Shown: positions 1-64,000 of the stretch, in pieces
Layout: every line of letters starts with the position of its first letter
How positions within the stretch are numbered: the first letter of the stretch is position 1
Source: Mycolicibacterium monacense
GTDB taxonomy: Bacteria; Actinomycetota; Actinomycetes; Mycobacteriales; Mycobacteriaceae
DNA: 64,000 bases
NCBI RefSeq assembly: GCF_010731575.1
Contig: NZ_AP022617.1
Span: 4,836,001 to 4,900,000 of the forward strand
Reading direction: 5' to 3'
Program-made: the position numbers and the translations under genes
The notes under the pieces: model-generated
Seen by the model: the letters and a program-made list of their open reading frames with translations, nothing else
The model's database searches: none
Told to the model about the DNA's origin: nothing

Positions 1-1
1 G

Positions 2-721
2 GTGTCGGCCAGCATCGGCTCGGTGTTCGCCGAACTCCGGCAGGACGATCGCGTGGTCGCGATCGACGCCGACACCGCGTTCGGCAAATTGGGCAGCCGG
101 GTGGATCCGAATGCGCAGGGAAGTTACTGGGAGCTCGCGTCCGATCAGCATCTCGAATCGTTCGCCGATGTGCGCAGCCGCGTCGGCAACAACGCCGCCG
201 GATTGTTCGTGCTCGCCGGAGAGGGGTCGCCGGCCCGTCGCAGAGTGCTCGATCCGGCGATCTACCGTGAGGCCGCCTCACGGCTGGACCGCTACTTCTC
301 CATCTCGATCGTGGACTGCAGTTCCACCATGGACTCGCCCGTCACCCAGGAGGTCCTGCGCGATCTCGACGCGTTGATCGTCGTCTCCTCGCCGTGGGTG
401 GACGGTGCGGCTGCCGCCGGGCAGACGCTCGACTGGCTGGCGGCCCGCGGCATGACCGGGCTGCTGCAACGAACTGTGGTGGTACTCAACGACTCTGACG
501 GCCACGCCGACAAACGGACCCGGTCGATCCTGGCGCAGCAGTTCGCCGGACACGGTCAGCGGGTCATCGAGATCCCGTTCGACGGGCACCTGCGGCCCGG
601 CGGCGTCATCAGCGGAACACGTGAGATGTCGCCCGCGGCGCGGCGGAAGTTCCTCGAACTGGCGGCGGCGCTCGCCGACCACTTCCCGTCGACCGACGAC
701 CGATCCCGGGAACGCGGCTGA
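2..721 (+). CDS. EspI-type MinD/ParA-like ATPase, C-terminal part
   Basis: The gene is cut by the left window edge, so the true start and the N-terminal Walker A region are outside. The visible 239 residues show the MinD/ParA continuation: a deviant Walker B-like strand near residues 18-24 (VVAIDADTA), a second strand ending in D104 (ISIVDCSS), and a C-terminal LELAAALADHF helix. Overall spacing resembles the C-terminal domain of EspI (Rv3876) from ESX-1, as I remember that protein. EspI-type proteins have a Pro-rich N-terminus and a MinD-like C-terminus and modulate ESX-1 secretion. The neighbours (an MPT63-like secreted protein and whiB6) fit an ESX-1 margin. It could equally be another ESX-associated MinD paralogue. 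Confidence 0.7.
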   Translation: MSASIGSVFAELRQDDRVVAIDADTAFGKLGSRVDPNAQGSYWELASDQHLESFADVRSRVGNNAAGLFVLAGEGSPARRRVLDPAIYREAASRLDRYFSISIVDCSSTMDSPVTQEVLRDLDALIVVSSPWVDGAAAAGQTLDWLAARGMTGLLQRTVVVLNDSDGHADKRTRSILAQQFAGHGQRVIEIPFDGHLRPGGVISGTREMSPAARRKFLELAAALADHFPSTDDRSRERG

Positions 722-838
722 CGCCTTCGACCTGCCCACCGGGGGTGCCCAGCAACGTCATCATTTGCTAGGTTCGCTAGCGGGACCGCCTCCAGGATCG
801 GGGGAGTCGGCCGTAGGACGACTCAGGAGTGAACCACG

Positions 839-1870
839 TTGAAGATCACCACTGTTTTCGCAGCAACCGCCGCGGCGGCAGCCGTCGCGGCTGCCGGTGC
901 GGTCATCGCCGCACCGATCGCCGGGGCGGAGTCGGGTGCGCCGGCGGGCCCGGCCGTCCACGAGATCGGCCAGCAGGCGGATCTGGTCAACGGATCGGTC
1001 GTACAGGGCTGGACCGTGACCGATCTGAAGGCCAGCACCGACACCATCCCCTACGCGGTGCGCGGGACGCTGTGGGAGGCGACCGCCACCGACGAGGCGA
1101 TCCAGGGCGCGGCGACGCCGATCGTGTCGAACTTCAACGCCAGGGCGAGGAACGGTGAGACCTACCGCGCGCTGTGGCAGGTCGCCACCGCGCAGGGCGT
1201 CAACCCTTCCACGCTCGGCCAGGGGCAGGAGACCACCGGCAAGCTGTACTTCGACGTCACCGGCGCCCAGCCGGACAGCGTCGTCTACAACGACGGTGGT
1301 CAGGACTTGCTGCTGTGGGTGCAGCCGCCTCCGTCGAGCACGTCGTCGTCGACCCCGCGGTCGAGCTCCTCGCCGTCGGGAAGCGCCACGTCGGCGACGC
1401 CGCAGGCCACGCCCCAGGGTTCGGAGGCGAGCCCGCCTGCCGCCGAAGCCGTCGAGCCGGGCACGCCGGGCGCCGCGCCCGCCAGCACCGAACTCGTCCC
1501 GGCTCCCGCCGGCAGCTCCGGCACGCCGCTCCCGGCGGGCAGCTCGGGCACCCCGCTGCCGGCCACCAGTTCGGGCACCCCGCTGCCGGCGGGTAGCTCG
1601 GGCACACCGTTGCCGGCCACCAGTTCGGGCACCCCGCTGCCGGCGGGTAGCTCAGGCACCCCACTGCCGGCCACCAGCGCGGGCACCCCGGCACTGGCCC
1701 CGGGCGCACCTGCACCCGCTCCGGCAGCTCCGGCCGTTCCGGCCCAGCCGGCGCCGCAGCCCGCGAGCAGCGGTCCCGCACCGGTGCCGGTGAGCACCGG
1801 CGATCAGGCGCCCGTGCCGCACGGCCAGGGTGTCCCGACCCCGACTCCCACCCCGGTGCCGGTGCCCTGA
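839..1870 (+). CDS. Secreted MPT63-like (DUF1942) protein with Pro/Ala repeat tail
   Basis: This is a 343-aa exported protein. Residues 1-30 form a signal peptide (Lys near the N-terminus, long Ala-rich core, likely AGA cleavage). Residues ~35-160 match the beta-sandwich DUF1942/MPT63 fold (GWTVTDLKAST, GTLWEATAT, TTGKLYFDV, DLLLWVQP). The remaining ~180 residues are low-complexity Ser/Thr/Pro/Ala, including near-perfect alternating units GSSGTPLPA and TSSGTPLPA. MPT63 of M. tuberculosis is only the folded domain (~159 aa), so the tail is an addition. The start is a TTG at 839 preceded by an AGGAG-type site; there is no better in-frame start. Molecular function is unknown, but an abundant culture-filtrate protein is the family expectation. 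Confidence 0.8.
   Translation: MKITTVFAATAAAAAVAAAGAVIAAPIAGAESGAPAGPAVHEIGQQADLVNGSVVQGWTVTDLKASTDTIPYAVRGTLWEATATDEAIQGAATPIVSNFNARARNGETYRALWQVATAQGVNPSTLGQGQETTGKLYFDVTGAQPDSVVYNDGGQDLLLWVQPPPSSTSSSTPRSSSSPSGSATSATPQATPQGSEASPPAAEAVEPGTPGAAPASTELVPAPAGSSGTPLPAGSSGTPLPATSSGTPLPAGSSGTPLPATSSGTPLPAGSSGTPLPATSAGTPALAPGAPAPAPAAPAVPAQPAPQPASSGPAPVPVSTGDQAPVPHGQGVPTPTPTPVPVP
1511..1690 (+). repeat. In-gene tandem repeat coding GSSGTPLPA/TSSGTPLPA
   Basis: About six copies of a 27-30 bp coding unit lie in tandem within the tail of the MPT63-like gene. Alternate copies (GSSG versus TSSG) form a ~60-bp higher-order repeat. Units are nearly identical in DNA, so copy number is likely to vary between strains by slippage or unequal recombination. 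They stay in frame. Confidence 0.8.
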
Positions 1871-1939
1871 CGCACTGTCTCCGCGATCACATCGGCGGGG
1901 CTGCTGCGGCGTGAGCCGCGGTCAGCCCCGCCTGTGCGT

Positions 1940-2890
1940 TCAGGAGTGTGAACTCCACCAGGTGTAGAGCTGATCCAGGCCGGGACCACGCGGTCCGGAC
2001 TTCACCACCGCGACGAGCGCCTCGTCGGTGTTGGTCCACGCCACCACCGGGCGGTCGGCCTGCAGTCCGCAGAACAGCACGCCGCTGACCTTCTGCGGCG
2101 TGGCGTTGCGCCGCCACGGTCCGGGCGACTGGATGTTGCCCGGGCAGGTGACGATCGACGAGGCCTCGACGACGTCGTTGAACGCGGCGTCCAGCGCGGT
2201 GTCGTCGGCCGTGATGGTGTAGGTCGCCGACGGCGGGCCGCCGGGGTCGAGGTTCGCGCCACAGGCTGCCTCGGCGAGCGCCCCCTCGGGCGGGGTCCGC
2301 ATCTCGCATGCGTCGGCGGCGTAGCCGCGCGGTAGCAGGCCGCGCAGGTCGGCCTCGGCTCGTGGGTCTGCGGTGCGGGTCGGTGAGGGCGTCGTCGGGG
2401 AGGCGGCCGTGCTGCCGCCGTCGCCGGACGGTACGAGCAGCCACACCACGACACCGAAGACCACCACGCCCAGCACCGCGGCGGCGATCAGCCACACCGG
2501 CTTCTTCTGCTGCGGCGGCGCAACCTGCGCCCTGGGCACCACCGGCGGCGGAGCGCCGTACCCGGCAGCGGACCAACCGCCGTCGGGTGGGGGCGGTTCG
2601 GATGCCGGGGCAGGCGGCGGGACGAATTCGCCCTGCGGGACGGGTGTCGCGGCTTCCGGATGGACGATGGGCTGGTCGACGGGCCGGGCTGTGGGTGGCT
2701 CGACGGGTTGCTCGACGGGTTCGGAGAGCTCGTCGGGACCGGAGTCAGCGACCGGGTCGGCGAGCGGCTCCCACAGCGGTTCGGCGACCGGATCGGCCGC
2801 GGGCGCACCGTCATCGCGGTCGGCATCCGAATCGGGGGCGGGTCCGGTGGCCCAGGGGTCCGAGGACGGGGGCGGAGGCGGCCATGTCAT
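1940..2890 (-). CDS. Single-pass membrane protein with Pro-rich cytoplasmic N-terminus
   Basis: This is a 316-aa protein not assigned to a named family. The first ~125 residues are Pro/Glu/Asp rich, starting MTWPPPPPSSDPW, a composition common in mycobacterial membrane-anchored proteins. One transmembrane helix lies at about residues 130-152 (VWLIAAAVLGVVVFGVVVWLLV). An extracytoplasmic Thr/Ser-rich linker follows, then a ~130-residue C-terminal domain with conserved-looking cysteines (AADACEMRTP, AACGAN, VTCPGN, LFCGLQ), suggesting two disulfides. I chose the ATG at 2890 over an upstream extension because coding-like composition begins there. Topology resembles mycobacterial proteins with a PknH-sensor-like or DUF-type ectodomain; function unknown. 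Confidence 0.7.
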   Translation of the reverse strand: MTWPPPPPSSDPWATGPAPDSDADRDDGAPAADPVAEPLWEPLADPVADSGPDELSEPVEQPVEPPTARPVDQPIVHPEAATPVPQGEFVPPPAPASEPPPPDGGWSAAGYGAPPPVVPRAQVAPPQQKKPVWLIAAAVLGVVVFGVVVWLLVPSGDGGSTAASPTTPSPTRTADPRAEADLRGLLPRGYAADACEMRTPPEGALAEAACGANLDPGGPPSATYTITADDTALDAAFNDVVEASSIVTCPGNIQSPGPWRRNATPQKVSGVLFCGLQADRPVVAWTNTDEALVAVVKSGPRGPGLDQLYTWWSSHS

Positions 2891-3011
2891 GTCCGGACCT
2901 CCACGAACCTCGTCGTCACTTCGCAACCCCCGCTCGGGCGAACTCGGAAACGTACCCATGGAAGCGTAGTAGGCCGCGCCGCTCGGCGGCGGTGCCGATG
3001 CGCCACGCCCG

Positions 3012-3743
3012 TCACTTGAGCACACCGATCAATGCCTCGATCGCCGCCGCCGACTCCGCCGAGATCGGTCGTTCGGCTTCCGCTCCCGCGATGTCGTCGT
3101 CGGGGACCCCGGCGGCCTGCGCCGTCTCGCTGATCGTCAGATTGGCGCGTCGGCGGACGGCGTACAACCGCTGTCCCAGGGTGGCGTTCGGGGCGGTGGC
3201 GGCGAGCATCGTCAGTTCGTCGATGCGCCCGCGGACCGCGCTGAGCGCCTTGATCAGAGCCGGGGTGACCTTCCCGATCCGGGCCGCGCGGGCGGCCACG
3301 GCCTCGAGTTGGCGCAGGTCGGACAGGATCGTGGTGACCCGTGGCGTGAACTCGCGATCGTCGAGGGCGGGCAGGACGTCCGCGGTCGCGCCGAGCGTGT
3401 GGACCGCGGCCTCGACGGCCTGGGCGATGAGCGGTGCCTCGGCGCCGTCGGCCGCTGCGGGAACCGCGGGAACCGTCGCCGTCGGTTCACCTCGACGCAG
3501 CTTGGCGATGGTCCCCGTGGGCCAGCGCAACACCTCTTCCAACTTTGCCCGGGTGCGCTCGCGGGGCCAACTGCGGCCCTTCTCGAAGGCGATCAGCGCG
3601 CCGGCGTTGATGATGCCGTCGGCAGCCAGGCTGCGCTGGCTGATGTCGAGCTCGCGGCGCCGCGCCGCCGCGGCCGCACCGGCGCGCGCCACCCCGGGGT
3701 CGAGGACCCCGGTCGCCTCGTCGATCGACTCCGCGTTGGTCAT
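3012..3743 (-). CDS. HTH protein, FHA-less paralogue of the gene at 7655-8686
   Basis: This is a 243-aa protein. Residues ~17-75 (ARAGAAAAARRRELDISQRSLAADGIINAGALIAFEKGRSWPR in segments) look like an XRE-type HTH with an adjacent WPTGTIAKLRRGE box. A second HTH-like segment lies near the C-terminus (LYAVRRRANLTISETAQAAGV). The same two blocks in the same order occur in the FHA-HTH protein encoded at 7655-8686, so the two genes are paralogues and this one lacks the FHA domain. It is likely a transcriptional regulator. Its position between the ESX-1 margin and divergent whiB6 suggests ESX-linked regulation, but that is inference. Confidence 0.7.
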   Translation of the reverse strand: MTNAESIDEATGVLDPGVARAGAAAAARRRELDISQRSLAADGIINAGALIAFEKGRSWPRERTRAKLEEVLRWPTGTIAKLRRGEPTATVPAVPAAADGAEAPLIAQAVEAAVHTLGATADVLPALDDREFTPRVTTILSDLRQLEAVAARAARIGKVTPALIKALSAVRGRIDELTMLAATAPNATLGQRLYAVRRRANLTISETAQAAGVPDDDIAGAEAERPISAESAAAIEALIGVLK

Positions 3744-4101
3744 GGACGGCGCTCATCCTCGCTGGCTCGACGACGGCTCGGTGCCGCAATACTAACCGCG
3801 GGAACCGCTACCGCTATGACTCGGGTTCGCGATCTGCCCACGAATCCGTATCGAAGCTACACCTTTCGCTGCGCTTCGACGGGCGAAATGCTTCGTTTGC
3901 CGTCCGCCGAACCGTTGCACCACCGCCACGTCCGCTCGGTATCACTGCACTTCAATGCCACTTAGTGGGATTCGGTTGCCTCGGTGGCCGAGCACTGCGC
4001 GAGTGTCAGCACCACTAACCGTTGCATCGCTACGGTTCTTGCTATAGATTTCACCGCAACGCGGGGCGCTGACCCGCACGGCTTGTCCTAAGGAGTAACC
4101 C
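3744..4101. other. Intergenic region between the HTH gene and whiB6
   Basis: There is no convincing gene in these ~360 bp. The right end holds a promoter candidate for whiB6 and its Shine-Dalgarno sequence (AAGGAG, seven bases before the ATG). Base composition is visibly lower in GC than the flanking genes, as expected for a long regulatory leader. Confidence 0.6.
4022..4050 (+). promoter_or_regulatory. Candidate sigma-A promoter of whiB6
   Basis: A -35-like TTGCAT (4022-4027) and a -10-like TAGATT (4045-4050) are separated by 17 bp and lie about 50 bp upstream of the whiB6 start. It was chosen by motif and spacing only. Confidence 0.45.
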
Positions 4102-4395
4102 ATGAGCAACGTGACATTTCTGGAGGTCCCGGTCGGCGCCTGCACTCGCGATCCGGAACGTTGGACGACGACTGCCGACGAAGAGGCGAAGGCCATCTGC
4201 CGGGGCTGCCCGCGCCGCTGGATGTGCGCGCGCGACGCGGTCGAACTCCCCCGCGCCGAGGGTTTGTGGGCCGGGATCGTCATCCCGGAGGCCGGCCGCG
4301 GCCGCACCTTCGCACTCAAACAACTTCGTTCGCTGGCCGAGCGCAACGGTTACCCCGTCCGGGCGATCCGCCGGGTGTTTCCCGAGTCCGCGTGA
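4102..4395 (+). CDS. whiB6: WhiB6-type iron-sulfur transcriptional regulator
   Basis: This is a 97-aa Wbl protein. The four cluster cysteines are C14, C33, C36 and C42 (AC, AICRGC, RWMC), followed by the GLWAG turn and a basic C-terminal tail (LKQLRSLAERNGYPVR). The stretches CxxDPxRWTTTxDxEAK, ARDAVE and QLRSLAERNGYPVR correspond closely to M. tuberculosis WhiB6 (Rv3862c) as I remember it, rather than WhiB1-5 or 7. WhiB6 binds a 4Fe-4S cluster that senses redox/NO and controls ESX-1 genes such as espA and esxAB. The ATG at 4102 has a good AAGGAG ribosome site. The ESX-1-type neighbours support the assignment. Confidence 0.88.
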   Translation: MSNVTFLEVPVGACTRDPERWTTTADEEAKAICRGCPRRWMCARDAVELPRAEGLWAGIVIPEAGRGRTFALKQLRSLAERNGYPVRAIRRVFPESA

Positions 4396-4528
4396 CGCCG
4401 GAATACCGAGGCGGGGCCCGCGGTTACATCATGCGACGGTGCCGGGCATGCCCCGGGCCCCACCACAGAACAGTCGCTTCGAGCGACCACTCGCCGAGAG
4501 GCGCCATGGCGGCACCGTCCTCAACTTC

Positions 4529-4807
4529 TCACTGACCGTCGAGCGCGGCGATCGCCGCAGCCACCGTCACCATGTACTCGTCGACCTCCCCGTCGTGATA
4601 GCCCCGACGGCCGAGCGGCGGCTTGGGGAATCTGATCGACCGGACGTCGGCGGCGCAGAGATGGCCGCGGCCCTCGAGGCGGCGCGCCGTCAGCGCCAGG
4701 AAGTCCCGGACCGATTTGGGGTCGTAGCCCCGCTTACCAAACGGGGGTTTCGAGAAGGTGGCGCTGCGGACGGCGTCAGCGGTCAACCCGCCGGAGGGTT
4801 CGCTCAT
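4529..4807 (-). CDS. Small protein with two DivIVA-type repeats
   Basis: This is a 92-aa protein built from two tandem copies of a DivIVA N-terminal-like motif: SATFSKPPFGKRGYDPKSVRDFL and SIRFPKPPLGRRGYHDGEVDEYM. In DivIVA/Wag31 the F-x-K/R-x-x-x-GY-x-x-x-x-V-D-x-F/Y element forms the membrane-binding N-terminal turn; here it is duplicated and no long coiled coil follows. The start is taken at the ATG at 4807 (MSEPSGG), since the upstream extension is Arg-rich and not coding-like. Possible role: a polar or membrane-curvature adaptor or a competitor of Wag31. Function is not established. Confidence 0.65.
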   Translation of the reverse strand: MSEPSGGLTADAVRSATFSKPPFGKRGYDPKSVRDFLALTARRLEGRGHLCAADVRSIRFPKPPLGRRGYHDGEVDEYMVTVAAAIAALDGQ

Positions 4808-4933
4808 CGACTGCGATCGTAGACGGACCGATCTTGTCCGTGCGGCGCTTCGCCCATCCCCAATGCGCCGCCTGTCCACAGGCCCTGTGGATCATGCCCA
4901 CCACCTGTCGGGACCGGCGCTTAGCGTCGACGC

Positions 4934-5428
4934 ATGACGAACTGGATCAACACAGTGAGCCGCGACCACGTCGAACGTGCTGTTCGCGGGCGTTTCACGC
5001 AGGCGAACCACGGTAAGCCCCAAGCGCTGCGCCGCATGGCGCGGGGCGACTGGATCATCTTCTACTCACCGCGCGTCACCTATCCCGACGGCGCTCAGCT
5101 GCAGGCGTTCACCGCGATCGGTCAGGTGGTCGACGACGAGCCCTATCAGGCGTCCACCGAGGATGAGGTGTGGCGGCGCAACGTCGACTTCCTCGACTGC
5201 GCGGAGACACCGATCCGCCCCCTCATCGACGCCCTCGACTTCATCGAGAACAAACAGCGCTGGGGATACAAATTCCGCTTCGGTGTGTTCCGCATCGACG
5301 ACCACGACTTCGAGACCATCCGGGCGGCGATGACGCGTTCGCCCGAACTGATCGGGGCATCGACGGTCAGCGACGCCGCCGGCGGGGTACCCGGACAGAC
5401 GGCAGCACCGCCGAACGACACCGACTGA
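4934..5428 (+). CDS. EVE-domain (PUA-like) protein
   Basis: This 164-aa protein matches the EVE / UPF0310 fold. It begins TNWINTVSRDHV, has the RMARGDWIIFYSPR strand, then AFTAIGQVVDDEPYQ and the conserved WRRNVDFLDCAETPIRPLIDAL block with a late WGYKFRFGVFRI segment. EVE domains are PUA-like pockets that recognise modified bases, and some act in defence or RNA modification; this stand-alone type is usually of unknown role. The ATG at 4934 lies 126 bp downstream of a divergent gene, so it has its own promoter. GNAT gene 5441 follows after 12 bp, probably in the same transcript. Confidence 0.8.
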   Translation: MTNWINTVSRDHVERAVRGRFTQANHGKPQALRRMARGDWIIFYSPRVTYPDGAQLQAFTAIGQVVDDEPYQASTEDEVWRRNVDFLDCAETPIRPLIDALDFIENKQRWGYKFRFGVFRIDDHDFETIRAAMTRSPELIGASTVSDAAGGVPGQTAAPPNDTD

Positions 5429-5440
5429 TCAGGAGAGCCC

Positions 5441-5746
5441 GTGACCACCGACAAGACCGGCGCGTCCACCACCGTCAAGGCCGAAGCCGACCGATTCACC
5501 ATCGGCGTGGAGGGTCAGACGGTCGGCTTCGCAGAGTTCACCGATCGCGACGGCCAGCGGGTGTTCACCCACACCGAGGTCGACGGTGAGTTCGAGGGCC
5601 GCGGCCTGGCCACGATCCTCGTCGGGGAGGCGCTGGACCAGACGCGGTCCGCGGGTAAGCGCATCGTGCCGGAGTGCAAACTCGTCGCGAGCTACATCGA
5701 CAAACACGACGAGTACGCCGACATCGTCGACCCCGTCGGCCACTGA
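5441..5746 (+). CDS. Short GNAT N-acetyltransferase (YjdJ/NATD1 type)
   Basis: This 101-aa protein has the reduced GNAT fold: a beta hairpin (RFTIGVEGQTVGFAEFT), the strand TEVDGEFEGRGLATILVGEALD that holds the acetyl-CoA pyrophosphate loop (E-x-x-G-R-G-L-A), and a terminal helix with VPECKLVASYIDKHDEYADIV, diagnostic of the YjdJ family. The start is a GTG with an AGGAG site. It follows the EVE gene closely. Substrate unknown. Confidence 0.8.
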   Translation: MTTDKTGASTTVKAEADRFTIGVEGQTVGFAEFTDRDGQRVFTHTEVDGEFEGRGLATILVGEALDQTRSAGKRIVPECKLVASYIDKHDEYADIVDPVGH

Positions 5747-5797
5747 CCGAAGGCGCCCGCCGCGGAGGTGGCGCACACACCGTTTAGGGTCAGCGCG

Positions 5798-6628
5798 GTG
5801 AGTACGACCCGACCTTCCGCGCCGGCGTTCTTCGTCCCCGAGGGGGACACCTTCATCCCGACCGGGATCGCCCGTGGCCCCTGGGGTGAGACGGTGAGCG
5901 GCACCTACGTCGGCGGGCTCCTCGGGCACGTGGTCGAACGCGATACCGACGCCGATCCCGAGGTCGCGCCGGCCCGGCTCACGGTCGACCTGTTGCGGCC
6001 GGTCGCGATGGCGCCGGTGCACACCCGGTCGACGGTGGTGCGCCGTGGCCGACGGCTATGGCTCGCCGACGCCGAACTGGTCCAGGCCGGCACCGTCGTC
6101 GCCCGGGCGAGTGCCCTGCTCCTGCGTCGCGGCCCCGAACCGCCCGACGACGCCTGGACCAGCCCGGTGAACATGCCGCCGCTGCCGCCGGACCCCACCG
6201 AGATCGGCACCCGCACGACCGTGCTGTGGGTGTTCGGCGGTGCGGACCCCTCCACCCCCACCGCCGACCTCAGCGGGTGGCAGCAGAGCGGTCCGAAATC
6301 GGTGTGGGTTCGCGAGATCACGCCGCTGATCGACGGGGTGACGCTGACGCCGTTCGTCCGGGCGGCGATCGCCGGCGACTACGCCAGCTCGCTGACCAAC
6401 TTCGGGTCCACCGGCCTGCCGTTCATCAACGCCGACTACACGGTCTCGCTGAGTCGGCTGCCCGACGGCCCGCACCTGGGCCTCGCGGCGCTCACCCATC
6501 ACGCCTGCGACGGCGTCTCCACCGGCGTGGCGACCCTGTTCGACCATCGGGGTCCGATCGGCAACGCCACTGTCACCGCGCTCGCCAACCCGGGTTTCAC
6601 ACCGGGGCTCAGCGCGGCTGCAGGATGA
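5798..6628 (+). CDS. TesB-like acyl-CoA thioesterase family protein
   Basis: This 276-aa protein has a double hot-dog architecture. The N-terminal half contains RGPWGETVSGTYVGGLLGHVVE and RLTVDLLRPVAMAPV; the C-terminal half contains FVRAAIAGDYASSLTNFG and INADYTVSLSRLPDGPHLGLAAL. This pattern is the actinobacterial thioesterase-superfamily type found with lipid metabolism genes. The GTG at 5798 was preferred over an upstream GTG at 5768 whose GGAG box abuts the codon. The 3' end overlaps the convergent oxidoreductase gene by 20 bp. Confidence 0.7.
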   Translation: MSTTRPSAPAFFVPEGDTFIPTGIARGPWGETVSGTYVGGLLGHVVERDTDADPEVAPARLTVDLLRPVAMAPVHTRSTVVRRGRRLWLADAELVQAGTVVARASALLLRRGPEPPDDAWTSPVNMPPLPPDPTEIGTRTTVLWVFGGADPSTPTADLSGWQQSGPKSVWVREITPLIDGVTLTPFVRAAIAGDYASSLTNFGSTGLPFINADYTVSLSRLPDGPHLGLAALTHHACDGVSTGVATLFDHRGPIGNATVTALANPGFTPGLSAAAG

Positions 6629-7088
6629 TGACCGGGATCTCGCGCTCCGTCCAGCTCTGATAGGTGTCGAAGTCGGCGTAGAGCTCGACCAGCGCGGGCC
6701 ACAACCGGGCCCGCTGCTCGGCGTCGGCGACGACGGCCTTCACCGGGCGGCGTTCGGAACCGATCTCGGCGAACACGTCCGGACCGGCGATCAGGTTGCG
6801 GTACCACTGCGGGTGTTCCTTGCGGCCGCCCTGCGACGCCACGATCACCACGTCGGCGCCGTCGCGCAGATACAGCAGCGGCGTGACGAAGACCTTGCCC
6901 GATTTACGGCCGCGATGTTCGAGCAGCATGGTGGGCACGGGTTTACGGAACCCGGCGCCGACGCGCCACTTGCCCCCGATCCGCCCGCCGGTGCGGCGAT
7001 ACACCCACACGTGCGCCTTACCCACGTACTTGAAGATCGTCGGCAGCAGTGGGGAGTCCAGCTGCTTGGGCCGATCGGGCGCGGTCAC
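6609..7088 (-). CDS. Deazaflavin (F420)-dependent nitroreductase, Ddn family
   Basis: This is a 159-aa protein of the Ddn/DUF385 family. It contains WVYRRTGGRIGG, the characteristic LLEHRGRKSGKVFVTPLLYL, VVIVASQGGRKEHPQWYRNLIA and the C-terminal RARLWPALVELYADFDTYQSWTEREIPVIIL. Family members bind F420H2 through the KSG and S-x-G-G loops and reduce quinones or nitro compounds at the membrane. I set the start at GTG 7088, which overlaps the stop of the upstream gene as GTGA, giving translational coupling. The longer upstream frame is not coding-like. Confidence 0.85.
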   Translation of the reverse strand: MTAPDRPKQLDSPLLPTIFKYVGKAHVWVYRRTGGRIGGKWRVGAGFRKPVPTMLLEHRGRKSGKVFVTPLLYLRDGADVVIVASQGGRKEHPQWYRNLIAGPDVFAEIGSERRPVKAVVADAEQRARLWPALVELYADFDTYQSWTEREIPVIILQPR

Positions 7089-7594
7089 TGCTCGCCCAGA
7101 TACTGTGCGGTGCTGCCGCTCAGCGGCATGTCGGGCATCCCGAGCTTGCGGTGATCCCAGCTCCGTGTCCGCTCGGGCACCACCCGCACCGCGATCCGGT
7201 TGTGCATCATCTGGTCGACGAACGGTTTCATATCGTCGCTGTAGGGCCCGGTGTAGCGCTCCCACACGCTGATCCCCACGCGCAGAAGCAGATCCGGATC
7301 GGAGTCGACGATCTCGGCGCGGCCGTCGATGGAGACCCCGCGCAGCGTGTTATAGGTCAGCCCGTCCTCGATCATCACCGTCACCGTCGGATCCCGGCGC
7401 AGGTTGACCGCCTTCTGCGATTTGGCCTTCGTCTCGAACCAGATCTCTCCGTCGAGTACGGCGTACCACATCGCCACAAGATGTGGCCGACCGCTGGGCA
7501 GCAGCGTGGCCAGCGTCGCGGTGCGACTATGGTCGATGAATTCGGCGATCTCGGGGTCGGACATCACGATCTTCGCCCGTTCGTTCTTGCCCAC
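7085..7594 (-). CDS. F420-dependent PPOX-class (pyridoxamine oxidase-fold) protein
   Basis: This is a 169-aa split beta-barrel protein. TATLATLLPSGRPHLVAMWYAV is the classic start of F420/FMN-binding PPOX proteins, followed by EIWFETKAKSQKAVNLRRDPTVTVMIED and RGVSIDGRAEIV. It is close in layout to the Rv1155 group of F420-dependent enzymes (biliverdin or aflatoxin-type reductases). It is coupled by GTGA to the Ddn-family gene, so the pair probably forms an F420 redox module. Confidence 0.85.
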   Translation of the reverse strand: MGKNERAKIVMSDPEIAEFIDHSRTATLATLLPSGRPHLVAMWYAVLDGEIWFETKAKSQKAVNLRRDPTVTVMIEDGLTYNTLRGVSIDGRAEIVDSDPDLLLRVGISVWERYTGPYSDDMKPFVDQMMHNRIAVRVVPERTRSWDHRKLGMPDMPLSGSTAQYLGEQ

Positions 7595-7654
7595 GGTGTA
7601 TGCCTATCAGGCCGACGCGGCCGCCGTCACAGGAGTCCTCGTGTTCAGCATTGT

Positions 7655-8686
7655 TCAGCCGGCGGCCAGTCGGCGTACCAGGGCTTCGAGTGCGGCGGCA
7701 TCGGCGTCGGCGACGAACTGGCCGTCCTCGGCGTCGGTGACGGCCTCGACGCTCACCCCGGCCGCATCGGCGGCCTCCTCGACGGTCAGCTCGGCGGAAC
7801 GCCGCGCGGCGTAGAGCCGTCGGCTCAACGGCGCACCCGGCGCCTGCGCCGCCCGCGTCATCACGCCGTTGTAGGTGCGGCGGATGTCTCTGAGCACGAC
7901 GGCGCCGTCCGGACGCCGGGTCGTCTTGCCCGCGTTGCGCACCATCTTCTCCAGACCGCGCAGATCGAACAGCACTGTCTCGACATACTCGTCGTACGCC
8001 GCATCGTGCGGCGCCGGCGCCCGGTCGATCCGGGCCTTCACATTGCCCAGTCCGATACTCGCGGCGTCGACCATCACCGCCATTTGCACTGTGTCGGAAA
8101 GGATTTCAGTACTCTCGTCCTCGGGTGCCGGGCTGCCGGCGCGCACCGCCGCGATGGTGCCCGGCTCCCACCCGAGGTGCACCTCGAGGCGCGCCCGCGC
8201 ATCGTCGGGCGGCCACACCCGGCCTGCCTCGAAGTCGGCCAGGGTCTGCGGGTCGATGACCCCTTCGGCCGACAGCCGGCGCCGGGTGAATCCGAGCTCT
8301 TCGCGACGGTCCTCGACGGCCGCACCGGCGCGGGCGACGCCCGCCTCGATCTCCTCCGGATCGGTCGCGTGGTCGACGGCCAGGGTGACCACGAGCCCTT
8401 CGGCGTGCCCCAACCGGACGGTCACCGTATCGCGGACGCCGACCGATTCCACGCGCTCGCCGTCGACGAACACACCGGTGGTGCCGCCGGCATCACCGAT
8501 CACCCAGTGGTCGCCATCGACGGCGATCTGGGCGTGGACGGGCGAGACCCGCGGATCGTCGGCACGGATCTGCGCCAGCAGGTCGCGGCCGATCAGGACC
8601 GGCGCGTCGCCCGGCGTGACGGTGCACAAGACGTCTCCGCACCGGATCCGCAGGGCCGGAACGGTTTCGCCAGCGCCCTGCACCAT
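7655..8686 (-). CDS. FHA domain-HTH regulator linked to the GTPase/GAP1 cluster
   Basis: This is a 343-aa protein. Residues ~10-100 form an FHA domain (VLIGRDLLAQIRADDPRVSPVHAQIAVD and GGTTGVFVDGERV), a phospho-Thr reader; the usual GR..S..H set is partly kept (GRD, S-P-V-H). Residues ~115-170 are an XRE-like HTH (AGAAVEDRREELGFTRRRLSAEGV, FEAGRVWPPDDAR, GWEPGTIAAVRAG) and the C-terminus repeats a second HTH-like element (LYAARRSAELTVEEAADAAGV). It is the last gene of a minus-strand run, 102 bp after the GTPase gene. The combination suggests that Ser/Thr phosphorylation is sensed and passed to DNA or to the GTPase system. Confidence 0.75.
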   Translation of the reverse strand: MVQGAGETVPALRIRCGDVLCTVTPGDAPVLIGRDLLAQIRADDPRVSPVHAQIAVDGDHWVIGDAGGTTGVFVDGERVESVGVRDTVTVRLGHAEGLVVTLAVDHATDPEEIEAGVARAGAAVEDRREELGFTRRRLSAEGVIDPQTLADFEAGRVWPPDDARARLEVHLGWEPGTIAAVRAGSPAPEDESTEILSDTVQMAVMVDAASIGLGNVKARIDRAPAPHDAAYDEYVETVLFDLRGLEKMVRNAGKTTRRPDGAVVLRDIRRTYNGVMTRAAQAPGAPLSRRLYAARRSAELTVEEAADAAGVSVEAVTDAEDGQFVADADAAALEALVRRLAAG

Positions 8687-8788
8687 GGACCTCCCCCGCG
8701 ATCAGTTCGCTCTGCGATGCTAGCCAATCGCGGGGCCGTTCAGGGCGGATGCGGTTCGTCCGGTGCCGGGCCGTAATCGACGGACCCG

Positions 8789-9946
8789 TCACAGAACCCC
8801 GTAGGGTGCGGTCACCCACCGCACCGGGTCGACGGTCCGGAACGGCGCGATCCCCCGCGAGTGCAACCGGTTCCCGCTCGGGGGCGCACCGAGCGCGGAG
8901 ACCGCGAAATATCGGTGGGGCAACCGCATCCCGGTGGACGGGTTCTCCACCGCCGCGACGATGGCCCCGCCGTGCAACCGGGTGAGCAGGCTGCGCACCT
9001 CTTCGTGCAACAGCTGGCCGTCGGACTCGTCGTACTGTGGGGTGTCTGACGGATCCCGCAGATACGCCGCCCCCGCGTTCGACATGATCAGGCTCCACTC
9101 GGAGCCCTCGACGTCGCGCAGCACCCGCAGCGCGTCGAACTTCGACACGATCACCGCGAGCTTCGGCTGCGCGGCCCCGACGGCGTGCAACACGTTGTTC
9201 AGCACCGCGCGCGGATCGCCACCGCTGAACGCCTGCGCCGGGAGCAGATCGTGGAGCTGGTCACGAATACCCTTGATACGCAACGGGTCGAACATGAAGA
9301 ACACCGCGTCGGCGTTGGCGAAGAACCGGAACGGCGGGGTGTACAGATCGCCGGACTCCAGATCCTCCCCCGCCACGTCACGCAACACCAGGTAGCGCCG
9401 CACGCCGTGCCACACGCCGATCCCGTAGATCAGCGGCTCGCGTTGATGGGACGCCTGGGTCTGCACGGTCGGGGTCGGCGGCACCAGACCGCGCTGGACG
9501 TAGAGCGGGGTCTCGTAGTTCATCGTGTAGGCCACCGCGGTCGCCCGGGTGGCCGGCTGCATGGACACCCCGAGGTGTTCGCACAGCAGCTCGAGTTGCT
9601 TGACCAGCACGCCGATGTAGAGGCTCTTACCCGTGGCGCGGGCGCCCGCCATCGCGATGCACACGGCGTGGCCGTTGCGCCAGTCGTCGGGGAGGATGAA
9701 GTGGCAGGCCAGGCAGATCTCCACGGCCGGACCCTGGAGCGCCTGGCTGGCTTCGGACAGCGGTGGCGGCGGTCCGGTGTAGCCGGGTGGGCGGGCCCAG
9801 GTGTAGAGCGCGCCCGAATCGGCCGGGGCCCCGAGATACGACGAGGCGAGGTCGTCCCGGTAGCGGGTCCCGCCGGCGTGCGGCGGAAGTGTCCACAGGT
9901 ACTGGTTCGGATCCAGCACCGAAAAGCACCGCGGGCATTTCGTCAC
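8789..9946 (-). CDS. Double-GTPase-like (DO-GTPase2-type) P-loop protein with zinc knuckle
   Basis: This is a 385-aa protein. A C4 zinc knuckle is split between residues 4-7 (CPRC) and 78-81 (CLAC). The GTPase core follows: Walker A GARATGKS at 101-108, G3 DVAG at 190-193, and an SKFD at 268-271 that serves as the G4 specificity motif. Layout and neighbours match what I know of the bacterial double-GTPase families found next to GAP1 proteins in predicted conflict systems. The start is GTG 9946, one base after the stop of the GAP1 gene, so it is in the same operon. Confidence 0.75.
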   Translation of the reverse strand: MTKCPRCFSVLDPNQYLWTLPPHAGGTRYRDDLASSYLGAPADSGALYTWARPPGYTGPPPPLSEASQALQGPAVEICLACHFILPDDWRNGHAVCIAMAGARATGKSLYIGVLVKQLELLCEHLGVSMQPATRATAVAYTMNYETPLYVQRGLVPPTPTVQTQASHQREPLIYGIGVWHGVRRYLVLRDVAGEDLESGDLYTPPFRFFANADAVFFMFDPLRIKGIRDQLHDLLPAQAFSGGDPRAVLNNVLHAVGAAQPKLAVIVSKFDALRVLRDVEGSEWSLIMSNAGAAYLRDPSDTPQYDESDGQLLHEEVRSLLTRLHGGAIVAAVENPSTGMRLPHRYFAVSALGAPPSGNRLHSRGIAPFRTVDPVRWVTAPYGVL

Positions 9947-9947
9947 G

Positions 9948-12437
9948 TCAACGGCTCCAGCGGGTTCGGGCGATCGGCGCGGTCGGCGCCTCCGGGCGGC
10001 GGGCCAGCAGTTTCAGCACGGTCTTGCGGTGCCGGCGGACGGCACCGTCGTTGGGTTCGCCGGTCAGCCGGGCCATCGTGGCGGCGACCACGCCGATATC
10101 GATCGACTCGGGCCTGCGGGTGGCCATGACATGCCGCGCGCCCTGCCAGATCAGCTCCTCGATCCCGTCGGTGACCGCCGCCGGATCGTCGCCGTTGTGC
10201 GCGAAGCGCAGCGCCGCCACCGCCAGCACCGACATGGCGTTGAGGACATAGCCGTCGAGCAGTGCGGCCAGCTGCCCGAAGGCGTCCGCGGCCACCCGCG
10301 GTTCGGCCGTCAGGAGCGCGCTCGACGGTGGATAGGGCTGCCCGGCCGCGAGGGCGATGGCGGCGAACGTCACCAGGCGCACCGCGAAATCGCGGTGGAC
10401 GGCGTCGGTGCCGGTCGACTCGAGCGCGCGTTCCCACAGCGGCGCATAGGCGGACTGGTGGCTAGCCGCGTAACCCTGTTCGATCCAGCCGCGCGGATCG
10501 AAGATCCGCACCGCCGCACACGCCACCGCGACGTCGTCGTTGTTGGCGCGCAGCACCGTCTGGGCCAGCCGCTCCAGCGCCGCCGACGGGGGCGCCCCCG
10601 CCAGCGTGCGGACCGCCGCCGCACCCGGGAGGGCCGAATCCCCCACGGCGGCAAGCAGTTCGTCGGGGTGCCACACCGAACTGCCTGCCACCTCCTCGAA
10701 CCGCTCCGAGCCGCTGACCCGCAGCCACCACAGGCTCGCCCAGCGGTCCGCCTGATCGACAGCACCGCGCTGCACCGTCCGCGCACCCCGCAGCGCCGCC
10801 GCGGTCCACACCGGATCCCCCGGCCGGGCTTCCCGCAGGTCGTGCGGCGCCGGGGCGCGCACACCCTCGGCCAACCAGTCGAAGACATCGCCGTTGACCG
10901 CGGTCGCGTCGCCGTCCTGCAGCAGCGTGGCCGCCAACGCCAGTCGGGTCGGTGCGCCGAGGCTCTCGCGCAACGCTTCCAGCAGGGCCGGTGCGGCCTC
11001 GGAATCCATCAGCTTCGGGGCCACCTCGGTGCGGAGGGCGGCACTCACCCGGTCGTCGTCGATCCCCGAGCGCAGCAGGAGGTCCGCCAAACGCGCCACC
11101 CGGTGCGCACCGCCGGCCTGCGCGGCCGCCAGGGCGGGTCCGAGGGACTCGCGTAGTTCCCTTGGCGGCGGGCGTCTTTCGGAATCGCGTTCGCGGGCCG
11201 GGATCCGCCCCGGTCGGCTCAGCCAATCCTCGTCGGCCACCGCGCGGCACAGATACGTCACGTCGGCCAGATCGGCCGCCGGTCCGTCGACGGTGTCCTG
11301 CACCGCTTTCCATGCGTCGGCGGTGCTGGTGCCCAATGCGTTGCGCATCACCTCCGCGACGGTGCGGGCGGTCACAGAATCGCTCGCGGCACGCGGCGAA
11401 TGCGCGGCGATCACCGCGTACGCCTCGGTGAGCGCGTCGGCGAATTCGTCCCGATGGGCCACCGACATCGCCAGCGGCCAGGCCGGATGCAGGCCGGCGT
11501 CGGCGACCTGCGCGGCGTAATGGTCGATGTCGTCGAGGACCGACCGTGCCCCTTCGGCGTCGAGCAGCACCACCTGCGCCATCGCCGACCACGGCGTGAC
11601 GGTGATGGCCCGTCCGTCGGCGGTGCGGTGCGGTTCGTGGTCGAGTTCCCCGAGCGACAGGGTCGCGTGTTCGCTGATCGCGACGACGTCGTCGGGGACG
11701 TGCTCGAGATCATCGACGGGCACCGCCGTCAGATGCTGGCCGCTCTGTCGGGCCAGGGTCAGTTGGTCGGCGCGGTCGAATGTCGAGAAATGCAGGCGGG
11801 CAGCGGTTCCCGCCGACATCAGGAAGCTGACCAGCCCGATCCACTGGGCGGCCGAATCCGCCGATTCCACGCCCAATACGACCGGCGGGCCGCCGTCCAG
11901 CGCGGCCGCGACGGCGTCGAGCAGTCCGAACAGGGTCGCCAGCCGCCAGGCGTCCGGATCGAGCGCGAACCGCACGACGCTGTCCTTGGTCACCGCCGTG
12001 CCGGGGGCGGGTGGCGTACCGGGCAGCGCGGCCGCGCCCACGGCGAGCGGACCGTACGGACACAGCCAGCCGTCGGACCGCCACCACTGGATGGGCCGGT
12101 CGGCGCCGTCACCCGCGGCCCGGTCGAGAAGTGCGTGGGCGAACACGTTTCCGGGGCGGCCGGTGCTGTCCGACCCGGACGGCACGGTGTGCCAGTACCC
12201 GGCGCGCCTGCGGTCGAGGCGGCCGTAGGCGAGCCGGCGCGGGCCGCGGTCGAGTTGTTCGGGGGTCGGGTAGGCGGGTAACGGTTGCGCGGGCCGGAAG
12301 ACGGTACGCACCCCGGAGGTCAGGGCGTGCACCTCGTCGGGAGACAGGTCCGCCGAGGTCTCCTTGACCTGCCAGCCGCCCATGTGCGCGGCGGTGTCGA
12401 ACGAGGTGTAGGTCAATTGCCCGTAGCGCCCGGTCAT
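9948..12437 (-). CDS. GAP1-like GTPase-associated protein
   Basis: This is an 829-aa protein. The first ~120 residues (YGQLTYTSFD, GGWQVKETSADLSPDEV, RRLAYGRLDRRRAGYWHTVPS, RPGNVFAHALLD) fit the GAP1 N-terminal domain type 2 as I know it. A middle domain (~180-330) holds FRFALDPDAW-type helices and a strand-rich LHFSTFDRADQL segment. The C-terminal ~450 residues are helical, HEAT-like. No enzymatic motif is visible. GAP1 proteins are the obligate neighbours of double-GTPases and are thought to act as effector scaffold or regulator. The start ATG overlaps the upstream stop (ATGA), showing tight coupling. Confidence 0.7.
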   Translation of the reverse strand: MTGRYGQLTYTSFDTAAHMGGWQVKETSADLSPDEVHALTSGVRTVFRPAQPLPAYPTPEQLDRGPRRLAYGRLDRRRAGYWHTVPSGSDSTGRPGNVFAHALLDRAAGDGADRPIQWWRSDGWLCPYGPLAVGAAALPGTPPAPGTAVTKDSVVRFALDPDAWRLATLFGLLDAVAAALDGGPPVVLGVESADSAAQWIGLVSFLMSAGTAARLHFSTFDRADQLTLARQSGQHLTAVPVDDLEHVPDDVVAISEHATLSLGELDHEPHRTADGRAITVTPWSAMAQVVLLDAEGARSVLDDIDHYAAQVADAGLHPAWPLAMSVAHRDEFADALTEAYAVIAAHSPRAASDSVTARTVAEVMRNALGTSTADAWKAVQDTVDGPAADLADVTYLCRAVADEDWLSRPGRIPARERDSERRPPPRELRESLGPALAAAQAGGAHRVARLADLLLRSGIDDDRVSAALRTEVAPKLMDSEAAPALLEALRESLGAPTRLALAATLLQDGDATAVNGDVFDWLAEGVRAPAPHDLREARPGDPVWTAAALRGARTVQRGAVDQADRWASLWWLRVSGSERFEEVAGSSVWHPDELLAAVGDSALPGAAAVRTLAGAPPSAALERLAQTVLRANNDDVAVACAAVRIFDPRGWIEQGYAASHQSAYAPLWERALESTGTDAVHRDFAVRLVTFAAIALAAGQPYPPSSALLTAEPRVAADAFGQLAALLDGYVLNAMSVLAVAALRFAHNGDDPAAVTDGIEELIWQGARHVMATRRPESIDIGVVAATMARLTGEPNDGAVRRHRKTVLKLLARRPEAPTAPIARTRWSR

Positions 12438-14434
12438 GTCACCGCCGGAGTCAGCCGCAGATGCTCCACCGGCGGGTCGAGCAGGGCGATCAGCCGCAGA
12501 CTGGCCGGCGAGGGCGTGCTGACGAACAGGCGGATCCAGCCCTGCCGGTTGCGGACGTTCGCGGCCCACAGTTCGCTTCCGCCGGTCGTGGTCAGCTGCG
12601 ACCACCGCAGTTCCTTGGCGGGCGGGGCGGCGAGCTGGCCCTGTTCGTTGAGCGGTGCCACGTCGACCAGCTCACCGTCGTGCACGCTCAACGGGATTCG
12701 GGTCGGATTGTTGACCAACACGAACGCCGGCGAGCCGGGCAGGTCGTACTCGGAGCGGACCGCGATCGTCGCGGTGAACGGCCGCCCGTCGGCGTCGCGG
12801 CCGACCCGCACGGCGTATTGCAACCGCAGCAGGCCCTGGTAGTCGATGCTGGCGATCGCGCCCATGACGCGGCGCCCGCCGGTGAAGGCGATCGGCGCGA
12901 GGTGCAGCGAGCAGCCGTGCACCGGGAGTGGACCCGAAAGCTGCAGACCGCCGTACTTCTCGTACTCCTCGAGGGTGATCTCGTAGGTGTGCCCGCCGAG
13001 CCCGTTGCGCGGATCGTGGCCCGGCGGCGCGAGATACACGACGACGGAGGCGGCGCCGTCGGGCCAGTCGAAGGTCAGCACCTGTTTGTTGCAGTACTCC
13101 GCGAGTTCGATGTCGCGGATCACCCCGGTCCGCACCGTCGAGAACGTCTTGCCCAGCATGGCGCGACCGCCGATCAGCGTGACCGGGGTGAAGTAGGCGC
13201 GGCTCCACTGGTCCGGCCAGGCGACGCCGGGCATCGCGGTGCGGACACGGCCGTCCTCGTCACGCTCTTCGGTGACCGGTTGCGCCAGACGCAGTTCCGG
13301 CGGAAGCCCGACCTGGTCGAGCGCATCCTCGGGCAACTCGTCGGCCTCGGCGCCGGCACTCGGACCGGTCGGCGTGCGGTAGACGACCACGCGTCCCCCC
13401 GGTGGGGTGGTCCAGGCGAGGTCGAGGACGGTGGCGTCCGCGGTGCTTCCGGTGATCGTCAGATCCGTGACCGGCGCCAGCACCGCCGACACGTCCACAC
13501 CGGACTCGGCGGCCTCCGACAGCCGCAACACGCCGCCGACGGGTGCCGCGCAGCGCACGCGGTAGACGTAGCGGTATCCGCGTTCGACGTCGATGTCGAC
13601 GAACCCGGCGAGGTTGTCCTGTCCGGCGAGGATCCGGTACTGGGGTCCGTCGCGGTGCGCCTCGCCTGCGGGCATCCGGTACACGTAGACCGCGCTGATC
13701 CCGGGCGGGACGGTGTAGCGGCCGACCACCCGGCCGGAGTCCTCCTGCAACGCGAGGTCGGTGATCCGGCCGATCAGCACCCCGGCGGCGTGCAGCACCG
13801 GTTGCGCCGCCAGCGCTTCGGCCCGGGTGGCGCCGAGGTTCGCCCACACCTGGAAGTGGCGCACCGCGGCGACCGGTGGGCGGTCGTCGGTCGCGGACGT
13901 CGTGGTGGTCACCGTGAGCGGGTCACCGGTGTCCGGCGAGCGGGGCGCGGCGTCTTCTCCGCTGACCACCCGGTAGACGACGGTCTGGCCCGCGGCGTCG
14001 ATCGGCGGCCAGCGCAGTTCGAGCGCTCCGGTGTCGCGGCGGCGGTGCAGCGTCACGCTGTGTGCGGCGGCGCCGGGCCCGTCACCTTCGTACGGCGCGA
14101 AATGGTCTCCCTGCGTCGCTGATTCGTACAGCGGTTCCCCAACCGGGTCGTCCCCACGGTGGCGCCCGGCCGGGGTGATCTCCTCCTCTGATCCGCCGGG
14201 TCGGGCGGGCAGCTCCGCCAGGACACGCGCCATGTCGTCGGCGTGTTCGGCGACGGACCCGGGCAGCATGGCCCGGATCTGCTCGACGTCGGTGCGCCCG
14301 GAGCGCAGCACGAGGCGCAGATGCGCCTCTTTGAAGCTGCGGGCCGACACCGCGCCGGAGTCGATGAGCCGTTGGCGCCATTCCAGCAGCGCGCCGAGGC
14401 GCGGATCGTCGTCCGCCTGCGGGTGTTCGGTCAC
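12434..14434 (-). CDS. Fn3-like multi-domain protein of the GTPase/GAP1 cluster
   Basis: This is a 666-aa protein. The N-terminal ~80 residues are helical (RLGALLEWRQRLIDSGAVSARSFKEAHLRL and VEQIRAMLPGSVAEHADDMARVLAEL). The rest is a series of beta-sandwich, fibronectin III-like segments (LELRWPPIDAAGQTVVYRVV; VLDLAWTTPPGGRVVVYRT; QVLTFDWPDGAASVVVYLAP), each with the W...VYR signature. There is no signal peptide or TM helix, so it is probably cytoplasmic, unusual for repeated Fn3-like domains. It is the first gene of the operon (start GTG 14434) and couples to GAP1 by ATGA. It may be the recognition or scaffold subunit; function unknown. Confidence 0.65.
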   Translation of the reverse strand: MTEHPQADDDPRLGALLEWRQRLIDSGAVSARSFKEAHLRLVLRSGRTDVEQIRAMLPGSVAEHADDMARVLAELPARPGGSEEEITPAGRHRGDDPVGEPLYESATQGDHFAPYEGDGPGAAAHSVTLHRRRDTGALELRWPPIDAAGQTVVYRVVSGEDAAPRSPDTGDPLTVTTTTSATDDRPPVAAVRHFQVWANLGATRAEALAAQPVLHAAGVLIGRITDLALQEDSGRVVGRYTVPPGISAVYVYRMPAGEAHRDGPQYRILAGQDNLAGFVDIDVERGYRYVYRVRCAAPVGGVLRLSEAAESGVDVSAVLAPVTDLTITGSTADATVLDLAWTTPPGGRVVVYRTPTGPSAGAEADELPEDALDQVGLPPELRLAQPVTEERDEDGRVRTAMPGVAWPDQWSRAYFTPVTLIGGRAMLGKTFSTVRTGVIRDIELAEYCNKQVLTFDWPDGAASVVVYLAPPGHDPRNGLGGHTYEITLEEYEKYGGLQLSGPLPVHGCSLHLAPIAFTGGRRVMGAIASIDYQGLLRLQYAVRVGRDADGRPFTATIAVRSEYDLPGSPAFVLVNNPTRIPLSVHDGELVDVAPLNEQGQLAAPPAKELRWSQLTTTGGSELWAANVRNRQGWIRLFVSTPSPASLRLIALLDPPVEHLRLTPAVT

Positions 14435-14626
14435 CGCAACGGACCTCTTGTCACGACGCCACCCCCGCTTGTGTGCATTGCGTCAGATTCCACCACCAAG
14501 GACAGCAAATTATCCACCGATACGGCTGAAGACGGCGGGGCAGCCACCGATCACGTACCCGCGTCTCCGCGTCTGCGGGTCAAGGAGGTCGAAATGACCG
14601 CGCATGCGGTTGTTAGCATTGCGCGC

Positions 14627-15031
14627 ATGCCGAAGATCCGGGTCCGCCAGGCCGCCGAGTTGCTGGGCGTCAGCGACGACACCGTCCGACGGTGGATCGA
14701 CGACGGCAGCCTCGCCGCATCGGCCGACGCGTCCGGACGCAAGGTCGTCGACGGCGCCGAACTGGCCGCTTTCGCCCGCGGAAACCCCGCGACCGCACCG
14801 AAGGATCCGCTCGGCACCCCCAGTTCGGCCCGCAACCGATTCGCGGGTCTGGTCACCGACGTCGTCAGCGACACCGTCATGTCGCAGGTCGAGATGCAGT
14901 GCGGACCCTTCACGGTGGTGTCGCTGATGAGCACCGCCGCGGTGCGCGAGCTGGGACTCGAACCGGGCAGTGTGGCCGTGGCCGTCGTAAAGGCCACCAC
15001 GGTCATCGTCGAGACGCCGGCGCAGCCGTGA
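14627..15031 (+). CDS. HTH-TOBE molybdate-binding regulator (ModE/Mop-like)
   Basis: This is a 134-aa protein. Residues ~5-28 form a MerR/excisionase-like HTH (RQAAELLGVSDDTVRRWIDDGSL). Residues ~66-128 form a Mop/TOBE domain (NRFAGLVTDVVSDTVMSQVEMQCGP...AVVKATTVIVE) that binds molybdate or tungstate. The start is uncertain. ATG 14627 fits a leaderless transcript, with a TTAGCAT-like -10 just upstream; an in-frame ATG at 14594 has a strong AAGGAGG site but adds 11 codons of atypical codon use. It overlaps modA by GTGA, so it likely regulates molybdate uptake. Confidence 0.8.
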   Translation: MPKIRVRQAAELLGVSDDTVRRWIDDGSLAASADASGRKVVDGAELAAFARGNPATAPKDPLGTPSSARNRFAGLVTDVVSDTVMSQVEMQCGPFTVVSLMSTAAVRELGLEPGSVAVAVVKATTVIVETPAQP

Positions 15032-15768
15032 CCCGGTTCGCCCTCACCCTCCTACTGGTCGTCGTACTCGGTGGGTGTGGCGCACAACGGGATCCGTCGA
15101 CCCTGACGGTCTTCGCCGCCGCGTCGCTGCGTACGTCATTCGCCGAGATCGCCGAGCAGTTCGAACGCGGCCACCCGGGGATGGACGTCGAGTTCTCGTT
15201 CGCCGGCTCATCGGATCTGGTCACCCAGCTCACCCAGGGCGCGTACGCCGACGTCTTCGCCTCGGCCGACCACCGCAACATGGACCGCGCCGCCGAGGCC
15301 GGCCTACTGGACGGCGCACCGGTCGACTTCGCGGCGAACACGCTGACCATCGCCGTCACGCCGGGCAACCCGAAGGGAATCCGGTCGCTGCGCGACCTGT
15401 CCGATCCGGAGGTGCGCGTCGTCCTCTGCGCCCCCCAGGTGCCGTGCGGCCACGCCGCTTCCGCCGTCGAGGAGGCGGCCGGGGTGGATCTGCGCCCGGT
15501 CAGTGAGGAGTCGTCGGTCACCGACGTCCTCAACAAGGTGACCAGCGGCCAGGCCGACGCCGGGCTGGTGTACGTCACCGACGCGCGCGACGCCGGAGAG
15601 CGGGTCACGGCGGTGCCATTTCCCGAGTCCGCGCGGGCGGTCAACACCTACCCGATCGCGGTGCTGAAGGAGTCGCAGAACGCCACCGGCGCACGGCAGT
15701 TCCTGGCGGCAGTGACCGGCACGGCGGGGCAGACGGTGTTGCGCCGCAACGGTTTCGCTGCGCCCTGA
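15028..15768 (+). CDS. modA: Molybdate ABC transporter substrate-binding lipoprotein
   Basis: This 246-aa protein has a lipoprotein signal peptide with lipobox LGGC. It then shows the ModA core: LTVFAAASLRTSFAEIAEQFE, VEFSFAGSSDLVTQLTQGAYADVFASAD, the hinge region NTLTIAVTPGNPKGIRSLRDLSDP, VRVVLCAPQVPCG, and QADAGLVYVTDA. It binds molybdate outside the membrane and normally hands it to ModB/ModC. It is translationally coupled to the Mop-type regulator gene. Oddly, modB and modC do not follow: the next gene is convergent, and the stop codon lies inside a perfect tandem duplication. Confidence 0.92.
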   Translation: MTRFALTLLLVVVLGGCGAQRDPSTLTVFAAASLRTSFAEIAEQFERGHPGMDVEFSFAGSSDLVTQLTQGAYADVFASADHRNMDRAAEAGLLDGAPVDFAANTLTIAVTPGNPKGIRSLRDLSDPEVRVVLCAPQVPCGHAASAVEEAAGVDLRPVSEESSVTDVLNKVTSGQADAGLVYVTDARDAGERVTAVPFPESARAVNTYPIAVLKESQNATGARQFLAAVTGTAGQTVLRRNGFAAP

Positions 15769-15793
15769 GGCTGTTTCGCTGCGCCCTGAGGCT
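15752..15793. repeat. Perfect 21-bp tandem duplication at the modA stop codon
   Basis: Two identical 21-bp units (15752-15772 and 15773-15793, each starting GTTTCGCTGCG) sit head to tail. Each contains the modA stop TGA, and the second runs to the stop codon of the convergent SDR gene. It looks like a slippage or junction scar. Confidence 0.9.
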
Positions 15794-16604
15794 ACGGCCC
15801 CATCGCGTCGCGGGACGCCTCGACGATGAACCGCACCGCATCGCTGCGGCTGATCGACCCCATCATCTGGGTGGCGGCGCGCAGATCTTCCCCGACGATC
15901 CAGGTGGGTCCGTTGGCGAGGTTGTCGAAGGCCTCGGAGACGACGTCTGCGACCGGGACGGCGCCGGGCGGCGTCTGCTCCGTCGAGGCGATCTGACCGC
16001 GACGGTGTTCCAGGGTCCGCAGTGCGGGGGTGTCGGTCTTGCCGAGGATCAGACCGAGCACGTCGACGCCCGTATCGTGCAGTTCGGCCCACAGGGCTTC
16101 GGCGAACACCATGTCGAACGCCTTGGTGGCGGCGTAGGCCACCATGTTCGGGCCGCCGGCCAGTCCGGCGCCCGACCCGAAGATCACGATGCCGCCGCGC
16201 CCGCGTGCGGCCATCGCCGGCGCGAAATGGTGGCACAGCCGCATCGGCGCCACACAGTTGCGCTGCACCATCGCCTCGGCGGCTTCGATCGGTTGCGCGA
16301 GGAACGGTTCGAACGCCGGGTCAGCGCCCGCGCAGTACACCAGGAACCCGATTTCGAGGTCGTCGGTGGCGTCGGCGACGGCGCCGGTGGCGGCTGGATC
16401 GGTGAGGTCGATTGCCAGCGTGCGAGTTTCGACGCCCGTGCGGTCGCGGATGCCCGCGGCCACGTCGTCGAGCACGGACTGCCTGCGGGCCAGCAGCACC
16501 ACGTTGACGCCGTTCTCGGCGATCCGCTCGGCGAAGGCGGCGCCCAGACCGTCGGATGCGCCGGCCACCACGGCCCACGGGCCGTACTTCTGCGCGAACG
16601 TCAC
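15792..16604 (-). CDS. Short-chain dehydrogenase/reductase
   Basis: This is a 270-aa classical SDR. It has the NAD(P) loop GASDGLG at ~residues 14-20, the NVVLLARR acidic/basic strand end, a Ser in VIFGSGAG and the catalytic YAATK. It is the last gene of the TetR-linked operon, coupled by GTGA to the SnoaL-like gene; the GTG at 16604 was chosen for this reason. It probably oxidises or reduces an acyl or ring hydroxyl in the same pathway. Its stop codon borders the 21-bp duplication. Confidence 0.85.
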   Translation of the reverse strand: MTFAQKYGPWAVVAGASDGLGAAFAERIAENGVNVVLLARRQSVLDDVAAGIRDRTGVETRTLAIDLTDPAATGAVADATDDLEIGFLVYCAGADPAFEPFLAQPIEAAEAMVQRNCVAPMRLCHHFAPAMAARGRGGIVIFGSGAGLAGGPNMVAYAATKAFDMVFAEALWAELHDTGVDVLGLILGKTDTPALRTLEHRRGQIASTEQTPPGAVPVADVVSEAFDNLANGPTWIVGEDLRAATQMMGSISRSDAVRFIVEASRDAMGP

Positions 16605-17008
16605 GACTGTCCTCCGACGGGGCTGACCCGGACGGTGGTGAACCGGCGCCGCGCGATGCGCCACCCGGCCGGGGTCCGGACCAGTTCGTCGTCGTAGAAC
16701 CCGACGGCGTTCACGCCGGAAGCGTTGTCCGGGGCGAAGATCAGTGCGTCGACGTACGCGCGGGCGCGGGCGCTGTCACCGTCGACGTCGATGGCGAAGT
16801 TCGTCAGCCGGTGCAGGGTGTGACCGGCCATCGCGTGCGCCTGGTCCATGAACTCGGTGACCGCGTCGACGCCGTCGAAGGTGCCGATGTCGCCGTAGTC
16901 GAGGGCGCAGTCGTCGGTGAACACGGTCCGGAACAGCGGCCAGTCGCGGCGGTCGATGCCGGTGGCGTAGCGGATCAGGACGTCGGCGATGTCGTCGCGG
17001 TCGGTCAT
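16601..17008 (-). CDS. SnoaL-like / NTF2-fold protein
   Basis: This 135-aa protein has a single cone-shaped NTF2-like domain. It begins DRDDIADVLIRYATGIDRRDWPLFRTVFTDDC, typical of the SnoaL_4 group, and ends with GFYDDELVRTPAGWRIARRRF. Such proteins act as dehydratases, isomerases or hydrolases on steroid and aromatic rings. Overlaps of 4 bp with both flanking genes place it in the operon. The active site cannot be assigned beyond the family's usual Asp/His/Tyr pocket. Confidence 0.82.
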   Translation of the reverse strand: MTDRDDIADVLIRYATGIDRRDWPLFRTVFTDDCALDYGDIGTFDGVDAVTEFMDQAHAMAGHTLHRLTNFAIDVDGDSARARAYVDALIFAPDNASGVNAVGFYDDELVRTPAGWRIARRRFTTVRVSPVGGQS

Positions 17009-17421
17009 GCGACGTCCGGTTCGTAGCGCAGCATCGTGACGTCGTGGTCGGGGTAGTCGAAGAACACCGGGCGTACCCGCATCCCGACCCGGATGTCCTC
17101 CGGTGCGACGTTGACCAACTCGGTCGAAAAGCGCGGCCCCTCATCCCATTCGACGACCGCGGTGAGCAGCGGGACGGCATCGGCGAAGTGCGGTCCCACC
17201 GGGCGGCGGGCGACGGTGTAGGAGTACAGCGTGCCGAGGCCGGAGATCTCGCGCCACTCGAGGTCATCGGCCAGGGTGCGGGGCGCCCGCACCCGCGGGT
17301 AGAACACGTAGGCATCCGACGACGGTGAGTACTGGATGCGGATCTTGTGTTCGGCCAGCGCATCCCAGAAGGGTGCGGAGGTCGGCGTCTTGACCGGCAT
17401 CGGCCGTTCGAAGGTGGTCAT
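17005..17421 (-). CDS. DUF35 OB-fold protein, zinc knuckle degenerate
   Basis: This is a 138-aa DUF35 protein: an N-terminal helix (PTSAPFWDALAEHKIRIQ), a rubredoxin-like segment, then an OB fold (LGTLYSYTVARRPVGPHFADAVPLLTAVVEWDEG, RVGMRVRPVFFD). The four cysteines that normally bind zinc between residues ~30 and 50 are absent (YSPSSDAYVFYPRVRAP). DUF35 proteins pair with thiolase-fold partners, for example the Ltp2 aldolase of sterol side-chain degradation, and the partner gene lies just upstream. The ATG at 17421 is chosen; a GTG at 17433 overlapping the thiolase stop is an alternative. Confidence 0.8.
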   Translation of the reverse strand: MTTFERPMPVKTPTSAPFWDALAEHKIRIQYSPSSDAYVFYPRVRAPRTLADDLEWREISGLGTLYSYTVARRPVGPHFADAVPLLTAVVEWDEGPRFSTELVNVAPEDIRVGMRVRPVFFDYPDHDVTMLRYEPDVA

Positions 17422-17425
17422 CGGG

Positions 17426-18634
17426 TCAGTCACCTTCCAGGATGAGGGTGGTCTGTTCGGACAGGATGCCGCCGTTGCCCGAGACGAACGCCCGGTTGCA
17501 GTCCGCCACCTGGGCGGCGCCGGCGCGGCCCATGATCTGGCGGGTGGCGTCACACACGTGGTGCATGCCGCCGGCGAGGCCGGCCTGGCCGAACCCGAGT
17601 TGTCCGCCCGCGGTGTTGAGCGGGAAGTCGCCGCGGAACGTCAGGTCGTGGTCGCTGACGAACGCCATCCCCTTGCCCTTCTCGCAGAACCCGGCGTCCT
17701 CGAGGCTCAGCAGCACGGTGATGGTGTAGCAGTCGTAGATCGACACCATGTCCATATCGGCGCGGCCCAGGCCCGTCATCGCGAACGCGGTGTCGGCGGC
17801 CTTCGTGATCGGTGTCTGCAGCAGATCGCGGGCGTAGGTGGGGGTCTTGAACGGGACGTGCTCGCCGAAACCCTTGATCCACACCGGCCGTCGCTTGGCG
17901 CGCCTGGCAATGTCGGCGCTCGCGACCACGACCGCCGCCCCGCCGACACACGGCATCACGATCTCGAGCATGTGCAGCGGATCGGCGATCACGGGGCTGG
18001 CGAGAACGTCTTCGATGGTGAGCGGTTTGTCCTTCCACACCGCACCCTCGGTGTGGTTGGCGTTGACCCGTTGGTCGACGACGATCTTGGCCATCGCCCG
18101 CTCGTCGTAGCCGTAGACGGCCGCGTAGCGCTGGGCGACCTGACCGTAGGGACCGTTCTGACCGAGGTTGCCGTAGGGGATCTCGAATTCGGCCTGCGGA
18201 GAACCGAACCGGTTGCTCGACGATCCGAAGAACATCGCGTCGACGAGCGGTGCGGGCTTCTTGTCCGACGTCGGGGTCAGATACCGCGCGGGCAGTGCGC
18301 ACAGCACCACGTCGCACAGCCCGAGTTCGATCGCCGCCGCCGCCCGCCAGACCATCCCGGCCGCGCTGGCGCCGCCGAGGTCGAGGATCTCGGCGAAATT
18401 GGCGTCCACCCCGAGGTATTCGGCCACCGTCGACGGGACGAAGATCTCGGACTCCCCGATGTGCGAGGTGACGATGCCGTTCACCGATTCGGCGGGCAGA
18501 CCCGCGTCCTCGAGCGCGGCCGCACTGAGCTCCGCCCACTGTTCGAGGAGGAACGGTGCCGGGCCGGCCTTGTTCAGCCGCTCCGGCGGCAACTCGACAT
18601 AGCCGACGATCGCCGCCTCACCACGCAATCCCAT
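17426..18634 (-). CDS. Thiolase-fold lipid-transfer/aldolase-type protein
   Basis: This is a 402-aa protein of the SCP-x/Ltp thiolase-like group (LRGEAAIVGYVELPPERL, SVNGIVTSH, DLGGASAAGMVWRAAAAIELG, VSIYDCYTITVLLSLEDAGFC, NTAGGQLGFGQAGLAGGMHHV). The nucleophilic cysteine of true thiolases would fall in the GGASAAG segment and is missing, as in the Ltp2-type retro-aldolases that work with DUF35 partners. It probably cleaves a beta-hydroxyacyl-CoA rather than performing thiolysis. It is followed immediately by the DUF35 gene, strong support for a two-subunit complex. Confidence 0.82.
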   Translation of the reverse strand: MGLRGEAAIVGYVELPPERLNKAGPAPFLLEQWAELSAAALEDAGLPAESVNGIVTSHIGESEIFVPSTVAEYLGVDANFAEILDLGGASAAGMVWRAAAAIELGLCDVVLCALPARYLTPTSDKKPAPLVDAMFFGSSSNRFGSPQAEFEIPYGNLGQNGPYGQVAQRYAAVYGYDERAMAKIVVDQRVNANHTEGAVWKDKPLTIEDVLASPVIADPLHMLEIVMPCVGGAAVVVASADIARRAKRRPVWIKGFGEHVPFKTPTYARDLLQTPITKAADTAFAMTGLGRADMDMVSIYDCYTITVLLSLEDAGFCEKGKGMAFVSDHDLTFRGDFPLNTAGGQLGFGQAGLAGGMHHVCDATRQIMGRAGAAQVADCNRAFVSGNGGILSEQTTLILEGD

Positions 18635-18647
18635 CCGTGTCTCCCTG

Positions 18648-20864
18648 TCATCCACGAGGTAGCCCGAGCACCATCTGGGCGATGATGTTGAGCTGGATCT
18701 CCCTGGTGCCGCCGCCGACGAGTTCGGCCGGCAGGTGCAGGTACGGCTGCACCACCGGCGGATCGGTGTCCTCGAGCAGCGCGGTCTCACCGGTCAACCG
18801 AAGGGTGGCCTCGAACGTGCGCCGCAGCATGGCCGCGGTGGCGACCTTCGCGATGCTCGATGCCGGCCCGGCGTGCTGACCGTCGAGCAGCCGCAGCGTC
18901 TCGCGCACACCCAGCGCCTTGATCGATCCGGCGTAGGCGTCGATGTCGCCCAGCGCGCGCAGCGCCGCGTCCTGGTCGGGTCCGGGCGTGCGGGCCAGGG
19001 CGCGCAGCGCCACCGCCCGGTCGTTGTGCACGTAGTTGCCGATGGCCACCCGCTCCTGTGCCATCGTGGCGATGGCCAGATTCCAGCCGCCGGTCGGTTC
19101 GCCGAGCAACATCTCGTCGGGCACGAAGACGTCGGTGAGGAACACCTCGTTGAAGTGCGCGTCTCCGGTCACCTGCCGGATGGGTTGCACCTCAACACCT
19201 TCGGAGCTCATGTCGACGACGAAGTAGCCGATGCCGCGATGCTTGCGGGCGTCGGGATCGGTGCGGGCGAGCAGCGCGCCGAAGTGCGCGTGCTGCGCCG
19301 ACGAGGTCCAGATCTTGTGGCCGTTGATCTTCCAGCCGCCGTCCACCCTGGTGGCCCGGGTGGTCAGCGACGCCAGATCGGATCCGGCCGACGGTTCGCT
19401 GAACAGCTGGCACCAGGCCGTCTCACCGCGCAGGGTCGGGGGGATGAGGCGGTCGCGCACCTCCTGCCCGGCCGCGCTGATCAGCGAGGGGACGATCCAT
19501 TCGGCGATGCCGAGTGACGGGCGGGTCAGGGCCGGCCGGGCCGCGAACTCCTCGTCGATGATCAACTGCTGCAGTGGTGTGGCGTCGAGTCCCCAGGGCG
19601 CCGGGTAGTGCGGGGCGATCAGACCTGCTTCGGCGATGGCGGTGCGCTGGGGGCCGGTCGCGAACTGGTCGTAGTCGCCCTGCGGGCGGGGTCCGTCGTT
19701 GGGCAGTGTCGACGCGCGGTCCAGGACGTCGCTTACGCGGGCCCGGAACTCGGGGTCGGCGTCACCGAGTCGCACGGTGACGTCCCTGGCGGTGGTCCGG
19801 GTGAGCTCACCGAGTCGCCTGCTCCACCGCGTCGCCGGACCGAGCGACGCCGCCAGCGCCGTGGCGCGCCGCCAGTAGAGGTGCAGGTCGTGTTCCCAGG
19901 TGAAACCGATGGCGCCGAACATCGTCAGGGTGTCCAGGACGAGGTCGGGGGCGGGCGCGGCCGCCATCAGGACGGCGGTCGCCGCGGCGATCACGTGCTG
20001 CTCGGCGGGTTCGTCGGCGGAGCGCACCGCGTCCCATGCGGCGGCGGTGGCAAGTTCGCTGCTGATCAGCAGGTCCGCGGCGCGGTGCTGCAACGCCTGG
20101 AACGTGCCGATCGGTTTGCCGAATTGTTCACGGGTGCGCAGATGTTCGGTGACGGCGTCGACGCACCACCGGATGGTGCCCGCCGACGCGGACGCCGTCA
20201 GCGCCGCGACGGTGCACCGGGCGCGCTCGGTGTCGATCCCGGTCAGCCTGGCCCCGGACGCCACCCGGTGCCCGTCGAACCGGACGCGGGCCACGTCGGT
20301 GGTGAGGTCGGTCCCCCGCTCGCATTCGGTCACCGCGGCGTCGGCGTCGGCGACGAACCAGATCAGTCCGCCGTCCTCGGTGTGTGCCGCGGCCAGCAGC
20401 AGGCGTGCGGCGCGCAGGCCGAGCACCACCGGGGAGACACCCGAGACCTCCCACCCGTCGGGTGTCGATACCGCCTGCAGTGCAGCGTCATTGGGGAGGA
20501 TGACGGCCGCGGTCGTGCCGCCCGCGAGGTCGCGTAGCAGCGATTCGGACGTGGCCGTGTCGGCGAGCAGCGCGACGGCGCCCGTGGCCACCGTGGACAG
20601 CAGCGGGCCGGGCAGCATCGCCTGCGCGGCCGCCTCGACCACACAGGCGGTGTCGACCAGATCCCCGCCCTGCCCGCCCACGCGCTCGGGCAGGTGGACG
20701 GCGTGGAATCCGGCGGACACCAGGTCATCCCACCAGGTCGGGACGTTGCCGGCGGCCAGGTCGTCGAAGGCCTGGCGGGTCTTCTCGACCGGGGCGTGGC
20801 GGGCGGCGAACTCGCGCACCGCGTCGGAGAGCGCCCGCTGTTCCGGGGTCAGGGCGATCGGCAT
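18648..20864 (-). CDS. Two-domain (fused) acyl-CoA dehydrogenase, FadE34/FadE6-like
   Basis: This 738-aa protein contains two complete acyl-CoA dehydrogenase units. Residues 1-~360 start ALTPEQRALSDAVREFAARH and include FGKPIGTFQALQHRAADLLI. Residues ~380-738 include WCQLFSEPSAGSDLASLTTRATR, KINGHKIWTSSAQHAHFG and the C-terminal GGGTREIQLNIIAQMVLGLPR. The second unit keeps the FAD/substrate motifs best, while the first is more divergent. Fused FadEs of this size occur in mycobacterial cholesterol and fatty-acid degradation. The start ATG shares one base with the stop of the epimerase gene. The catalytic glutamate was not assigned. Confidence 0.88.
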   Translation of the reverse strand: MPIALTPEQRALSDAVREFAARHAPVEKTRQAFDDLAAGNVPTWWDDLVSAGFHAVHLPERVGGQGGDLVDTACVVEAAAQAMLPGPLLSTVATGAVALLADTATSESLLRDLAGGTTAAVILPNDAALQAVSTPDGWEVSGVSPVVLGLRAARLLLAAAHTEDGGLIWFVADADAAVTECERGTDLTTDVARVRFDGHRVASGARLTGIDTERARCTVAALTASASAGTIRWCVDAVTEHLRTREQFGKPIGTFQALQHRAADLLISSELATAAAWDAVRSADEPAEQHVIAAATAVLMAAAPAPDLVLDTLTMFGAIGFTWEHDLHLYWRRATALAASLGPATRWSRRLGELTRTTARDVTVRLGDADPEFRARVSDVLDRASTLPNDGPRPQGDYDQFATGPQRTAIAEAGLIAPHYPAPWGLDATPLQQLIIDEEFAARPALTRPSLGIAEWIVPSLISAAGQEVRDRLIPPTLRGETAWCQLFSEPSAGSDLASLTTRATRVDGGWKINGHKIWTSSAQHAHFGALLARTDPDARKHRGIGYFVVDMSSEGVEVQPIRQVTGDAHFNEVFLTDVFVPDEMLLGEPTGGWNLAIATMAQERVAIGNYVHNDRAVALRALARTPGPDQDAALRALGDIDAYAGSIKALGVRETLRLLDGQHAGPASSIAKVATAAMLRRTFEATLRLTGETALLEDTDPPVVQPYLHLPAELVGGGTREIQLNIIAQMVLGLPRG

Positions 20865-21871
20865 CAGCGGCGGTCCTCGGCGGGTCGGCGGCGGTTGCCG
20901 ACGAAGAACTCCGCGGCCTCGGCGAGGGCATCCGTCGTGGGTGCCGGACGCCATCCGAGTTCGCGTTCGGCCTTGGAATGGTCCATCGGCGACATGATGT
21001 GCATGAGCCGGATGGTCAGCGGCGTGAGCCGGGTGTCGCGGCGGCGCAGGCGGGCCAGCCACGCGCTGGGCACCGCGGCGGCGGCCAGCGCCCGGATCGG
21101 CACACCGCGCTGTGGCGGTGTCACTCCGACTGCGGCGCAAGCGGTCTGGTAGATCTCACGGGCGGTCATGAACCGTTCGGAGACGATGTAGCGCTCCCCC
21201 GGTCGTCCGCGTTCGCCGGCCAGGATGAGGGCATCGGCCGCGTCGCGCACACCGACCACCTCGGCCTGGGCGCCGTCGATGTAGAACGGCAGCTTCCCGC
21301 GCACCGCGGCGGCGACGAGTCCGCCGTGCGGTGTCGGCAGCCAGTCGTCGGGGCCATAGGTGTTGGACACGCACATCGCCACCGCGGGTAGGGCCCGTTC
21401 GCGGTGGTATCGCAGCACCAGGTTTTCGGCGGCGACGCGGGTCCGGACGTACTCGCCCGCCCGGTCGAGCCAGTTGTGGGACAGCTCCTCGGTCGCCGGG
21501 CCGGAGTCGGCGATACCGATCGTGGCGATGGAACTGGTGAACACGAAGCGGTACAGGTCGGCGTCGGCGACGACGTCGAGTACCCGTTGCAGCCCTTCGA
21601 CGTTGGTGCGCCACAGCGGTGCCGGGTCCCGCAGCCATGCGCGGGCGTCGACCACGCAGTAGCAGACGACGTCGCAGCCCGCCACCGCGGCGCGCACGGC
21701 GTCGTCGTCGAAGATGTCGCCGTAGTGGCGTTCGACGGGCAGTCCGTCGATGCCGCGGGTCGAGCTGGTGTGGCGGATGAGCACGCGTACGTCGTCGCCG
21801 CGCTCGACCAGTCGGCGCGTGACGTGGGAGCCCAGGAACCCGCTGGCCCCGATGACGAGCTTCTTCCCCAC
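20864..21871 (-). CDS. NAD-dependent epimerase/dehydratase, catalytic Lys replaced
   Basis: This is a 335-aa extended SDR. It has the nucleotide loop GASGFLGSH at residues 8-16, the FTSSIATIG Ser region and a late [18 protein letters not shown] segment. The catalytic Tyr stands in [13 protein letters not shown], so the usual YxxxK reads YxxxR. Family members are 3-beta-HSD- or dihydroflavonol reductase-like. It is the first gene of the operon, divergent from the TetR gene with a palindrome between them. It could be active with Arg or act only as a binding protein. Confidence 0.8.
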
Positions 21872-21888
21872 GGAACTCCTGCTCTTCG

Positions 21889-21911
21889 AGACGAGACGGT
21901 TCGTCTCGTCT
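21889..21911. promoter_or_regulatory. Palindromic operator between epimerase operon and tetR
   Basis: Perfect 10-bp inverted arms (AGACGAGACG and CGTCTCGTCT) with a 3-bp spacer lie in the 58-bp gap between the divergent starts at 21871 and 21930. Position and symmetry fit the binding site of the TetR protein encoded at 21930, controlling both itself and the six-gene operon. Confidence 0.8.
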
Positions 21912-21929
21912 GTGGCAGACTACGGGGCG

Positions 21930-22520
21930 ATGACCCAGCCCGCAATGCCCGACGGGGTGACTGCTGCGCCACGGCGGCGCAGTGAGAAGTCGCGGGTGGC
22001 GATCATCGCCGCCACGCGCGAGTTGCTGTTGCAGCGGGGCTTCGACGGGCTGAGCATCGAGGCGGTCGCTGCCCGCGCCGGGGTGGGTAAGCAGACGATC
22101 TACCGCTGGTGGCCGAGTCGGCCCGCGCTGGTCGCCGACGTGCTGCTCGAGGATGCGCACGAGATCCTGCTGCCGGTGCGAGACTCCGGGAATCTGGTGG
22201 CCGACGTGGTGTCGTGGATCGGCAAGCTGGCGGCAACGCTGACCAGCCCGCGAGGCAATGCGATGTTGCGGATCCTCACCGTCGCGTCGATGGAACACGA
22301 GGACACCGCCGCGCGGCTGCGGGCGGGTTTCGGTGACCCACTGCATGTCTCGGTGCGCGACCGGCTGTTGGCCGCGGGGGTCGATGCGCCGACTGCGGAG
22401 TCGGCGGCCGAGGCGATCGTGGGTGGCGTCGTGTACGCGATTCAGCGCGAGGGCTGTGCGTACTCACGGTCCCGCGCACAGCGGACCGCTCGGTTGGTCG
22501 TCGAGAACCTGGCGAACTGA
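21930..22520 (+). CDS. TetR-family regulator
   Basis: This 196-aa protein has an N-terminal HTH ([46 protein letters not shown] in segments) and a C-terminal TetR ligand domain ([25 protein letters not shown]). It starts at ATG 21930; the in-frame upstream extension overlaps the divergent gene and the operator, so it is not used. Likely ligand: an acyl-CoA or pathway intermediate of the adjacent operon. Confidence 0.9.
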
Positions 22521-22570
22521 CAGAGGCCGGGTCGTGGCGCGACCCGGCCCCTGCGGTTGTTCGTTCGTGG

Positions 22571-23008
22571 TTACCCGATGCAGCCGACGGCGGGGATACA
22601 GCCCTCGACCCCGTCCGGGCCGACAGAGCCGCTGGGTCCGCCGGGGATGGCGCCGCTGGCGCCGCCGGGACCGGCCTCACCCACCGGACCACCCGGGATC
22701 GCAGCGCTGGCGCCACCCGGACCGGCCTCACCGACCGGACCACCCGGGATCGCACCCGCCGCGCCCTCAGGGCCTGCAGCGCCGCTGGGTCCGCCCGGAA
22801 TGGCGCCCGCGGCGCCGTCCGGACCCGCGACACCACCGGGACCGCCGGGGATGGCGGCGCATGCGGTGCCGTCGGCGGCCACGCACGGCGGCGGCTGGTT
22901 TACGAAACTTCCTGTGCTACCGAATGCCGCCGGGGCCAGCGCGATCGCACTTGCGGCGACGCCTGCGAACAACGCGGGGGCGGCGGCTTTACTCAATTTG
23001 TTTCGCAT
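22571..23008 (-). CDS. Secreted collagen-like Gly/Pro-rich repeat protein
   Basis: This is a 145-aa protein with a signal peptide (MRNKLSKAAAPALFAGVAASAIALAPAAFG) and a mature part made of ~15-residue collagen-like repeats of the form AIPGGPxGxAGPxGAxG. Cysteine pairs at both ends (PPPCVAADGTACA and EGCIPAVGCIG) may lock the chain ends. The start ATG at 23008 precedes a clean signal sequence; a TTG 33 bp upstream is an alternative. Short mycobacterial proteins of this type are extracellular and of unknown function. Confidence 0.7.
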   Translation of the reverse strand: MRNKLSKAAAPALFAGVAASAIALAPAAFGSTGSFVNQPPPCVAADGTACAAIPGGPGGVAGPDGAAGAIPGGPSGAAGPEGAAGAIPGGPVGEAGPGGASAAIPGGPVGEAGPGGASGAIPGGPSGSVGPDGVEGCIPAVGCIG

Positions 23009-23162
23009 GACTAAGGCTTTGCCGCCGTCACTGATCTTCAAACCACCCCGATTGGTGACGCGTTCGACATCGCCTCGGTCGGCCGGTTACGGTTTGGCGC
23101 AGGCCCGCCGCGGCTATGCCCGTCCGGAAGACGGATGCGTTGAGCTGACGAGGTGCTGGACT

Positions 23163-24722
23163 GTGACGACTATCGAGCATCAGGATCCGGGGGCTTCGGC
23201 GGAGCGGCCGACGCAACCGCTTCCTGCCCCGGGACGCGCGCTCAATCCCGCGACCACCCAGGTACCCGGATGCATCGTCGGCGGTCGCTATCGGCTTCTC
23301 GTCTGTCACGGCACCTCCGGGGTGCTCGAATTCTGGCAGGCCGTCGACCTGGCCGCGGGTCGCGCGGTGGCGGTGACGCTGGTGGATCCGCGCTCGAACC
23401 TGCCGATCGAATGGGTCAACGAAATTCTGTCGCTCACCGTCCGACTGCGCGGGGTCGACGCACCTGGTATCGCGACGATCCTGGACGTCCTCCATACCGG
23501 GCAATGCGGTGTCGTCGTGGCGGATTGGGTGGCCGGGGGCAGTCTGCGGGAAGTGGCGGACACCGACCCTGCGCCGGAAGCCGCCGCCGCAGCGCTGGAA
23601 TCGCTCGCCATGGCCGCCGAGGCCTCACATCGCGCCGGTATGCACCTGAGTATCGACGATCCGGCACGCGTCCGGATCAGTTCGGACGCCCGCGCGGTGC
23701 TGGCGTTCCCGGCGACCCTGCCCGACGGCGCACCGCACACCGACTTGCGCGGTATCGGTGGTTGCCTCTACGCGCTGCTCGCGAAATGTTGGCCCGAAGA
23801 CGTGTCGGAACCCGCGCAGTTGGCCGAGTTGCGACCTGGGACACCGTATTTGGTGTCGGCGACGGCCTCCGGTCTGGTGCGGCCCGAACCCGGGATCACG
23901 AGTGCCGCGACAGTTCTGACGATGCTTCGGCAGGCCGCGCGCGACGGCCGCGACGACGGTGCCGACATCCGCGTCCTGCCGCCGCTGGATCCACCGCCGC
24001 CGGGGGCGTATGCCGCGTTCCGCAACTTCGGACCGGACGAACAGGCGCAGGAAGCCCGCAAGAGCGTGCTGCGCGCGACGATCGGCGCCGCCGCGGCGGT
24101 CGTCACGGCGGGTGTGGTGATGCTGGGCTCGAGCGTCAACGAGGTGTTGCAGGCTCCTGACGAGACCCCGGCGATGGATGCCGGGCAACTGGGCTTGCAG
24201 GACGGCCCGACGTCGGTCGCACCGAAGGTCCCCGAGGAGACGGTCAAGGCTGCCGCGGCGGATGCGCCGGTCAAGCCGGTGAGGGCGGAGGTGTTCTCGA
24301 CCGACGGCAGGCCGGACAACCCCGGGGAAGCGGGTCGCGTGATCGACGGCGACCCAGCCACCGCGTGGTCGACAGACCGGTACTACGACGCCGATCCCTT
24401 CCCCGAGTTCAAGGAGGGGCTGGGGTTGATGCTGGAGTTGCCGGCTCCGACGACGCTCGGATCGGTCGAGGTCGATCTCGGGAGCACCGGTACGGTCGTG
24501 CAGGTTCGGTCGGCGCCCGGACAGTCCCCCGCCGCGCTCGGCGACACCACGGAGATCAGCGCGCCCACGCCGATGCAGCCGGGCCGCAACACCATTGCGG
24601 TGCGCAGCCGTGAACCGGTCAAGCACGTCCTCGTGTGGGTGAGCACCCTGGGCAGCACCGACGGCCGCAATCAAGCCGCGGTCTCCGAGATCACGCTGCA
24701 TCCGCCCGCGCCGCCGGCGTAG
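23163..24722 (+). CDS. MurJ-type pseudokinase with TM helix and discoidin-like ectodomain
   Basis: This is a 519-aa protein. Residues ~40-270 have a Ser/Thr kinase-like fold (GGRYRLLVCHGTSGVLEFWQAVDLAAGRAVAVTLVD; ILDVLHTGQCGVVVADWVAGGSLREV), but the glycine loop, the VAxK lysine (now VAVTL), HRD and DFG are all lost. A TM helix lies near residues 305-325 (TIGAAAAVVTAGVVMLGSSV). The C-terminal ~160 residues form a sugar-binding-like beta domain (IDGDPATAWSTDRYY, LPAPTTLGSVEVDLG). This is the same order as the C-terminus of mycobacterial MviN/MurJ (Rv3910), without its flippase TM domain. There the pseudokinase is bound by FhaA. A GTG start is assumed. Confidence 0.75.
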   Translation: MTTIEHQDPGASAERPTQPLPAPGRALNPATTQVPGCIVGGRYRLLVCHGTSGVLEFWQAVDLAAGRAVAVTLVDPRSNLPIEWVNEILSLTVRLRGVDAPGIATILDVLHTGQCGVVVADWVAGGSLREVADTDPAPEAAAAALESLAMAAEASHRAGMHLSIDDPARVRISSDARAVLAFPATLPDGAPHTDLRGIGGCLYALLAKCWPEDVSEPAQLAELRPGTPYLVSATASGLVRPEPGITSAATVLTMLRQAARDGRDDGADIRVLPPLDPPPPGAYAAFRNFGPDEQAQEARKSVLRATIGAAAAVVTAGVVMLGSSVNEVLQAPDETPAMDAGQLGLQDGPTSVAPKVPEETVKAAAADAPVKPVRAEVFSTDGRPDNPGEAGRVIDGDPATAWSTDRYYDADPFPEFKEGLGLMLELPAPTTLGSVEVDLGSTGTVVQVRSAPGQSPAALGDTTEISAPTPMQPGRNTIAVRSREPVKHVLVWVSTLGSTDGRNQAAVSEITLHPPAPPA

Positions 24723-24826
24723 CGGTTTGCCCGACGCCAACGGCTCTGCTTCGTTACGCTCCGGTCAGCCAGCGCATTTCGGTTGCCGGCCATGGTGGTG
24801 CATGCGACGAGGAAGAGGCCGTTTTG

Positions 24827-25855
24827 ATGGATGAGTTCCCGCAGGACTACGAAATCTTCGACCTCGGCGACGTGACGCTGCAGCACGGCGCCACGCTGCG
24901 CGACGCCAAGCTCGCGTACAAGACCTATGGCGAGCTGAATGCCGACAAGACCAACGCCATCGTCTATCCGACCTGGTACTCCGGACGCCATTGGGACAAC
25001 GAGTGGCTGATCGGCGAGGGTATGGCGCTAGACCCGACCAAGTACTTCATCATCGTCCCGAACATGCTCGGCAACGGGCTCTCGTCGTCACCGTCGAACA
25101 CACCGCCGCCGTACGACGCCGCACGATTCCCGCACGTGACCTTCTACGACCAGGTCGAGCAGCAGCACAAGCTCGTCACGTCGTTCGGGATCGAGACCCT
25201 TCCACTCGTCACGGGCTGGTCCATGGGTGCCGGGCAGACCTACCAGTGGGCCGTCAGTTATCCGGACATGGTGCAGCGCGCGCTGCCGTTCTGCGGCTCG
25301 TCGAAGACCAGTGAACACAACATCGTGTTCCTCGAAGGCGTCAAGTCGGCGCTCACCGCCGACGCCGCTTTCAAGGAGGGCTGGTACACCGAGAAGCCGA
25401 CCAAGGGGCTGCGTGCGGCCGCCCGCGTCTACGCCGGGTGGGGTTTCTCGCAGGCGTTCTACTGGCAGCAGGAGTACAAGAAGATGGGCTACTCCTCACT
25501 CGAGGACTTCCTCGTGGGCTTCTGGGAGGGCTTCTTCCTCGACCGCCGCGATCCGAACAATCTGTTGGCGATGCTGTGGACCTGGCAGAACGGCAACGTC
25601 GGCGCCACCCCCGGCCGGGGGTTCGACGGCGACCAGGTCGCGGCGCTCAAGACCATCAAGGCGAAGATGATCGTGGCGCCGGCCGAGAAGGACCTGTACT
25701 TCCCGCCGGAGGACGAGGAGTTCGCCGTCAGCCACATCCCCAACGCCGAATTGCGCGTCATCCCAGGCATTTACGGGCATTTCGCCGGCGGGGACGCGAA
25801 CCCCGCCGACAACCAGTTCATCGACGCCGCCCTCAAGGATCTGCTGGCGCGCTGA
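24827..25855 (+). CDS. Alpha/beta hydrolase of the MetX (homoserine acetyltransferase) fold
   Basis: This 342-aa protein begins with a beta-rich ligand segment (YEIFDLGDVTLQHGATLRDAKLAYKTYGELN). The catalytic triad is the Ser in TGWSMGAGQ, the Asp in PAEKDLYFPPED and the His in YGHFAGGD. MetX proteins usually have GGSMGG at the nucleophile; here it is GWSMGA, so substrate is probably not homoserine. The ATG at 24827 has a GGAAGAGG ribosome site; an out-of-frame ATG follows four bases later. A hydrolase or acyltransferase of unknown substrate. Confidence 0.85.
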   Translation: MDEFPQDYEIFDLGDVTLQHGATLRDAKLAYKTYGELNADKTNAIVYPTWYSGRHWDNEWLIGEGMALDPTKYFIIVPNMLGNGLSSSPSNTPPPYDAARFPHVTFYDQVEQQHKLVTSFGIETLPLVTGWSMGAGQTYQWAVSYPDMVQRALPFCGSSKTSEHNIVFLEGVKSALTADAAFKEGWYTEKPTKGLRAAARVYAGWGFSQAFYWQQEYKKMGYSSLEDFLVGFWEGFFLDRRDPNNLLAMLWTWQNGNVGATPGRGFDGDQVAALKTIKAKMIVAPAEKDLYFPPEDEEFAVSHIPNAELRVIPGIYGHFAGGDANPADNQFIDAALKDLLAR

Positions 25856-25879
25856 GTACCGCGGCGGACCGCTGCGTGA

Positions 25880-26686
25880 TCAGGACTGGCCGTCGCGTGC
25901 CTGTTCGATCTGATACTTGATCTCCCGGTAGGCCTGCACTCGGGCCATCACGGCGTCCACCGCGGAGTCCTCGGGTGTGGTGTTCGGCGCGGCCCCGATG
26001 CCGTACAGCATGGCGCTCAGCTTCGCGTGCAGTTCCGCGCGCTGCTCCGCGACCCGCGCATCCTCGCGTTCGGTGCGTAGCGACTTGTCGATGAGTTGGG
26101 CTTCTACCGCGCACTTGCCGACCAGCTCGACGCGCTCGATCGCGGTGCGTTCGAGATTGGCGGCGGTGGTCTTCGCCTCGGCGAGGATCACGCGGTCCTC
26201 GGCACTCGGTTTGTCCAGTGCGGACAGCTTGCCCGCCACGCCGCGTAGGGCGTGCGCCTTCTGGAAGTTCTCGGTGATCCCCCGGATGTCGGCGGTGAAG
26301 TCGACGTCACCCAGCCAGCCTGCGCGGGCGGCTTCGGAGCCGGCGATCTGTTTCACCGCTCGTAGGGCGGATTCGACCAGCGCCGCATTCGCTTTACCGA
26401 GGGTGTCGATACGCCGTTGCTTCTCCGTGCGCGCCCGCTCTTCACGCTCCCGCTTCGCGGCAGCCGCTCGCGCTGCCTGCTCCGCGCGTTCGCGTTCCGC
26501 CGCCTCTGCACGGCTCTTCTCCACCGCCTCGAAAATGCGGTAGGCGACCCAGCCGAGCACGATCACCGCGACGCCGATGCCGATGGCGATCCAGACGGGT
26601 TTGGGCACCATGGCGATGAGCACGATGACGAAGAAGATGGCGCCACCGATGGCGCCGGATCCGTCGGATGAACGCTTGCTACCCAT
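25880..26686 (-). CDS. Membrane-anchored coiled-coil protein of unknown function
   Basis: This is a 268-aa protein. Two adjacent hydrophobic segments lie at residues ~12-52 (AIGGAIFFVIVLIAMV and PVWIAIGIGVAVIVLGWVAYRIF). A highly charged coiled coil follows (AEAAERERAEQAARAAAAKREREERARTEKQRR) and then a helical domain to the end. The ATG at 26686 was chosen because earlier codons look non-coding. It is convergent with the hydrolase gene. The layout suggests a cytoplasmic scaffold attached to the inner membrane; no family recognised. Confidence 0.65.
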   Translation of the reverse strand: MGSKRSSDGSGAIGGAIFFVIVLIAMVPKPVWIAIGIGVAVIVLGWVAYRIFEAVEKSRAEAAERERAEQAARAAAAKREREERARTEKQRRIDTLGKANAALVESALRAVKQIAGSEAARAGWLGDVDFTADIRGITENFQKAHALRGVAGKLSALDKPSAEDRVILAEAKTTAANLERTAIERVELVGKCAVEAQLIDKSLRTEREDARVAEQRAELHAKLSAMLYGIGAAPNTTPEDSAVDAVMARVQAYREIKYQIEQARDGQS

Positions 26687-27012
26687 CCCGAGCCCCCACT
26701 CACTGCGTTGGCCCATTCTAGCTACGGGTACCGACAGGCTGATGGCTTCGTGCCTGCGCCGGCGAACGAGCGAGCAGGGCCCAGAATCCCGTCGCGTGAG
26801 GGGTCCCAGGCAGTCAACCAGGTAGCGAAGGTCACTGAAAGGTGCCTTTACACAGAGGTTTTCTGACATGGATAGTTTGCCTCACTAGACGGCTGCGGGC
26901 GGTCACCGAGTGCGCGCGTGCGCGGTTTCGCTAACCCCGGCGATCTGGATCGGACGGCCTTCGGCGGTAGTCCCGACCGTCACTTCCTACGCCGCGACCT
27001 GTGGCGATGCGA
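26687..27012. other. Intergenic region without recognisable gene
   Basis: These ~330 bp lie between the coiled-coil gene start and the TetR gene stop. I see no ORF with coding character, no tRNA and no strong hairpin. Base composition drops, consistent with a promoter for the minus-strand gene and possible remnant DNA. Confidence 0.5.
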
Positions 27013-27618
27013 TCACCCGGAGGCCAGCAAACCCTCAAGGAAGATCTTCGTCATGCGTTCGTTGAAGGACGACGTTTCGCCGGGCACCGGTTGGCACATG
27101 AGCGCAATCGTGGTCAGCACGTCGCGTGCCGACACGGTGTCGCGGTTTCGAACGTTCAGAGGTACCCGTTCGAGTAGCGAATCCAGGACCGGCTCAAGAC
27201 GGTCCAGCAGAGTGTCGGCCAGGCCGGTGTAGGCAGGATCTCCGGAATGCAGCGCGTTCGCGAGGCCGTGTTTGGTGCGCACAAACTCCGCGAATCGGCT
27301 GACCCAGGCCACCAACGCATCGCGGGGTTCCATGCGTGCGGTCAACTCATGCGCTGCCTCGATGCAGTCATCGATCTCGCGCTCGATGACAGCGAGGATG
27401 AGATCGGATCTGCGTGGGAAGTGGCGGTAAAGCGTCCCCACGCCCACACCGGCCAGGTCGGTGATGGTTCTAGCGGGAACATCGACACCGCTGTCCGCAA
27501 AGGTTGTCTTCGCTGCCTCCAGGATCGAGAGGACGTTGCGTTGAGCGTCAAGGCGTTGGCGGCGCCCCGTGTTGATGCTGGCGTTGGTCACGCCTGCGCG
27601 CTCGGGTCGACCTGCCAT
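27013..27618 (-). CDS. TetR-family regulator divergent from aldo/keto reductase
   Basis: This 201-aa protein has an N-terminal HTH (RNVLSILEAAKTTFADSGVDVPARTITDLAGVGVGTLYRHFPRRSDLI in segments) followed by a TetR C-terminal domain resembling the SbtR/YcdC-like group (LVAWVSRFAEFVRTKHGLANAL). It is divergent from the aldo/keto reductase gene with a short symmetrical site in the gap. This TetR plus oxidoreductase pairing usually means that the regulator represses its neighbour and is released by an electrophilic or small-molecule ligand. Confidence 0.9.
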   Translation of the reverse strand: MAGRPERAGVTNASINTGRRQRLDAQRNVLSILEAAKTTFADSGVDVPARTITDLAGVGVGTLYRHFPRRSDLILAVIEREIDDCIEAAHELTARMEPRDALVAWVSRFAEFVRTKHGLANALHSGDPAYTGLADTLLDRLEPVLDSLLERVPLNVRNRDTVSARDVLTTIALMCQPVPGETSSFNERMTKIFLEGLLASG

Positions 27619-27633
27619 GGCCTCTAGCTTAAT

Positions 27634-27646
27634 GGAACATCGTTCC
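27634..27646. promoter_or_regulatory. Candidate TetR operator GGAAC-N3-GTTCC
   Basis: Inverted arms GGAAC and GTTCC with a 3-bp centre lie 15 bp upstream of the tetR start and just before an AT-rich TATATT that can serve as the -10 of the aldo/keto reductase gene. Confidence 0.6.
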
Positions 27647-27702
27647 GTATATTACCGGAAAGAGGTTCCAGATACTGTTCGACCTTGAGACGGAGGCACA
27701 CG

Positions 27703-28722
27703 ATGAGATACCGAACCCTCGGACGGACTGGAATACAGGTGAGCGCCATCGGCCTCGGCGCGATGATGTTCGCCACCCGCATGGGCAACTCGAAACAGGA
27801 ATCAGTCGATGTCATTCATCGCGCGCTCGATGCTGGCATCAACCTGATCGACACCGCCGACGCTTATGAAGACTCCGAAGACATCGTCGGTCATGCGCTC
27901 AAGGGCCGCCGCGACGACGTCGTCCTGGCCACCAAGTTCGGTAGGCCCGTGGACGACAACCCCAACCATCGAGGCGCGTCGCGCCGCTGGATCGTTGCTG
28001 CAGTGGAGAACTCGCTACGCCGACTGCAGACCGACTACATCGACATCTACCAACTGCATCGCTCCGATCCCGACACCGACCTCGAAGAAACCCTGTCGGC
28101 TTTGACAGACCTGGTCCGCAGCGGGAAGATCCGTGCCTTCGGAACCTCCACCCTTCCTGCCTCAAATCTTGTGCAGGCGCAGTGGATTGCCGAGCGGCAC
28201 GGATACGAGCGACCGCACACTGAGCAACCGCCGTACTCAATCCTCAATCGCGGCATTGAACGCGAAGTGCTACCTATAGCCCAGCAGTACGGCCTAGGTG
28301 TCCTCGTATGGGGACCACTGGGGCAAGGCATGCTCACCGGGCGTGTGCGTCGCGGTCACGACAACGACGTCATTCGCGCCCAGCTGCTCTCCTCGTTTCA
28401 CGACCAACGCCGTCTAGATGCAGTCGAGCGCCTGATTCCCGTTGCCGCGCAGGCCGGCCTGAGCATGCCGCACCTGGCTATGGCGTTCACCATCGCCCAT
28501 CCCGGCGTGACGGGCGCGCTGCTCGGCGCGCGGACCATGAGCCACCTTGATGATCTACTCACCGGCACCGACACCGTCCTCGGCGACGACGTTCTCGACG
28601 AGATAGACGACATCGTGCCCCCAGGCACCGACGCTGGGCCCCTGGACCAAGACCACACCCCGCCTGCCATACAAAAGGCCGCACTTCGTCGCCGCCCGCT
28701 CGCTGAGCGCGCGGCCGCATAG
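27703..28722 (+). CDS. Aldo/keto reductase
   Basis: This is a 339-aa AKR TIM barrel. The catalytic tetrad is visible: Asp and Tyr in DTADAYEDSE, Lys in ATKFGR, and His in YQLHRSDPDT. The NADP site has GVLVWGPLGQGMLTGR and a late GALLGARTMSHLDDLL phosphate-binding loop. The start at ATG 27703 (MRYRTLGRTGIQVSAIGLG) is the family N-terminus; the six codons before it are not needed. It reduces aldehydes or ketones with NADPH and is probably controlled by the divergent TetR protein. Confidence 0.92.
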   Translation: MRYRTLGRTGIQVSAIGLGAMMFATRMGNSKQESVDVIHRALDAGINLIDTADAYEDSEDIVGHALKGRRDDVVLATKFGRPVDDNPNHRGASRRWIVAAVENSLRRLQTDYIDIYQLHRSDPDTDLEETLSALTDLVRSGKIRAFGTSTLPASNLVQAQWIAERHGYERPHTEQPPYSILNRGIEREVLPIAQQYGLGVLVWGPLGQGMLTGRVRRGHDNDVIRAQLLSSFHDQRRLDAVERLIPVAAQAGLSMPHLAMAFTIAHPGVTGALLGARTMSHLDDLLTGTDTVLGDDVLDEIDDIVPPGTDAGPLDQDHTPPAIQKAALRRRPLAERAAA

Positions 28723-28950
28723 TCTCGGACCCCGCACGCGAAGCGTTCAGCAAACTCTAGCGATTTCCACACGTGACATGACCGCGCCGTCCGTATCAAC
28801 GAGACTCAATAGGAAGGGTTGGCGCGTCTCGTATCGAGTCCAAAGTGCTGCCGCCGTTCACGGCTGCCGGACGTCGATGAGGTGCCCGCAGCAGAGGCAG
28901 ACCAGCTCGTGACGCTCCTCGGTCGTGATTTGGATCAAGGCCGGCCACAC

Positions 28951-29160
28951 GAGGAGTTTCGCGGCATCCGGCGGTTTTGGATCCGAAACTGGATCGCCAC
29001 TCGCTTGTCGTAGTCGGGCCCGATGGCCCCGGCAAGAGCGACGTCGTCGACGCCATCGACTTCGCGTTGACCGATACCGTCGCCGCCGAAGCGGTGCGGG
29101 CCGGAGGAGTCAACTTGATCGAGCACCGACTGCACGTGCACGCCCTACAACTCCTCGGTG
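28951..29160 (+). pseudogene. Frameshifted N-terminal fragment of an AAA/SMC-like ATPase
   Basis: One frame reads EEFRGIRRF (28951-28977). After a one-base shift the next frame reads LDPKLDRHSLVVVGPDGPGKSDVVDAIDFALTDTV, which is the RecF/SMC-type opening: a short beta strand followed by a Walker A GPDGPGKS. The frame then loses similarity and no Walker B or signature motif follows. It is a decayed end of an ATPase gene of the kind common in defence islands. Exact limits are uncertain. Confidence 0.5.
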
Positions 29161-29268
29161 CCCCGAGAGGGCGGCCCCCGGCCGGATCAGATGCGCTTCA
29201 ACGATTATGGCGACCCACGCGACGTCGTCCCCAGCGCAGCGTGGAGTCGTACTGCCGCCCCACCCTCG

Positions 29269-29344
29269 CCAAACACAGAGGTCACGAACCCGTATGAGTT
29301 CGTGACCTCTGCGCCTGCGGTTCATGAACCGCTCGCTGTGGGCG
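29269..29344. repeat. Left boundary element of the island (double hairpin, direct repeat)
   Basis: It contains a 13-bp perfect stem with an 8-nt loop (29277-29289 with 29298-29310), then a perfect 16-bp palindrome (29317-29332), then the 13-bp core 29332-29344. It is about 80% identical with one-base gaps to 49559-49634. Base changes in the second stem are compensatory between copies, so structure is conserved: these are probably terminators of a tRNA-Leu-type transcript. Confidence 0.7.
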
Positions 29345-29600
29345 GTTCAGTTGTGCTGGTCAGTATGGGTTTCTGCGGTCGCTTCCACTGGGTTTTACGG
29401 GTTTGTCCACAGCCTTTTCCGATGCGCAGAGGCCGATCTGCCTGGGCGTCGTTAAGGCTGGTGAGCCTCGCGTCGGCCTGCGGGATCGGCTGATTGTCGC
29501 AAGCTGAGGAACGCGGGCCAACGTTGCGATGCGGGTCCCGCCCGAAGTTGCTGTATCGGGCCGAAATTTCCACAACCTTTTTCGCGTCGAACACACCAAT

Positions 29601-29631
29601 AGGCGGGCTGACCGAAGGTGCCAGCCCGCCT
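29601..29631 (-). terminator. Hairpin downstream of the DDE transposase gene
   Basis: Perfect 10-bp arms AGGCGGGCTG (29601-29610) and CAGCCCGCCT (29622-29631) with an 11-nt loop lie 19 bp beyond the transposase stop. There is no long U-run, as is common for mycobacterial terminators. Confidence 0.65.
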
Positions 29632-29649
29632 ACCTGCGAGAAGGATTTG

Positions 29650-31434
29650 TCAGCTGCGTCGGGGCATCGGTGTGGGTGGGTGTCCGAGGTCGGCGGCAAG
29701 TTGGCGCAGCCGGATGTCGATGGCTTCGGTGCGCCGCATCTTGGGGTCGTGGTTCTGTTGGGCGCGGATGTTGACCGTTGCGGCGGCCAGCGCGGTAGCG
29801 ATCTTGATCATCGGCGTCCTGCGCGGCCCGGTGGTCAGTGAGTCCAGGCCGGCGACGTGGCGAGACTTGAGCTGGCTGAATCGTTGTTCGGTGAGTGCTC
29901 GGGCGGCTTCGAAGTAGAGGGTGTGCTCCCAAGAGCCGGGGACGAGGTCCCATTGGGCCATCTTGAGCTGGCCGTCGGTGAGGTAGACGGTGATGCTGGA
30001 GTTGCTACAGCATGCCATGGCGTCAGCAGGCCAGTCCGGTTCGGCCATCGGCAGTCCGGTGACCTCGGTGTGCATCGATTCAGGTTTGTGCGGGCACATG
30101 ACTGTCCCCAGTGCTGCCGGGCAGACTTGCCGGATCTTGACCCGCCTCGGTGGTGTGGCGGCGATGGCTGGCCGACCGAATCGGCAGTCAGCCATTACAG
30201 CCCGTGAGTGCAGCCCCATCAGGAAGGGATAGATGGCTTGCAGGCGGCGATCGTGGGTTCCGAAATTGTCTTGTGCAAGGAGTTCTTCGGTGCTGGGGGT
30301 GCGGTGGCCGGTGATCCGTTTGATCACCGCGGGACAGTAGAACGCGCCTGCGTACTGCAGGGGTCCGGGTTCGGGCCCGTCGGGAGCACCCGGCGGTGAG
30401 GCGCTCGGGTATTCGACGGTCCAGTGTTTCGGGTAGCGCACCACCGGTGAGAAGCCGTGTTTGAGCATGAGTTCGGCGAATCCGTTCTTGGGGTTGTAAC
30501 CCATGTCGGCGGTGAGCAGCGGTCGCCGGGATCGGCCACTCCTACTTGCGCTACGACCATCGACACCGTTGCGGCGAGCGTGGGTCAACGCGGTCGCTAG
30601 GCCCTCGACGCTGCCGCTGGTCGGGGCGTGGACGTCCATGCCGACGAACAGGGCGGGCTGGGCGTGCAAGGCGTCGCGGCGCGCGACCCGGGACACGAAG
30701 GTGGCTCCGATGCCGAACCCGCTGGGTTTGATCTCTCCTGGGATGCCGGGTTGTTTGATTTGGCCGCGCTTGTCGCGGGCCCAGTACCGCGCTACCGAGG
30801 ATGCTCCACGGTAGCGCTCTGGACGGGTGCCCAACATGCCGTCGGGTGCCGCGGTGTTGATGATTGTTTCGTCGACAACGACGTCGCCGTGGCAGTCGGT
30901 CGGGGCGGCGGCCCTGATCGACCCGTAGAGCAGATCGTTGATCACGGCGGTTAGTCGTTGATCGGCCAGGGCGCTGCGGACGTGGTCGTCGGGGCTGCGG
31001 GCGTGTAGGCGGGCGGCGTATTCGGCGTTGGTCATCCGCCGGGCGGGCAGATCTGAGTCAGGGTCCAGGGGTTGCATGCGCAAGCTCCAGAACCGGTGGA
31101 AGCGCTTGTACTCGGTGACTGCCATGGTGCTGATGGCGGTGCAGTCTTGTCCTGCCATACCGACCGCGGCGAGCTGATCGGCGCTGAATTCGCCGAGGGT
31201 GTCCATCGTGCCCCGCAGACTGTACGGGCGCCCGATGATGAACCGCACCAGCAGCGCGACGAACACCCCGGTCACGGTGTAGGAGATTCCCGCGCATTTG
31301 CGGCCACCGGGCTGCACGGTGTCGCGCCAGTAGTCTTCGATGCTCTGTGCTGCACCAGATTTCACGATAACCTCCAGCGCAGTGGCGAACACGTCATCGG
31401 CGATCGTGCACAGCTGCTGTCGGTTACGGATCAT
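29650..31434 (-). CDS. DDE transposase-like protein (594 aa)
   Basis: Acidic residues stand in the order and context of a DDE/RNase H-fold transposase: DVVVDETII (~residue 185), PLLTADMGYNPKNGFAEL (~310) and, in the C-terminal helix, LTEQRFSQLKSRHVAGL with the Glu. IS1182/IS1380-like transposases have a similar spread. An N-terminal helical domain and a cysteine-bearing insert before the last motif are present. It starts by overlapping the upstream recombinase-like gene (4 bp), so the two are co-translated. No terminal inverted repeats could be located with confidence. Confidence 0.6.
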   Translation of the reverse strand: MIRNRQQLCTIADDVFATALEVIVKSGAAQSIEDYWRDTVQPGGRKCAGISYTVTGVFVALLVRFIIGRPYSLRGTMDTLGEFSADQLAAVGMAGQDCTAISTMAVTEYKRFHRFWSLRMQPLDPDSDLPARRMTNAEYAARLHARSPDDHVRSALADQRLTAVINDLLYGSIRAAAPTDCHGDVVVDETIINTAAPDGMLGTRPERYRGASSVARYWARDKRGQIKQPGIPGEIKPSGFGIGATFVSRVARRDALHAQPALFVGMDVHAPTSGSVEGLATALTHARRNGVDGRSASRSGRSRRPLLTADMGYNPKNGFAELMLKHGFSPVVRYPKHWTVEYPSASPPGAPDGPEPGPLQYAGAFYCPAVIKRITGHRTPSTEELLAQDNFGTHDRRLQAIYPFLMGLHSRAVMADCRFGRPAIAATPPRRVKIRQVCPAALGTVMCPHKPESMHTEVTGLPMAEPDWPADAMACCSNSSITVYLTDGQLKMAQWDLVPGSWEHTLYFEAARALTEQRFSQLKSRHVAGLDSLTTGPRRTPMIKIATALAAATVNIRAQQNHDPKMRRTEAIDIRLRQLAADLGHPPTPMPRRS

Positions 31435-32507
31435 CGCCGCGCCTCGTCGAGGATGGTGATGGCGTGGCGCAGCTTGTACTGGGTCACCAGGCTGCGTTCA
31501 TCGACAAGGATCCGCAGTTCGCAGAGGTCGGCGAGTTGTTGCAGCAGCACCGCCGGGACGCGTTCAGCCAGGTCCAACACCCACCGATTGCGCAACGCAA
31601 CCGGATCGATGGTGGGGTGGCCGTGGCTGCGCAATTGCTCACCGACCCGGTTGACGATATTGCGCTCAGCGGCCACGGCGTGTGGGGCCAAGACGAGGCG
31701 GTCGCCGAGGCCTGCCGCAAGACCCACAAGCCGCGCACCGATCTCGCGGTCCCACACTGGCACCTGCCGCACACCCCCTCCAAGATTCGGCAACGCCACA
31801 ATCGCGACCGCACGCCCGTCGACGGTGGTGGTCGTGATCGCGGTGCCCCGCAGGCTCCGGAAGTCAGCTGGCCGAGCACCCGCACCGTAGCTGAGGTCCA
31901 GCAGTGCCTGCGTCCGTTGCGACAGGCGTGCCGGCAGCCGCGGGATCAGCGTCCGCAGGCGTTCGATCTCGGCATGGCTAGCCACCGGATGGCGCGGGCG
32001 CCCTGGCTGATTCGTGCCGGTCTTTCGGGGGGGGAACTGTTGGGGGTGCAAACGCCGGCCCGTGCGGTAGAGGATGTAGCGGCGTTGGTCAGCCGATCGC
32101 TTGCTGGCGGTGGCAGTGGCGGCCAAGTGCTCGTCGACGTTGGCCCGGGTAAACGCCCGTACCGGGTCGACCACATCGCCGAACGCCGCCCACACCAGAA
32201 ACCGCGCGACGTGGCCCACGTCTTTGCGGTCTTGTTCTGCGCTGGTGAACGGCACCTGACAGCGCAGCGTGGCCGCCGCCACGATGGCCGCCCGCGCCAC
32301 CTCCGGATCATCGGCACCGACGGTCTGGCGCAGCAGTGTATCCAGCCGGTCATGCTCTGACGGTGGCAGCGCGGGGAGCTGCCTCACCGCGGATCGAGCG
32401 ACGAGCATCGTTGTCTTCGCCGCTGACTCCGCGGCGGGACCGTGAGCAGCCGCCTGAGGGCTGACCGGCTGGCTGGCAGCGATGGTCATCTTCTTAAACC
32501 GCGCCAT
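31431..32507 (-). CDS. Tyrosine-recombinase-like protein coupled to the transposase
   Basis: This is a 358-aa protein. An N-terminal core-binding-like helical part (EQDRKDVGHVARFLVWAAFGDVVDPVRAFTRANVDEHL) is followed by a catalytic-domain-like block: LLDLSYGAGARPADFRSLRGTAI holds the first conserved Arg, and VAIVALPNLGGGVRQVPVWD resembles the beta hairpin. The later region VALRNRWVLDLAERVPAVLLQQLADLCELR is box-II-like but lacks a clear HxxR, and no catalytic Tyr is obvious. I took ATG 32507; a TTG at 32621 is upstream. It may be an accessory or degenerate recombinase. Confidence 0.5.
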   Translation of the reverse strand: MARFKKMTIAASQPVSPQAAAHGPAAESAAKTTMLVARSAVRQLPALPPSEHDRLDTLLRQTVGADDPEVARAAIVAAATLRCQVPFTSAEQDRKDVGHVARFLVWAAFGDVVDPVRAFTRANVDEHLAATATASKRSADQRRYILYRTGRRLHPQQFPPRKTGTNQPGRPRHPVASHAEIERLRTLIPRLPARLSQRTQALLDLSYGAGARPADFRSLRGTAITTTTVDGRAVAIVALPNLGGGVRQVPVWDREIGARLVGLAAGLGDRLVLAPHAVAAERNIVNRVGEQLRSHGHPTIDPVALRNRWVLDLAERVPAVLLQQLADLCELRILVDERSLVTQYKLRHAITILDEARR

Positions 32508-32863
32508 CAGCGGGCCGTCCTCGGCCTGAATGACCAACAGTCGCAAGCTGGTCCGCCTGCACGGTTTCGGTGAGCCGCCTTCGCGCCCAGCCACCTGGCC
32601 CCCAGGATTCGGTCGAGGCAATCCGGCGTGGAAAGTTGACAGGATTCTTCGTACGCGGTGGAATACACCTATCCCTCCTTGAGGGGTCTAGAGCCGTCAG
32701 ACTCTTGATGAACGCCGAAGCTGGGTTGCCCCCCAGCTTTTGGCATTTCTGGGCTCGGCAAAGCCGAGCAAGGTGAATGTTCGCGTTTCGGCGCGAGAAC
32801 CGTTTAAGAGCTACCTATTCGGGCGTCCTTCCCTTGATTGCGGTCGTCGTGAAGCGGCCCCGC
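32508..32863. other. Intergenic stretch between recombinase-like and RHH genes
   Basis: No gene is supported here. Frames on the plus strand are short and lack coding bias. Composition is less GC-rich, compatible with the promoter of the recombinase-transposase unit. Confidence 0.45.
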
Positions 32864-33082
32864 CTACGTCCTGTCTGCCGATGCCGGCGAGTCCGCGCCA
32901 GAGCACTGCGTGGAACTGGTATCTGTTTGGTGAGGCAGTGCCCCGGCAAGAAGACGCTCCCCCGTTTGGGATAACGTCAGACTTTGGGCATCGGCATAGT
33001 CATAGATTCGGGCTGCCAGCTCCGGGGTTAAGCTGAACTCCACGCGCACACGCTCGCGGCGTTTCATCACCGGTCGAGCCAT
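32864..33082 (-). CDS. Small ribbon-helix-helix-like protein
   Basis: This 72-aa protein begins MARPVMKRRERVRVEFSLTPELAARIYDYADAQSLTLSQTGERLL. The pattern is a basic N-terminus, a beta strand (RVRVEFSLT) and two helices, as in CopG/Arc proteins. The start ATG at 33082 has an upstream purine-rich stretch. It lies upstream of and on the same strand as the recombinase-like gene, so it may regulate that mobile unit. The C-terminal tail is Ser/Thr-rich and disordered. Confidence 0.5.
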   Translation of the reverse strand: MARPVMKRRERVRVEFSLTPELAARIYDYADAQSLTLSQTGERLLAGALPHQTDTSSTQCSGADSPASADRT

Positions 33083-33490
33083 CGCAAACCACCTCTGCCG
33101 TGGGGTCCGGATCACTCCGGAGAAGGCCGAAAGATCTCGTGGCGCGAATATAGCCGAACATTGGCTACACCCGTTTCTGGCAATATCGATCTGCACTGTA
33201 ATCCGTTGCTTCTCAAGAGCTTTGGGTTCTATATCGGCATGCGGATTTCGGGGGCCGATATAGGTAAACACGTTGTGCGAAAGCATATTTCGTGTAGATT
33301 CTGCGGACGATCCGATCGTGCGCGCTGCACGGAATCTCTACCCCAACAGAAAGAAAGCGCCGCTCGGCGTGTCGTCGGCGCACGCGACGATCGCGATGTG
33401 CTCGGATGGCATCGCGACCGAATGAGTGGCTGTCGTCGCGTCACCGACTCGCAGGACGAAGCACTCTGGCGACCGACACGTCAGCTAGTG

Positions 33491-33664
33491 CTACCGCCAG
33501 GCGCCTTCCATAATCGCCGGATCAACGACATCGGCTGCAGCCGTCGCCGCCCTATCGAGATCCTCAACAGTCAGCCCATAAATGTATCCAGCATCCACGT
33601 CTAAACGCTGACGCAGGTCGTCGTCTGATAGCTCGGAGACCCGCTCGGCCGATGGATCTGTCAT
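33491..33664 (-). CDS. Small acidic protein (57 aa), possibly part of a longer broken gene
   Basis: ATG 33664 opens a 57-codon frame reading MTDPSAERVSELSDDDLRQR and then LDVDAGYIYGLTVEDLDRAA, ending TAG. A GAGGG site lies nine bases upstream. The product is acidic and helical. The same frame continues after TAG CAC TAG for about 48 more codons (LTCRSPECFVLRVGDAT..., stop at 33338), which also looks protein-like. This is either two small genes or one gene with two in-frame amber codons. No family recognised. Confidence 0.45.
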   Translation of the reverse strand: MTDPSAERVSELSDDDLRQRLDVDAGYIYGLTVEDLDRAATAAADVVDPAIMEGAWR

Positions 33665-33836
33665 CTGAACGCCCTCACGAAACCGACGGTGCTGCGGCGC
33701 GCAGGCCGGCTAATCAAGGAGTTGCCACTACCACGGCAACGAGCTTGCACAATGCTCGCCTTCGAGCAACGATGCCCTGTGATAGTCCCTGTCGGCACCG
33801 CGAACGGGTGGGCTGGCCGTAGGAGGGCAACCAGCA

Positions 33837-33980
33837 ATGAAATTCCAAGACCGCGGTAGCGCCTACCTCGATCGAATGCTGGCCGATCCCAAGCGCGCTG
33901 AACGCGTCGCCCGGATCCGCCAACAGATGCACGCTGACGATTGCGCTTATCGAGCTGATCAGGAAGCAATGCAGGACTAG
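33837..33980 (+). CDS. Small protein of 47 residues
   Basis: ATG 33837 is preceded by an excellent AGGAGG box at a spacing of 10 bases. The product starts MKFQDRGSAYLDRMLADPKR and continues AERVARIRQQMHADDCAYRA, then ends DQEAMQD. It is helical and charged, with the amphipathic look of a small antitoxin or regulator N-terminus. Nothing downstream is an obvious partner. No family recognised. Confidence 0.5.
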   Translation: MKFQDRGSAYLDRMLADPKRAERVARIRQQMHADDCAYRADQEAMQD

Positions 33981-34050
33981 TGGCACCTCGCCGCAGGCGC
34001 GGGGTAGGGCGGAGCGGGTCTGCTTAGGTACCGCGGAGCATGCCGCTCAA

Positions 34051-34375
34051 GTGGGCGAATTCTGGGCCTATCGCGTCCGACGTATCGAGGAGGTCGTGCA
34101 GGTCGACGTCCTGAAGCTGGGGACACAGCGGCCATCACGGGTGCTGGTCCGATGGGTCGATGAGACCTTCGAGGGTCGTCAGGAGTGGGTGCCGCCGGCG
34201 CGGCTGAAGGTCCGTTGGGATGGTGTTGATGCGTTCCGGGCGTACGGCCAGATGGGACACGATGCTTTGGAGACCGGTCCGTCCACCGGGCCGCTGAGGA
34301 GGTCTTCGACGCCGTGATGCCTATGCGGTGGGATTTGGGCGGAAGTCCCCGAAGGGCTGTCGGCAAAGAACGAAG
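34051..34375 (+). pseudogene. Truncated, frameshifted actinobacterial hypothetical gene
   Basis: The first frame (GTG 34051) reads GEFWAYRVRRIEEVVQVDVL, then LKLGTQRPSRVLVRWVDETFEG and EWVPPARLKVRWDGVDAF, a pattern I recognise as the N-terminus of a longer actinobacterial hypothetical protein. Near 34290 the reading continues only after a one-base shift as AEEVFDAVMPMRWDLGG, and then stops resembling protein. The gene has therefore lost frame and its C-terminal part. Confidence 0.6.
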
Positions 34376-34644
34376 CCACGGATCCGGATCCCCGCCAATG
34401 GCGCCGGGCGGCGTCGTGTCTGCGCGTGTGGGCGTGTCTAACGGTTTGAGTATCCAAACCGCGCCGGATGTGAGATCGTTCTGTTATAGGTGCGTGTGAC
34501 TGATGGGACTAGAGTGACTGATGCGATTTTGGTGAATCGCAGATGTGACTGCTAGCGCGTAGCGGGGTACCTACCAGGGCATATGGGTAGAGGATTTACA
34601 CTCGTCGTATCCAGGGGGCTTCGGATGAAGGACAACAGCCAGAA
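34376..34644. other. Spacer before the small gene/membrane protein pair
   Basis: AT-richer than its surroundings, with several short direct T-rich tracts (GTGTGACTGATG repeated with variation around 34494-34525). No gene seen. It probably holds the promoter for the genes at 34645 and 34817. Confidence 0.4.
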
Positions 34645-34791
34645 ATGACCCAACCAGCTAGCAATCCCGCAGAGAGCAGGCTGCGTGAACGGCTTGAGAA
34701 GCACGGGAGCCGCGGAATCGTGAAGGTTACATCCGCCGAGGGTGCTGCCGTCTCGCGGGAGACTGCGTCGAAGCTGGTTCCCGCTAGTTAG
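34645..34791 (+). CDS. Possible 48-residue upstream small protein
   Basis: ATG 34645, with GAAGGA upstream, opens a frame MTQPASNPAESRLRERLEKH followed by GSRGIVKVTSAEGAAVSRET and ASKLVPAS. It ends 25 bp before the start proposed for the membrane protein, so it could be a leader gene of the same transcript. Support is codon use and the ribosome site only. Confidence 0.35.
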   Translation: MTQPASNPAESRLRERLEKHGSRGIVKVTSAEGAAVSRETASKLVPAS

Positions 34792-34816
34792 GACGGCTAG
34801 TCGGGGGACCGGGGCG

Positions 34817-36250
34817 GTGGATCTACCAGGTGACCTCCCGCAGTGGCCTGCGTGTAAGCCGCTGGGAAAGTACTTCCACAGCCTGCTCTCAGATCCGGGC
34901 TGGGTGCGACGACGGGTCGAGACCGTCGAAGTAATCAATACGGTGCGCTTCGAACGTGCGGTCTCACTGGATATCGATGTCGATGACCTTGCGAAGCGGG
35001 CGACCGATTCCGGTGTTTCCGATGTCACGAATCTCTACGTTCCCATCGCCTCCTTCAAGAAACGGCTGCTGATCGATTTTGACGTCGTGGACCAAGATGG
35101 CCAAACGATGTCTCTGGTGACTAGTGACGAAGACAGCCATGCTGCGCTCGCGATGCTCTTGGCAACCGCGGAAGGCAGTGGCATAGATCCGTCGAGGCTG
35201 AGTTCCGGCGCGCTGCAGAAACTTCACGACATTGTTCGTCATCCGGCCTCGACCGAAGACGCGGCAGTGATTGCGCGCGCGAGCCGCTCGTCAGGTCGGC
35301 TGGAAGTACCGGGTTGGCAACTCAAGCCGGGCTACAACGTCACCGACGCCGACATCAAATTCTGGCGGGAGACCTTATTCGCCGATGCCGGCTTCGTAAG
35401 CCGGATCGCTGAGTTCACCACGCAGTACATGCCGATAATCAGCGTCAGACGTGACCGAACGCCGACCATCGTGAAGTACCGGACCATCGAGAGCGAGCCA
35501 GCCGCGGACTTCGATAAGTGGACCATGGCTGAGCGTTTGGGTTGGAACGAGATCTACATCGGGATCGAGACGCCCAGTATCGGCCGTGCGCAGCGCGAGC
35601 ATGTTCGCATTTCCTCCCCCGGCGGCGTCTTCGCGGTGAGCGTCGATGTCGCGGTGGCGGAAACGCTCGACTCCGGCCCACTCACGCCACAGCCATCAGG
35701 AAGCGAGTTCACAGGCCGCGTCACGCCGGAACGCGCCTTGGTCTATACGTCTGGACGGCAGAGTTCGGATCTGCACCAGGTAATCGTCGGGATTCGACCA
35801 ACCATTACAGGGTTTAGGACGCCAGCGTTGATTGGCACGCTGCTAAGCGCCCTAGTTCTGGTCGGCGGGGCGGTTGGGCAGTGGACCGGGAACGTTCTAG
35901 GCAAAATCGTCGATCACAGCACAGATCCGGCGGTTGCCATCCTGATTGTCATCCCCTCACTGATTGCGGCCTACGTCGTCAGGGAGGGCGAACATGAGGT
36001 CAGATCGAAGCTTCTGTCTGTACCTCGGGCCGTCGTGATGTTGACGTCAGGGCTCACATTCGTTGCCGCTGCTGCCACTATTGCGCAGTTCAGCGGGCAC
36101 ATTCTGGCGATTGTTTGGATCGCGTGTGGGGCGGTATGCATCATCGCATTGCTCTACCTCTGGGCCGTATGCGCACGAATAGACAACCACCACAAACGAA
36201 TCGTCGCTACGAGCAATTCTCAGAGTAGTCAACCTATCTACAAGCTCTGA
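34817..36250 (+). CDS. Unknown protein with large soluble domain and four C-terminal TM helices
   Basis: This is a 477-aa protein, start GTG 34817. The first ~330 residues are soluble, mixed alpha/beta (RVETVEVINTVRFERAVSLDIDVDDL; NLYVPIASFKKRLLIDFDVVDQDG; ERLGWNEIYIGIETPSIGRAQREHVRIS). Four TM segments follow (ALIGTLLSALVLVGGAVGQW, VAILIVIPSLIAAYVV, VVMLTSGLTFVAAAATIAQF, ILAIVWIACGAVCIIALLYLW). GC content and codon use differ from core genes, consistent with transfer. A sensor or effector in the defence island is possible; no family recognised. Confidence 0.6.
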   Translation: MDLPGDLPQWPACKPLGKYFHSLLSDPGWVRRRVETVEVINTVRFERAVSLDIDVDDLAKRATDSGVSDVTNLYVPIASFKKRLLIDFDVVDQDGQTMSLVTSDEDSHAALAMLLATAEGSGIDPSRLSSGALQKLHDIVRHPASTEDAAVIARASRSSGRLEVPGWQLKPGYNVTDADIKFWRETLFADAGFVSRIAEFTTQYMPIISVRRDRTPTIVKYRTIESEPAADFDKWTMAERLGWNEIYIGIETPSIGRAQREHVRISSPGGVFAVSVDVAVAETLDSGPLTPQPSGSEFTGRVTPERALVYTSGRQSSDLHQVIVGIRPTITGFRTPALIGTLLSALVLVGGAVGQWTGNVLGKIVDHSTDPAVAILIVIPSLIAAYVVREGEHEVRSKLLSVPRAVVMLTSGLTFVAAAATIAQFSGHILAIVWIACGAVCIIALLYLWAVCARIDNHHKRIVATSNSQSSQPIYKL

Positions 36251-36476
36251 TTGCCGAAGTAGGACTTTCCCCTCGCCCTCGGGCAGTACCGACCTCTCGT
36301 GCGTCAACTCAATCGGCGCTCCTCGGCGTGAAAATGGAGCATCCGCCGCAGAATCACGATCGGCTTGCGGTCAGCTCAAGGGTGCTCACCCTTCCGACAC
36401 GCCTGGGACTTGACCCCGTGTGTTGGACACGCTCAATCCCAGGAATGTGCTGGGGGAAGCGAGATGATCCAACCCG

Positions 36477-36809
36477 ATGGCAAGGAAAAATTACCCCGAT
36501 GAGTTCAAGCGTGACGCGGTCGCGCTCTACCGGGACACCGAGGGCGCGACGATCGCCCAGATCGCTGCCGAGCTCGGTGTCAGCGAGGCCACGCTCTCGG
36601 CGTGGTGCAAGTCGGCCGGGGTGCCGATTCGGCACCGCCGCGGTGTCGTAGTGGCCGAGCCTGTGCCAGGGGCCGAGAGCCCTGAGCAGGAGCTGGCCCG
36701 CCTCCGCAGTGAGGTCAAGGCGTTACGCGCCACCGAGGCGCGGTTGTCCACCGAGCGTGACATCTTGCGGTCGGCGGCCAAATATTTCGCCGGGGAGACG
36801 AACTGGTGA
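36477..36809 (+). CDS. IS3-family transposase OrfA
   Basis: This 110-aa protein has an N-terminal HTH (YPDEFKRDAVALYRDTEGATIAQIAAELGVSEATLSAWCKSAG) and a C-terminal leucine-zipper-like helix (EQELARLRSEVKALRATEARLSTERDILRSAAKYFA), as in OrfA proteins that bind the IS ends. Its stop overlaps the orfB start by GTGA, the place where programmed frameshifting or reinitiation makes OrfAB. This frame is intact. Confidence 0.92.
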   Translation: MARKNYPDEFKRDAVALYRDTEGATIAQIAAELGVSEATLSAWCKSAGVPIRHRRGVVVAEPVPGAESPEQELARLRSEVKALRATEARLSTERDILRSAAKYFAGETNW

Positions 36810-37703
36810 GCCGCTTTCAGTTTGTCGCCGACCACCTGCACGCCTTCGAGGTGAAGTGGCTCTGCGCAGTCGTCGAGGTTGCGCGTTCGTCGTTCTACGC
36901 GTGGTTGGCCGGTGCTGACGGACGAGCGGCCCGTCGGGCTGCTGACGAGGCGCTGGCCGAGCGTATCCGCGCCGTCCACGACGAGGACAACACCTACGGG
37001 CGCCGCGGATCACCGCCGAGCTCAACGACGGTGCGCCCGAGGGGCAGCGGGTCAACCACAAGCGGGTGGCTCGGGTGATGCGCGGCGCCGGGATCGCCGG
37101 TTATCGACGCCGACGTCGGGTCAAGACGACCGTGGCGGACCCGGCGAACCAGAAGGTCCCCGACCTGCTCAAACGCGATTTCACCGCCGCGCAGGTCAAC
37201 ACCCGTTACGTCGGCGACATCACCTACTTGCCATTGGCGACCGGCGCCAACCTGTACCTGGCCACCGTGATCGACTGCTGTTCACGGCGGGTCGCCGGGT
37301 GGGCGATCGCCGATCACATGCGCACCGAACTGGTCATCGATGCGCTCAAAGCCGCTGCTGCACTGCGGGTTCACTGGCTGGTGCAATATTCCATGCAGAT
37401 CATGGAAGTCAGTACACCTCACGGGATTTCGCGAATCTCTGCCGCGATCTGGGGGTCGTCCAGTCGATGGGTGCGGTGGGGTCAAGTGCCGATAACGCGT
37501 TGGCCGAATCGTTCAACGCCGCCCTCAAGCGCGAGATTCTGCAAGACCGTGCCTGCTGGCCGGACGCGGCGATCTGCCGCCGTGAGGTCTTTCGGTGGCT
37601 GGCCCGCTACAACACCACACGACGGCACTCCTACTGCCGTCATTCCAGCCCCGCGACCTACGAAAGGAACCTGACACCGGCTACGCTGCCCGAAGCCGCA
37701 TAA
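36806..37703 (+). pseudogene. IS3-family transposase OrfB with two frameshifts
   Basis: Three consecutive frames are needed to read OrfB. Frame one (36806-~37005) gives FQFVADHLHAFEVKWLC...IRAVHDEDNTYG. Frame two (~37008-37370) gives ITAELNDGAPEGQRVNHKRVARVMRGAG and the first Asp in VGDITYLP. Frame three (~37372-37703) gives FHADHGSQYTS with the second Asp and ALAESFNAALKRE with the Glu. Single-base indels near 37006 and 37371 break it, so this copy cannot make transposase on its own. Confidence 0.88.
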
Positions 37704-37721
37704 CCACAAATCCCGTGTCCA

Positions 37722-40700
37722 CTACATGGGGGCAAGGCCCCCTCGACCCTGGGAATGTGTTGATGCCGAGCCGGGCGACTGCCTTGAAGCCGATGCCGCC
37801 GCTTCCGCGTAACCCGGCGCCAGCGCCTCCATCTGCTCGATCACCAACTTGATCGCCGCCGGCTGCTTGTCTGGCGGGTACTTGTACTTCACCAGCAGTC
37901 GCTTGATCGACGAGCGCAGCTTGGCCCGAACGTCATCGCGCACGGTCCAGTCGGTCTTGGTGTCGCGCTGCATGACGCCAACGAGCTCGCGGGCGATCTG
38001 CGCCAGCACGTCCTCACCTTGCAGTTCGACGGCGGAGTCGTTCTGCGCGACGGCGTCGTAGAACGCCAGTTCGTCATGCGATAACGGCGGACTGAAGTGC
38101 GCCCCCCGATTCCCTTCGGCGGCAACCTCTTTGGCCATCTCAATCAACTCGGCGATCACCTCGGCCGAGGTGAGCTGCTGGTTGGTGTACCGCCGCATCA
38201 GGTTGGTGAGACGTTCGGAGAACGCCCTCTGCCGTACCACGTTGCTCTTGGTGGCACGTACCGCTTCTTCGGTGATCACGGCGCGCAGCGCCTCGATCGC
38301 CAGGTGCGGGTTGCCCGCGGCGGCGGCCTTGGTCTCGAACTCCGGAGTGAGATCGGACAGCGAGGGCTTCGGCAGCCCCGCCGCGTCGTAGATGTCGACG
38401 ATGCCGTCGGAGGCCGTGGAGTCATACACCAGTGATTCGAGCATCCGCCGGATCGCCTCCGGTACCGGCTTTCCGGAGGCCTGCCGGTCATTGGCGTCGA
38501 ACTTGGCCATCCACACCCGGACCTCTTCGTAAAATTTGGCGGTCGGGCGCAGTGCATCGAGCGTCTGGCTGCCGGCGCACAGCGACCAGGCCCGCGAGAG
38601 CTGATTGGCCAAGGTGCGGAACCGGTCTCCGAGCGTCGCCTCCCCCTCGGGGACCTGGTTTCCGGCGGTTGCCGGTGAGCGCAGGTAATTTGTCAGCCCC
38701 ACGGCGGCCTTCATCCAGCCATGCGGCTGAGCCACTTTGGATCGCCAGTCGTATTCGCTGCACAGCGCGTCCAGCTGGGCGATCAGCGTCTCGGTCAGCG
38801 CGACAGCCTCGTCGATGTTCTTGCCGACGGGCTTCTCTTTCCGATCGGTCTGGGTGTACTCGGCCAGCGCCTTGTTCAGGTTCTCGACCAGTGGCGCGTA
38901 GGCGACCAGCAGACCGTTGGGCTTCTCCCGGAAGGTGCGGTTCACGCGGGCCAGCGTCTGCATGAGCAGCGCGCCCTTCAGGGGGCGGTCGAGGTAGAGG
39001 GTGTGCAACGGTGGCGCGTCGAACCCGGTCAGCAGCATGTCCTTGACGAGCACGATCTGCAGTTCGTCATCGGGATCGCGCAGTCGCTGTTGGATGGTCT
39101 TGTTCTGTGCGTCGCGGCGAACGTGCTTGCCCACCAGGCCCTGGTCCTTGGCGCTTCCCGAGTAGACGACCTTGATGACACCCTTGTCGACGGCGTCGTC
39201 GTGCCATTCGGGTTTGAGTTTGATGATCTCTTCGTAGAGTTGGGCACAGATCTCACGGGTGGCGCCGACGATGAATGCCTTGCCCGGGCAGGAGATGAAT
39301 TTCCGCATCTCGGCCGAGCGGGCTTCCCAGTGCTCCACGATGTCGCGTGCCAGTGCCGCGAGCCGATCGGGTGCGCCGTACACGGCGTTGATGACGGCCA
39401 CCGACTTCTCGATCTGATCACGCTCGACGTCGTCGAGTCCGGAGGTCACCTCATCGGCCGCCTTATCGAGATCGTCCTCGGTGACGCCCGCGGCGAGAGA
39501 GACCTTGATCAGCCGGGGCTCGAAATACACCGGCACCGTGGCTTTGTCGTTGACGGCGCGAGTCAGGTCGTAGACGTCGATGTCGGGGCCGAACACCTCG
39601 CGGGTGTCACGGTCGGCGTCGGCGATCGGGGTGCCGGTGAAGGCGATGTATACCGCGTTGGGCAACGCGTCGCGGATGTGCCGGGCGTAGCCGTCGAGGT
39701 CGTCGTAGTGGCTGCGGTGCGCTTCGTCGACGACGACGATGAGGTTGCGGCGGTCAGTCAGCAGCGGATGGTCGGCGCCGGCTTCGCGTTCGGCCTTGGA
39801 TAGGCCGAACTTCTGCAGCGTGGTGAAGTAGATCCCTCCCGTGGAACGGTTCGACAGTTCATCGCGCAGCTGGGCCCGACTGGTGACCTTGATCGGCGAT
39901 TCGCCCAGAAGCCTTGAGCGGTCGAAGGTTGCATAGAGTTGGCCATCGAGGTCTTTGCGGTCGGTGACGACGATGACGGTGGGGTTCTTGAGCTTGGGTT
40001 GTTGGGCCACCAGGTGGGTGTAGAGCTCCATCTCCATGGATTTGCCGGAACCCTGCGTGTGCCAGACAACACCGGCCTTGCCGTTGCTTTCGGCGGCCAC
40101 CACCGTCGAGCCGACCGCCTTGGTGACGGCAAAGTACTGGTGCGGCTTGGCGATCCGTTTGATCAGACCGTCTGCGCCGGCGTCGAATGCGGTGAAGTTT
40201 CGGACCAGCTGAAGGAATCGTTCGGGGTTGAACAGGCCGTCGATCAAGTACTCGAGTTCGGTACCCAGGTGCACGTCGTCAACCGGTTCGCCGAAGGTCA
40301 CCGGCTTGCCGTCGTCGTCGACGTTCCATGGGGCGTAGTGCTCCAGCGGGGTGAACGGGGTGCCGTAGCGCGCGGTGATGCCGTCACTGATGACGTTGAG
40401 CACCGCGAACCGGAAGGCCATCGGAAACTCGCGCAGGTAGGTGGCGAATTGCGCGTGCGCGCCGGGCAGGTCGGCGTATTTGGAGCCGGCTTGCTTGAGT
40501 TCGAAGAACGCGATCGGCATCCCGTTGAGATAGAGCACGATGTCGAAACGGCGGTCGTACTCGGCGGAGCGGACGGTGACCTGCTGCACGGCCAGGAGTT
40601 CGTTCTCCTCAGGCCGGTGGCTGATCAGCCGAATCGTCGGGTTCTGTTCGATGCCATCGGAATCCACATAGCTGATGCCCCGGTAGCCGCTGACCAGGTA

Positions 40701-40970
40701 TTGGTGCAGCCGGTAGTTCTCGGCGATGGCATCCTGGGATGACGGCTGCAGGATCGCCGCACGGGCTTGTTCGAGGTATTCGCCGGGCACCTCGGGGTTG
40801 AGTTCGCGCATCTTGGTCAGCAGTCGCTCGGGCAGCACCAGCTCGTCCCAGCTGGTGCGACCGTTCTCGATGCCCGGTGCGATGACGGAACCGTTGAGCG
40901 GCAACCACTCTTGCTGCGCAAGCGTCTCCAGTGCGACGGATTCCCATTCGGCTTCACTGAATTCGCTCAT
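37722..40970 (-). CDS. hsdR: Type I restriction enzyme R subunit, 3' end altered by IS
   Basis: This 1082-aa protein has an N-terminal PD-(D/E)xK nuclease (FDIVLYLNGMPIAFFELKQ, ~residues 135-155), SF2 translocase motifs GVVWHTQGSGKS (~300) and VVDEAHRSHY (~415), AFTGTPI, and LLTGFDAPPLHTLYLDRPLKG, and a C-terminal helical assembly domain. It cuts DNA after ATP-driven translocation as part of R2M2S. It is last in the operon, overlapping the nucleotidase gene by ATGA. The last 5-6 codons and the stop lie inside the IS3 element, so the native C-terminus is lost or replaced. Confidence 0.95.
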   Translation of the reverse strand: MSEFSEAEWESVALETLAQQEWLPLNGSVIAPGIENGRTSWDELVLPERLLTKMRELNPEVPGEYLEQARAAILQPSSQDAIAENYRLHQYLVSGYRGISYVDSDGIEQNPTIRLISHRPEENELLAVQQVTVRSAEYDRRFDIVLYLNGMPIAFFELKQAGSKYADLPGAHAQFATYLREFPMAFRFAVLNVISDGITARYGTPFTPLEHYAPWNVDDDGKPVTFGEPVDDVHLGTELEYLIDGLFNPERFLQLVRNFTAFDAGADGLIKRIAKPHQYFAVTKAVGSTVVAAESNGKAGVVWHTQGSGKSMEMELYTHLVAQQPKLKNPTVIVVTDRKDLDGQLYATFDRSRLLGESPIKVTSRAQLRDELSNRSTGGIYFTTLQKFGLSKAEREAGADHPLLTDRRNLIVVVDEAHRSHYDDLDGYARHIRDALPNAVYIAFTGTPIADADRDTREVFGPDIDVYDLTRAVNDKATVPVYFEPRLIKVSLAAGVTEDDLDKAADEVTSGLDDVERDQIEKSVAVINAVYGAPDRLAALARDIVEHWEARSAEMRKFISCPGKAFIVGATREICAQLYEEIIKLKPEWHDDAVDKGVIKVVYSGSAKDQGLVGKHVRRDAQNKTIQQRLRDPDDELQIVLVKDMLLTGFDAPPLHTLYLDRPLKGALLMQTLARVNRTFREKPNGLLVAYAPLVENLNKALAEYTQTDRKEKPVGKNIDEAVALTETLIAQLDALCSEYDWRSKVAQPHGWMKAAVGLTNYLRSPATAGNQVPEGEATLGDRFRTLANQLSRAWSLCAGSQTLDALRPTAKFYEEVRVWMAKFDANDRQASGKPVPEAIRRMLESLVYDSTASDGIVDIYDAAGLPKPSLSDLTPEFETKAAAAGNPHLAIEALRAVITEEAVRATKSNVVRQRAFSERLTNLMRRYTNQQLTSAEVIAELIEMAKEVAAEGNRGAHFSPPLSHDELAFYDAVAQNDSAVELQGEDVLAQIARELVGVMQRDTKTDWTVRDDVRAKLRSSIKRLLVKYKYPPDKQPAAIKLVIEQMEALAPGYAEAAASASRQSPGSASTHSQGRGGLAPM

Positions 40971-42070
40971 TGGTGTCCCTCTGCTGGGTTGGGATCGGCG
41001 GCGAGTTCGGCCCCGAGTTCGGCGATGGTCGGCAGGCTGGATTCGAGGTCGTCGGGCAGTTCTTCGGTGATGGCCACCATCTGGGGGTCGACTAGCGGAG
41101 GAAACGCGATGTCGGCTGTCGGCACCACGTCGTCAGCCGAGTCCTGCACATTGGCAACGCCATAGGGAATGTGGACCCCAGCGATGTGTTCAAGCGCGCT
41201 ATCGAGATGTTGCTGCTGATCGTCGAAGAAAATATGCGGTCCGAGAACCTCGAGCACCCTCGACTTCTCGATACCTCCGAGAAAGAACGCGTCGTTGACG
41301 TTCACTCCCCAATCGCGCATCGAGTGAACTGCACGTTCGTGGGCCGGAGCATTTCGTGCCGTGATCAACGAGATGCGCAACCGAGGTACATACGACGGGT
41401 CAGCCGCCCGCCGCTCGTCCTCAAGAGTTTGGATGCGGTTCAGATCAGCGAGAAGCGGCTTCAGTAGTCCAGGTGCGAGCGGGACGTGGCTCTTGACGTC
41501 CTCATGCTCGAGGTAGTCCTCGATTAAATCCGCTTCCCGGTAGACCCGCTCGGACTCGTCGCTTGCCAAAACCCCATCGAAGTCAAACGCCACGCGAAGC
41601 GACGGATCAGCATCGTCGTACGTCGCCGTCGATGGCAGCACATGGCCTGCAGGGAGATCCCGCTTGATTGCCGCATCGACATCGTCGCGATCGGCGGTTA
41701 GGAACAGAGACATTTCGAATGCCTCGATGTATCCGTAGGGCGCCTGGCCCTGTGTGAATACCGATCGAGTAATCGGCAGCCCGTGCTTCCTGACCGAGCG
41801 CATAACCCGCAGTCCGGTCATCGGATCGTTGTGCGACAGGATGATCACCTCGACCAACGGATTGCCCGGCCGTAGGTCGTTGAGGTTCAAGAGTCGCCGA
41901 ATGAAGGGGAAAGCGACTCCCGGTACGAGTGTCTGGTCGATCCGCTCGTCCTGATACGTCCGGTACTTGTCCTCTCCATGCTCGCGAAAGTAGGCGTCCG
42001 ATTCCGTGAGATCGAACAGCGCGCTCGACGCGACGCCGACCACCAACTTGTCACTCAGTTCGTACGGCAT
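40967..42070 (-). CDS. Cytosolic-type (cN-I-like) 5'-nucleotidase inside the RM operon
   Basis: This 367-aa protein fits the cN-I/PF06189 family: an N-terminal KLVVGVASSALFDLTESDAYFREHGEDKYRTYQ block, LVEVIILSHNDPMTGLRVMRSV, then the HAD-type catalytic motif VAFDFDGVLASDESE (~residues 164-178, DxD nucleophile and acid), SLITARNAP, and HIFFDDQQQHLDSA. It hydrolyses (deoxy)nucleoside monophosphates in this family. It touches hsdS (adjacent codons) and overlaps hsdR by 4 bp, so it is an integral operon member. A role in nucleotide depletion or recycling of restriction products is inferred. Confidence 0.85.
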   Translation of the reverse strand: MPYELSDKLVVGVASSALFDLTESDAYFREHGEDKYRTYQDERIDQTLVPGVAFPFIRRLLNLNDLRPGNPLVEVIILSHNDPMTGLRVMRSVRKHGLPITRSVFTQGQAPYGYIEAFEMSLFLTADRDDVDAAIKRDLPAGHVLPSTATYDDADPSLRVAFDFDGVLASDESERVYREADLIEDYLEHEDVKSHVPLAPGLLKPLLADLNRIQTLEDERRAADPSYVPRLRISLITARNAPAHERAVHSMRDWGVNVNDAFFLGGIEKSRVLEVLGPHIFFDDQQQHLDSALEHIAGVHIPYGVANVQDSADDVVPTADIAFPPLVDPQMVAITEELPDDLESSLPTIAELGAELAADPNPAEGHQ

Positions 42071-43252
42071 CTACGTGGAGTCTCCAACGATCTGCTCAGC
42101 AGCCTTCACTGTGACCCTTCCGGACATGAGCAGCGGAAGAAGCTCGTCGCGAGTGGCTGCCAGCCGTAGATTCTCGACCTCAGCCGCGAGGGCAACTGAC
42201 CACAAGGAACTCATAGTCGCATCGATACGTTCAACAGACTCCCGTCTCGCAATCGGTACAGGCTCGTCGAGATGCCGCCGTTGGATGTGACCCATGGTGG
42301 TGGCCTTATCGCTCGCAATAGCTTTGAACTCAGCGAGCTTTGAACGTATCGCTTGGTTCACCAACCACATTGGATAGTCGGGCTTCGGAATCACCTTGAA
42401 GATGTGCTGATTCACGATTGCCTCCGGCCGGTACCATCGCGCAACGGTCAGCGATCCAGACCAGGCAAAGAGCAAGTCCCCGGGGCGAACCAAATGCTCC
42501 TCAGGAACCTCGATATCGTTGTACACCGTCGAGGAACCGATTCCTGAATTAAGTTCCGCGATCCGCACCACGACGCGACCGGTGCCGGTCGCACCTTTCG
42601 TGAAGGCTCGGCCATTCACGAAGTTTGCGAGTTGAGACAGCGGCACTAGCTGTCCACCAAATGTGGCCTCGTTCCATACTGATCTGGCCAGCGTATCTGC
42701 GCTCTCCAACACCCGTTCGTTCGCCGCAATCTTCTCGTCGAGTGCACCCAGTACTTCCGCAATCGCTCGCTGCACAGGTATCGACGGAAGGCTCACAACG
42801 ACGCGCAGCTGGTCTCGGAGACTGAAGTAAGGCGCCATGTCGGTACCAAACGCTAACTGCCGAAGCTGCGTCGAAAACTCCCTACTACGTGCCCAGTAGT
42901 ACAAGTATCCGCTGTCAATCTGAGCACGGTCTACAACGCGCCAATAGCTAAGATGGGGCGAGTAGACAAAGCTGGGAGCATTGTCAGGAACTCGGCCCAC
43001 CCGGCCGATGCTGTTCCCCTTAGTTGTAATGACCAAGTCACCAGCTTCGCCGAGCTTGCCATCGACGCGGGCATCTTGGTCAAATGCGTCCAGTCCTGCC
43101 CAGCTAAACCCGTTGTCCGACAAAGCTCCCGCCCTCAAGAACAACGGTCCGCCACCGCGCAACTCCTCGACCTTTGCCCTGTAGCCGTCTCCGATCACTA
43201 GCGCTCCGTCAGCCACTAGTGCGCCCGTCGTGCGGGGTAGCCATTCACCCAC
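42071..43252 (-). CDS. hsdS: Type I restriction enzyme specificity subunit
   Basis: This is a 393-aa HsdS. There are two target-recognition halves, each followed by a helical spacer: the first ends SLPSIPVQRAIAEVLGALDEKIAANERVLESADTLARSVW, the second ends SVERIDATMSSLWSVALAAEVENLRLAATRDELLPLLMSG. DNA of this gene is less GC-rich than hsdM/hsdR, as usual for exchangeable TRDs. GTG 43252 is taken as start because it overlaps the hsdM stop by 8 bp; an upstream alternative at 43315 is inside hsdM. Confidence 0.9.
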   Translation of the reverse strand: MGEWLPRTTGALVADGALVIGDGYRAKVEELRGGGPLFLRAGALSDNGFSWAGLDAFDQDARVDGKLGEAGDLVITTKGNSIGRVGRVPDNAPSFVYSPHLSYWRVVDRAQIDSGYLYYWARSREFSTQLRQLAFGTDMAPYFSLRDQLRVVVSLPSIPVQRAIAEVLGALDEKIAANERVLESADTLARSVWNEATFGGQLVPLSQLANFVNGRAFTKGATGTGRVVVRIAELNSGIGSSTVYNDIEVPEEHLVRPGDLLFAWSGSLTVARWYRPEAIVNQHIFKVIPKPDYPMWLVNQAIRSKLAEFKAIASDKATTMGHIQRRHLDEPVPIARRESVERIDATMSSLWSVALAAEVENLRLAATRDELLPLLMSGRVTVKAAEQIVGDST

Positions 43253-44870
43253 CGATCCGCTCCAACTGCTCCCGAACCACCTTCTCCAACCGCGCCGACT
43301 CGTCAAACGCTGCAAGCAGTTCCGTTTTCAATCGCGCGATCTTCTCGTCGATCGGCTCGCCGTCGTCCACGGCCGCCGCGGAACCCACGTAGCGCCCCGG
43401 CGTTAGTGCATAGTCGGCAGCCTTGATATCGGCCAGCGTCGCCGACTTGCAGAAGCCCGGAATATCCTCGTAAACAACACCCTTCGATGCCGCCGACACC
43501 GAGCCGCGCCAGGCATGATATTTGTCGCCGATCTCAACGATCTCCTTGTCGGACAGTGCCCGCTCTGCTCGGTCCACCATGTCGCCCATTCCACGAGCAT
43601 CGATGAACAACACCTGTCCGGATCGGTCGATCGAGCCCTGCTTACCGGCGGTCTTGTCCTTGGCGAAGAACCACACGCACACCGGGATTCCGGTGCTGCG
43701 GAACAGCTGGGTGGGCAGCGCGATCATGCACGACACCAGATCGGCTTCCACGATCTGGGCCCGAATATCGCCCTCGCCGTTGGAGTTCGACGACATCGAC
43801 CCATTGGCCATCACCACGCCGGCCTTGCCGCCCGGCGCCAGCTTGTACAGGATGTGCTGGATCCAGGCGTAGTTGGCGTTGTTGGCCGGCGGCACACCGA
43901 AGCGCCAGCGGGCATCCTCCTCGTTGCGGGCCCAGTCCTTGATATTGAACGGCGGATTGGCCAGCACGTAATCCATCTGGACATCGGGATGTTGATCCCG
44001 GGCGAAGGTATCACCCCAGCGTGCACCCAAGCCCTTGTTGTCGATGCCGTGGATGGCCAGGTTCATCTTGGCCATCCGCCAGGTCTCCTCGATGGACTCC
44101 TGACCGTAGACGGCAATCTCTTTCGGGTCACCATCGTGCTCATAGATGAACTTCTCGGTCTGCACGAACATGCCGCCCGATCCGCAGCACGGGTCATACA
44201 CCCGCCCGCGCGAGGGCTCCAGCACCTCGACGATCACCTTCACCACGCTCGGCGGGGTGAAGAACTCACCGCCCCGCTTTCCCTCCGCGCGGGCGAAGTT
44301 GCCGAGGAAGTACTCGTAAACCTCGCCCATCAGGTCGCGCGCTCGGCCGTCGCCCTGGCGGCTGAACCGGGCGCTGTTGAACAGGTCGATCAGTTCACCC
44401 AACCGGCGCTGATCGATGTTGTCCTTGTTGTACAGCCGCGGCAATGTGCCCTGCAATGTCGGGTTGGCCTTCATCACGGCGTCCATGGCCTCGTCGATCA
44501 ACTGCCCGATGTTCTTCGCGGGTTCACCACCGGAGGCCGGCAAGCCTTTGGCGTTCTCGGCCAGGAACTTCCACCGCGCACCCGGCGGCACGACGAACAC
44601 CCCGTACCCCTGATACTCCTCGGGGTCCTCGATCAACTCCTCGATCTGGTCAGCATCCAGACCGTCGGCCTCCAACTCCGTCCGGATCGCCTCCCGACGC
44701 TCGTCATAGGCATCCGAGACATACTTCAGGAACACCAGACCCAGGATCACGTCCTTGTACTGGCTCGCGGATAACGATCCACGCAGTTTGTCGGCGGCCT
44801 TCCACAGGGTGTCCTTGAGCTCCTTCATAGTCGAAGGAGCCTGTGGCTCAGCATTTTTGCTCGGTGGCAT
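43245..44870 (-). CDS. hsdM: Type I N6-adenine methyltransferase subunit
   Basis: This 541-aa protein has an N-terminal helical HsdM_N domain (LKDTLWKAADKLRGSLSASQYKDVILGLVFLKYVSDAY), the SAM-binding motif YDPCCGSGGMF (~residue 226) and the catalytic NPPF (~306, YVLANPPFNIKDW). It methylates the target of HsdS for self-protection. It precedes hsdS, the nucleotidase and hsdR in one transcript and follows the HTH/methylase-like gene after 10 bp. Confidence 0.96.
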   Translation of the reverse strand: MPPSKNAEPQAPSTMKELKDTLWKAADKLRGSLSASQYKDVILGLVFLKYVSDAYDERREAIRTELEADGLDADQIEELIEDPEEYQGYGVFVVPPGARWKFLAENAKGLPASGGEPAKNIGQLIDEAMDAVMKANPTLQGTLPRLYNKDNIDQRRLGELIDLFNSARFSRQGDGRARDLMGEVYEYFLGNFARAEGKRGGEFFTPPSVVKVIVEVLEPSRGRVYDPCCGSGGMFVQTEKFIYEHDGDPKEIAVYGQESIEETWRMAKMNLAIHGIDNKGLGARWGDTFARDQHPDVQMDYVLANPPFNIKDWARNEEDARWRFGVPPANNANYAWIQHILYKLAPGGKAGVVMANGSMSSNSNGEGDIRAQIVEADLVSCMIALPTQLFRSTGIPVCVWFFAKDKTAGKQGSIDRSGQVLFIDARGMGDMVDRAERALSDKEIVEIGDKYHAWRGSVSAASKGVVYEDIPGFCKSATLADIKAADYALTPGRYVGSAAAVDDGEPIDEKIARLKTELLAAFDESARLEKVVREQLERIGG

Positions 44871-44880
44871 CGGTGGCCTT

Positions 44881-46743
44881 TCAGTGGTCCGCCGCGGCGA
44901 CGCCGGGCGTGGTGGGTTGCGCGTCGAGGGTCAGGGCGCCCGCGGCGACCCCGTCGATCAGCGCCGTCTTCAGTTCTCTGGCCGCATCGAGTCGGCGGCG
45001 AGTCTCGGCCTCGAACTGTTCGACATCACCGAGCGCTGCCTCCAACCGCGCGGCTTCGTCCGCGGCCATCTCCGGGACCGTCCAGGTCGGCCATTCCGAG
45101 CCTGCGGTGGCGGTTTCGTTGATGACGGCGGCAAGAACCCGCGGACCGAAGTCCGCCGTGCGGCCCAGGCGCAGGATGCGAGCAGGTGCGGCCACCATCG
45201 CACCACCCAGCGCATCCACCCACGCCTGCGGTTGCGGACTCTCCACGAAGACGACGTCCCCGGGCTCGGTCCGCGTCGAACGCGGGTAAAGCTGTTCAGC
45301 ATCAACCGGATCCAAAGCAATCCGATCATCGGCGGGCAGAACACGAACAGTTCCCCCAAGTGTGGCGTGCGCGAGGTCAATTCGGTTACCGCGTTTGAGG
45401 GCCAGCTTGCCCTCGTCGCGCAGCTCACCCAAAGACCGGTACCGCAGCTTCAGCCTGCCGGGAGAGGGTTCGACCAGCACATCGACCGGGCGCACTGGCG
45501 AGGTGGTCGTCAACGTCGCGGCGTGCACCCGCTCCACGTGGCTGCCCCTGTCCGCCGAACTCAGCCGCACTGCCCGGGTGCCTCGTGGGACAAACGGTCC
45601 GCCAGCCAATACCCCGGCACGGTCGATCCGGCGGGCGTAACGGAAAGCCCGCAGGTCTGTCTGCGCGAGCCCGGCAGCGATATCGGCGGCGAAGTCGCCG
45701 AGGTCTGGCTCAGACACCGCAGCCAGGTCGGTGACACAAGGCCGCTGCTCATCGGCACCACCCAGACACACCCACAATGCCAGGTTCTGCCGATGCGCCT
45801 CCCGCCAGAATCCACGCGGAAGCCGCACGGCAGCAACAACATTGCCGACACGAAGCACATCGGCTCGCCGGCGCTGCAGTTCCCCCGCCAACGTGTCCGC
45901 CAGTGCCGCCGCCGGCCCGACGAAAATGCCGATTCGGCCCGGCTCCAGTCCGAGAACCAGATCGTCGGCACAGTCGAGCGTCTGCCCTGCGTCGAGTCCC
46001 ACAGCTGACACGAAGTTCAGCACGCCGCTCCCGGATCTCCCCACGGCAGTGCCAGCGATCACCGCCCGGCGCCGCACCGCCCGGCTATCGGAAACCACGG
46101 CAAGCCCGGATTCGGCAGCCACCGACAAGGACATCCGGCTCCCGTCGGTGCGCAACGTTATTTCCTCGGCACCGAGGAAAACCGAGCATTCGGTCACCAC
46201 CCGGGCCAGGAGCGTGACGGCGTCGGCGGTCAGTTCACGTAGCGCGAGTTCCCGCTGCAGCCGGCCACGCTCGATCCGCATCAGCGCGTCGGGCAGACCG
46301 AAGGAAGCTTCGACAAGGTCGTCGACGTACTCTAACGTCGCCGCGGCCGGCTCGATCGACTGGATCTCACTGCACACACAGCTGTCCTCCGGGTCGAACT
46401 CCGCGGCCAGCCGGGACCTGTCCGCCAGGGTGGTGCCGGCGAGTTCCGCCCCGGTGAGCGCGCGCCACGCCAGCAGCACAACAAGCACCTCGATGTCCAC
46501 GTCATCGGGGACGGCGATGGCGGCGACGTCGTAGTCGGCGTCGGCGTTCTTGCCGCGGCCAGTGCGTTTGAGGTAGTCCACCACTTCGCCGGGTGCGAAG
46601 CGCTCAATGCCATCGATATGACCGACCGGGCTGGGAAACGGCACCAATTCGCCGCGAACGCGTGGGCGGTTACGCCACATGCTAACGACGGGGCGCTGTA
46701 CGTTGGCGAGGTCGGCCACGTCCTGCAACGTCAGCGAACGCAT
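44881..46743 (-). CDS. HTH protein with degenerate N6-methylase-like core, first gene of RM operon
   Basis: This is a 620-aa protein. Residues 1-65 are an excisionase/MerR-like HTH (LTLQDVADLANVQRPVVSMWRNRP ... IERFAPGEVVDYLKRTGR). The middle contains LVLGLEPGRIGIFVGPAAALADTLAGELQRRRADVLRVGNVVAAVRLPRGFWREAHRQNLALWVCLGG, which resembles the post-catalytic part of N6-methylases, but no NPPF or SAM-loop motif is present. The C-terminal coiled region is HsdS-like (FEAETRRRLDAARELKTALIDGVAAGAL). A strong AAGGGAGG site marks ATG 46743. It likely regulates or specifies the RM operon. Confidence 0.65.
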   Translation of the reverse strand: MRSLTLQDVADLANVQRPVVSMWRNRPRVRGELVPFPSPVGHIDGIERFAPGEVVDYLKRTGRGKNADADYDVAAIAVPDDVDIEVLVVLLAWRALTGAELAGTTLADRSRLAAEFDPEDSCVCSEIQSIEPAAATLEYVDDLVEASFGLPDALMRIERGRLQRELALRELTADAVTLLARVVTECSVFLGAEEITLRTDGSRMSLSVAAESGLAVVSDSRAVRRRAVIAGTAVGRSGSGVLNFVSAVGLDAGQTLDCADDLVLGLEPGRIGIFVGPAAALADTLAGELQRRRADVLRVGNVVAAVRLPRGFWREAHRQNLALWVCLGGADEQRPCVTDLAAVSEPDLGDFAADIAAGLAQTDLRAFRYARRIDRAGVLAGGPFVPRGTRAVRLSSADRGSHVERVHAATLTTTSPVRPVDVLVEPSPGRLKLRYRSLGELRDEGKLALKRGNRIDLAHATLGGTVRVLPADDRIALDPVDAEQLYPRSTRTEPGDVVFVESPQPQAWVDALGGAMVAAPARILRLGRTADFGPRVLAAVINETATAGSEWPTWTVPEMAADEAARLEAALGDVEQFEAETRRRLDAARELKTALIDGVAAGALTLDAQPTTPGVAAADH

Positions 46744-46805
46744 GGCTGGCCTCCCTTCATCCGGTCCCACGGTAGGCAATGGGTCCACGTCGAGCAATTG
46801 CGTTT

Positions 46806-46827
46806 ACTGATAAGCGGCCTTATCAGT
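46806..46827. promoter_or_regulatory. Palindromic operator in the divergent RM promoter
   Basis: Perfect 9-bp arms ACTGATAAG (46806-46814) and CTTATCAGT (46819-46827) surround CGGC. The site lies midway between the divergent starts 46743 and 46910. It is a good candidate for binding by the HTH domain of the gene at 44881, giving autoregulation of the restriction operon. Confidence 0.8.
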
Positions 46828-46909
46828 GATTCTTGTTGTCGGCTTTCGGTCTGGCTGTGAATCTCGATGGCATCCGCCGCATCCGCGGCCCGACCTACGA
46901 GGAGCACCC

Positions 46910-48331
46910 ATGACCGACCACAAAGGCGCCCACCTGGGCCCCGACCAGAACACCCTCGTGATCCACCAGCTGACGGTCCAGGACAAGGACGTCGCCCGGG
47001 AGGCGCAGCGCTGGACCACCGGCGAGCGCGGCGACATCGTCGACGATCCGCAGGCTCTCGCTGATGCAGACCTGTCCAGCTTCGTCACCGAAGCCGTCAA
47101 GATTGGCGCCCACGCGCTGTCGGCCACCGGTCAGTCCCAGGACTCGCGCGCCATCGAGCGAATGATCAAGGAGGTCGGCGAGAAGACCGCGGCGACCTCG
47201 ACCCAGGCCGCCGAACTCACCGCGACCGCCGTCAAGGACGCCGGCAAAACCGTGACCAAAGCCGCCGAGGACGCCAAGAAGGCGATCATCGAAGCCGACC
47301 AGACCAGCCGCAAAGAGTTCACCGAGTCGGTCGCTGCCGCCAAGAACGCACTGACCGCCGAAGTGCGCAAGATCTTCGCCGGTGACAGCCCAGAGCTGCT
47401 GGAAAAGCTTGCGCCGCTGCTGGAGAAGTTCAGCACCGAACTCGACGCGAAGAGCTCCGCGAGCATCACCGAGGTCGTCACCAAGGCAGTCAAGCAGTTC
47501 GACCCCACCGACCCGACCTCACCGATGGCCAAGCACACCGCGGGCTTGGAACTCCGTCAACAACAGCTGACCGAACTGATGGGCAAGAACCACGAATCGC
47601 TCACGCAGAAGATCGACGAGATTGGCACCGCGCTCAAAGTTCAGGAGGCCCGCACCACGTTGAGCAAGGTCACCCCGATCAAGGGCGACACCTTCGAAAC
47701 CCAGGTCAATGCCGTGCTGTCCGGCATCGCTACCGGACTGGGCGATGAATACACCGACACCCGCGCGATCGTCGGGCACCTGCCACGCTCCAAGAAGGGC
47801 GACGGATTGCTCACGGTCGACGGTGGCACTGCCCGCGTGGTGATCGAAATGACGGACTCGGCCCGCGGGGGTTGGGCCGAGTACCTGGACGAGGCCGAGC
47901 GCAACCGCCACGCGGCGGCGTCGCTCGGCCTCGTCCGAACCCCCGAGCAGAACGCGGGTCAGTCGATTCGCGTCATCGGTTCACGACGCATCGTGCTTGC
48001 GTTCGACCCGACGACCGATGACGGCGACCTGATCCGCACCGTGCTCATGCTGCTGCGAGCCGCGGCGATTGCGGCGAGTACCCGCCGCGGTGCCGAGCAG
48101 CTGTCCACCGCCGAGGAGAAGATCTCCGAGGCCGTCGCGCAACTGGACCGCATCGATGACATCAAGAAGGCCGCCGGCTCCATCCACAAGAACGCCGAGA
48201 AGATCGAAACGGGCTGCACCGCAGTCACGTCCGGAATCAATCGGCTGCTCTCCGAGGCGCTGGCCGCGTTGGCCGACGCGCAAGCCGTCGGCGACGGTAT
48301 CGCCGACACGTCCGGCGACACCGCCGCCTGA
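46910..48331 (+). CDS. Coiled-coil protein with nuclease-like C-terminal domain
   Basis: This is a 473-aa protein, ATG 46910 with a GAGGAG site. Residues ~80-250 form a long coiled coil rich in Ala/Lys/Glu (TATAVKDAGKTVTKAAEDAKKAIIEADQTSRKEF). Residues ~258-370 have a fold reminiscent of RmuC/PD-(D/E)xK proteins (KGDTFETQVNAVLSGIATGLGDEYTDT; KGDGLLTVDGGTARVVIEMTDSARGGWAEYLDEAERNR), though the expected ExK is ExT. The tail is again helical. It is divergent from the RM operon and shares its operator. An accessory of the defence cluster is plausible. Confidence 0.6.
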   Translation: MTDHKGAHLGPDQNTLVIHQLTVQDKDVAREAQRWTTGERGDIVDDPQALADADLSSFVTEAVKIGAHALSATGQSQDSRAIERMIKEVGEKTAATSTQAAELTATAVKDAGKTVTKAAEDAKKAIIEADQTSRKEFTESVAAAKNALTAEVRKIFAGDSPELLEKLAPLLEKFSTELDAKSSASITEVVTKAVKQFDPTDPTSPMAKHTAGLELRQQQLTELMGKNHESLTQKIDEIGTALKVQEARTTLSKVTPIKGDTFETQVNAVLSGIATGLGDEYTDTRAIVGHLPRSKKGDGLLTVDGGTARVVIEMTDSARGGWAEYLDEAERNRHAAASLGLVRTPEQNAGQSIRVIGSRRIVLAFDPTTDDGDLIRTVLMLLRAAAIAASTRRGAEQLSTAEEKISEAVAQLDRIDDIKKAAGSIHKNAEKIETGCTAVTSGINRLLSEALAALADAQAVGDGIADTSGDTAA

Positions 48332-48354
48332 TCCCCTCAACCCGAAGGATGAAC

Positions 48355-48803
48355 ATGACGCACATCGCACTGAAGGCTGTTCTCGTCGCTCCATTCCTCG
48401 CCGCCGGGCTCTCGGGCTGCGTTGCGCCTGACCAGGCCACCTCCACGCGAAGTAGCGGGTCGGCGGCGTCATGGCCCGAAGTCACGACGACGCCGCCTAC
48501 ACCGGTGGCGGCACCGCCCACCGCTGCCGACTTCATCATCGAGGTGATTGTGACCGAGCAGAAGTGCTTCGGGTCCGCCGGCTGTAACTATCGCTACACG
48601 GTCAATCCGCAGTACATCAGCGCCCAGCCGTTGCCGGAGAAGACCACCGTGGTTTCACCGTGACAGGTGGCGAACAGGATCAGGTCGGCAACTTCACCAT
48701 CGACTCGGACGGCACAGCCACCTTCGATCGTGAGACCTCGATCTCCGGCGAAGAGAACGCCGACTTGCAGGCAAGCGTCACGCAAGTCATTCCCGGCCGA
48801 TGA
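48355..48803 (+). pseudogene. Lipoprotein gene with a single-base frameshift
   Basis: The first frame gives a lipoprotein signal (LKAVLVAPFLAAGLSGC, lipobox LSGC), a Thr/Pro linker and FIIEVIVTEQKCFGSAGCNYRYTVNPQ, then stops at 48663. Shifting one base at about 48654 (a run of T) lets the protein continue as FTVTGGEQDQVGNFTIDSDG and TATFDRETSISGEENADLQA to a TGA at 48803. The two halves clearly form one ~149-residue secreted beta domain. This is a recent mutation or a sequencing error. It is 17-23 bp after the coiled-coil gene. Confidence 0.7.
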
Positions 48804-48917
48804 CCGAAATCTTTGCGCGGGAAGAGATGCAAAGCGGGTACCCGCCGGCCGGCGTCGCCAACCCGTAAGTGACCCTCATGGGCGCCTTTGTCAGTGGTGG
48901 CATGGAGACTCAGGACC

Positions 48918-49514
48918 GTGAACGACCACATGCTCTTTCGACCACCGCCCGCGCCGGAGCTGACGGGAGACGAGCGCTTCAAAGGACTCGACCGCAGCGT
49001 GAGGGAGTTCTGGTCATACGCTGCCAGAGACCTTCGCTCCAACGTCCTTCGAGGCGTTCTTGCGGAATGGCTCGTAGCGAAAGCCGTCGGCGCGGCGGAA
49101 CCCCGGCCTGAATGGGATGATTTCGACGTCCTCACTCCCGCCGGCACTCGCGTTGAAGTCAAGTCTTCGGCTTACCTCCAAGCGTGGACGCAGCGCCGGC
49201 TGTCGACCATCGCCTTCAGCGGCCTCAACGCCGCGAAGTGGGACGCAGAGCTGGGGCGTTCAGATCAGCGAACATTCAATGCCGACGTGTACGTCTTCTG
49301 CGTCCAAACTGCGCGTTCACATGGTGCCTACGATCCGCTGGACGTTTCACAGTGGGACTTCTACGTCCTGCCGCGGTCCAGCGTTGAGTCGATTGGTCAA
49401 AGGAGCATCGGGTTGGCGCGGATCCAAAGTGAGGCGCAACAAGTCGCTTTCGACGGCCTTCGCAGCGCAATTGATGAGGCCGCGCAGGCCCCAATCCGGG
49501 ACTTACGCGAGTAA
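48918..49514 (+). CDS. PD-(D/E)xK-type nuclease-like protein
   Basis: This is a 198-aa protein. The helix LRGVLAEWLVAKAVGA is followed by DDFDVLTPAGTRVEVKSSAYLQAW, a textbook D...ExK active site (D in DDFDV, EVK), and a later RTFNADVYVFCVQTARSH strand. Such small stand-alone nucleases occur beside restriction systems. The GTG at 48918 (NDHMLFRPPPAPEL) was chosen; ATG 48930 is also possible. It is the last gene before the right island boundary. Confidence 0.7.
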   Translation: MNDHMLFRPPPAPELTGDERFKGLDRSVREFWSYAARDLRSNVLRGVLAEWLVAKAVGAAEPRPEWDDFDVLTPAGTRVEVKSSAYLQAWTQRRLSTIAFSGLNAAKWDAELGRSDQRTFNADVYVFCVQTARSHGAYDPLDVSQWDFYVLPRSSVESIGQRSIGLARIQSEAQQVAFDGLRSAIDEAAQAPIRDLRE

Positions 49515-49558
49515 ATCCCGTCGCCGCTGGCTGGGCAGCCGTCATGACGAACAACCCA

Positions 49559-49634
49559 CCAAACACAAAGGTCACGACCTCTTCGAGTTCGTGACCTTTA
49601 TGCCCGGAGTTCGTAGAACTCCTCGCTGTGGGCG
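49559..49634. repeat. Right boundary element of the island (double hairpin, direct repeat)
   Basis: It has the same order as the left copy: a first stem (AAAGGTCACGA at 49567-49577 with its complement at 49589-49599), a second stem GGAGTTC/GAACTCC (49606-49622) with a 3-nt loop, then the 13-bp core at 49622-49634 that includes the last six bases of tRNA-Leu. On the minus strand it is the terminator region of the tRNA gene. Confidence 0.75.
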
Positions 49635-49711
49635 AAGGGGGACTTGAACCCCCACGTCCCGAAGGACACTGGCACCTGAAGCCAGCGCGTCTGCCATTCC
49701 GCCACTCGCCC
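49629..49711 (-). tRNA. tRNA-Leu(CAG)
   Basis: On the minus strand the gene starts GGGCGAGTGGCGGAATGGC and folds into a type II tRNA. The acceptor GGGCGAG pairs with TTCGCCC, the anticodon loop TTCAGGT gives anticodon CAG, a long variable arm follows (TGTCCTTCGGGACG), the T arm is GGGGGTTCAAGTCCCCC and the discriminator base is A. CCA is not encoded. In mycobacteria this gene stands next to fhaA, as here. Confidence 0.95.
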
Positions 49712-49948
49712 GGACGACCGCAGGAGCCTATCACCCCCGTCGCGTGCACCCCAAAACCGCAGCAGAGGCGGCCTCCGCTCCCCTCCGACGTGACCGGCGA
49801 CGCATTGACCTGCCCCGATGTGATTCTCAGAGTTTCGTTGGTCCCATCGGCCGAACCTGGGTAGATACCATGCAGGAAGAGTCCGGGCCAGCCGACACGC
49901 GGCGGTCCGACTGCGTGAGCAGCCACGACGAACGAGACGGGCGGTGAC

Positions 49949-51358
49949 ATGGGTCTGGTGGACCGTTTCGAGCGCAAGCTCGAATCCACCGTCGGCGACG
50001 CCTTCGCCCGCGTTTTCGGCGGATCGATTGTGCCGCAGGAGGTCGAGGCACTGCTGCGCCGCGAAGCGGAGGCCGGAATCCGCGAGCTCGGCCGCGGCCG
50101 CATTTTGGCACCGAATGAATACGTAATTACCCTCAGTGTGCCCGACCATAAGAAGGTAAGCGCCGATCCTGACCTGACCGCGACCACTTTCGCCAAGCAT
50201 CTGGAGGGATACATACGTGAGCAGGGGTGGCAAACGTATGGTGATGTGGTCGTCAAGTTCGAACAGGCACCAAATCTGCACACTGGACAGTTCCGCGCTC
50301 GTGGTGCGGTCAACCCCGACTCGACCACCGGCGAACCCGCCCCAGCACACCGAGACCACGCGTTCCCCGCAGAACCAGGAGTACCACCGATGAGCGACAA
50401 CCCGACGTACCGCGGCGGCGGCCAGGGACAGGGACGGCCCGGCGACGAGTACTACGACGACGGCTACGGCCGGCCACAGGAGGAGCCGCGCGGCCAGGAG
50501 CCCCGCGCCCCCTACCCGCCGGAGCAGGGCGGCTACCCGCCCCGCGGCGGTTACCCCGAGCAGGGCGGCTACCCCGACCGCGGCGGCTACCCAGACCAGG
50601 GCGGCTACCCAGACCAGGGCGGCTACGGCGGCGGCTACGAGCAGCGCGGCCCGGGCGGCTACGGCCCGCCCGGCGGCGGCTACGACCAGGGTTACCGCCA
50701 GGGTCCCGGCGGATACGCACCTCCGCCGCCTCCCGGCGGGCAGCCCGGCTACGGCGCGCCCGGCGCGGACTATGACTACGGCCGTCCCCCCGGCGGCCCC
50801 GGCCGCCACGAGGACGGCGGATACGGACGTCCCGGTTACCCCGATCAGGGCGGCTACCCGGATCAGGGCGGGTACGGCGGCGGCTACGGCGCTCCGGCCG
50901 GCGGCCGTCAGGACTACGGGCAGGACTACGGCCGCGGTTACGCCGAGCCGGCCGGTGGTTACGGCGACCCGGGATACGGCGAGCCCGCCGGCCGTGACTA
51001 CGACTACGGCCAGGGCGCCGGGGGTTATGGCGGCGGCTACGGCCAGGCCGACTACCCCGCCGCCGGCGTAGGTACCACGGTGACCCTGCAGCTCGACGAC
51101 GGCAGTGGCCGCACCTACCAGTTGCGCGAGGGCGCCAACGTCATCGGTCGCGGTCAGGACGCCCAGTTCCGGCTCCCGGACACCGGTGTGTCACGCCGCC
51201 ACCTGGAGATCCGGTGGGACGGTCAGGTCGCCCTGCTGTCCGATCTGAACTCCACCAACGGCACCACGGTGAACAATGCGCCGGTCCAGGAATGGCAGCT
51301 CGCCGACGGTGACGTCATCCGTCTGGGGCACTCGGAGATCATCGTCCGGGTGCACTGA
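49949..51358 (+). CDS. fhaA: FHA-domain protein FhaA with DUF3662 N-terminus
   Basis: This is a 469-aa protein. Residues 1-125 are DUF3662 (GLVDRFERKLESTVGDAFARVFGGSIVPQEVEALLRREA). Residues ~150-365 are a disordered linker of GGYPDQGGY-type repeats. Residues ~385-469 are the FHA domain (NVIGRGQDAQFRLPDTGVSRRHLEIRW, DLNSTNGT), with Arg, Ser and His in the phospho-Thr site. In M. tuberculosis it binds phosphorylated MviN and slows peptidoglycan synthesis. It is the first gene of the kinase/elongation cluster. The linker is longer in repeats than I would expect from the Mtb protein. Confidence 0.95.
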   Translation: MGLVDRFERKLESTVGDAFARVFGGSIVPQEVEALLRREAEAGIRELGRGRILAPNEYVITLSVPDHKKVSADPDLTATTFAKHLEGYIREQGWQTYGDVVVKFEQAPNLHTGQFRARGAVNPDSTTGEPAPAHRDHAFPAEPGVPPMSDNPTYRGGGQGQGRPGDEYYDDGYGRPQEEPRGQEPRAPYPPEQGGYPPRGGYPEQGGYPDRGGYPDQGGYPDQGGYGGGYEQRGPGGYGPPGGGYDQGYRQGPGGYAPPPPPGGQPGYGAPGADYDYGRPPGGPGRHEDGGYGRPGYPDQGGYPDQGGYGGGYGAPAGGRQDYGQDYGRGYAEPAGGYGDPGYGEPAGRDYDYGQGAGGYGGGYGQADYPAAGVGTTVTLQLDDGSGRTYQLREGANVIGRGQDAQFRLPDTGVSRRHLEIRWDGQVALLSDLNSTNGTTVNNAPVQEWQLADGDVIRLGHSEIIVRVH

Positions 51359-51501
51359 GAACACGGCGCGCCCGGTCACGTTCAGGTCAAGCTGTCGGCT
51401 TCGTCTTCGCCCCGATCGCTACCCCAAGTATCGTGACGTTGCCAGCAGGCGCGGGCGACGGTGATACCGGCGTGCGGTGATCAGGACGGAGAGGACGTCA
51501 G

Positions 51502-51966
51502 ATGCAGGGGTTGGTGCTGCAGCTGACGCGTGTCGGCTTCCTGCTGCTGCTGTGGTTGTTCATCTGGTCGGTGCTGCGCATTCTGCGGACCGACATCTAC
51601 GCGCCGACCGGTGCGGTCATGGTGCGCCGCGGTCTGGCCCTGCGCGGCTCGCTGCTGCCCAACCGGCAGCGCAGCGTGGCCCGGCAGCTCGTGGTCACCG
51701 AGGGTGCGCTGACCGGCACCCGGATCACGCTCGGCAGTCAGCCGGTGCTGATCGGGCGGGCCGACGACTCGACGCTCGTGCTGACCGACGACTACGCGTC
51801 CACCCGGCATGCCCGGCTGTCGCCGCGCGGCTCCGAGTGGTACGTCGAAGACCTAGGATCGACCAACGGCACATACCTTGACAGGGCGAAGGTGACGACT
51901 GCGGTAAGGGTTCCGATGGGTACGCCGGTTCGAATCGGCAAGACGGTGATCGAGCTGCGCCCGTGA
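51502..51966 (+). CDS. fhaB: FHA-domain membrane protein FhaB (FipA)
   Basis: This 154-aa protein has an N-terminal TM helix (LTRVGFLLLLWLFIWSVLRIL) and a C-terminal FHA domain (PVLIGRADDSTLVLTDDYASTRHARLSPRG, DLGSTNGTYLD). FipA is phosphorylated by PknA and links FtsZ and FtsQ during division under stress. ATG 51502 has a GGAGAGG site. It couples to pstP by GTGA. Confidence 0.95.
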   Translation: MQGLVLQLTRVGFLLLLWLFIWSVLRILRTDIYAPTGAVMVRRGLALRGSLLPNRQRSVARQLVVTEGALTGTRITLGSQPVLIGRADDSTLVLTDDYASTRHARLSPRGSEWYVEDLGSTNGTYLDRAKVTTAVRVPMGTPVRIGKTVIELRP

Positions 51967-53438
51967 CCCTCGTTCTTCGGTATGCCGCGCGCAGCGACCG
52001 CGGCCTGGTCCGCGCCAACAACGAGGATTCGGTCTACGCCGGTGCGCGTCTGCTGGCACTGGCCGACGGGATGGGCGGCCACGCCGCGGGTGAGGTCGCC
52101 TCGCAACTCGTGATCGCCGCGCTGGCCCACCTCGACGACGACGAACCCGGCGGCGATCTGCTCAGCAAGCTCGACAATGCGGTGCGCGAAGGCAACTCGG
52201 CCATCGCCGCCCATGTCGAAGCCGACCCCGAGCTCGAGGGTATGGGCACCACGCTCACCGCGATCCTCTTCGCCGGCAACCGGCTCGGTCTGGTCCACAT
52301 CGGCGACTCCCGCGGCTACCTCATGCGCGACGGTGAACTCACCCAGATCACCAAGGACGACACGTTCGTCCAGACCCTCGTCGACGAGGGCCGCATCACC
52401 GCCGAGGAGGCGCACAGCCACCCGCAGCGCTCCCTGATCATGCGCGCGCTCACCGGACACGAGGTGGAGCCCACACTGATCATGCGCGAGGCCCGCGCCG
52501 GCGACCGCTACCTGCTGTGCTCCGACGGGCTCTCGGATCCGGTCAGCCACGACACCATCGCCGAGGCGATGCAGATCCCCGATGTCGCCGAAAGCGCCGA
52601 CCGGCTCATCGAATTGGCGCTGCGCGGGGGCGGCCCCGACAACGTCACGGTGGTCGTCGCCGACGTGGTGGACTACGACTACGGCCAGACGGCCCCGATC
52701 CTGGCCGGCGCGGTCAGCGGCGACGACGATCAACCGCCCCCGAATACGGCCGCCGGCCGCGCGTCGGCGTTCAATCCGAAACGCAACGCTCCGAAACGTG
52801 TTGTGGCGCAGCCGGAAGAGCCCGTCAAGAAGCCACGGTCCAAGCGCCGCATGATCATCGCCGCGACGTTGGTGGTGCTGGTGGTGCTCGCCGGGCTGGC
52901 GATCGCCCGCGAGATCGTGCGCAACAACTACTACGTGACGGCACACGAGGGCACCGTGTCGATCATGCGCGGGGTCGACGGCTCCCTTCTCGGATACTCG
53001 CTGCAGGAGCCGTATCTGCTCGGCTGCCTCAACGCCCGCAACGAACTCTCGCTGATCAGCGCGGGCCAGTCCGGTGAGAACCGCGGATGCCAGCTCCTCG
53101 ACGTCCAGGACATGCGCGAATCCGAACGCGCCCAGGTGGTCGCCGGTCTTCCCGGCGGATCTCTCGACGAGGCGATCGCGCAGATCGAGGAACTCGCCCG
53201 CAGTTCGGTCCTGCCGATCTGCCCGCCCCCGGCGACGACCAGCCGTCGCCCACCGCCGCCCCCGCCGCCCTCACCCACGGAATCCGCTGCGACGAGCGCT
53301 GTTCCGCGCCCGGGCACCTCCCCGGCGCCCGAGACCCCGACGACGGTCACCCCGCCGCCCCCTCCCCCGTCGCCCACGGTGACCGCACTGCCTCCCCCGC
53401 CACCACAACCGGGAACGACCTGCCGGGCGGCGTCATGA
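51963..53438 (+). CDS. pstP: PP2C-type Ser/Thr phosphatase PstP
   Basis: This is a 491-aa protein. The PP2C domain covers residues 1-240, with metal ligands in NNEDSV, LADGMGGHAAGE, GDSRGYL, SDGLSDP and GPDNVTVVV. A juxtamembrane linker, a TM helix near 300-320 (MIIAATLVVLVVLAGLAIA) and an extracellular ~170-residue part ending in a Pro-rich tail follow. It dephosphorylates PknA, PknB and their substrates. It overlaps both neighbours by 4 bp. Confidence 0.96.
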   Translation: MTLVLRYAARSDRGLVRANNEDSVYAGARLLALADGMGGHAAGEVASQLVIAALAHLDDDEPGGDLLSKLDNAVREGNSAIAAHVEADPELEGMGTTLTAILFAGNRLGLVHIGDSRGYLMRDGELTQITKDDTFVQTLVDEGRITAEEAHSHPQRSLIMRALTGHEVEPTLIMREARAGDRYLLCSDGLSDPVSHDTIAEAMQIPDVAESADRLIELALRGGGPDNVTVVVADVVDYDYGQTAPILAGAVSGDDDQPPPNTAAGRASAFNPKRNAPKRVVAQPEEPVKKPRSKRRMIIAATLVVLVVLAGLAIAREIVRNNYYVTAHEGTVSIMRGVDGSLLGYSLQEPYLLGCLNARNELSLISAGQSGENRGCQLLDVQDMRESERAQVVAGLPGGSLDEAIAQIEELARSSVLPICPPPATTSRRPPPPPPPSPTESAATSAVPRPGTSPAPETPTTVTPPPPPPSPTVTALPPPPPQPGTTCRAAS

Positions 53439-54847
53439 CCACCCAGCCGCAGTCGCCGGTGACGGTCACTCCGCCGCTGCCGAATCGGCGCAACGCCGAA
53501 CTGCTACTGCTGGCCTTCGCCGCGGTCATCACCACCGTCGCGCTGCTGATGGTGGAGGCCAACCAGGAACAGGGCATCAGCTGGGATCTGGCCCAGTACG
53601 CCGCCGGCTACCTGGCCCTGTTCGCCGGGGCCCACCTCGCCGTGCGCCGCTACGCGCCCTACGCCGACCCCCTGCTCCTCCCGGTGGTCGCCCTGCTCAA
53701 CGGGCTGGGCCTGGTGATGATCCACCGCCTCGACCTCGCCCAGGGCGAGCTGACCGGGCGGGGCCTCGGCGGCACGGCCAACCAGCAGATGCTGTGGACG
53801 CTGGTCGGCGTGATCGGATTCGCTTGTGTCATAACGTTTCTCAGTGATCACCGGATGCTGGCCCGCTACGGTTACGTCTGCGGGTTGACCGGTCTGGTCC
53901 TGCTCGCCATCCCGGCTGTGCTGCCCGCCTCGATGTCGGAGCAGAACGGCGCCAAGATCTGGATCGAGTTGCCGGGCTTCTCGATTCAGCCCGCGGAGTT
54001 CTCCAAAATCCTGCTGCTGATCTTCTTCGCCGCCGTGCTCGTCGACAAACGCGAACTGTTCACCAGTGCGGGCAAGCACTTCCTGTGGATGGATCTCCCC
54101 CGCCCGCGCGACCTCGCCCCGCTGCTGGCGGCGTGGATCGCCTCGATCGCGGTGATGATCTTCGAAAAAGACCTCGGCACCTCGCTGCTGCTGTACGCGT
54201 CGTTCCTGATCCTGCTCTACGTCGCGACGGACCGCATCAGCTGGGTGGCGATCGGCCTGAGCCTGTTCGCGGCGGGAAGCGTTGTCGCATATCACCTTTT
54301 CGGCCACGTCCGGGTGCGGGTGCAGACCTGGCTGGACCCCTTCGCCGACCCCGAGGGCGCCGGCTACCAGATGGTGCAGTCGATGTTCAGCTTCGCGACG
54401 GGCGGCATCTTCGGCACCGGCCTGGGCAACGGCCAGCCGGGAACGGTGCCCGCGGCGTCGACGGATTTCATCATCGCCGCAGTGGGGGAGGAGCTCGGCC
54501 TGGTCGGGTTCTCCGCGGTGCTGATGCTCTACACGATCCTCGTCATCCGGGGACTGCGCACCGCGATCGCCGTGCGTGACAGCTTCGGCAAGCTACTGGC
54601 CGCCGGTCTGGCGTCCACCCTGGCGATCCAGTTGTTCATCGTCGTCGGCGGTGTGACGCGGCTGATCCCGCTGACCGGGCTGACCACCCCGTGGATGTCC
54701 TACGGCGGTTCCTCACTGCTGGCCAACTACCTGCTGTTGGCCATCCTGCTGCGCATCTCCCATGCGGCCCGCAGGCCCATCAGCACCAAACCGGTGACGC
54801 AGACACCGATCGCCGCCGCCAGCACCGAGGTGATCGACAAAGTATGA
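53435..54847 (+). CDS. rodA: SEDS peptidoglycan polymerase RodA
   Basis: This 470-aa protein has about ten to twelve TM helices. SEDS signatures are GAKIWIELPGFSIQPAEFSKILLLIFFA with the catalytic Asp region downstream (FEKDLGTSLLLYASFLILLYVATDR), STDFIIAAVGEELGLVGF, and TTPWMSYGGSSLLANYLLLAILLRIS. It polymerises lipid II for lateral or polar growth together with PbpA. The ATG at 53435 overlaps the pstP stop, and its own stop overlaps the pbpA ATG. Confidence 0.96.
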   Translation: MTTQPQSPVTVTPPLPNRRNAELLLLAFAAVITTVALLMVEANQEQGISWDLAQYAAGYLALFAGAHLAVRRYAPYADPLLLPVVALLNGLGLVMIHRLDLAQGELTGRGLGGTANQQMLWTLVGVIGFACVITFLSDHRMLARYGYVCGLTGLVLLAIPAVLPASMSEQNGAKIWIELPGFSIQPAEFSKILLLIFFAAVLVDKRELFTSAGKHFLWMDLPRPRDLAPLLAAWIASIAVMIFEKDLGTSLLLYASFLILLYVATDRISWVAIGLSLFAAGSVVAYHLFGHVRVRVQTWLDPFADPEGAGYQMVQSMFSFATGGIFGTGLGNGQPGTVPAASTDFIIAAVGEELGLVGFSAVLMLYTILVIRGLRTAIAVRDSFGKLLAAGLASTLAIQLFIVVGGVTRLIPLTGLTTPWMSYGGSSLLANYLLLAILLRISHAARRPISTKPVTQTPIAAASTEVIDKV

Positions 54848-56319
54848 ACACCTCACTGCGGCGCATCGCGGTCACGATCATGGTGCTGATCGTGCTGTTG
54901 CTCGGCAACGCCACCGTCACCCAGGTCTTCACCGCGGATGGACTGCGCACCGATCCGCGCAACCAGCGCGTACTGCTCGACGAGTACTCCCGCCAGCGCG
55001 GACAGATCACCGCCGGCGGTCAACTGCTGGCGTATTCGGTGTCCACTCCGGGCCGGTTCCGGTTCCTGCGGGTGTATCCGAATGCGCAGGCCTACGCGCC
55101 GGTCACCGGGTTCTACTCGCTGACCTACTCGAGCACCGGACTGGAACGGGCCGAGGACACGATCCTCAACGGCTCCGACGAGCGGCTGTTCGGCCGCCGG
55201 CTGGCCGACTTCTTCACCGGCCGCGATCCGCGGGGCGGCAACGTGGTCACCACCATCAACCCGCGGGTGCAGCAGGCCGCCTGGGAGGCGATGGAACAGG
55301 GCTGCAACGGACCGTGCAAGGGTTCGGTCGTGGCGCTGGAACCGTCGACGGGCAAGATCCTCGCGATGGTGTCCGCGCCGTCCTACGATCCGAACCTGCT
55401 GGCCACCCACGACGTCGAGGAACAGACCGCGGCGTGGCAGCAGTTGCGCGACAACCCGGACAACCCGCTGGTCAACCGCGCGATCTCGGAGACCTACCCG
55501 CCCGGTTCCACGTTCAAGGTCATCACCACCGCCGCCGCTCTGCAGAACGGCGCGACCCCGGACACCCAGTTGACCGCGGCGCCACGCATCCCGCTGCCCA
55601 ACAGTTCGGTGACGCTCGAGAACTTCGGCGGCTCGGCCTGCGGCGGCGGCCCCACCGCACCGCTGCGCGAAGCGTTCGCCCGATCGTGCAACACCGCCTT
55701 CGTCGAGTTGGGCACCGACACCGGTACGGAGGCTCTGAAGAACACCGCGTCCGCCTTCGGGCTCGACACCCCGCCCGCGCCGATTCCACTGCAGGTCGCC
55801 GAGTCCACGGTCGGCCCCATCGGTGACGCCGCGGCGCTGGGCATGTCGAGCATCGGGCAGCGGGACGTGGCGTTGACACCGCTGCAGAACGCGATGGTCG
55901 CTGCCACCGTCGCGAATGAGGGGGTAACCATGCGGCCCTACCTGGTCGACAGCCTCCGGGGACCCGACCTGGCAAACATCACCACGACCGAACCGGTCGA
56001 AGAGCGCCGGGCGGTGACACCCGAAGTCGCGGCTACACTGACTGATCTGATGGTCGGCGCCGAGCAGCAGACGCAGCAGAAGGGAGCCATCGCCGGCGTG
56101 CAGATCGCTTCGAAGACAGGCACTGCGGAGCACGGGACCGACCCGCGCAACACTCCGCCCCATGCCTGGTACATCGCCTTCGCACCGGCGCAGGCGCCCA
56201 AGGTCGCCGTCGCGGTTCTCGTGGAGAACGGCGGCAACCGGCTCTCGGCGACCGGGGGACAGGTCGCCGCGCCGATCGGACGCGCCACCATCGCCGCCGC
56301 GCTGCGGGAGGGCTCATGA
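54844..56319 (+). CDS. pbpA: Class B penicillin-binding protein PbpA
   Basis: This is a 491-aa protein: one N-terminal TM helix ([22 protein letters not shown]), a pedestal domain, and a transpeptidase domain with the SxxK in [10 protein letters not shown], SxN in ARSCNTAF and KTG in [10 protein letters not shown]. It cross-links peptidoglycan with RodA. In mycobacteria PknB phosphorylates PbpA to control septal and polar localisation. Confidence 0.96.
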
Positions 56320-56350
56320 CTGCGCGAAGCCGAGCGAAGCGAGGCGAGCA

Positions 56351-57682
56351 ATGAGCCCCCGCGTCGGCGTCACCCTGTCCGGCCGCTACCGGCTCCAGCG
56401 ACTCATCGCCACCGGCGGTATGGGTCAGGTCTGGGAGGCCGTCGACAGCAGGCTGGGCCGTCGTGTCGCCATCAAGGTCCTCAAGGCCGAGTACTCCACC
56501 GACCCGGAGTTCGTCGAACGGTTCCGCGCCGAGGCACGCACCGTCGCGATGCTCAACCACCCCGGCATCGCCAGCGTCTACGACTACGGCGAGACCGATA
56601 TGGACGGGGAAGGCCGCACCGCGTACCTGGTGATGGAGCTCGTCAACGGCGAACCGTTGAACTCGGTGCTCAAGCGCACCGGACGCCTCTCGCTGCGGCA
56701 CGCCCTGGACATGCTCGAGCAGACCGGACGCGCGTTGCAGGTCGCCCACACCGCCGGTCTGGTGCACCGCGACGTCAAACCCGGCAACATCCTCATCACC
56801 CCGACCGGTCAGGTGAAGCTCACCGACTTCGGCATCGCCAAGGCCGTCGACGCGGCCCCGGTCACCCAGACCGGCATGGTGATGGGCACCGCGCAGTACA
56901 TCGCGCCCGAACAGGCCCTCGGCCACGACGCGACCGCCGCCAGCGACGTCTACGCACTGGGGGTTGTCGGCTACGAATCCGTCTCGGGGAAGCGGCCTTT
57001 CACCGGTGACGGGGCCCTGACCGTGGCGATGAAACACATCAAGGAGACCCCGCCGCCGCTGCCTGCCGATCTGCCGCCGAACGTGCGTGAGCTGATCGAG
57101 ATCACGCTGGTGAAGAACCCCGGTATGCGCTACCGCTCCGGCGGACCGTTCGCCGACGCGGTCGCGGCCGTGCGCTCGGGGCGGCGTCCGCCGCGGCCGA
57201 ACCAGGCACCGAGCATCGGGCGCGCCACCCCCGCCGCCGTGCCCTCGGCGGCGCAGGCCCGCGCGGCCGCCGATCTCACCGGCCGGGCGCCGGTCACCGC
57301 CGCCCGCGCCCGTCCCACCGGTGCCATCCACCGGCCGCCACCACCGCGGCGCACGTTCTCCTCCGGTCAGCGCGCGCTGCTGTGGGCCGCCGGCGTGCTG
57401 GGCGCGCTGGCGATCGTCATCGCCATCCTGATCGTGCTCAACGCCCAGGACCGCAAGGACCGCCAACTGCCACCGCCGACGGTGACGAACACCATCACCG
57501 AGACCACGCCGTACCAATCGCCCGCCGCCATGCCCGAGTGGATGCCCGATTGGACCTCGTCTGCGGTCATCGGTCATGGTGGAGACACATCCGGGGCAGT
57601 CCGCCCCGACGCGGTTGCCGCATCCGCGCACCTACGGGCGCTGCCCGCCCCTGCACAGACATGGCTCCGAACACAGACATGA
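56351..57682 (+). CDS. pknA: Ser/Thr protein kinase PknA
   Basis: This 443-aa protein has the kinase domain at residues 10-275: GxG loop [11 protein letters not shown], Lys in [21 protein letters not shown], and the activation segment with TQT. A Pro/Arg-rich linker and a TM helix near residue 345 ([21 protein letters not shown]) follow, then a short exterior without PASTA repeats. It phosphorylates division and envelope proteins (Wag31, FtsZ, FipA). It overlaps pknB by ATGA. Confidence 0.96.
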
Positions 57683-59553
57683 CCACCCCACAGCACCTGT
57701 CCGACCGCTACGAACTGGGCGAGATCCTCGGCTTCGGCGGGATGTCGGAAGTCCACCTCGCCCGTGACAACCGACTGCACCGCGACGTCGCGATCAAGGT
57801 GCTGCGCGCCGACCTGGCCCGCGACCCGAGCTTCTATCTGCGGTTCCGGCGCGAGGCGCAGAACGCCGCCGCGCTGAACCACCCCGCGATCGTCGCGGTC
57901 TACGACACCGGGGAAGCCGAGACGCCGGCCGGGCCGCTGCCCTACATCGTGATGGAGTACGTCGACGGCGTCACGCTGCGCGACATCGTGCACTCCGAGG
58001 GACCGATGCCGCCGAAGCGGGCGCTGGAGGTCATCGCCGACGCGTGCCAGGCGCTGAACTTCAGCCACCAGCACGGCATCATCCACCGCGACGTCAAACC
58101 CGCCAACATCATGATCAGCAAGACCGGTGCGGTGAAGGTGATGGACTTCGGCATCGCCCGCGCGCTGGCCGACTCCAGCAGCGTCACCCAGACCGCCGCG
58201 GTGATCGGCACTGCGCAGTACCTGTCACCCGAACAGGCCCGCGGTGAGAAGGTCGACGCCCGCTCCGACGTCTACTCGCTGGGCTGCGTGCTGTACGAAA
58301 TCCTCACCGGGGAACCGCCGTTCGTCGGCGACTCGCCGGTCGCGGTGGCCTACCAGCACGTCCGCGAGGATCCGGTGCCGCCGTCGCAGCGTCACGAGGG
58401 GGTCTCCCGCGACCTCGACGCCGTGGTGCTCAAGGCGTTGGCGAAGAACCCCGACAACCGCTACCAGACCGCCGCGGAGCTGCGCTCGGACCTCGTCCGG
58501 GTGCACAGCGGCGAACCGCCCGAGGCGCCGAAGGTGTTCACCGACGCCGAGCGGACCTCGATGCTGTCGGCCGCACCGCACCCCGGTCGCACCGAACCGA
58601 TGACCCACATGCCGCGTCCCGAACCGCGACTGGTGGAACGCAACCGTGGGGGATCGATCGGCCGCTGGATCGCCGCCGTCGCCGTCCTGGCGGTGCTGAC
58701 CGTGGTGGTCGCGGTGGCCATCAACACCTACGGCGGCGAGACCCGCGCGGTGCAGGTGCCCGACGTGCGCGGTGAAGTCTCCGCCGAGGCGATCGCCCAA
58801 CTGCAGAACGCCGGTTTCACGGTGCGCACCCAGAACGAGCCGAATTCGGAAGTGGCGCCCGACCACGTGATCAGCACCTCGCCCGAGGCGAACACCGAGG
58901 CCGACGCCGGTGAGGAGATCACGCTCAACGTCTCCACCGGGCCCGAGCAGCGCGAGGTTCCCGACGTGAAGTCGCTGACCTACGCCGAGGCGGTGCGCAC
59001 ACTCACCGACGCCGGGTTCGGGCGCTTCCGCCAGCAGGCCTCGCCGTCGACCCCGGAGCTCAAGGACCGGGTGATGGCCACCAACCCACCGGCCAATCAG
59101 ACGTCGGCGATCACCAACGAGGTCACGATCATCATCGGTTCGGGCCCCCAGACTCGCGCCGTTCCCGAGGTCGTCGGCCAGACCGTCGAATCGGCCCAGC
59201 AGATCCTCACCGCGTCGGGTTTCCGCAACTCGGTGCCCGCCGAGGTTGACAGCACCGAACCGGCCGGTCAGGTGCTCGGCACCAGCCCGACCGCCGGTGA
59301 GAACGTGCCGGTGGACACCCTGATCCAGCTGCAGGTGTCGCGCGGCAACCAGTTCGTGATGCCCGACCTCACCGGTCAGTTCTGGACCGATGCGGAACCG
59401 CGCCTACGGGCACTGGGGTGGACCGGTGTGCTCGACAAGGGCGGCGACGTGCAGAACAGCGGTCAGCGCACCAACGCGGTGGTCCGTCAGACCCCGCCGC
59501 CGGGCACCGGTGTGAACTTCGACAGCCGGATCACGCTGAACTTCGCGTCGTAG
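57679..59553 (+). CDS. pknB: PASTA-domain Ser/Thr kinase PknB
   Basis: This 624-aa protein has its kinase domain at residues 5-275 ([37 protein letters not shown], activation loop with [15 protein letters not shown]). A TM helix lies near 335-355 ([19 protein letters not shown]) and four PASTA repeats follow ([10 protein letters not shown]..., [11 protein letters not shown]..., [10 protein letters not shown]..., [10 protein letters not shown]...). It senses muropeptides or lipid II and controls peptidoglycan synthesis. Length is nearly that of M. tuberculosis PknB (626). The 3' end overlaps convergent trpG by 23 bp. Confidence 0.97.
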
Positions 59554-60205
59554 CGGCGGCGACCGTCGAGGCGACCTCGTCCTCGAGGCGCCGGACGAGC
59601 GCCTCGTCCGGGGCGCTGCCGCAGTAGCCCAGCCAGTTGGCCAGCATCCGGTGGCCGCCCTCGGTGAGGATCGACTCGGGGTGGAACTGCACGCCGTGGA
59701 TCGGCAGGTCGACGTGGCGCACACCCATGATGACGCCGCCGGGAGTGCGCGCGGTGACCTCGAGCTCGTCGGGCATCGTTTCGGGCAGGATGGTCAGCGA
59801 GTGGTACCGGGTCGCGGTGAACGGGTCCGGCAGTCCCTTCAGCACACCGCGGTTGGTGTGGTGGACGATGCTGGTCTTGCCGTGCAGCAACTCCGGGGCG
59901 CGGTCGACGGTGCCGCCGAACGCCACCCCGATCGCCTGATGGCCGAGGCACACGCCGAGTAGGGGAGTGCCCGCCGCCGCGCACGCGTGCACCAGCGGGA
60001 TCGAGGCGCCTGCGCGTTCGGGTGTGCCCGGGCCGGGACTGAGGAGCACACCGTCGAAGTCCTCGGCGGCCTTGGCGATGTCGGCGTCGGTGCTCAGCCG
60101 GTTGTCGTCGTTGCGCCAGACCGTCACGTCCACCCCGAGCTGTCCGAGGTACTGGACGAGGTTGAACACGAAGCTGTCGTAATTGTCGACGACCAAGAAC
60201 TGCAT
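59531..60205 (-). CDS. trpG: Glutamine amidotransferase subunit TrpG/PabA
   Basis: This 224-aa class I amidotransferase has the oxyanion part SPGPGTPE, the catalytic Cys in GVCLGHQAIG, and the His/Glu pair in QFHPESILTEGG. It supplies ammonia to the TrpE or PabB subunit for anthranilate or aminodeoxychorismate. It stands alone here, as Rv0013 does in the conserved locus. It overlaps the end of pknB tail to tail. Confidence 0.92.
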   Translation of the reverse strand: MQFLVVDNYDSFVFNLVQYLGQLGVDVTVWRNDDNRLSTDADIAKAAEDFDGVLLSPGPGTPERAGASIPLVHACAAAGTPLLGVCLGHQAIGVAFGGTVDRAPELLHGKTSIVHHTNRGVLKGLPDPFTATRYHSLTILPETMPDELEVTARTPGGVIMGVRHVDLPIHGVQFHPESILTEGGHRMLANWLGYCGSAPDEALVRRLEDEVASTVAAATTRSSA

Positions 60206-60228
60206 TCGGCCAGGTTACATCCGGTGTG

Positions 60229-61065
60229 TCAGTACCCGACGGGTCCGATCGGCTGTGCGTGCTTCATCCGGACCGGTTCGGTGTGGCCGACGAGTTCCAC
60301 CTCGGCGCGCGGCTCCTCGGTGTAGCCGAGGCCGAACCGCACCACGTACTGCTTGTAGAGCGTCACCAGCGGGGACGCCGACAGCGCGGCCTGCATTGCG
60401 CCGGCGTCACCGATCGCGGTGATGACGTAGGGCGGGCTGTAGGTGCGCCCGTTGAGCAGCAGGGTGTTGCCGACGCAGCGGGGTGCGGACGTGGCGATGA
60501 TCCGCTGGTCCTGCATCTGGACGCCCTCCGCGCCCGCGCTCCACAGCGCGTTGAGCACCGCCTGGATGTCCTGCTGATGGACCACCAGATCGTCGGGGGA
60601 GGCGTCCCTGGGGAACCGGCCCTCGGCGTCGCGCTGGGCGTCGTTGAGGGTGACGACCAGGCCCGGCCCCTTCACCGGGTTCAGCCCCGCTTCGGCGGCC
60701 AGGGCCGCCGACCGGTTGGTGATGGCGCTCAAGGCCGCATCGGTGCCCGGGCTCCCACCGTGGTGGCCGTCGACCTGCGCCGAGAGGGTGTCGCGTTCGG
60801 CGCCGAGGCGGTCGACGGACTGCTGCGCCTCCCGCACGAGGTCCACCAGCCGGGGTGCGTCGCTGCGGCGGATCTCGTCACCGCCGGACACCCCGTGGGT
60901 GGCGGCCAGCAACAGGCCGGCGGCCAGACACACCAGCGGCACCCCGAACCGCCACCCGGAGCGGCGGCCGGCGCCCGCGCGCGCCGGGGCCGCGGGGGCC
61001 GCCGACGTCGTGGGCGGCGTTTCCCGGTCCGGTACTGCGTTAGGCTCAGGGGGCATCTGCACCAT
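60229..61065 (-). CDS. DUF881 membrane protein
   Basis: This is a 278-aa protein: a short Pro/Ala-rich cytoplasmic N-terminus, a TM helix around residues 42-58 ([18 protein letters not shown]), a coiled coil ([22 protein letters not shown]), then the DUF881 core ([54 protein letters not shown]). It corresponds to Rv0012 in gene order. DUF881 proteins accompany division genes in Actinobacteria and Firmicutes. A start at ATG 61056 is an alternative to GTG 61065. Confidence 0.9.
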
Positions 61066-61130
61066 CGTCGCATCTCGGAGCCGGTCAGCGCACCGGTGGA
61101 ACTGCGACGCCGACAGCCACGAAGGTGACC

Positions 61131-61415
61131 ATGCCCAAGTCGAAGGTCCGCAAGAAGAACGACTTCACCATCAGCCCGGTCAGCCGGACGCCGGTGAAGG
61201 TGAAGGCCGGCCCGTCGAGCGTGTGGTTCGTCGCCCTGTTCGTCGGGCTGATGCTCATCGGGTTGATCTGGCTGCTGGTGTTCCAGCTCGCCGCGACCAA
61301 CCCGGTCGACGCACCCGGGATGCTGCAGTGGATGGCCGACCTCGGCCCGTGGAACTACGCGATCGCGTTTGCCTTCATGATCACGGGTCTGTTGCTCACG
61401 ATGCGGTGGCGCTGA
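61131..61415 (+). CDS. crgA: Cell division protein CrgA
   Basis: This 94-aa protein begins [13 protein letters not shown], the CrgA signature. It has two TM helices ([21 protein letters not shown] and [16 protein letters not shown]) separated by the [18 protein letters not shown] loop. CrgA recruits FtsI and CwsA to the septum. A GTG six bases upstream is in frame, but the internal ATG gives the conserved N-terminus. Confidence 0.95.
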
Positions 61416-61424
61416 GCCCCCAAC

Positions 61425-61454
61425 CGGGCGGAATGAATTCATTCCGCGCCCGGC
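61425..61454. terminator. Strong hairpin after crgA
   Basis: A 20-bp perfect palindrome (61429-61448, GCGGAATGAA and TTCATTCCGC) is extended by CCGGG/CCCGG arms with a one-base bulge. It starts 10 bp after the crgA stop and is the likely terminator. Confidence 0.75.
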
Positions 61455-61570
61455 TGGCGTGTCACACAGCAACGCCAAGCCCCCGCAATCACATCCGTGT
61501 AGTTCATCCCCATTGGGGATAGCACTTGTGGATAACCTCATCGGCAACGGTAAAAGGGTGTGCACAACCC

Positions 61571-61990
61571 ATGCAGCAAACTGAATGGAGTCCGCCCGCG
61601 GCTGGAATCGCAGGTTGCGGCTTCGCGGGTCTGTTGATGGCAATCGCGGCTGTGACTGTCGTCACAGACCCTCCGGGCAGGCTTCTCGCCGGCATTGCCG
61701 CAGTGGGATTGATCACATTTGCAATCATGTCGTGGCGTGCCCGGCCGAAGCTGGCAATCACCCCCGAGGGGGTGGCGGTGCGCGGCTGGTGGCACACCCG
61801 GGTGCTGAGGCAGGCCGACATCAAGATCGTGCGGATCACCGAGTTCCGGCGCCTGGCCCGCAAGATGCGGCTACTAGAGATCGACACAGCCGATGACCGG
61901 CTGCACGTGTTCACGCGGTGGGATCTGGGGACTGACCCCGTCGACGTGCTCGATGCGCTCACTGCGGCCGGCTACACCGGCACGCAGTGA
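61571..61990 (+). CDS. PH-domain membrane protein (Rv0010c-like)
   Basis: This is a 139-aa protein. Two N-terminal TM helices (AAGIAGCGFAGLLMAIAAVTVVT and RLLAGIAAVGLITFAIMSW) precede a bacterial PH-like domain (KLAITPEGVAVRGWWHTRVLRQADIKIVRITEF, LLEIDTADDRLHVFTRWDLG). Gene order (between crgA and ppiA, opposite strand to ppiA) corresponds to Rv0010c. Role unknown. Confidence 0.88.
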   Translation: MQQTEWSPPAAGIAGCGFAGLLMAIAAVTVVTDPPGRLLAGIAAVGLITFAIMSWRARPKLAITPEGVAVRGWWHTRVLRQADIKIVRITEFRRLARKMRLLEIDTADDRLHVFTRWDLGTDPVDVLDALTAAGYTGTQ

Positions 61991-62003
61991 ACGCAGTCGT
62001 CGG

Positions 62004-62531
62004 TCAGCTGATGGTGACCGACTCGATGACCACGGGATCGGTCGGCCGGTCGTTGCGGTCGGTCGCGGTCGTGGCGATCGCGTCGACGACCTTCTGCGAC
62101 TCGGGGTCGACGACCTCGCCGAAGATGGTGTGGCGGCGGTTGAGGTGGGGGGTCTTGCCCACGGTGATGAAGAACTGCGAACCGTTCGTGCCCGGCCCGG
62201 CGTTGGCCATCGCCAGCAGGTAGGGCTTGTCGAACTGCAGCTCGGGGTGGAACTCGTCGGCGAACTGGTAGCCCGGCCCGCCGCGCCCGGTGCCGGTCGG
62301 ATCGCCGCCCTGGATCATGAAGCCGTCGATGACCCGGTGGAACACCGCACCGTCGTAGAACGGACCCGACGTGCTGCCGGAGGCGTTCTCGCCCTTGTAG
62401 TCCTTCGTGCCCTGCGCCAGGCCGACGAAGTTCGACACCGTCTTGGGGGCGTGGTTTCCGAACAGGGCGATCTTGATGTCGCCACGATTGGTGTGCAGGG
62501 TCGCCGTCGCGGTCTGAATAGGGCTCGTCAC
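62004..62531 (-). CDS. ppiA: Peptidyl-prolyl cis-trans isomerase A (cyclophilin)
   Basis: This 175-aa cyclophilin has [25 protein letters not shown], the catalytic Arg in [54 protein letters not shown] with the substrate-pocket residues, and the final [10 protein letters not shown]. It speeds proline isomerisation during protein folding in the cytoplasm. GTG 62531 start. Confidence 0.96.
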
Positions 62532-62628
62532 GGGAAGTCAGTGTGCCATCCGCCGATTGGGCGCCGACACCGCACCCGGTGATGGCAGGCTGTGGTGACC
62601 CACCGGACCGTTGCAGAAGAGGTGACGC

Positions 62629-63042
62629 ATGACCCTGACGCCGTTGACACCGCGACAGCGGTTGGCCCGCGGTCTGAAGTACACCGCGGTCGGACCCGTC
62701 GACGTCACCCGAGGCGTCCTGGGCGTGGGCGTCGACTCCGCCCAGGCCACCGCGGCGGAACTACGCCGGCGCTACCAATCCGGACAGCTGCGCCGTGAAC
62801 TCGCCGCCGCGCGGGAGACCCTCGTCGCGGAGCTCGTGGCCGCCCAGGAGGCGGTCAGCGGTCTTCCCGAGGCCCTCACGGGTGCCCGCGCCCGCAACCG
62901 GCGCCGTAAGCGCCTGCTGATGGTGGGGGTGGGGGCCGGCGTCCTCGCGGTGGGGGCGGTGACGTTCTCGATCGTGCGCCGCTCGATGAAACCCGAACCG
63001 TCGCCGCTGCCACCGAGCGTGGAGGTCACCCCGAAGCCCTGA
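62629..63042 (+). CDS. cwsA: Cell wall synthesis protein CwsA
   Basis: This 137-aa protein has the N-terminal CwsA motif TPRQRLARGLKYTAVGPVDVTRGVLGVG, a helical middle (LRRRYQSGQLRRELAAARETLVAELVAAQEAV) and one C-terminal TM helix (RLLMVGVGAGVLAVGAVTFSIV). CwsA interacts with CrgA and Wag31 at poles and septa. The position next to ppiA and tRNA-Ala equals Rv0008c. Confidence 0.92.
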   Translation: MTLTPLTPRQRLARGLKYTAVGPVDVTRGVLGVGVDSAQATAAELRRRYQSGQLRRELAAARETLVAELVAAQEAVSGLPEALTGARARNRRRKRLLMVGVGAGVLAVGAVTFSIVRRSMKPEPSPLPPSVEVTPKP

Positions 63043-63066
63043 AGGGGGCCGGGTGGGGAAAGGGGG

Positions 63067-63111
63067 TGGAGCCTAGGAGATTCGAACTCCTGACATCTGC
63101 CTTGCAAAGGC
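63067..63111 (-). pseudogene. 3'-half remnant of tRNA-Ala(TGC), probable attachment site
   Basis: On the minus strand the last 45 nt of a tRNA-Ala remain: half of the anticodon stem with anticodon loop TTTGCAA (TGC), the 3' stem GGCAG, variable loop, T arm AGGAGTTCGAATCTCCT, acceptor AGGCTCC and A. The 5' half (acceptor strand, D arm) is absent: the preceding sequence GGTCCGATTC cannot pair. Truncated 3' ends of tRNA genes are classical integration scars. Confidence 0.85.
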
Positions 63112-63224
63112 GAATCGGACCGCTGCTCAGCCCTGTGCACTAGTTATGAGGTGCGCAGCTACATCACTCCAGATCACGGAAGATTCCTGTAACTGTGGGC
63201 AGATTGTGGGCACCGGGTGGGCAG

Positions 63225-63926
63225 TCAACGCCGATTGGAACTCGGTCGCCACTGCATGTCGGGCACAGGCCCCCGCCAGCCCTCTGGGACGGGCATATTG
63301 CGGTAATCGATCTTGTCTTCGACCCTGCCGAAAACCGTTCGGTCGAGGGGGTGGAAGGGCACCTCGGCTGCTTCCGGACGTTCCGGCCTTATCTCGATAC
63401 GCCCGACAGCAGTACCACCCGGGATCGCCTGCCAGATGGCGACCTCGACTTCGACCTGGGTCTCGTCGAGGACCTGCAAGATCGCGTAGCGGAAGTCCTT
63501 ATCGGCAGAGACCAAGACCACCGTGTCGACTTCGCCCCTAAGGGCATCGATCAGCATCGTGTTGGCCAGCCGGACGTCGACGCCCTTCTCTTCCGCAGTC
63601 CCGTCGCCTTTGTAATTGACGGTCTGCCGGTAAACCTTGCAGCCCCATTTCTCCCATTGAGCCGCGCGCTTGGCCTCCATCAGCGCGCCGCGCGGATCTC
63701 TGGCCGGATCGGGCGCGCCTCGAAACACCTTCGTCAGATGTAATTCGTGGGTGTCCCTCCGAGGTGGGGCTCCGGCTCCCGGCGACTGCAACGCAACGCG
63801 CTTCGCCAGATACAGCGGGTTGACATTGCCCCGGTAACCGGGTTCCCGAGTCAAGCCAAACGCATCTCGAGCACCTGCGTACACATTGCTGTAATCGATG
63901 TACACACCGACTCGCCGCTTGCTCAC
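63225..63926 (-). CDS. NYN-domain ribonuclease-like protein
   Basis: This 233-aa protein has the NYN (PIN-like) acidic motifs: VGVYIDYSNVYAG at the start, EEKGVDVRLANTMLIDALRG in the middle and VVLVSADKDFRYAIL with the late Asp pair. NYN proteins are metal-dependent RNases, often in prophage or defence contexts. It lies just outside the tRNA-Ala remnant and is therefore part of the integrated element. The C-terminal ~60 residues (IEIRPERPEAAEVPFHPLDRTVFG) are not NYN. Confidence 0.85.
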   Translation of the reverse strand: MSKRRVGVYIDYSNVYAGARDAFGLTREPGYRGNVNPLYLAKRVALQSPGAGAPPRRDTHELHLTKVFRGAPDPARDPRGALMEAKRAAQWEKWGCKVYRQTVNYKGDGTAEEKGVDVRLANTMLIDALRGEVDTVVLVSADKDFRYAILQVLDETQVEVEVAIWQAIPGGTAVGRIEIRPERPEAAEVPFHPLDRTVFGRVEDKIDYRNMPVPEGWRGPVPDMQWRPSSNRR

Positions 63927-63950
63927 CGATCCCCTGCCACGCTGGAGAAA

Positions 63951-63989
63951 AAAGATGGCCCGGCACCCCCGAAGGGGAAAGACCGGGCC
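63951..63989 (-). terminator. Rho-independent terminator upstream of the NYN gene
   Basis: On the minus strand a GC-rich stem (GGCCCGG/CCGGGCC arms at 63957-63963 and 63983-63989, with an inner CCCC/GGGG stem) is followed by ATCTTTTTT. It ends a minus-strand transcript that comes from beyond the window, and isolates the NYN gene. Confidence 0.85.
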
Positions 63990-64000
63990 GCAACTGATGT

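Follow-up and report, generated by a model that had tools for sequence, protein, structure and literature searches.

An FN3-GAP1-GTPase gene module at the ESX-1 margin of Mycolicibacterium monacense: a probable SaeA-SaeB-SaeC branch of the GAP1-N2-type GTPase systems

A cluster of minus-strand genes near an ESX-1 margin of Mycolicibacterium monacense raises the question of which of its members belong together and which process they serve. In the 64,000-nucleotide stretch of DNA analysed here (the window), genes for an FN3-repeat protein, a GTPase-associated protein 1 (GAP1) and a GTPase lie in this order and are followed by an FHA-HTH gene. The first-pass annotation had treated all four as one system. 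The genes are real, and the pairing of GAP1 with a DO-GTPase-like protein, the zinc-binding cysteines, the FN3 repeats, the FHA-HTH gene and the ESX-1 margin were all borne out; the four-gene unit and the role proposed for it were not.

The gene at 12434..14434 (minus strand) encodes an SaeA-like FN3-repeat protein, a probable scaffold, as judged from its open reading frame, an AF2 model, Foldseek and the name on its relative P0073. In the AF2 model, an N-terminal helical domain (approximately 7-76) is followed by a low-confidence linker and tandem FN3 repeats, and Foldseek matched the predicted structure to FN3 tandems. By sequence, an FN3 match was obtained for only 4 of the 49 members of the FN3-protein family, and a sequence search at E <= 0.01 found no solved structure for relatives of SaeA or of SaeB. 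The N-terminal helical domain could be the HRDC domain of some of the FNIII proteins in Kaur et al. 2020. The gene at 9948..12437 (minus strand) encodes an SaeB-like GTPase-associated protein 1, assigned from its profile matches and the name on its relative P0258. It contains GAP1-N2 (66.2 bits) and GAP1-M (44.9 bits) domains, both above their cut-offs of 24, and approximately 580 C-terminal residues beyond them to which no domain was assigned. A 24.1-bit match elsewhere in the same genome was considered as a second GAP1 module and rejected, as it runs antisense to a dnaG-like ORF.

The gene at 8789..9946 (minus strand) encodes a DO-GTPase2-like TRAFAC GTPase, the probable SaeC, assigned from its motifs, its fold and a partial name on its relatives. 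It carries N-terminal zinc-binding cysteines, G1, G3 and G4-like motifs and a Glu after DxxG, and its predicted structure is a GTPase fold. The profile check suggested by the first-pass annotation thus succeeded for GAP1-N2 and GAP1-M and fell short for DO-GTPase2, for which the window protein scored 18.1 bits against a cut-off of 27; 39 of the 45 family members match this profile at E <= 0.01. Asp190, Ala192, Gly193 and Glu194 are invariant in 45 alignment rows, and we read them as a putative Walker B motif with Glu194 as its glutamate. The zinc cysteines Cys78 and Cys81 are also invariant, and Cys4 and Cys7 are conserved in at least 90% of the 45 rows; the DZR profile matches 5 of the 45 members. 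Over three pairs of sequences, dN/dS was 0.03-0.07 for the GTPase, 0.12-0.15 for the FN3 protein and 0.19-0.21 for GAP1. The strong purifying constraint on the GTPase argues for a functioning module.

In its domain make-up, the core agrees with the GTPase systems of GAP1-N2 type that Kaur et al. 2020 predicted; according to the main text of PMC7159879, a GAP1-N2 protein occurs there together with an FNIII-repeat protein and a DO-GTPase that bears zinc ribbons. The FN3 protein, which the first-pass annotation regarded as an addition to the GTPase-GAP1 pair, is therefore a stated component of such systems. The GAP1-N2/M protein, the FNIII-repeat protein and the N-terminal zinc cysteines of the GTPase are common to both, and the GTPase itself is DO-GTPase-like. 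In contrast to those systems, the window copy has a single GTPase, is sited at an ESX-1 margin and has no recognised vWA, tubulin, HSP70 or kinase partner adjoining it. Candidate partner genes in its relatives are vWA-like and PknH_C-type, and neither was recognised adjoining the window copy. In the genes upstream of FN3 in Gordonia and Microlunatus, no partner domain, tubulin-like or other, gave a match over its cut-off.

Relatives of the GTPase were found in 30 of 148 genomes of the genus (two of these, G131 and G094, with C-terminal fragments only), in 43 of 301 genomes of the family and in 6 of 396 genomes of the phylum, including three Streptomyces-like matches at the phylum level. Among the named loci, which comprise the best 80 of 144 relatives, are some from Rhodococcus, Williamsia, Gordonia, Arthrobacter and Propionibacteriaceae, and GTPase relatives also occur on two Rhodococcus plasmids. 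Corynebacterium glutamicum, which is not known to have ESX-1, has a GAP1-N2 module, and both families matched there as controls. Together with the window, these 80 loci form a set of 81, which overlaps the genus sample and is not independent of it. The order FN3, GAP1, GTPase is present in 76 of the 80 named loci (best 80 of 144), the other four lying on contigs that end before FN3. It also holds in every one of the 29 full-length loci fetched from the genus and in 16 of the 19 from the family. In the remaining family loci (L080, L081 and L089; GTPase identity of 24-27%), the GAP1 match is absent and the three core genes were not all seen. In L052 and L053, the GTPase is present only as fragments. 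The expectation that all four families would keep the same order in distant actinobacteria held for FN3-GAP1-GTPase and failed for the FHA-HTH gene; the conserved unit is three genes, not four.

The FHA-HTH gene (7655..8686, minus strand) encodes an EspM-family paralogue, a neighbour of the core and not a part of it. It scores 245.1 bits against NF052403 and fails the EspM equivalog cut-off of 550. EspM is an ESX-1-responsive repressor of whiB6, as stated in the available text of PMC7002343 and PMC11005418, and has the same layout of an FHA domain and two HTH domains, whereas the FHA-HTH gene of the window is below the equivalog cut-off and does not adjoin whiB6. The espM orthologue of the window lies at 3012..3743 (minus strand; 351 bits against NF052403, covering model positions 126-365, with a cut-off of 550), adjoins the whiB6-like gene and lacks an FHA domain. 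It resembles in this respect M. smegmatis espM (MSMEG_0052), which is described without an FHA domain in the available text of PMC7002343.

Among the window and the best 80 of 144 relatives, four loci have an FHA-HTH gene immediately after the GTPase and a fifth has one 1.4 kb beyond the GTPase; such a gene is approximately 7 kb away in three others, which are not counted with these five. These five loci all belong to clade A1, the clade of the window itself, and they group together in a tree of the 71 of 81 loci that have all three genes long enough, with a support of only 0.46. No FHA match was obtained in the 29 named non-mycobacterial loci (L145-L173; some short, all from the best 80 of 144). 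In G028, the nearest FHA-HTH relative is on a different contig from the module. In L134, an unrelated gene separates the GTPase from the FHA-HTH gene, which is shortened to approximately 287 codons (L025 comes from the same genome).

The 102-bp gap between the two genes (8687..8788, minus strand) contains the block TTGG(C/T)TAGCATCG, which is conserved upstream of the FHA-HTH gene in the window, L094, L095 and L097, and more loosely in L134. Judged by this conservation, the block is probably the gene's own promoter. A scan of the cluster with the sigma-70 consensus returned no promoter, and a single terminator-like site turned up, within the GTPase gene, a lower number than in shuffled sequences. 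In a weak test for a common EspM-type operator, no 10-mer was shared between the whiB6-espM gap and the intergenic gaps of the cluster. The dN/dS of the FHA-HTH gene was approximately 0.35, compared with 0.03-0.21 for the core genes in three pairs. Weak PADLOC matches to its product fall over the HTH region, the best being capH (1.3e-4).

Phosphothreonine binding by FHA domains depends on a GR pair, an SxxH motif with Arg and an STNG motif. In the window copy, GR and the Ser and His of the second motif are kept, whereas SRxH is changed to SPVH (Arg to Pro) and STNG to GTTG; both SRxH and STNG are kept in the four nearest relatives (L094, L095, L097 and L134). Because these changes affect pocket residues, phosphothreonine reading by the window copy, assumed in the first-pass annotation, is doubtful. 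A phosphorylation-gated system of four genes with the FHA-HTH protein as an integral regulator would fit the shared strand, the 102-bp gap and the occurrence in five related loci. We consider it very unlikely, however, because 76 of the 81 loci (window and best 80 of 144) have no FHA-HTH gene within 1.4 kb behind the GTPase, and because the gene has its own conserved promoter-like block, a higher dN/dS than the core, altered phosphopeptide residues in the window, a shortened form in L134 and a relative on a separate contig in G028. The FHA-HTH gene is best explained as a separately transcribed EspM-family regulator that, in one small group, separates the module from its neighbour.

The usual fourth gene of the module is instead a vWA-like gene. 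It lies between GAP1 and the GTPase in 55 of the 81 loci and is absent from 26 (window and best 80 of 144), and in the family sample it was detected in 13 of the 16 loci having all three core genes, the exceptions being L078 and L079, which are diverged, and the margin locus L087. The vWA assignment of this gene is weak: the DxSxS positions are kept as Asp in 47, Ser in 51 and Ser in 54 of the 55 sequences, and PF10138 (vWA-TerF-like) matches 8 of 31 members. A vWA query against the window's own genome, run without a positive control, gave no match. At many mycobacterial loci with the vWA-like gene, sensor-like genes follow the GTPase, and one scanned gene has a PknH_C domain.

Of the 26 vWA-less loci (window and best 80 of 144), 24 are mycobacterial, and no vWA-like gene was detected in L157 and L158, both from Rhodococcus. 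In the 71-locus tree, the 24 mycobacterial copies fall into two clades, each with a support of 1.0, with vWA-bearing clades between them. A constraint placing them in one clade was rejected (p-AU 7.3e-5) in a test that used 38 of the 71 rows, 21 of the 24 mycobacterial vWA-less rows and a quick tree with no mixture model. The wide presence of the vWA-like gene suggests that it is ancestral; in that case, mycobacteria lost it on two or more occasions. The vWA-less copies might be taken for decaying remnants that hitchhike at the ESX-1 margin, as one usual part is absent and the GTPase is reduced to C-terminal fragments in G131 and G094. This explanation seems to us the least credible of those considered, given the three open frames in the window, the matches to all three genes in 15 of 15 fetched vWA-less genus loci and the purifying selection in three pairs.

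The vWA-less copies have a characteristic place. In the window, the ESX-1 margin is marked by the whiB6-like gene at 4102..4395 (plus strand), which is divergent from espM and was assigned from a PF02467 Whib match of 32 bits and its position. Just upstream of the window lies a type VII core that encodes EccA, EccB, a split EccCa/EccCb, EccD and two WXG100 proteins; we infer that it is ESX-1 from the split EccC and the neighbouring espM and whiB6 genes. When a margin was called from at least one of PNPOx, whiB6 and espM in reach, 23 of the 26 vWA-less loci lay at an ESX-1 margin, compared with 3 of the 55 vWA loci, the other 52 being elsewhere or cut by the contig end (window and best 80 of 144 for both counts). 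The three (L099-L101) keep the vWA-like gene at the margin, so that a position there does not depend on its loss. L102 is vWA-less with no margin gene in reach.

EccCb1 (E <= 1e-150) was found in 86 of the 148 genus genomes: in all 16 sampled genomes with a vWA-less copy, in 6 of 12 with vWA-bearing copies only and in 64 of 120 without a full-length copy of the module. Fisher tests of the vWA-less group gave p values of 0.002 against the vWA-only group and 0.0002 against the group with no copy, values that ignore relatedness and linkage. The contrast is partly a consequence of physical linkage. Since EccCb1 is present in 64 of the 120 genomes that lack a full-length copy, the module is not a general requirement of ESX-1.

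The first-pass annotation knew of no experimentally described function for such genes. Close relatives, however, bear names that point to one: the FN3 relative P0073 (60% identity) is a 'putative ESX-1 scaffolding and assembly protein SaeA' in its source record, the GAP1 relative P0258 (80% identity), which passes both GAP1 cut-offs, is named SaeB, and the names of GTPase relatives such as P0127 (81%) and P0200 (68%) are legible to 'ESX-1 scaffolding and assembly protein S' at most. The GTPase of the window is probably SaeC, on the basis of this partial name, the gene order and exclusion. The source names on these relatives may come from similarity transfer. The names imply that experimental work on the family probably exists. 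Wirth et al. (2012, Mol Microbiol 83:654) reportedly described M. smegmatis proteins encoded outside esx-1 on which the polar assembly of ESX-1 depends, and that study is the likely origin of the names SaeA, SaeB and SaeC. The order at the L033 locus is FN3-GAP1-GTPase-(one reversed gene)-PNPOx-...-whiB6-espM; the genes that we take to be MSMEG_0044-0046 of M. smegmatis would fit it to about one gene, given that espM is MSMEG_0052. Table 1 of PMC8525676 lists SaeC of M. smegmatis as a 'Putative ESX-1 scaffolding and assembly protein'. By source name, SaeA, SaeB and SaeC of M. smegmatis and the window core belong to the same families, and the module in L033 shares the place near whiB6 and espM; the window copy differs in the additional EspM-family gene behind the GTPase.

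Some database entries, such as P0257, already carry both the Sae and the GAP1-type labels, so the connection between Sae and GAP1-N2 is latent in databases. No argument built on such entries was found in the literature searched, and among the matches listed no paper joins the Sae names with GAP1-N2 or DO-GTPase, the subscription literature being mostly outside the search. The main text of PMC7159879 has no match to ESX, type VII or SaeA. The pieces are thus already known, and the link between Sae and the GAP1-N2 class is the new part. With somewhat better than even confidence, we regard the core as an SaeA-SaeB-SaeC module that is associated with ESX-1 and derived from the DO-GTPase systems of GAP1-N2 type, and in which SaeC would be the switch, SaeB its partner and SaeA the scaffold.

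The main rival follows Kaur et al. 2020, who, in the main text of PMC7159879, propose the GAP1-N2-type GTPase-centric systems as conflict systems. The module would then act against invaders, with the FN3 repeats as sensor, the GTPase-GAP1 pair setting a threshold and an effector acting, and its adjacency to ESX-1 would be incidental. Such a role suits its membership in the class, its presence in EccCb1-free genomes (EccCb1 being in just half of the vWA-only genomes), its occurrence in Rhodococcus, including the two plasmids, Gordonia, Arthrobacter and Propionibacteriaceae, and its patchy spread in the genus and the family. Yet PADLOC models matched the three core proteins in 0 families at E <= 0.1, no effector-like gene was recognised adjoining the window copy, the identical ESX-1-margin place recurs in two mycobacterial clades, and the relatives bear Sae names. 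We consider a conflict role rather unlikely.

For the SaeABC module, we propose that SaeC is a nucleotide switch and that SaeB, the GAP1 protein, is its obligate partner, the two forming a complex with SaeA. SaeA would be a cytoplasmic scaffold of FN3 repeats that recruits ESX-1 components, its clients, and supports their assembly, probably at a single pole of the cell, and the GTP state would set when this scaffold is open. The analysis itself establishes the identities, folds and order of the genes, their phylogeny, the absence of the vWA-like gene and the co-occurrence with ESX-1; the switching, the complex, the client and the polar role are proposals built on these. In the two mycobacterial margin lineages without the vWA-like gene, ESX-1 components presumably took over the vWA contact. 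A broader and more tentative possibility, to which we give only limited credence, is that conflict is not the role, or not the sole role, of the GAP1-N2/DO-GTPase class, whose members would be GTP-gated scaffolds that position and assemble envelope machines, with ESX-1 as the client of the SaeABC branch and the vWA-like protein shed twice as ESX-1 took its contact.

The prediction of a GTPase switch, a GAP1 partner and an FN3 scaffold for the ESX-1 scaffold was not found in the literature searched. If the SaeABC assignment is correct, a widespread family predicted only from sequence would be tied to a secretion system for which genetics, microscopy and a safe laboratory host are at hand, and the role of DO-GTPases would become testable. 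For the ESX-1 scaffold, in turn, the prediction would be a biochemical one, and it would trace the scaffold back to a module in which a vWA-like protein is the usual fourth part.

Two copies of the module are present on a single contig of Mycobacterium sp. DL99 (loci L104 and L122), approximately 14 kb apart and both near whiB6 and espM. One copy includes the vWA gene and the other lacks it. The close spacing of a vWA-bearing and a vWA-less copy suggests that a tandem duplication of the module preceded the loss of vWA. At two other loci, L052 (genome G131) and L053 (genome G094), nothing but C-terminal fragments of the GTPase is left, which we regard as signs of module decay.

The surroundings of the GTPase gene also include additional genes in some relatives. 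A putative molybdopterin-oxidoreductase-like gene, named from reading its sequence, is located between the GTPase gene and PNPOx, or adjoins PNPOx, in L025–L027 and L090, and an HNH-type gene also sits between the GTPase and FHA-HTH genes in L025. Upstream of the FN3 gene, the non-mycobacterial loci L160, L147, and L172 carry one or two large genes that gave no match above the cut-off (57-3832 in L160, encoding 344 aa and 913 aa). In Gordonia, a TerD gene is located downstream (PF02342 match in L160). The large genes and the Gordonia TerD gene are candidates for further parts of the ancestral system.

In the window, an EVE-domain protein (4934-5428; PF01878, 69 bits) is encoded between whiB6 and the cluster, and the gene is also present in L094, L095, L097, and L134. 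A putative type I restriction-modification locus, labeled from its ORFs, spans 37722-46797.

One ESX-1 locus has two EspM-family genes close by, 3012-3743 and 7655-8686. The former, linked to whiB6, lacks the FHA domain; the latter retains it, but with altered binding residues. EspM functions are possibly divided between the two genes.
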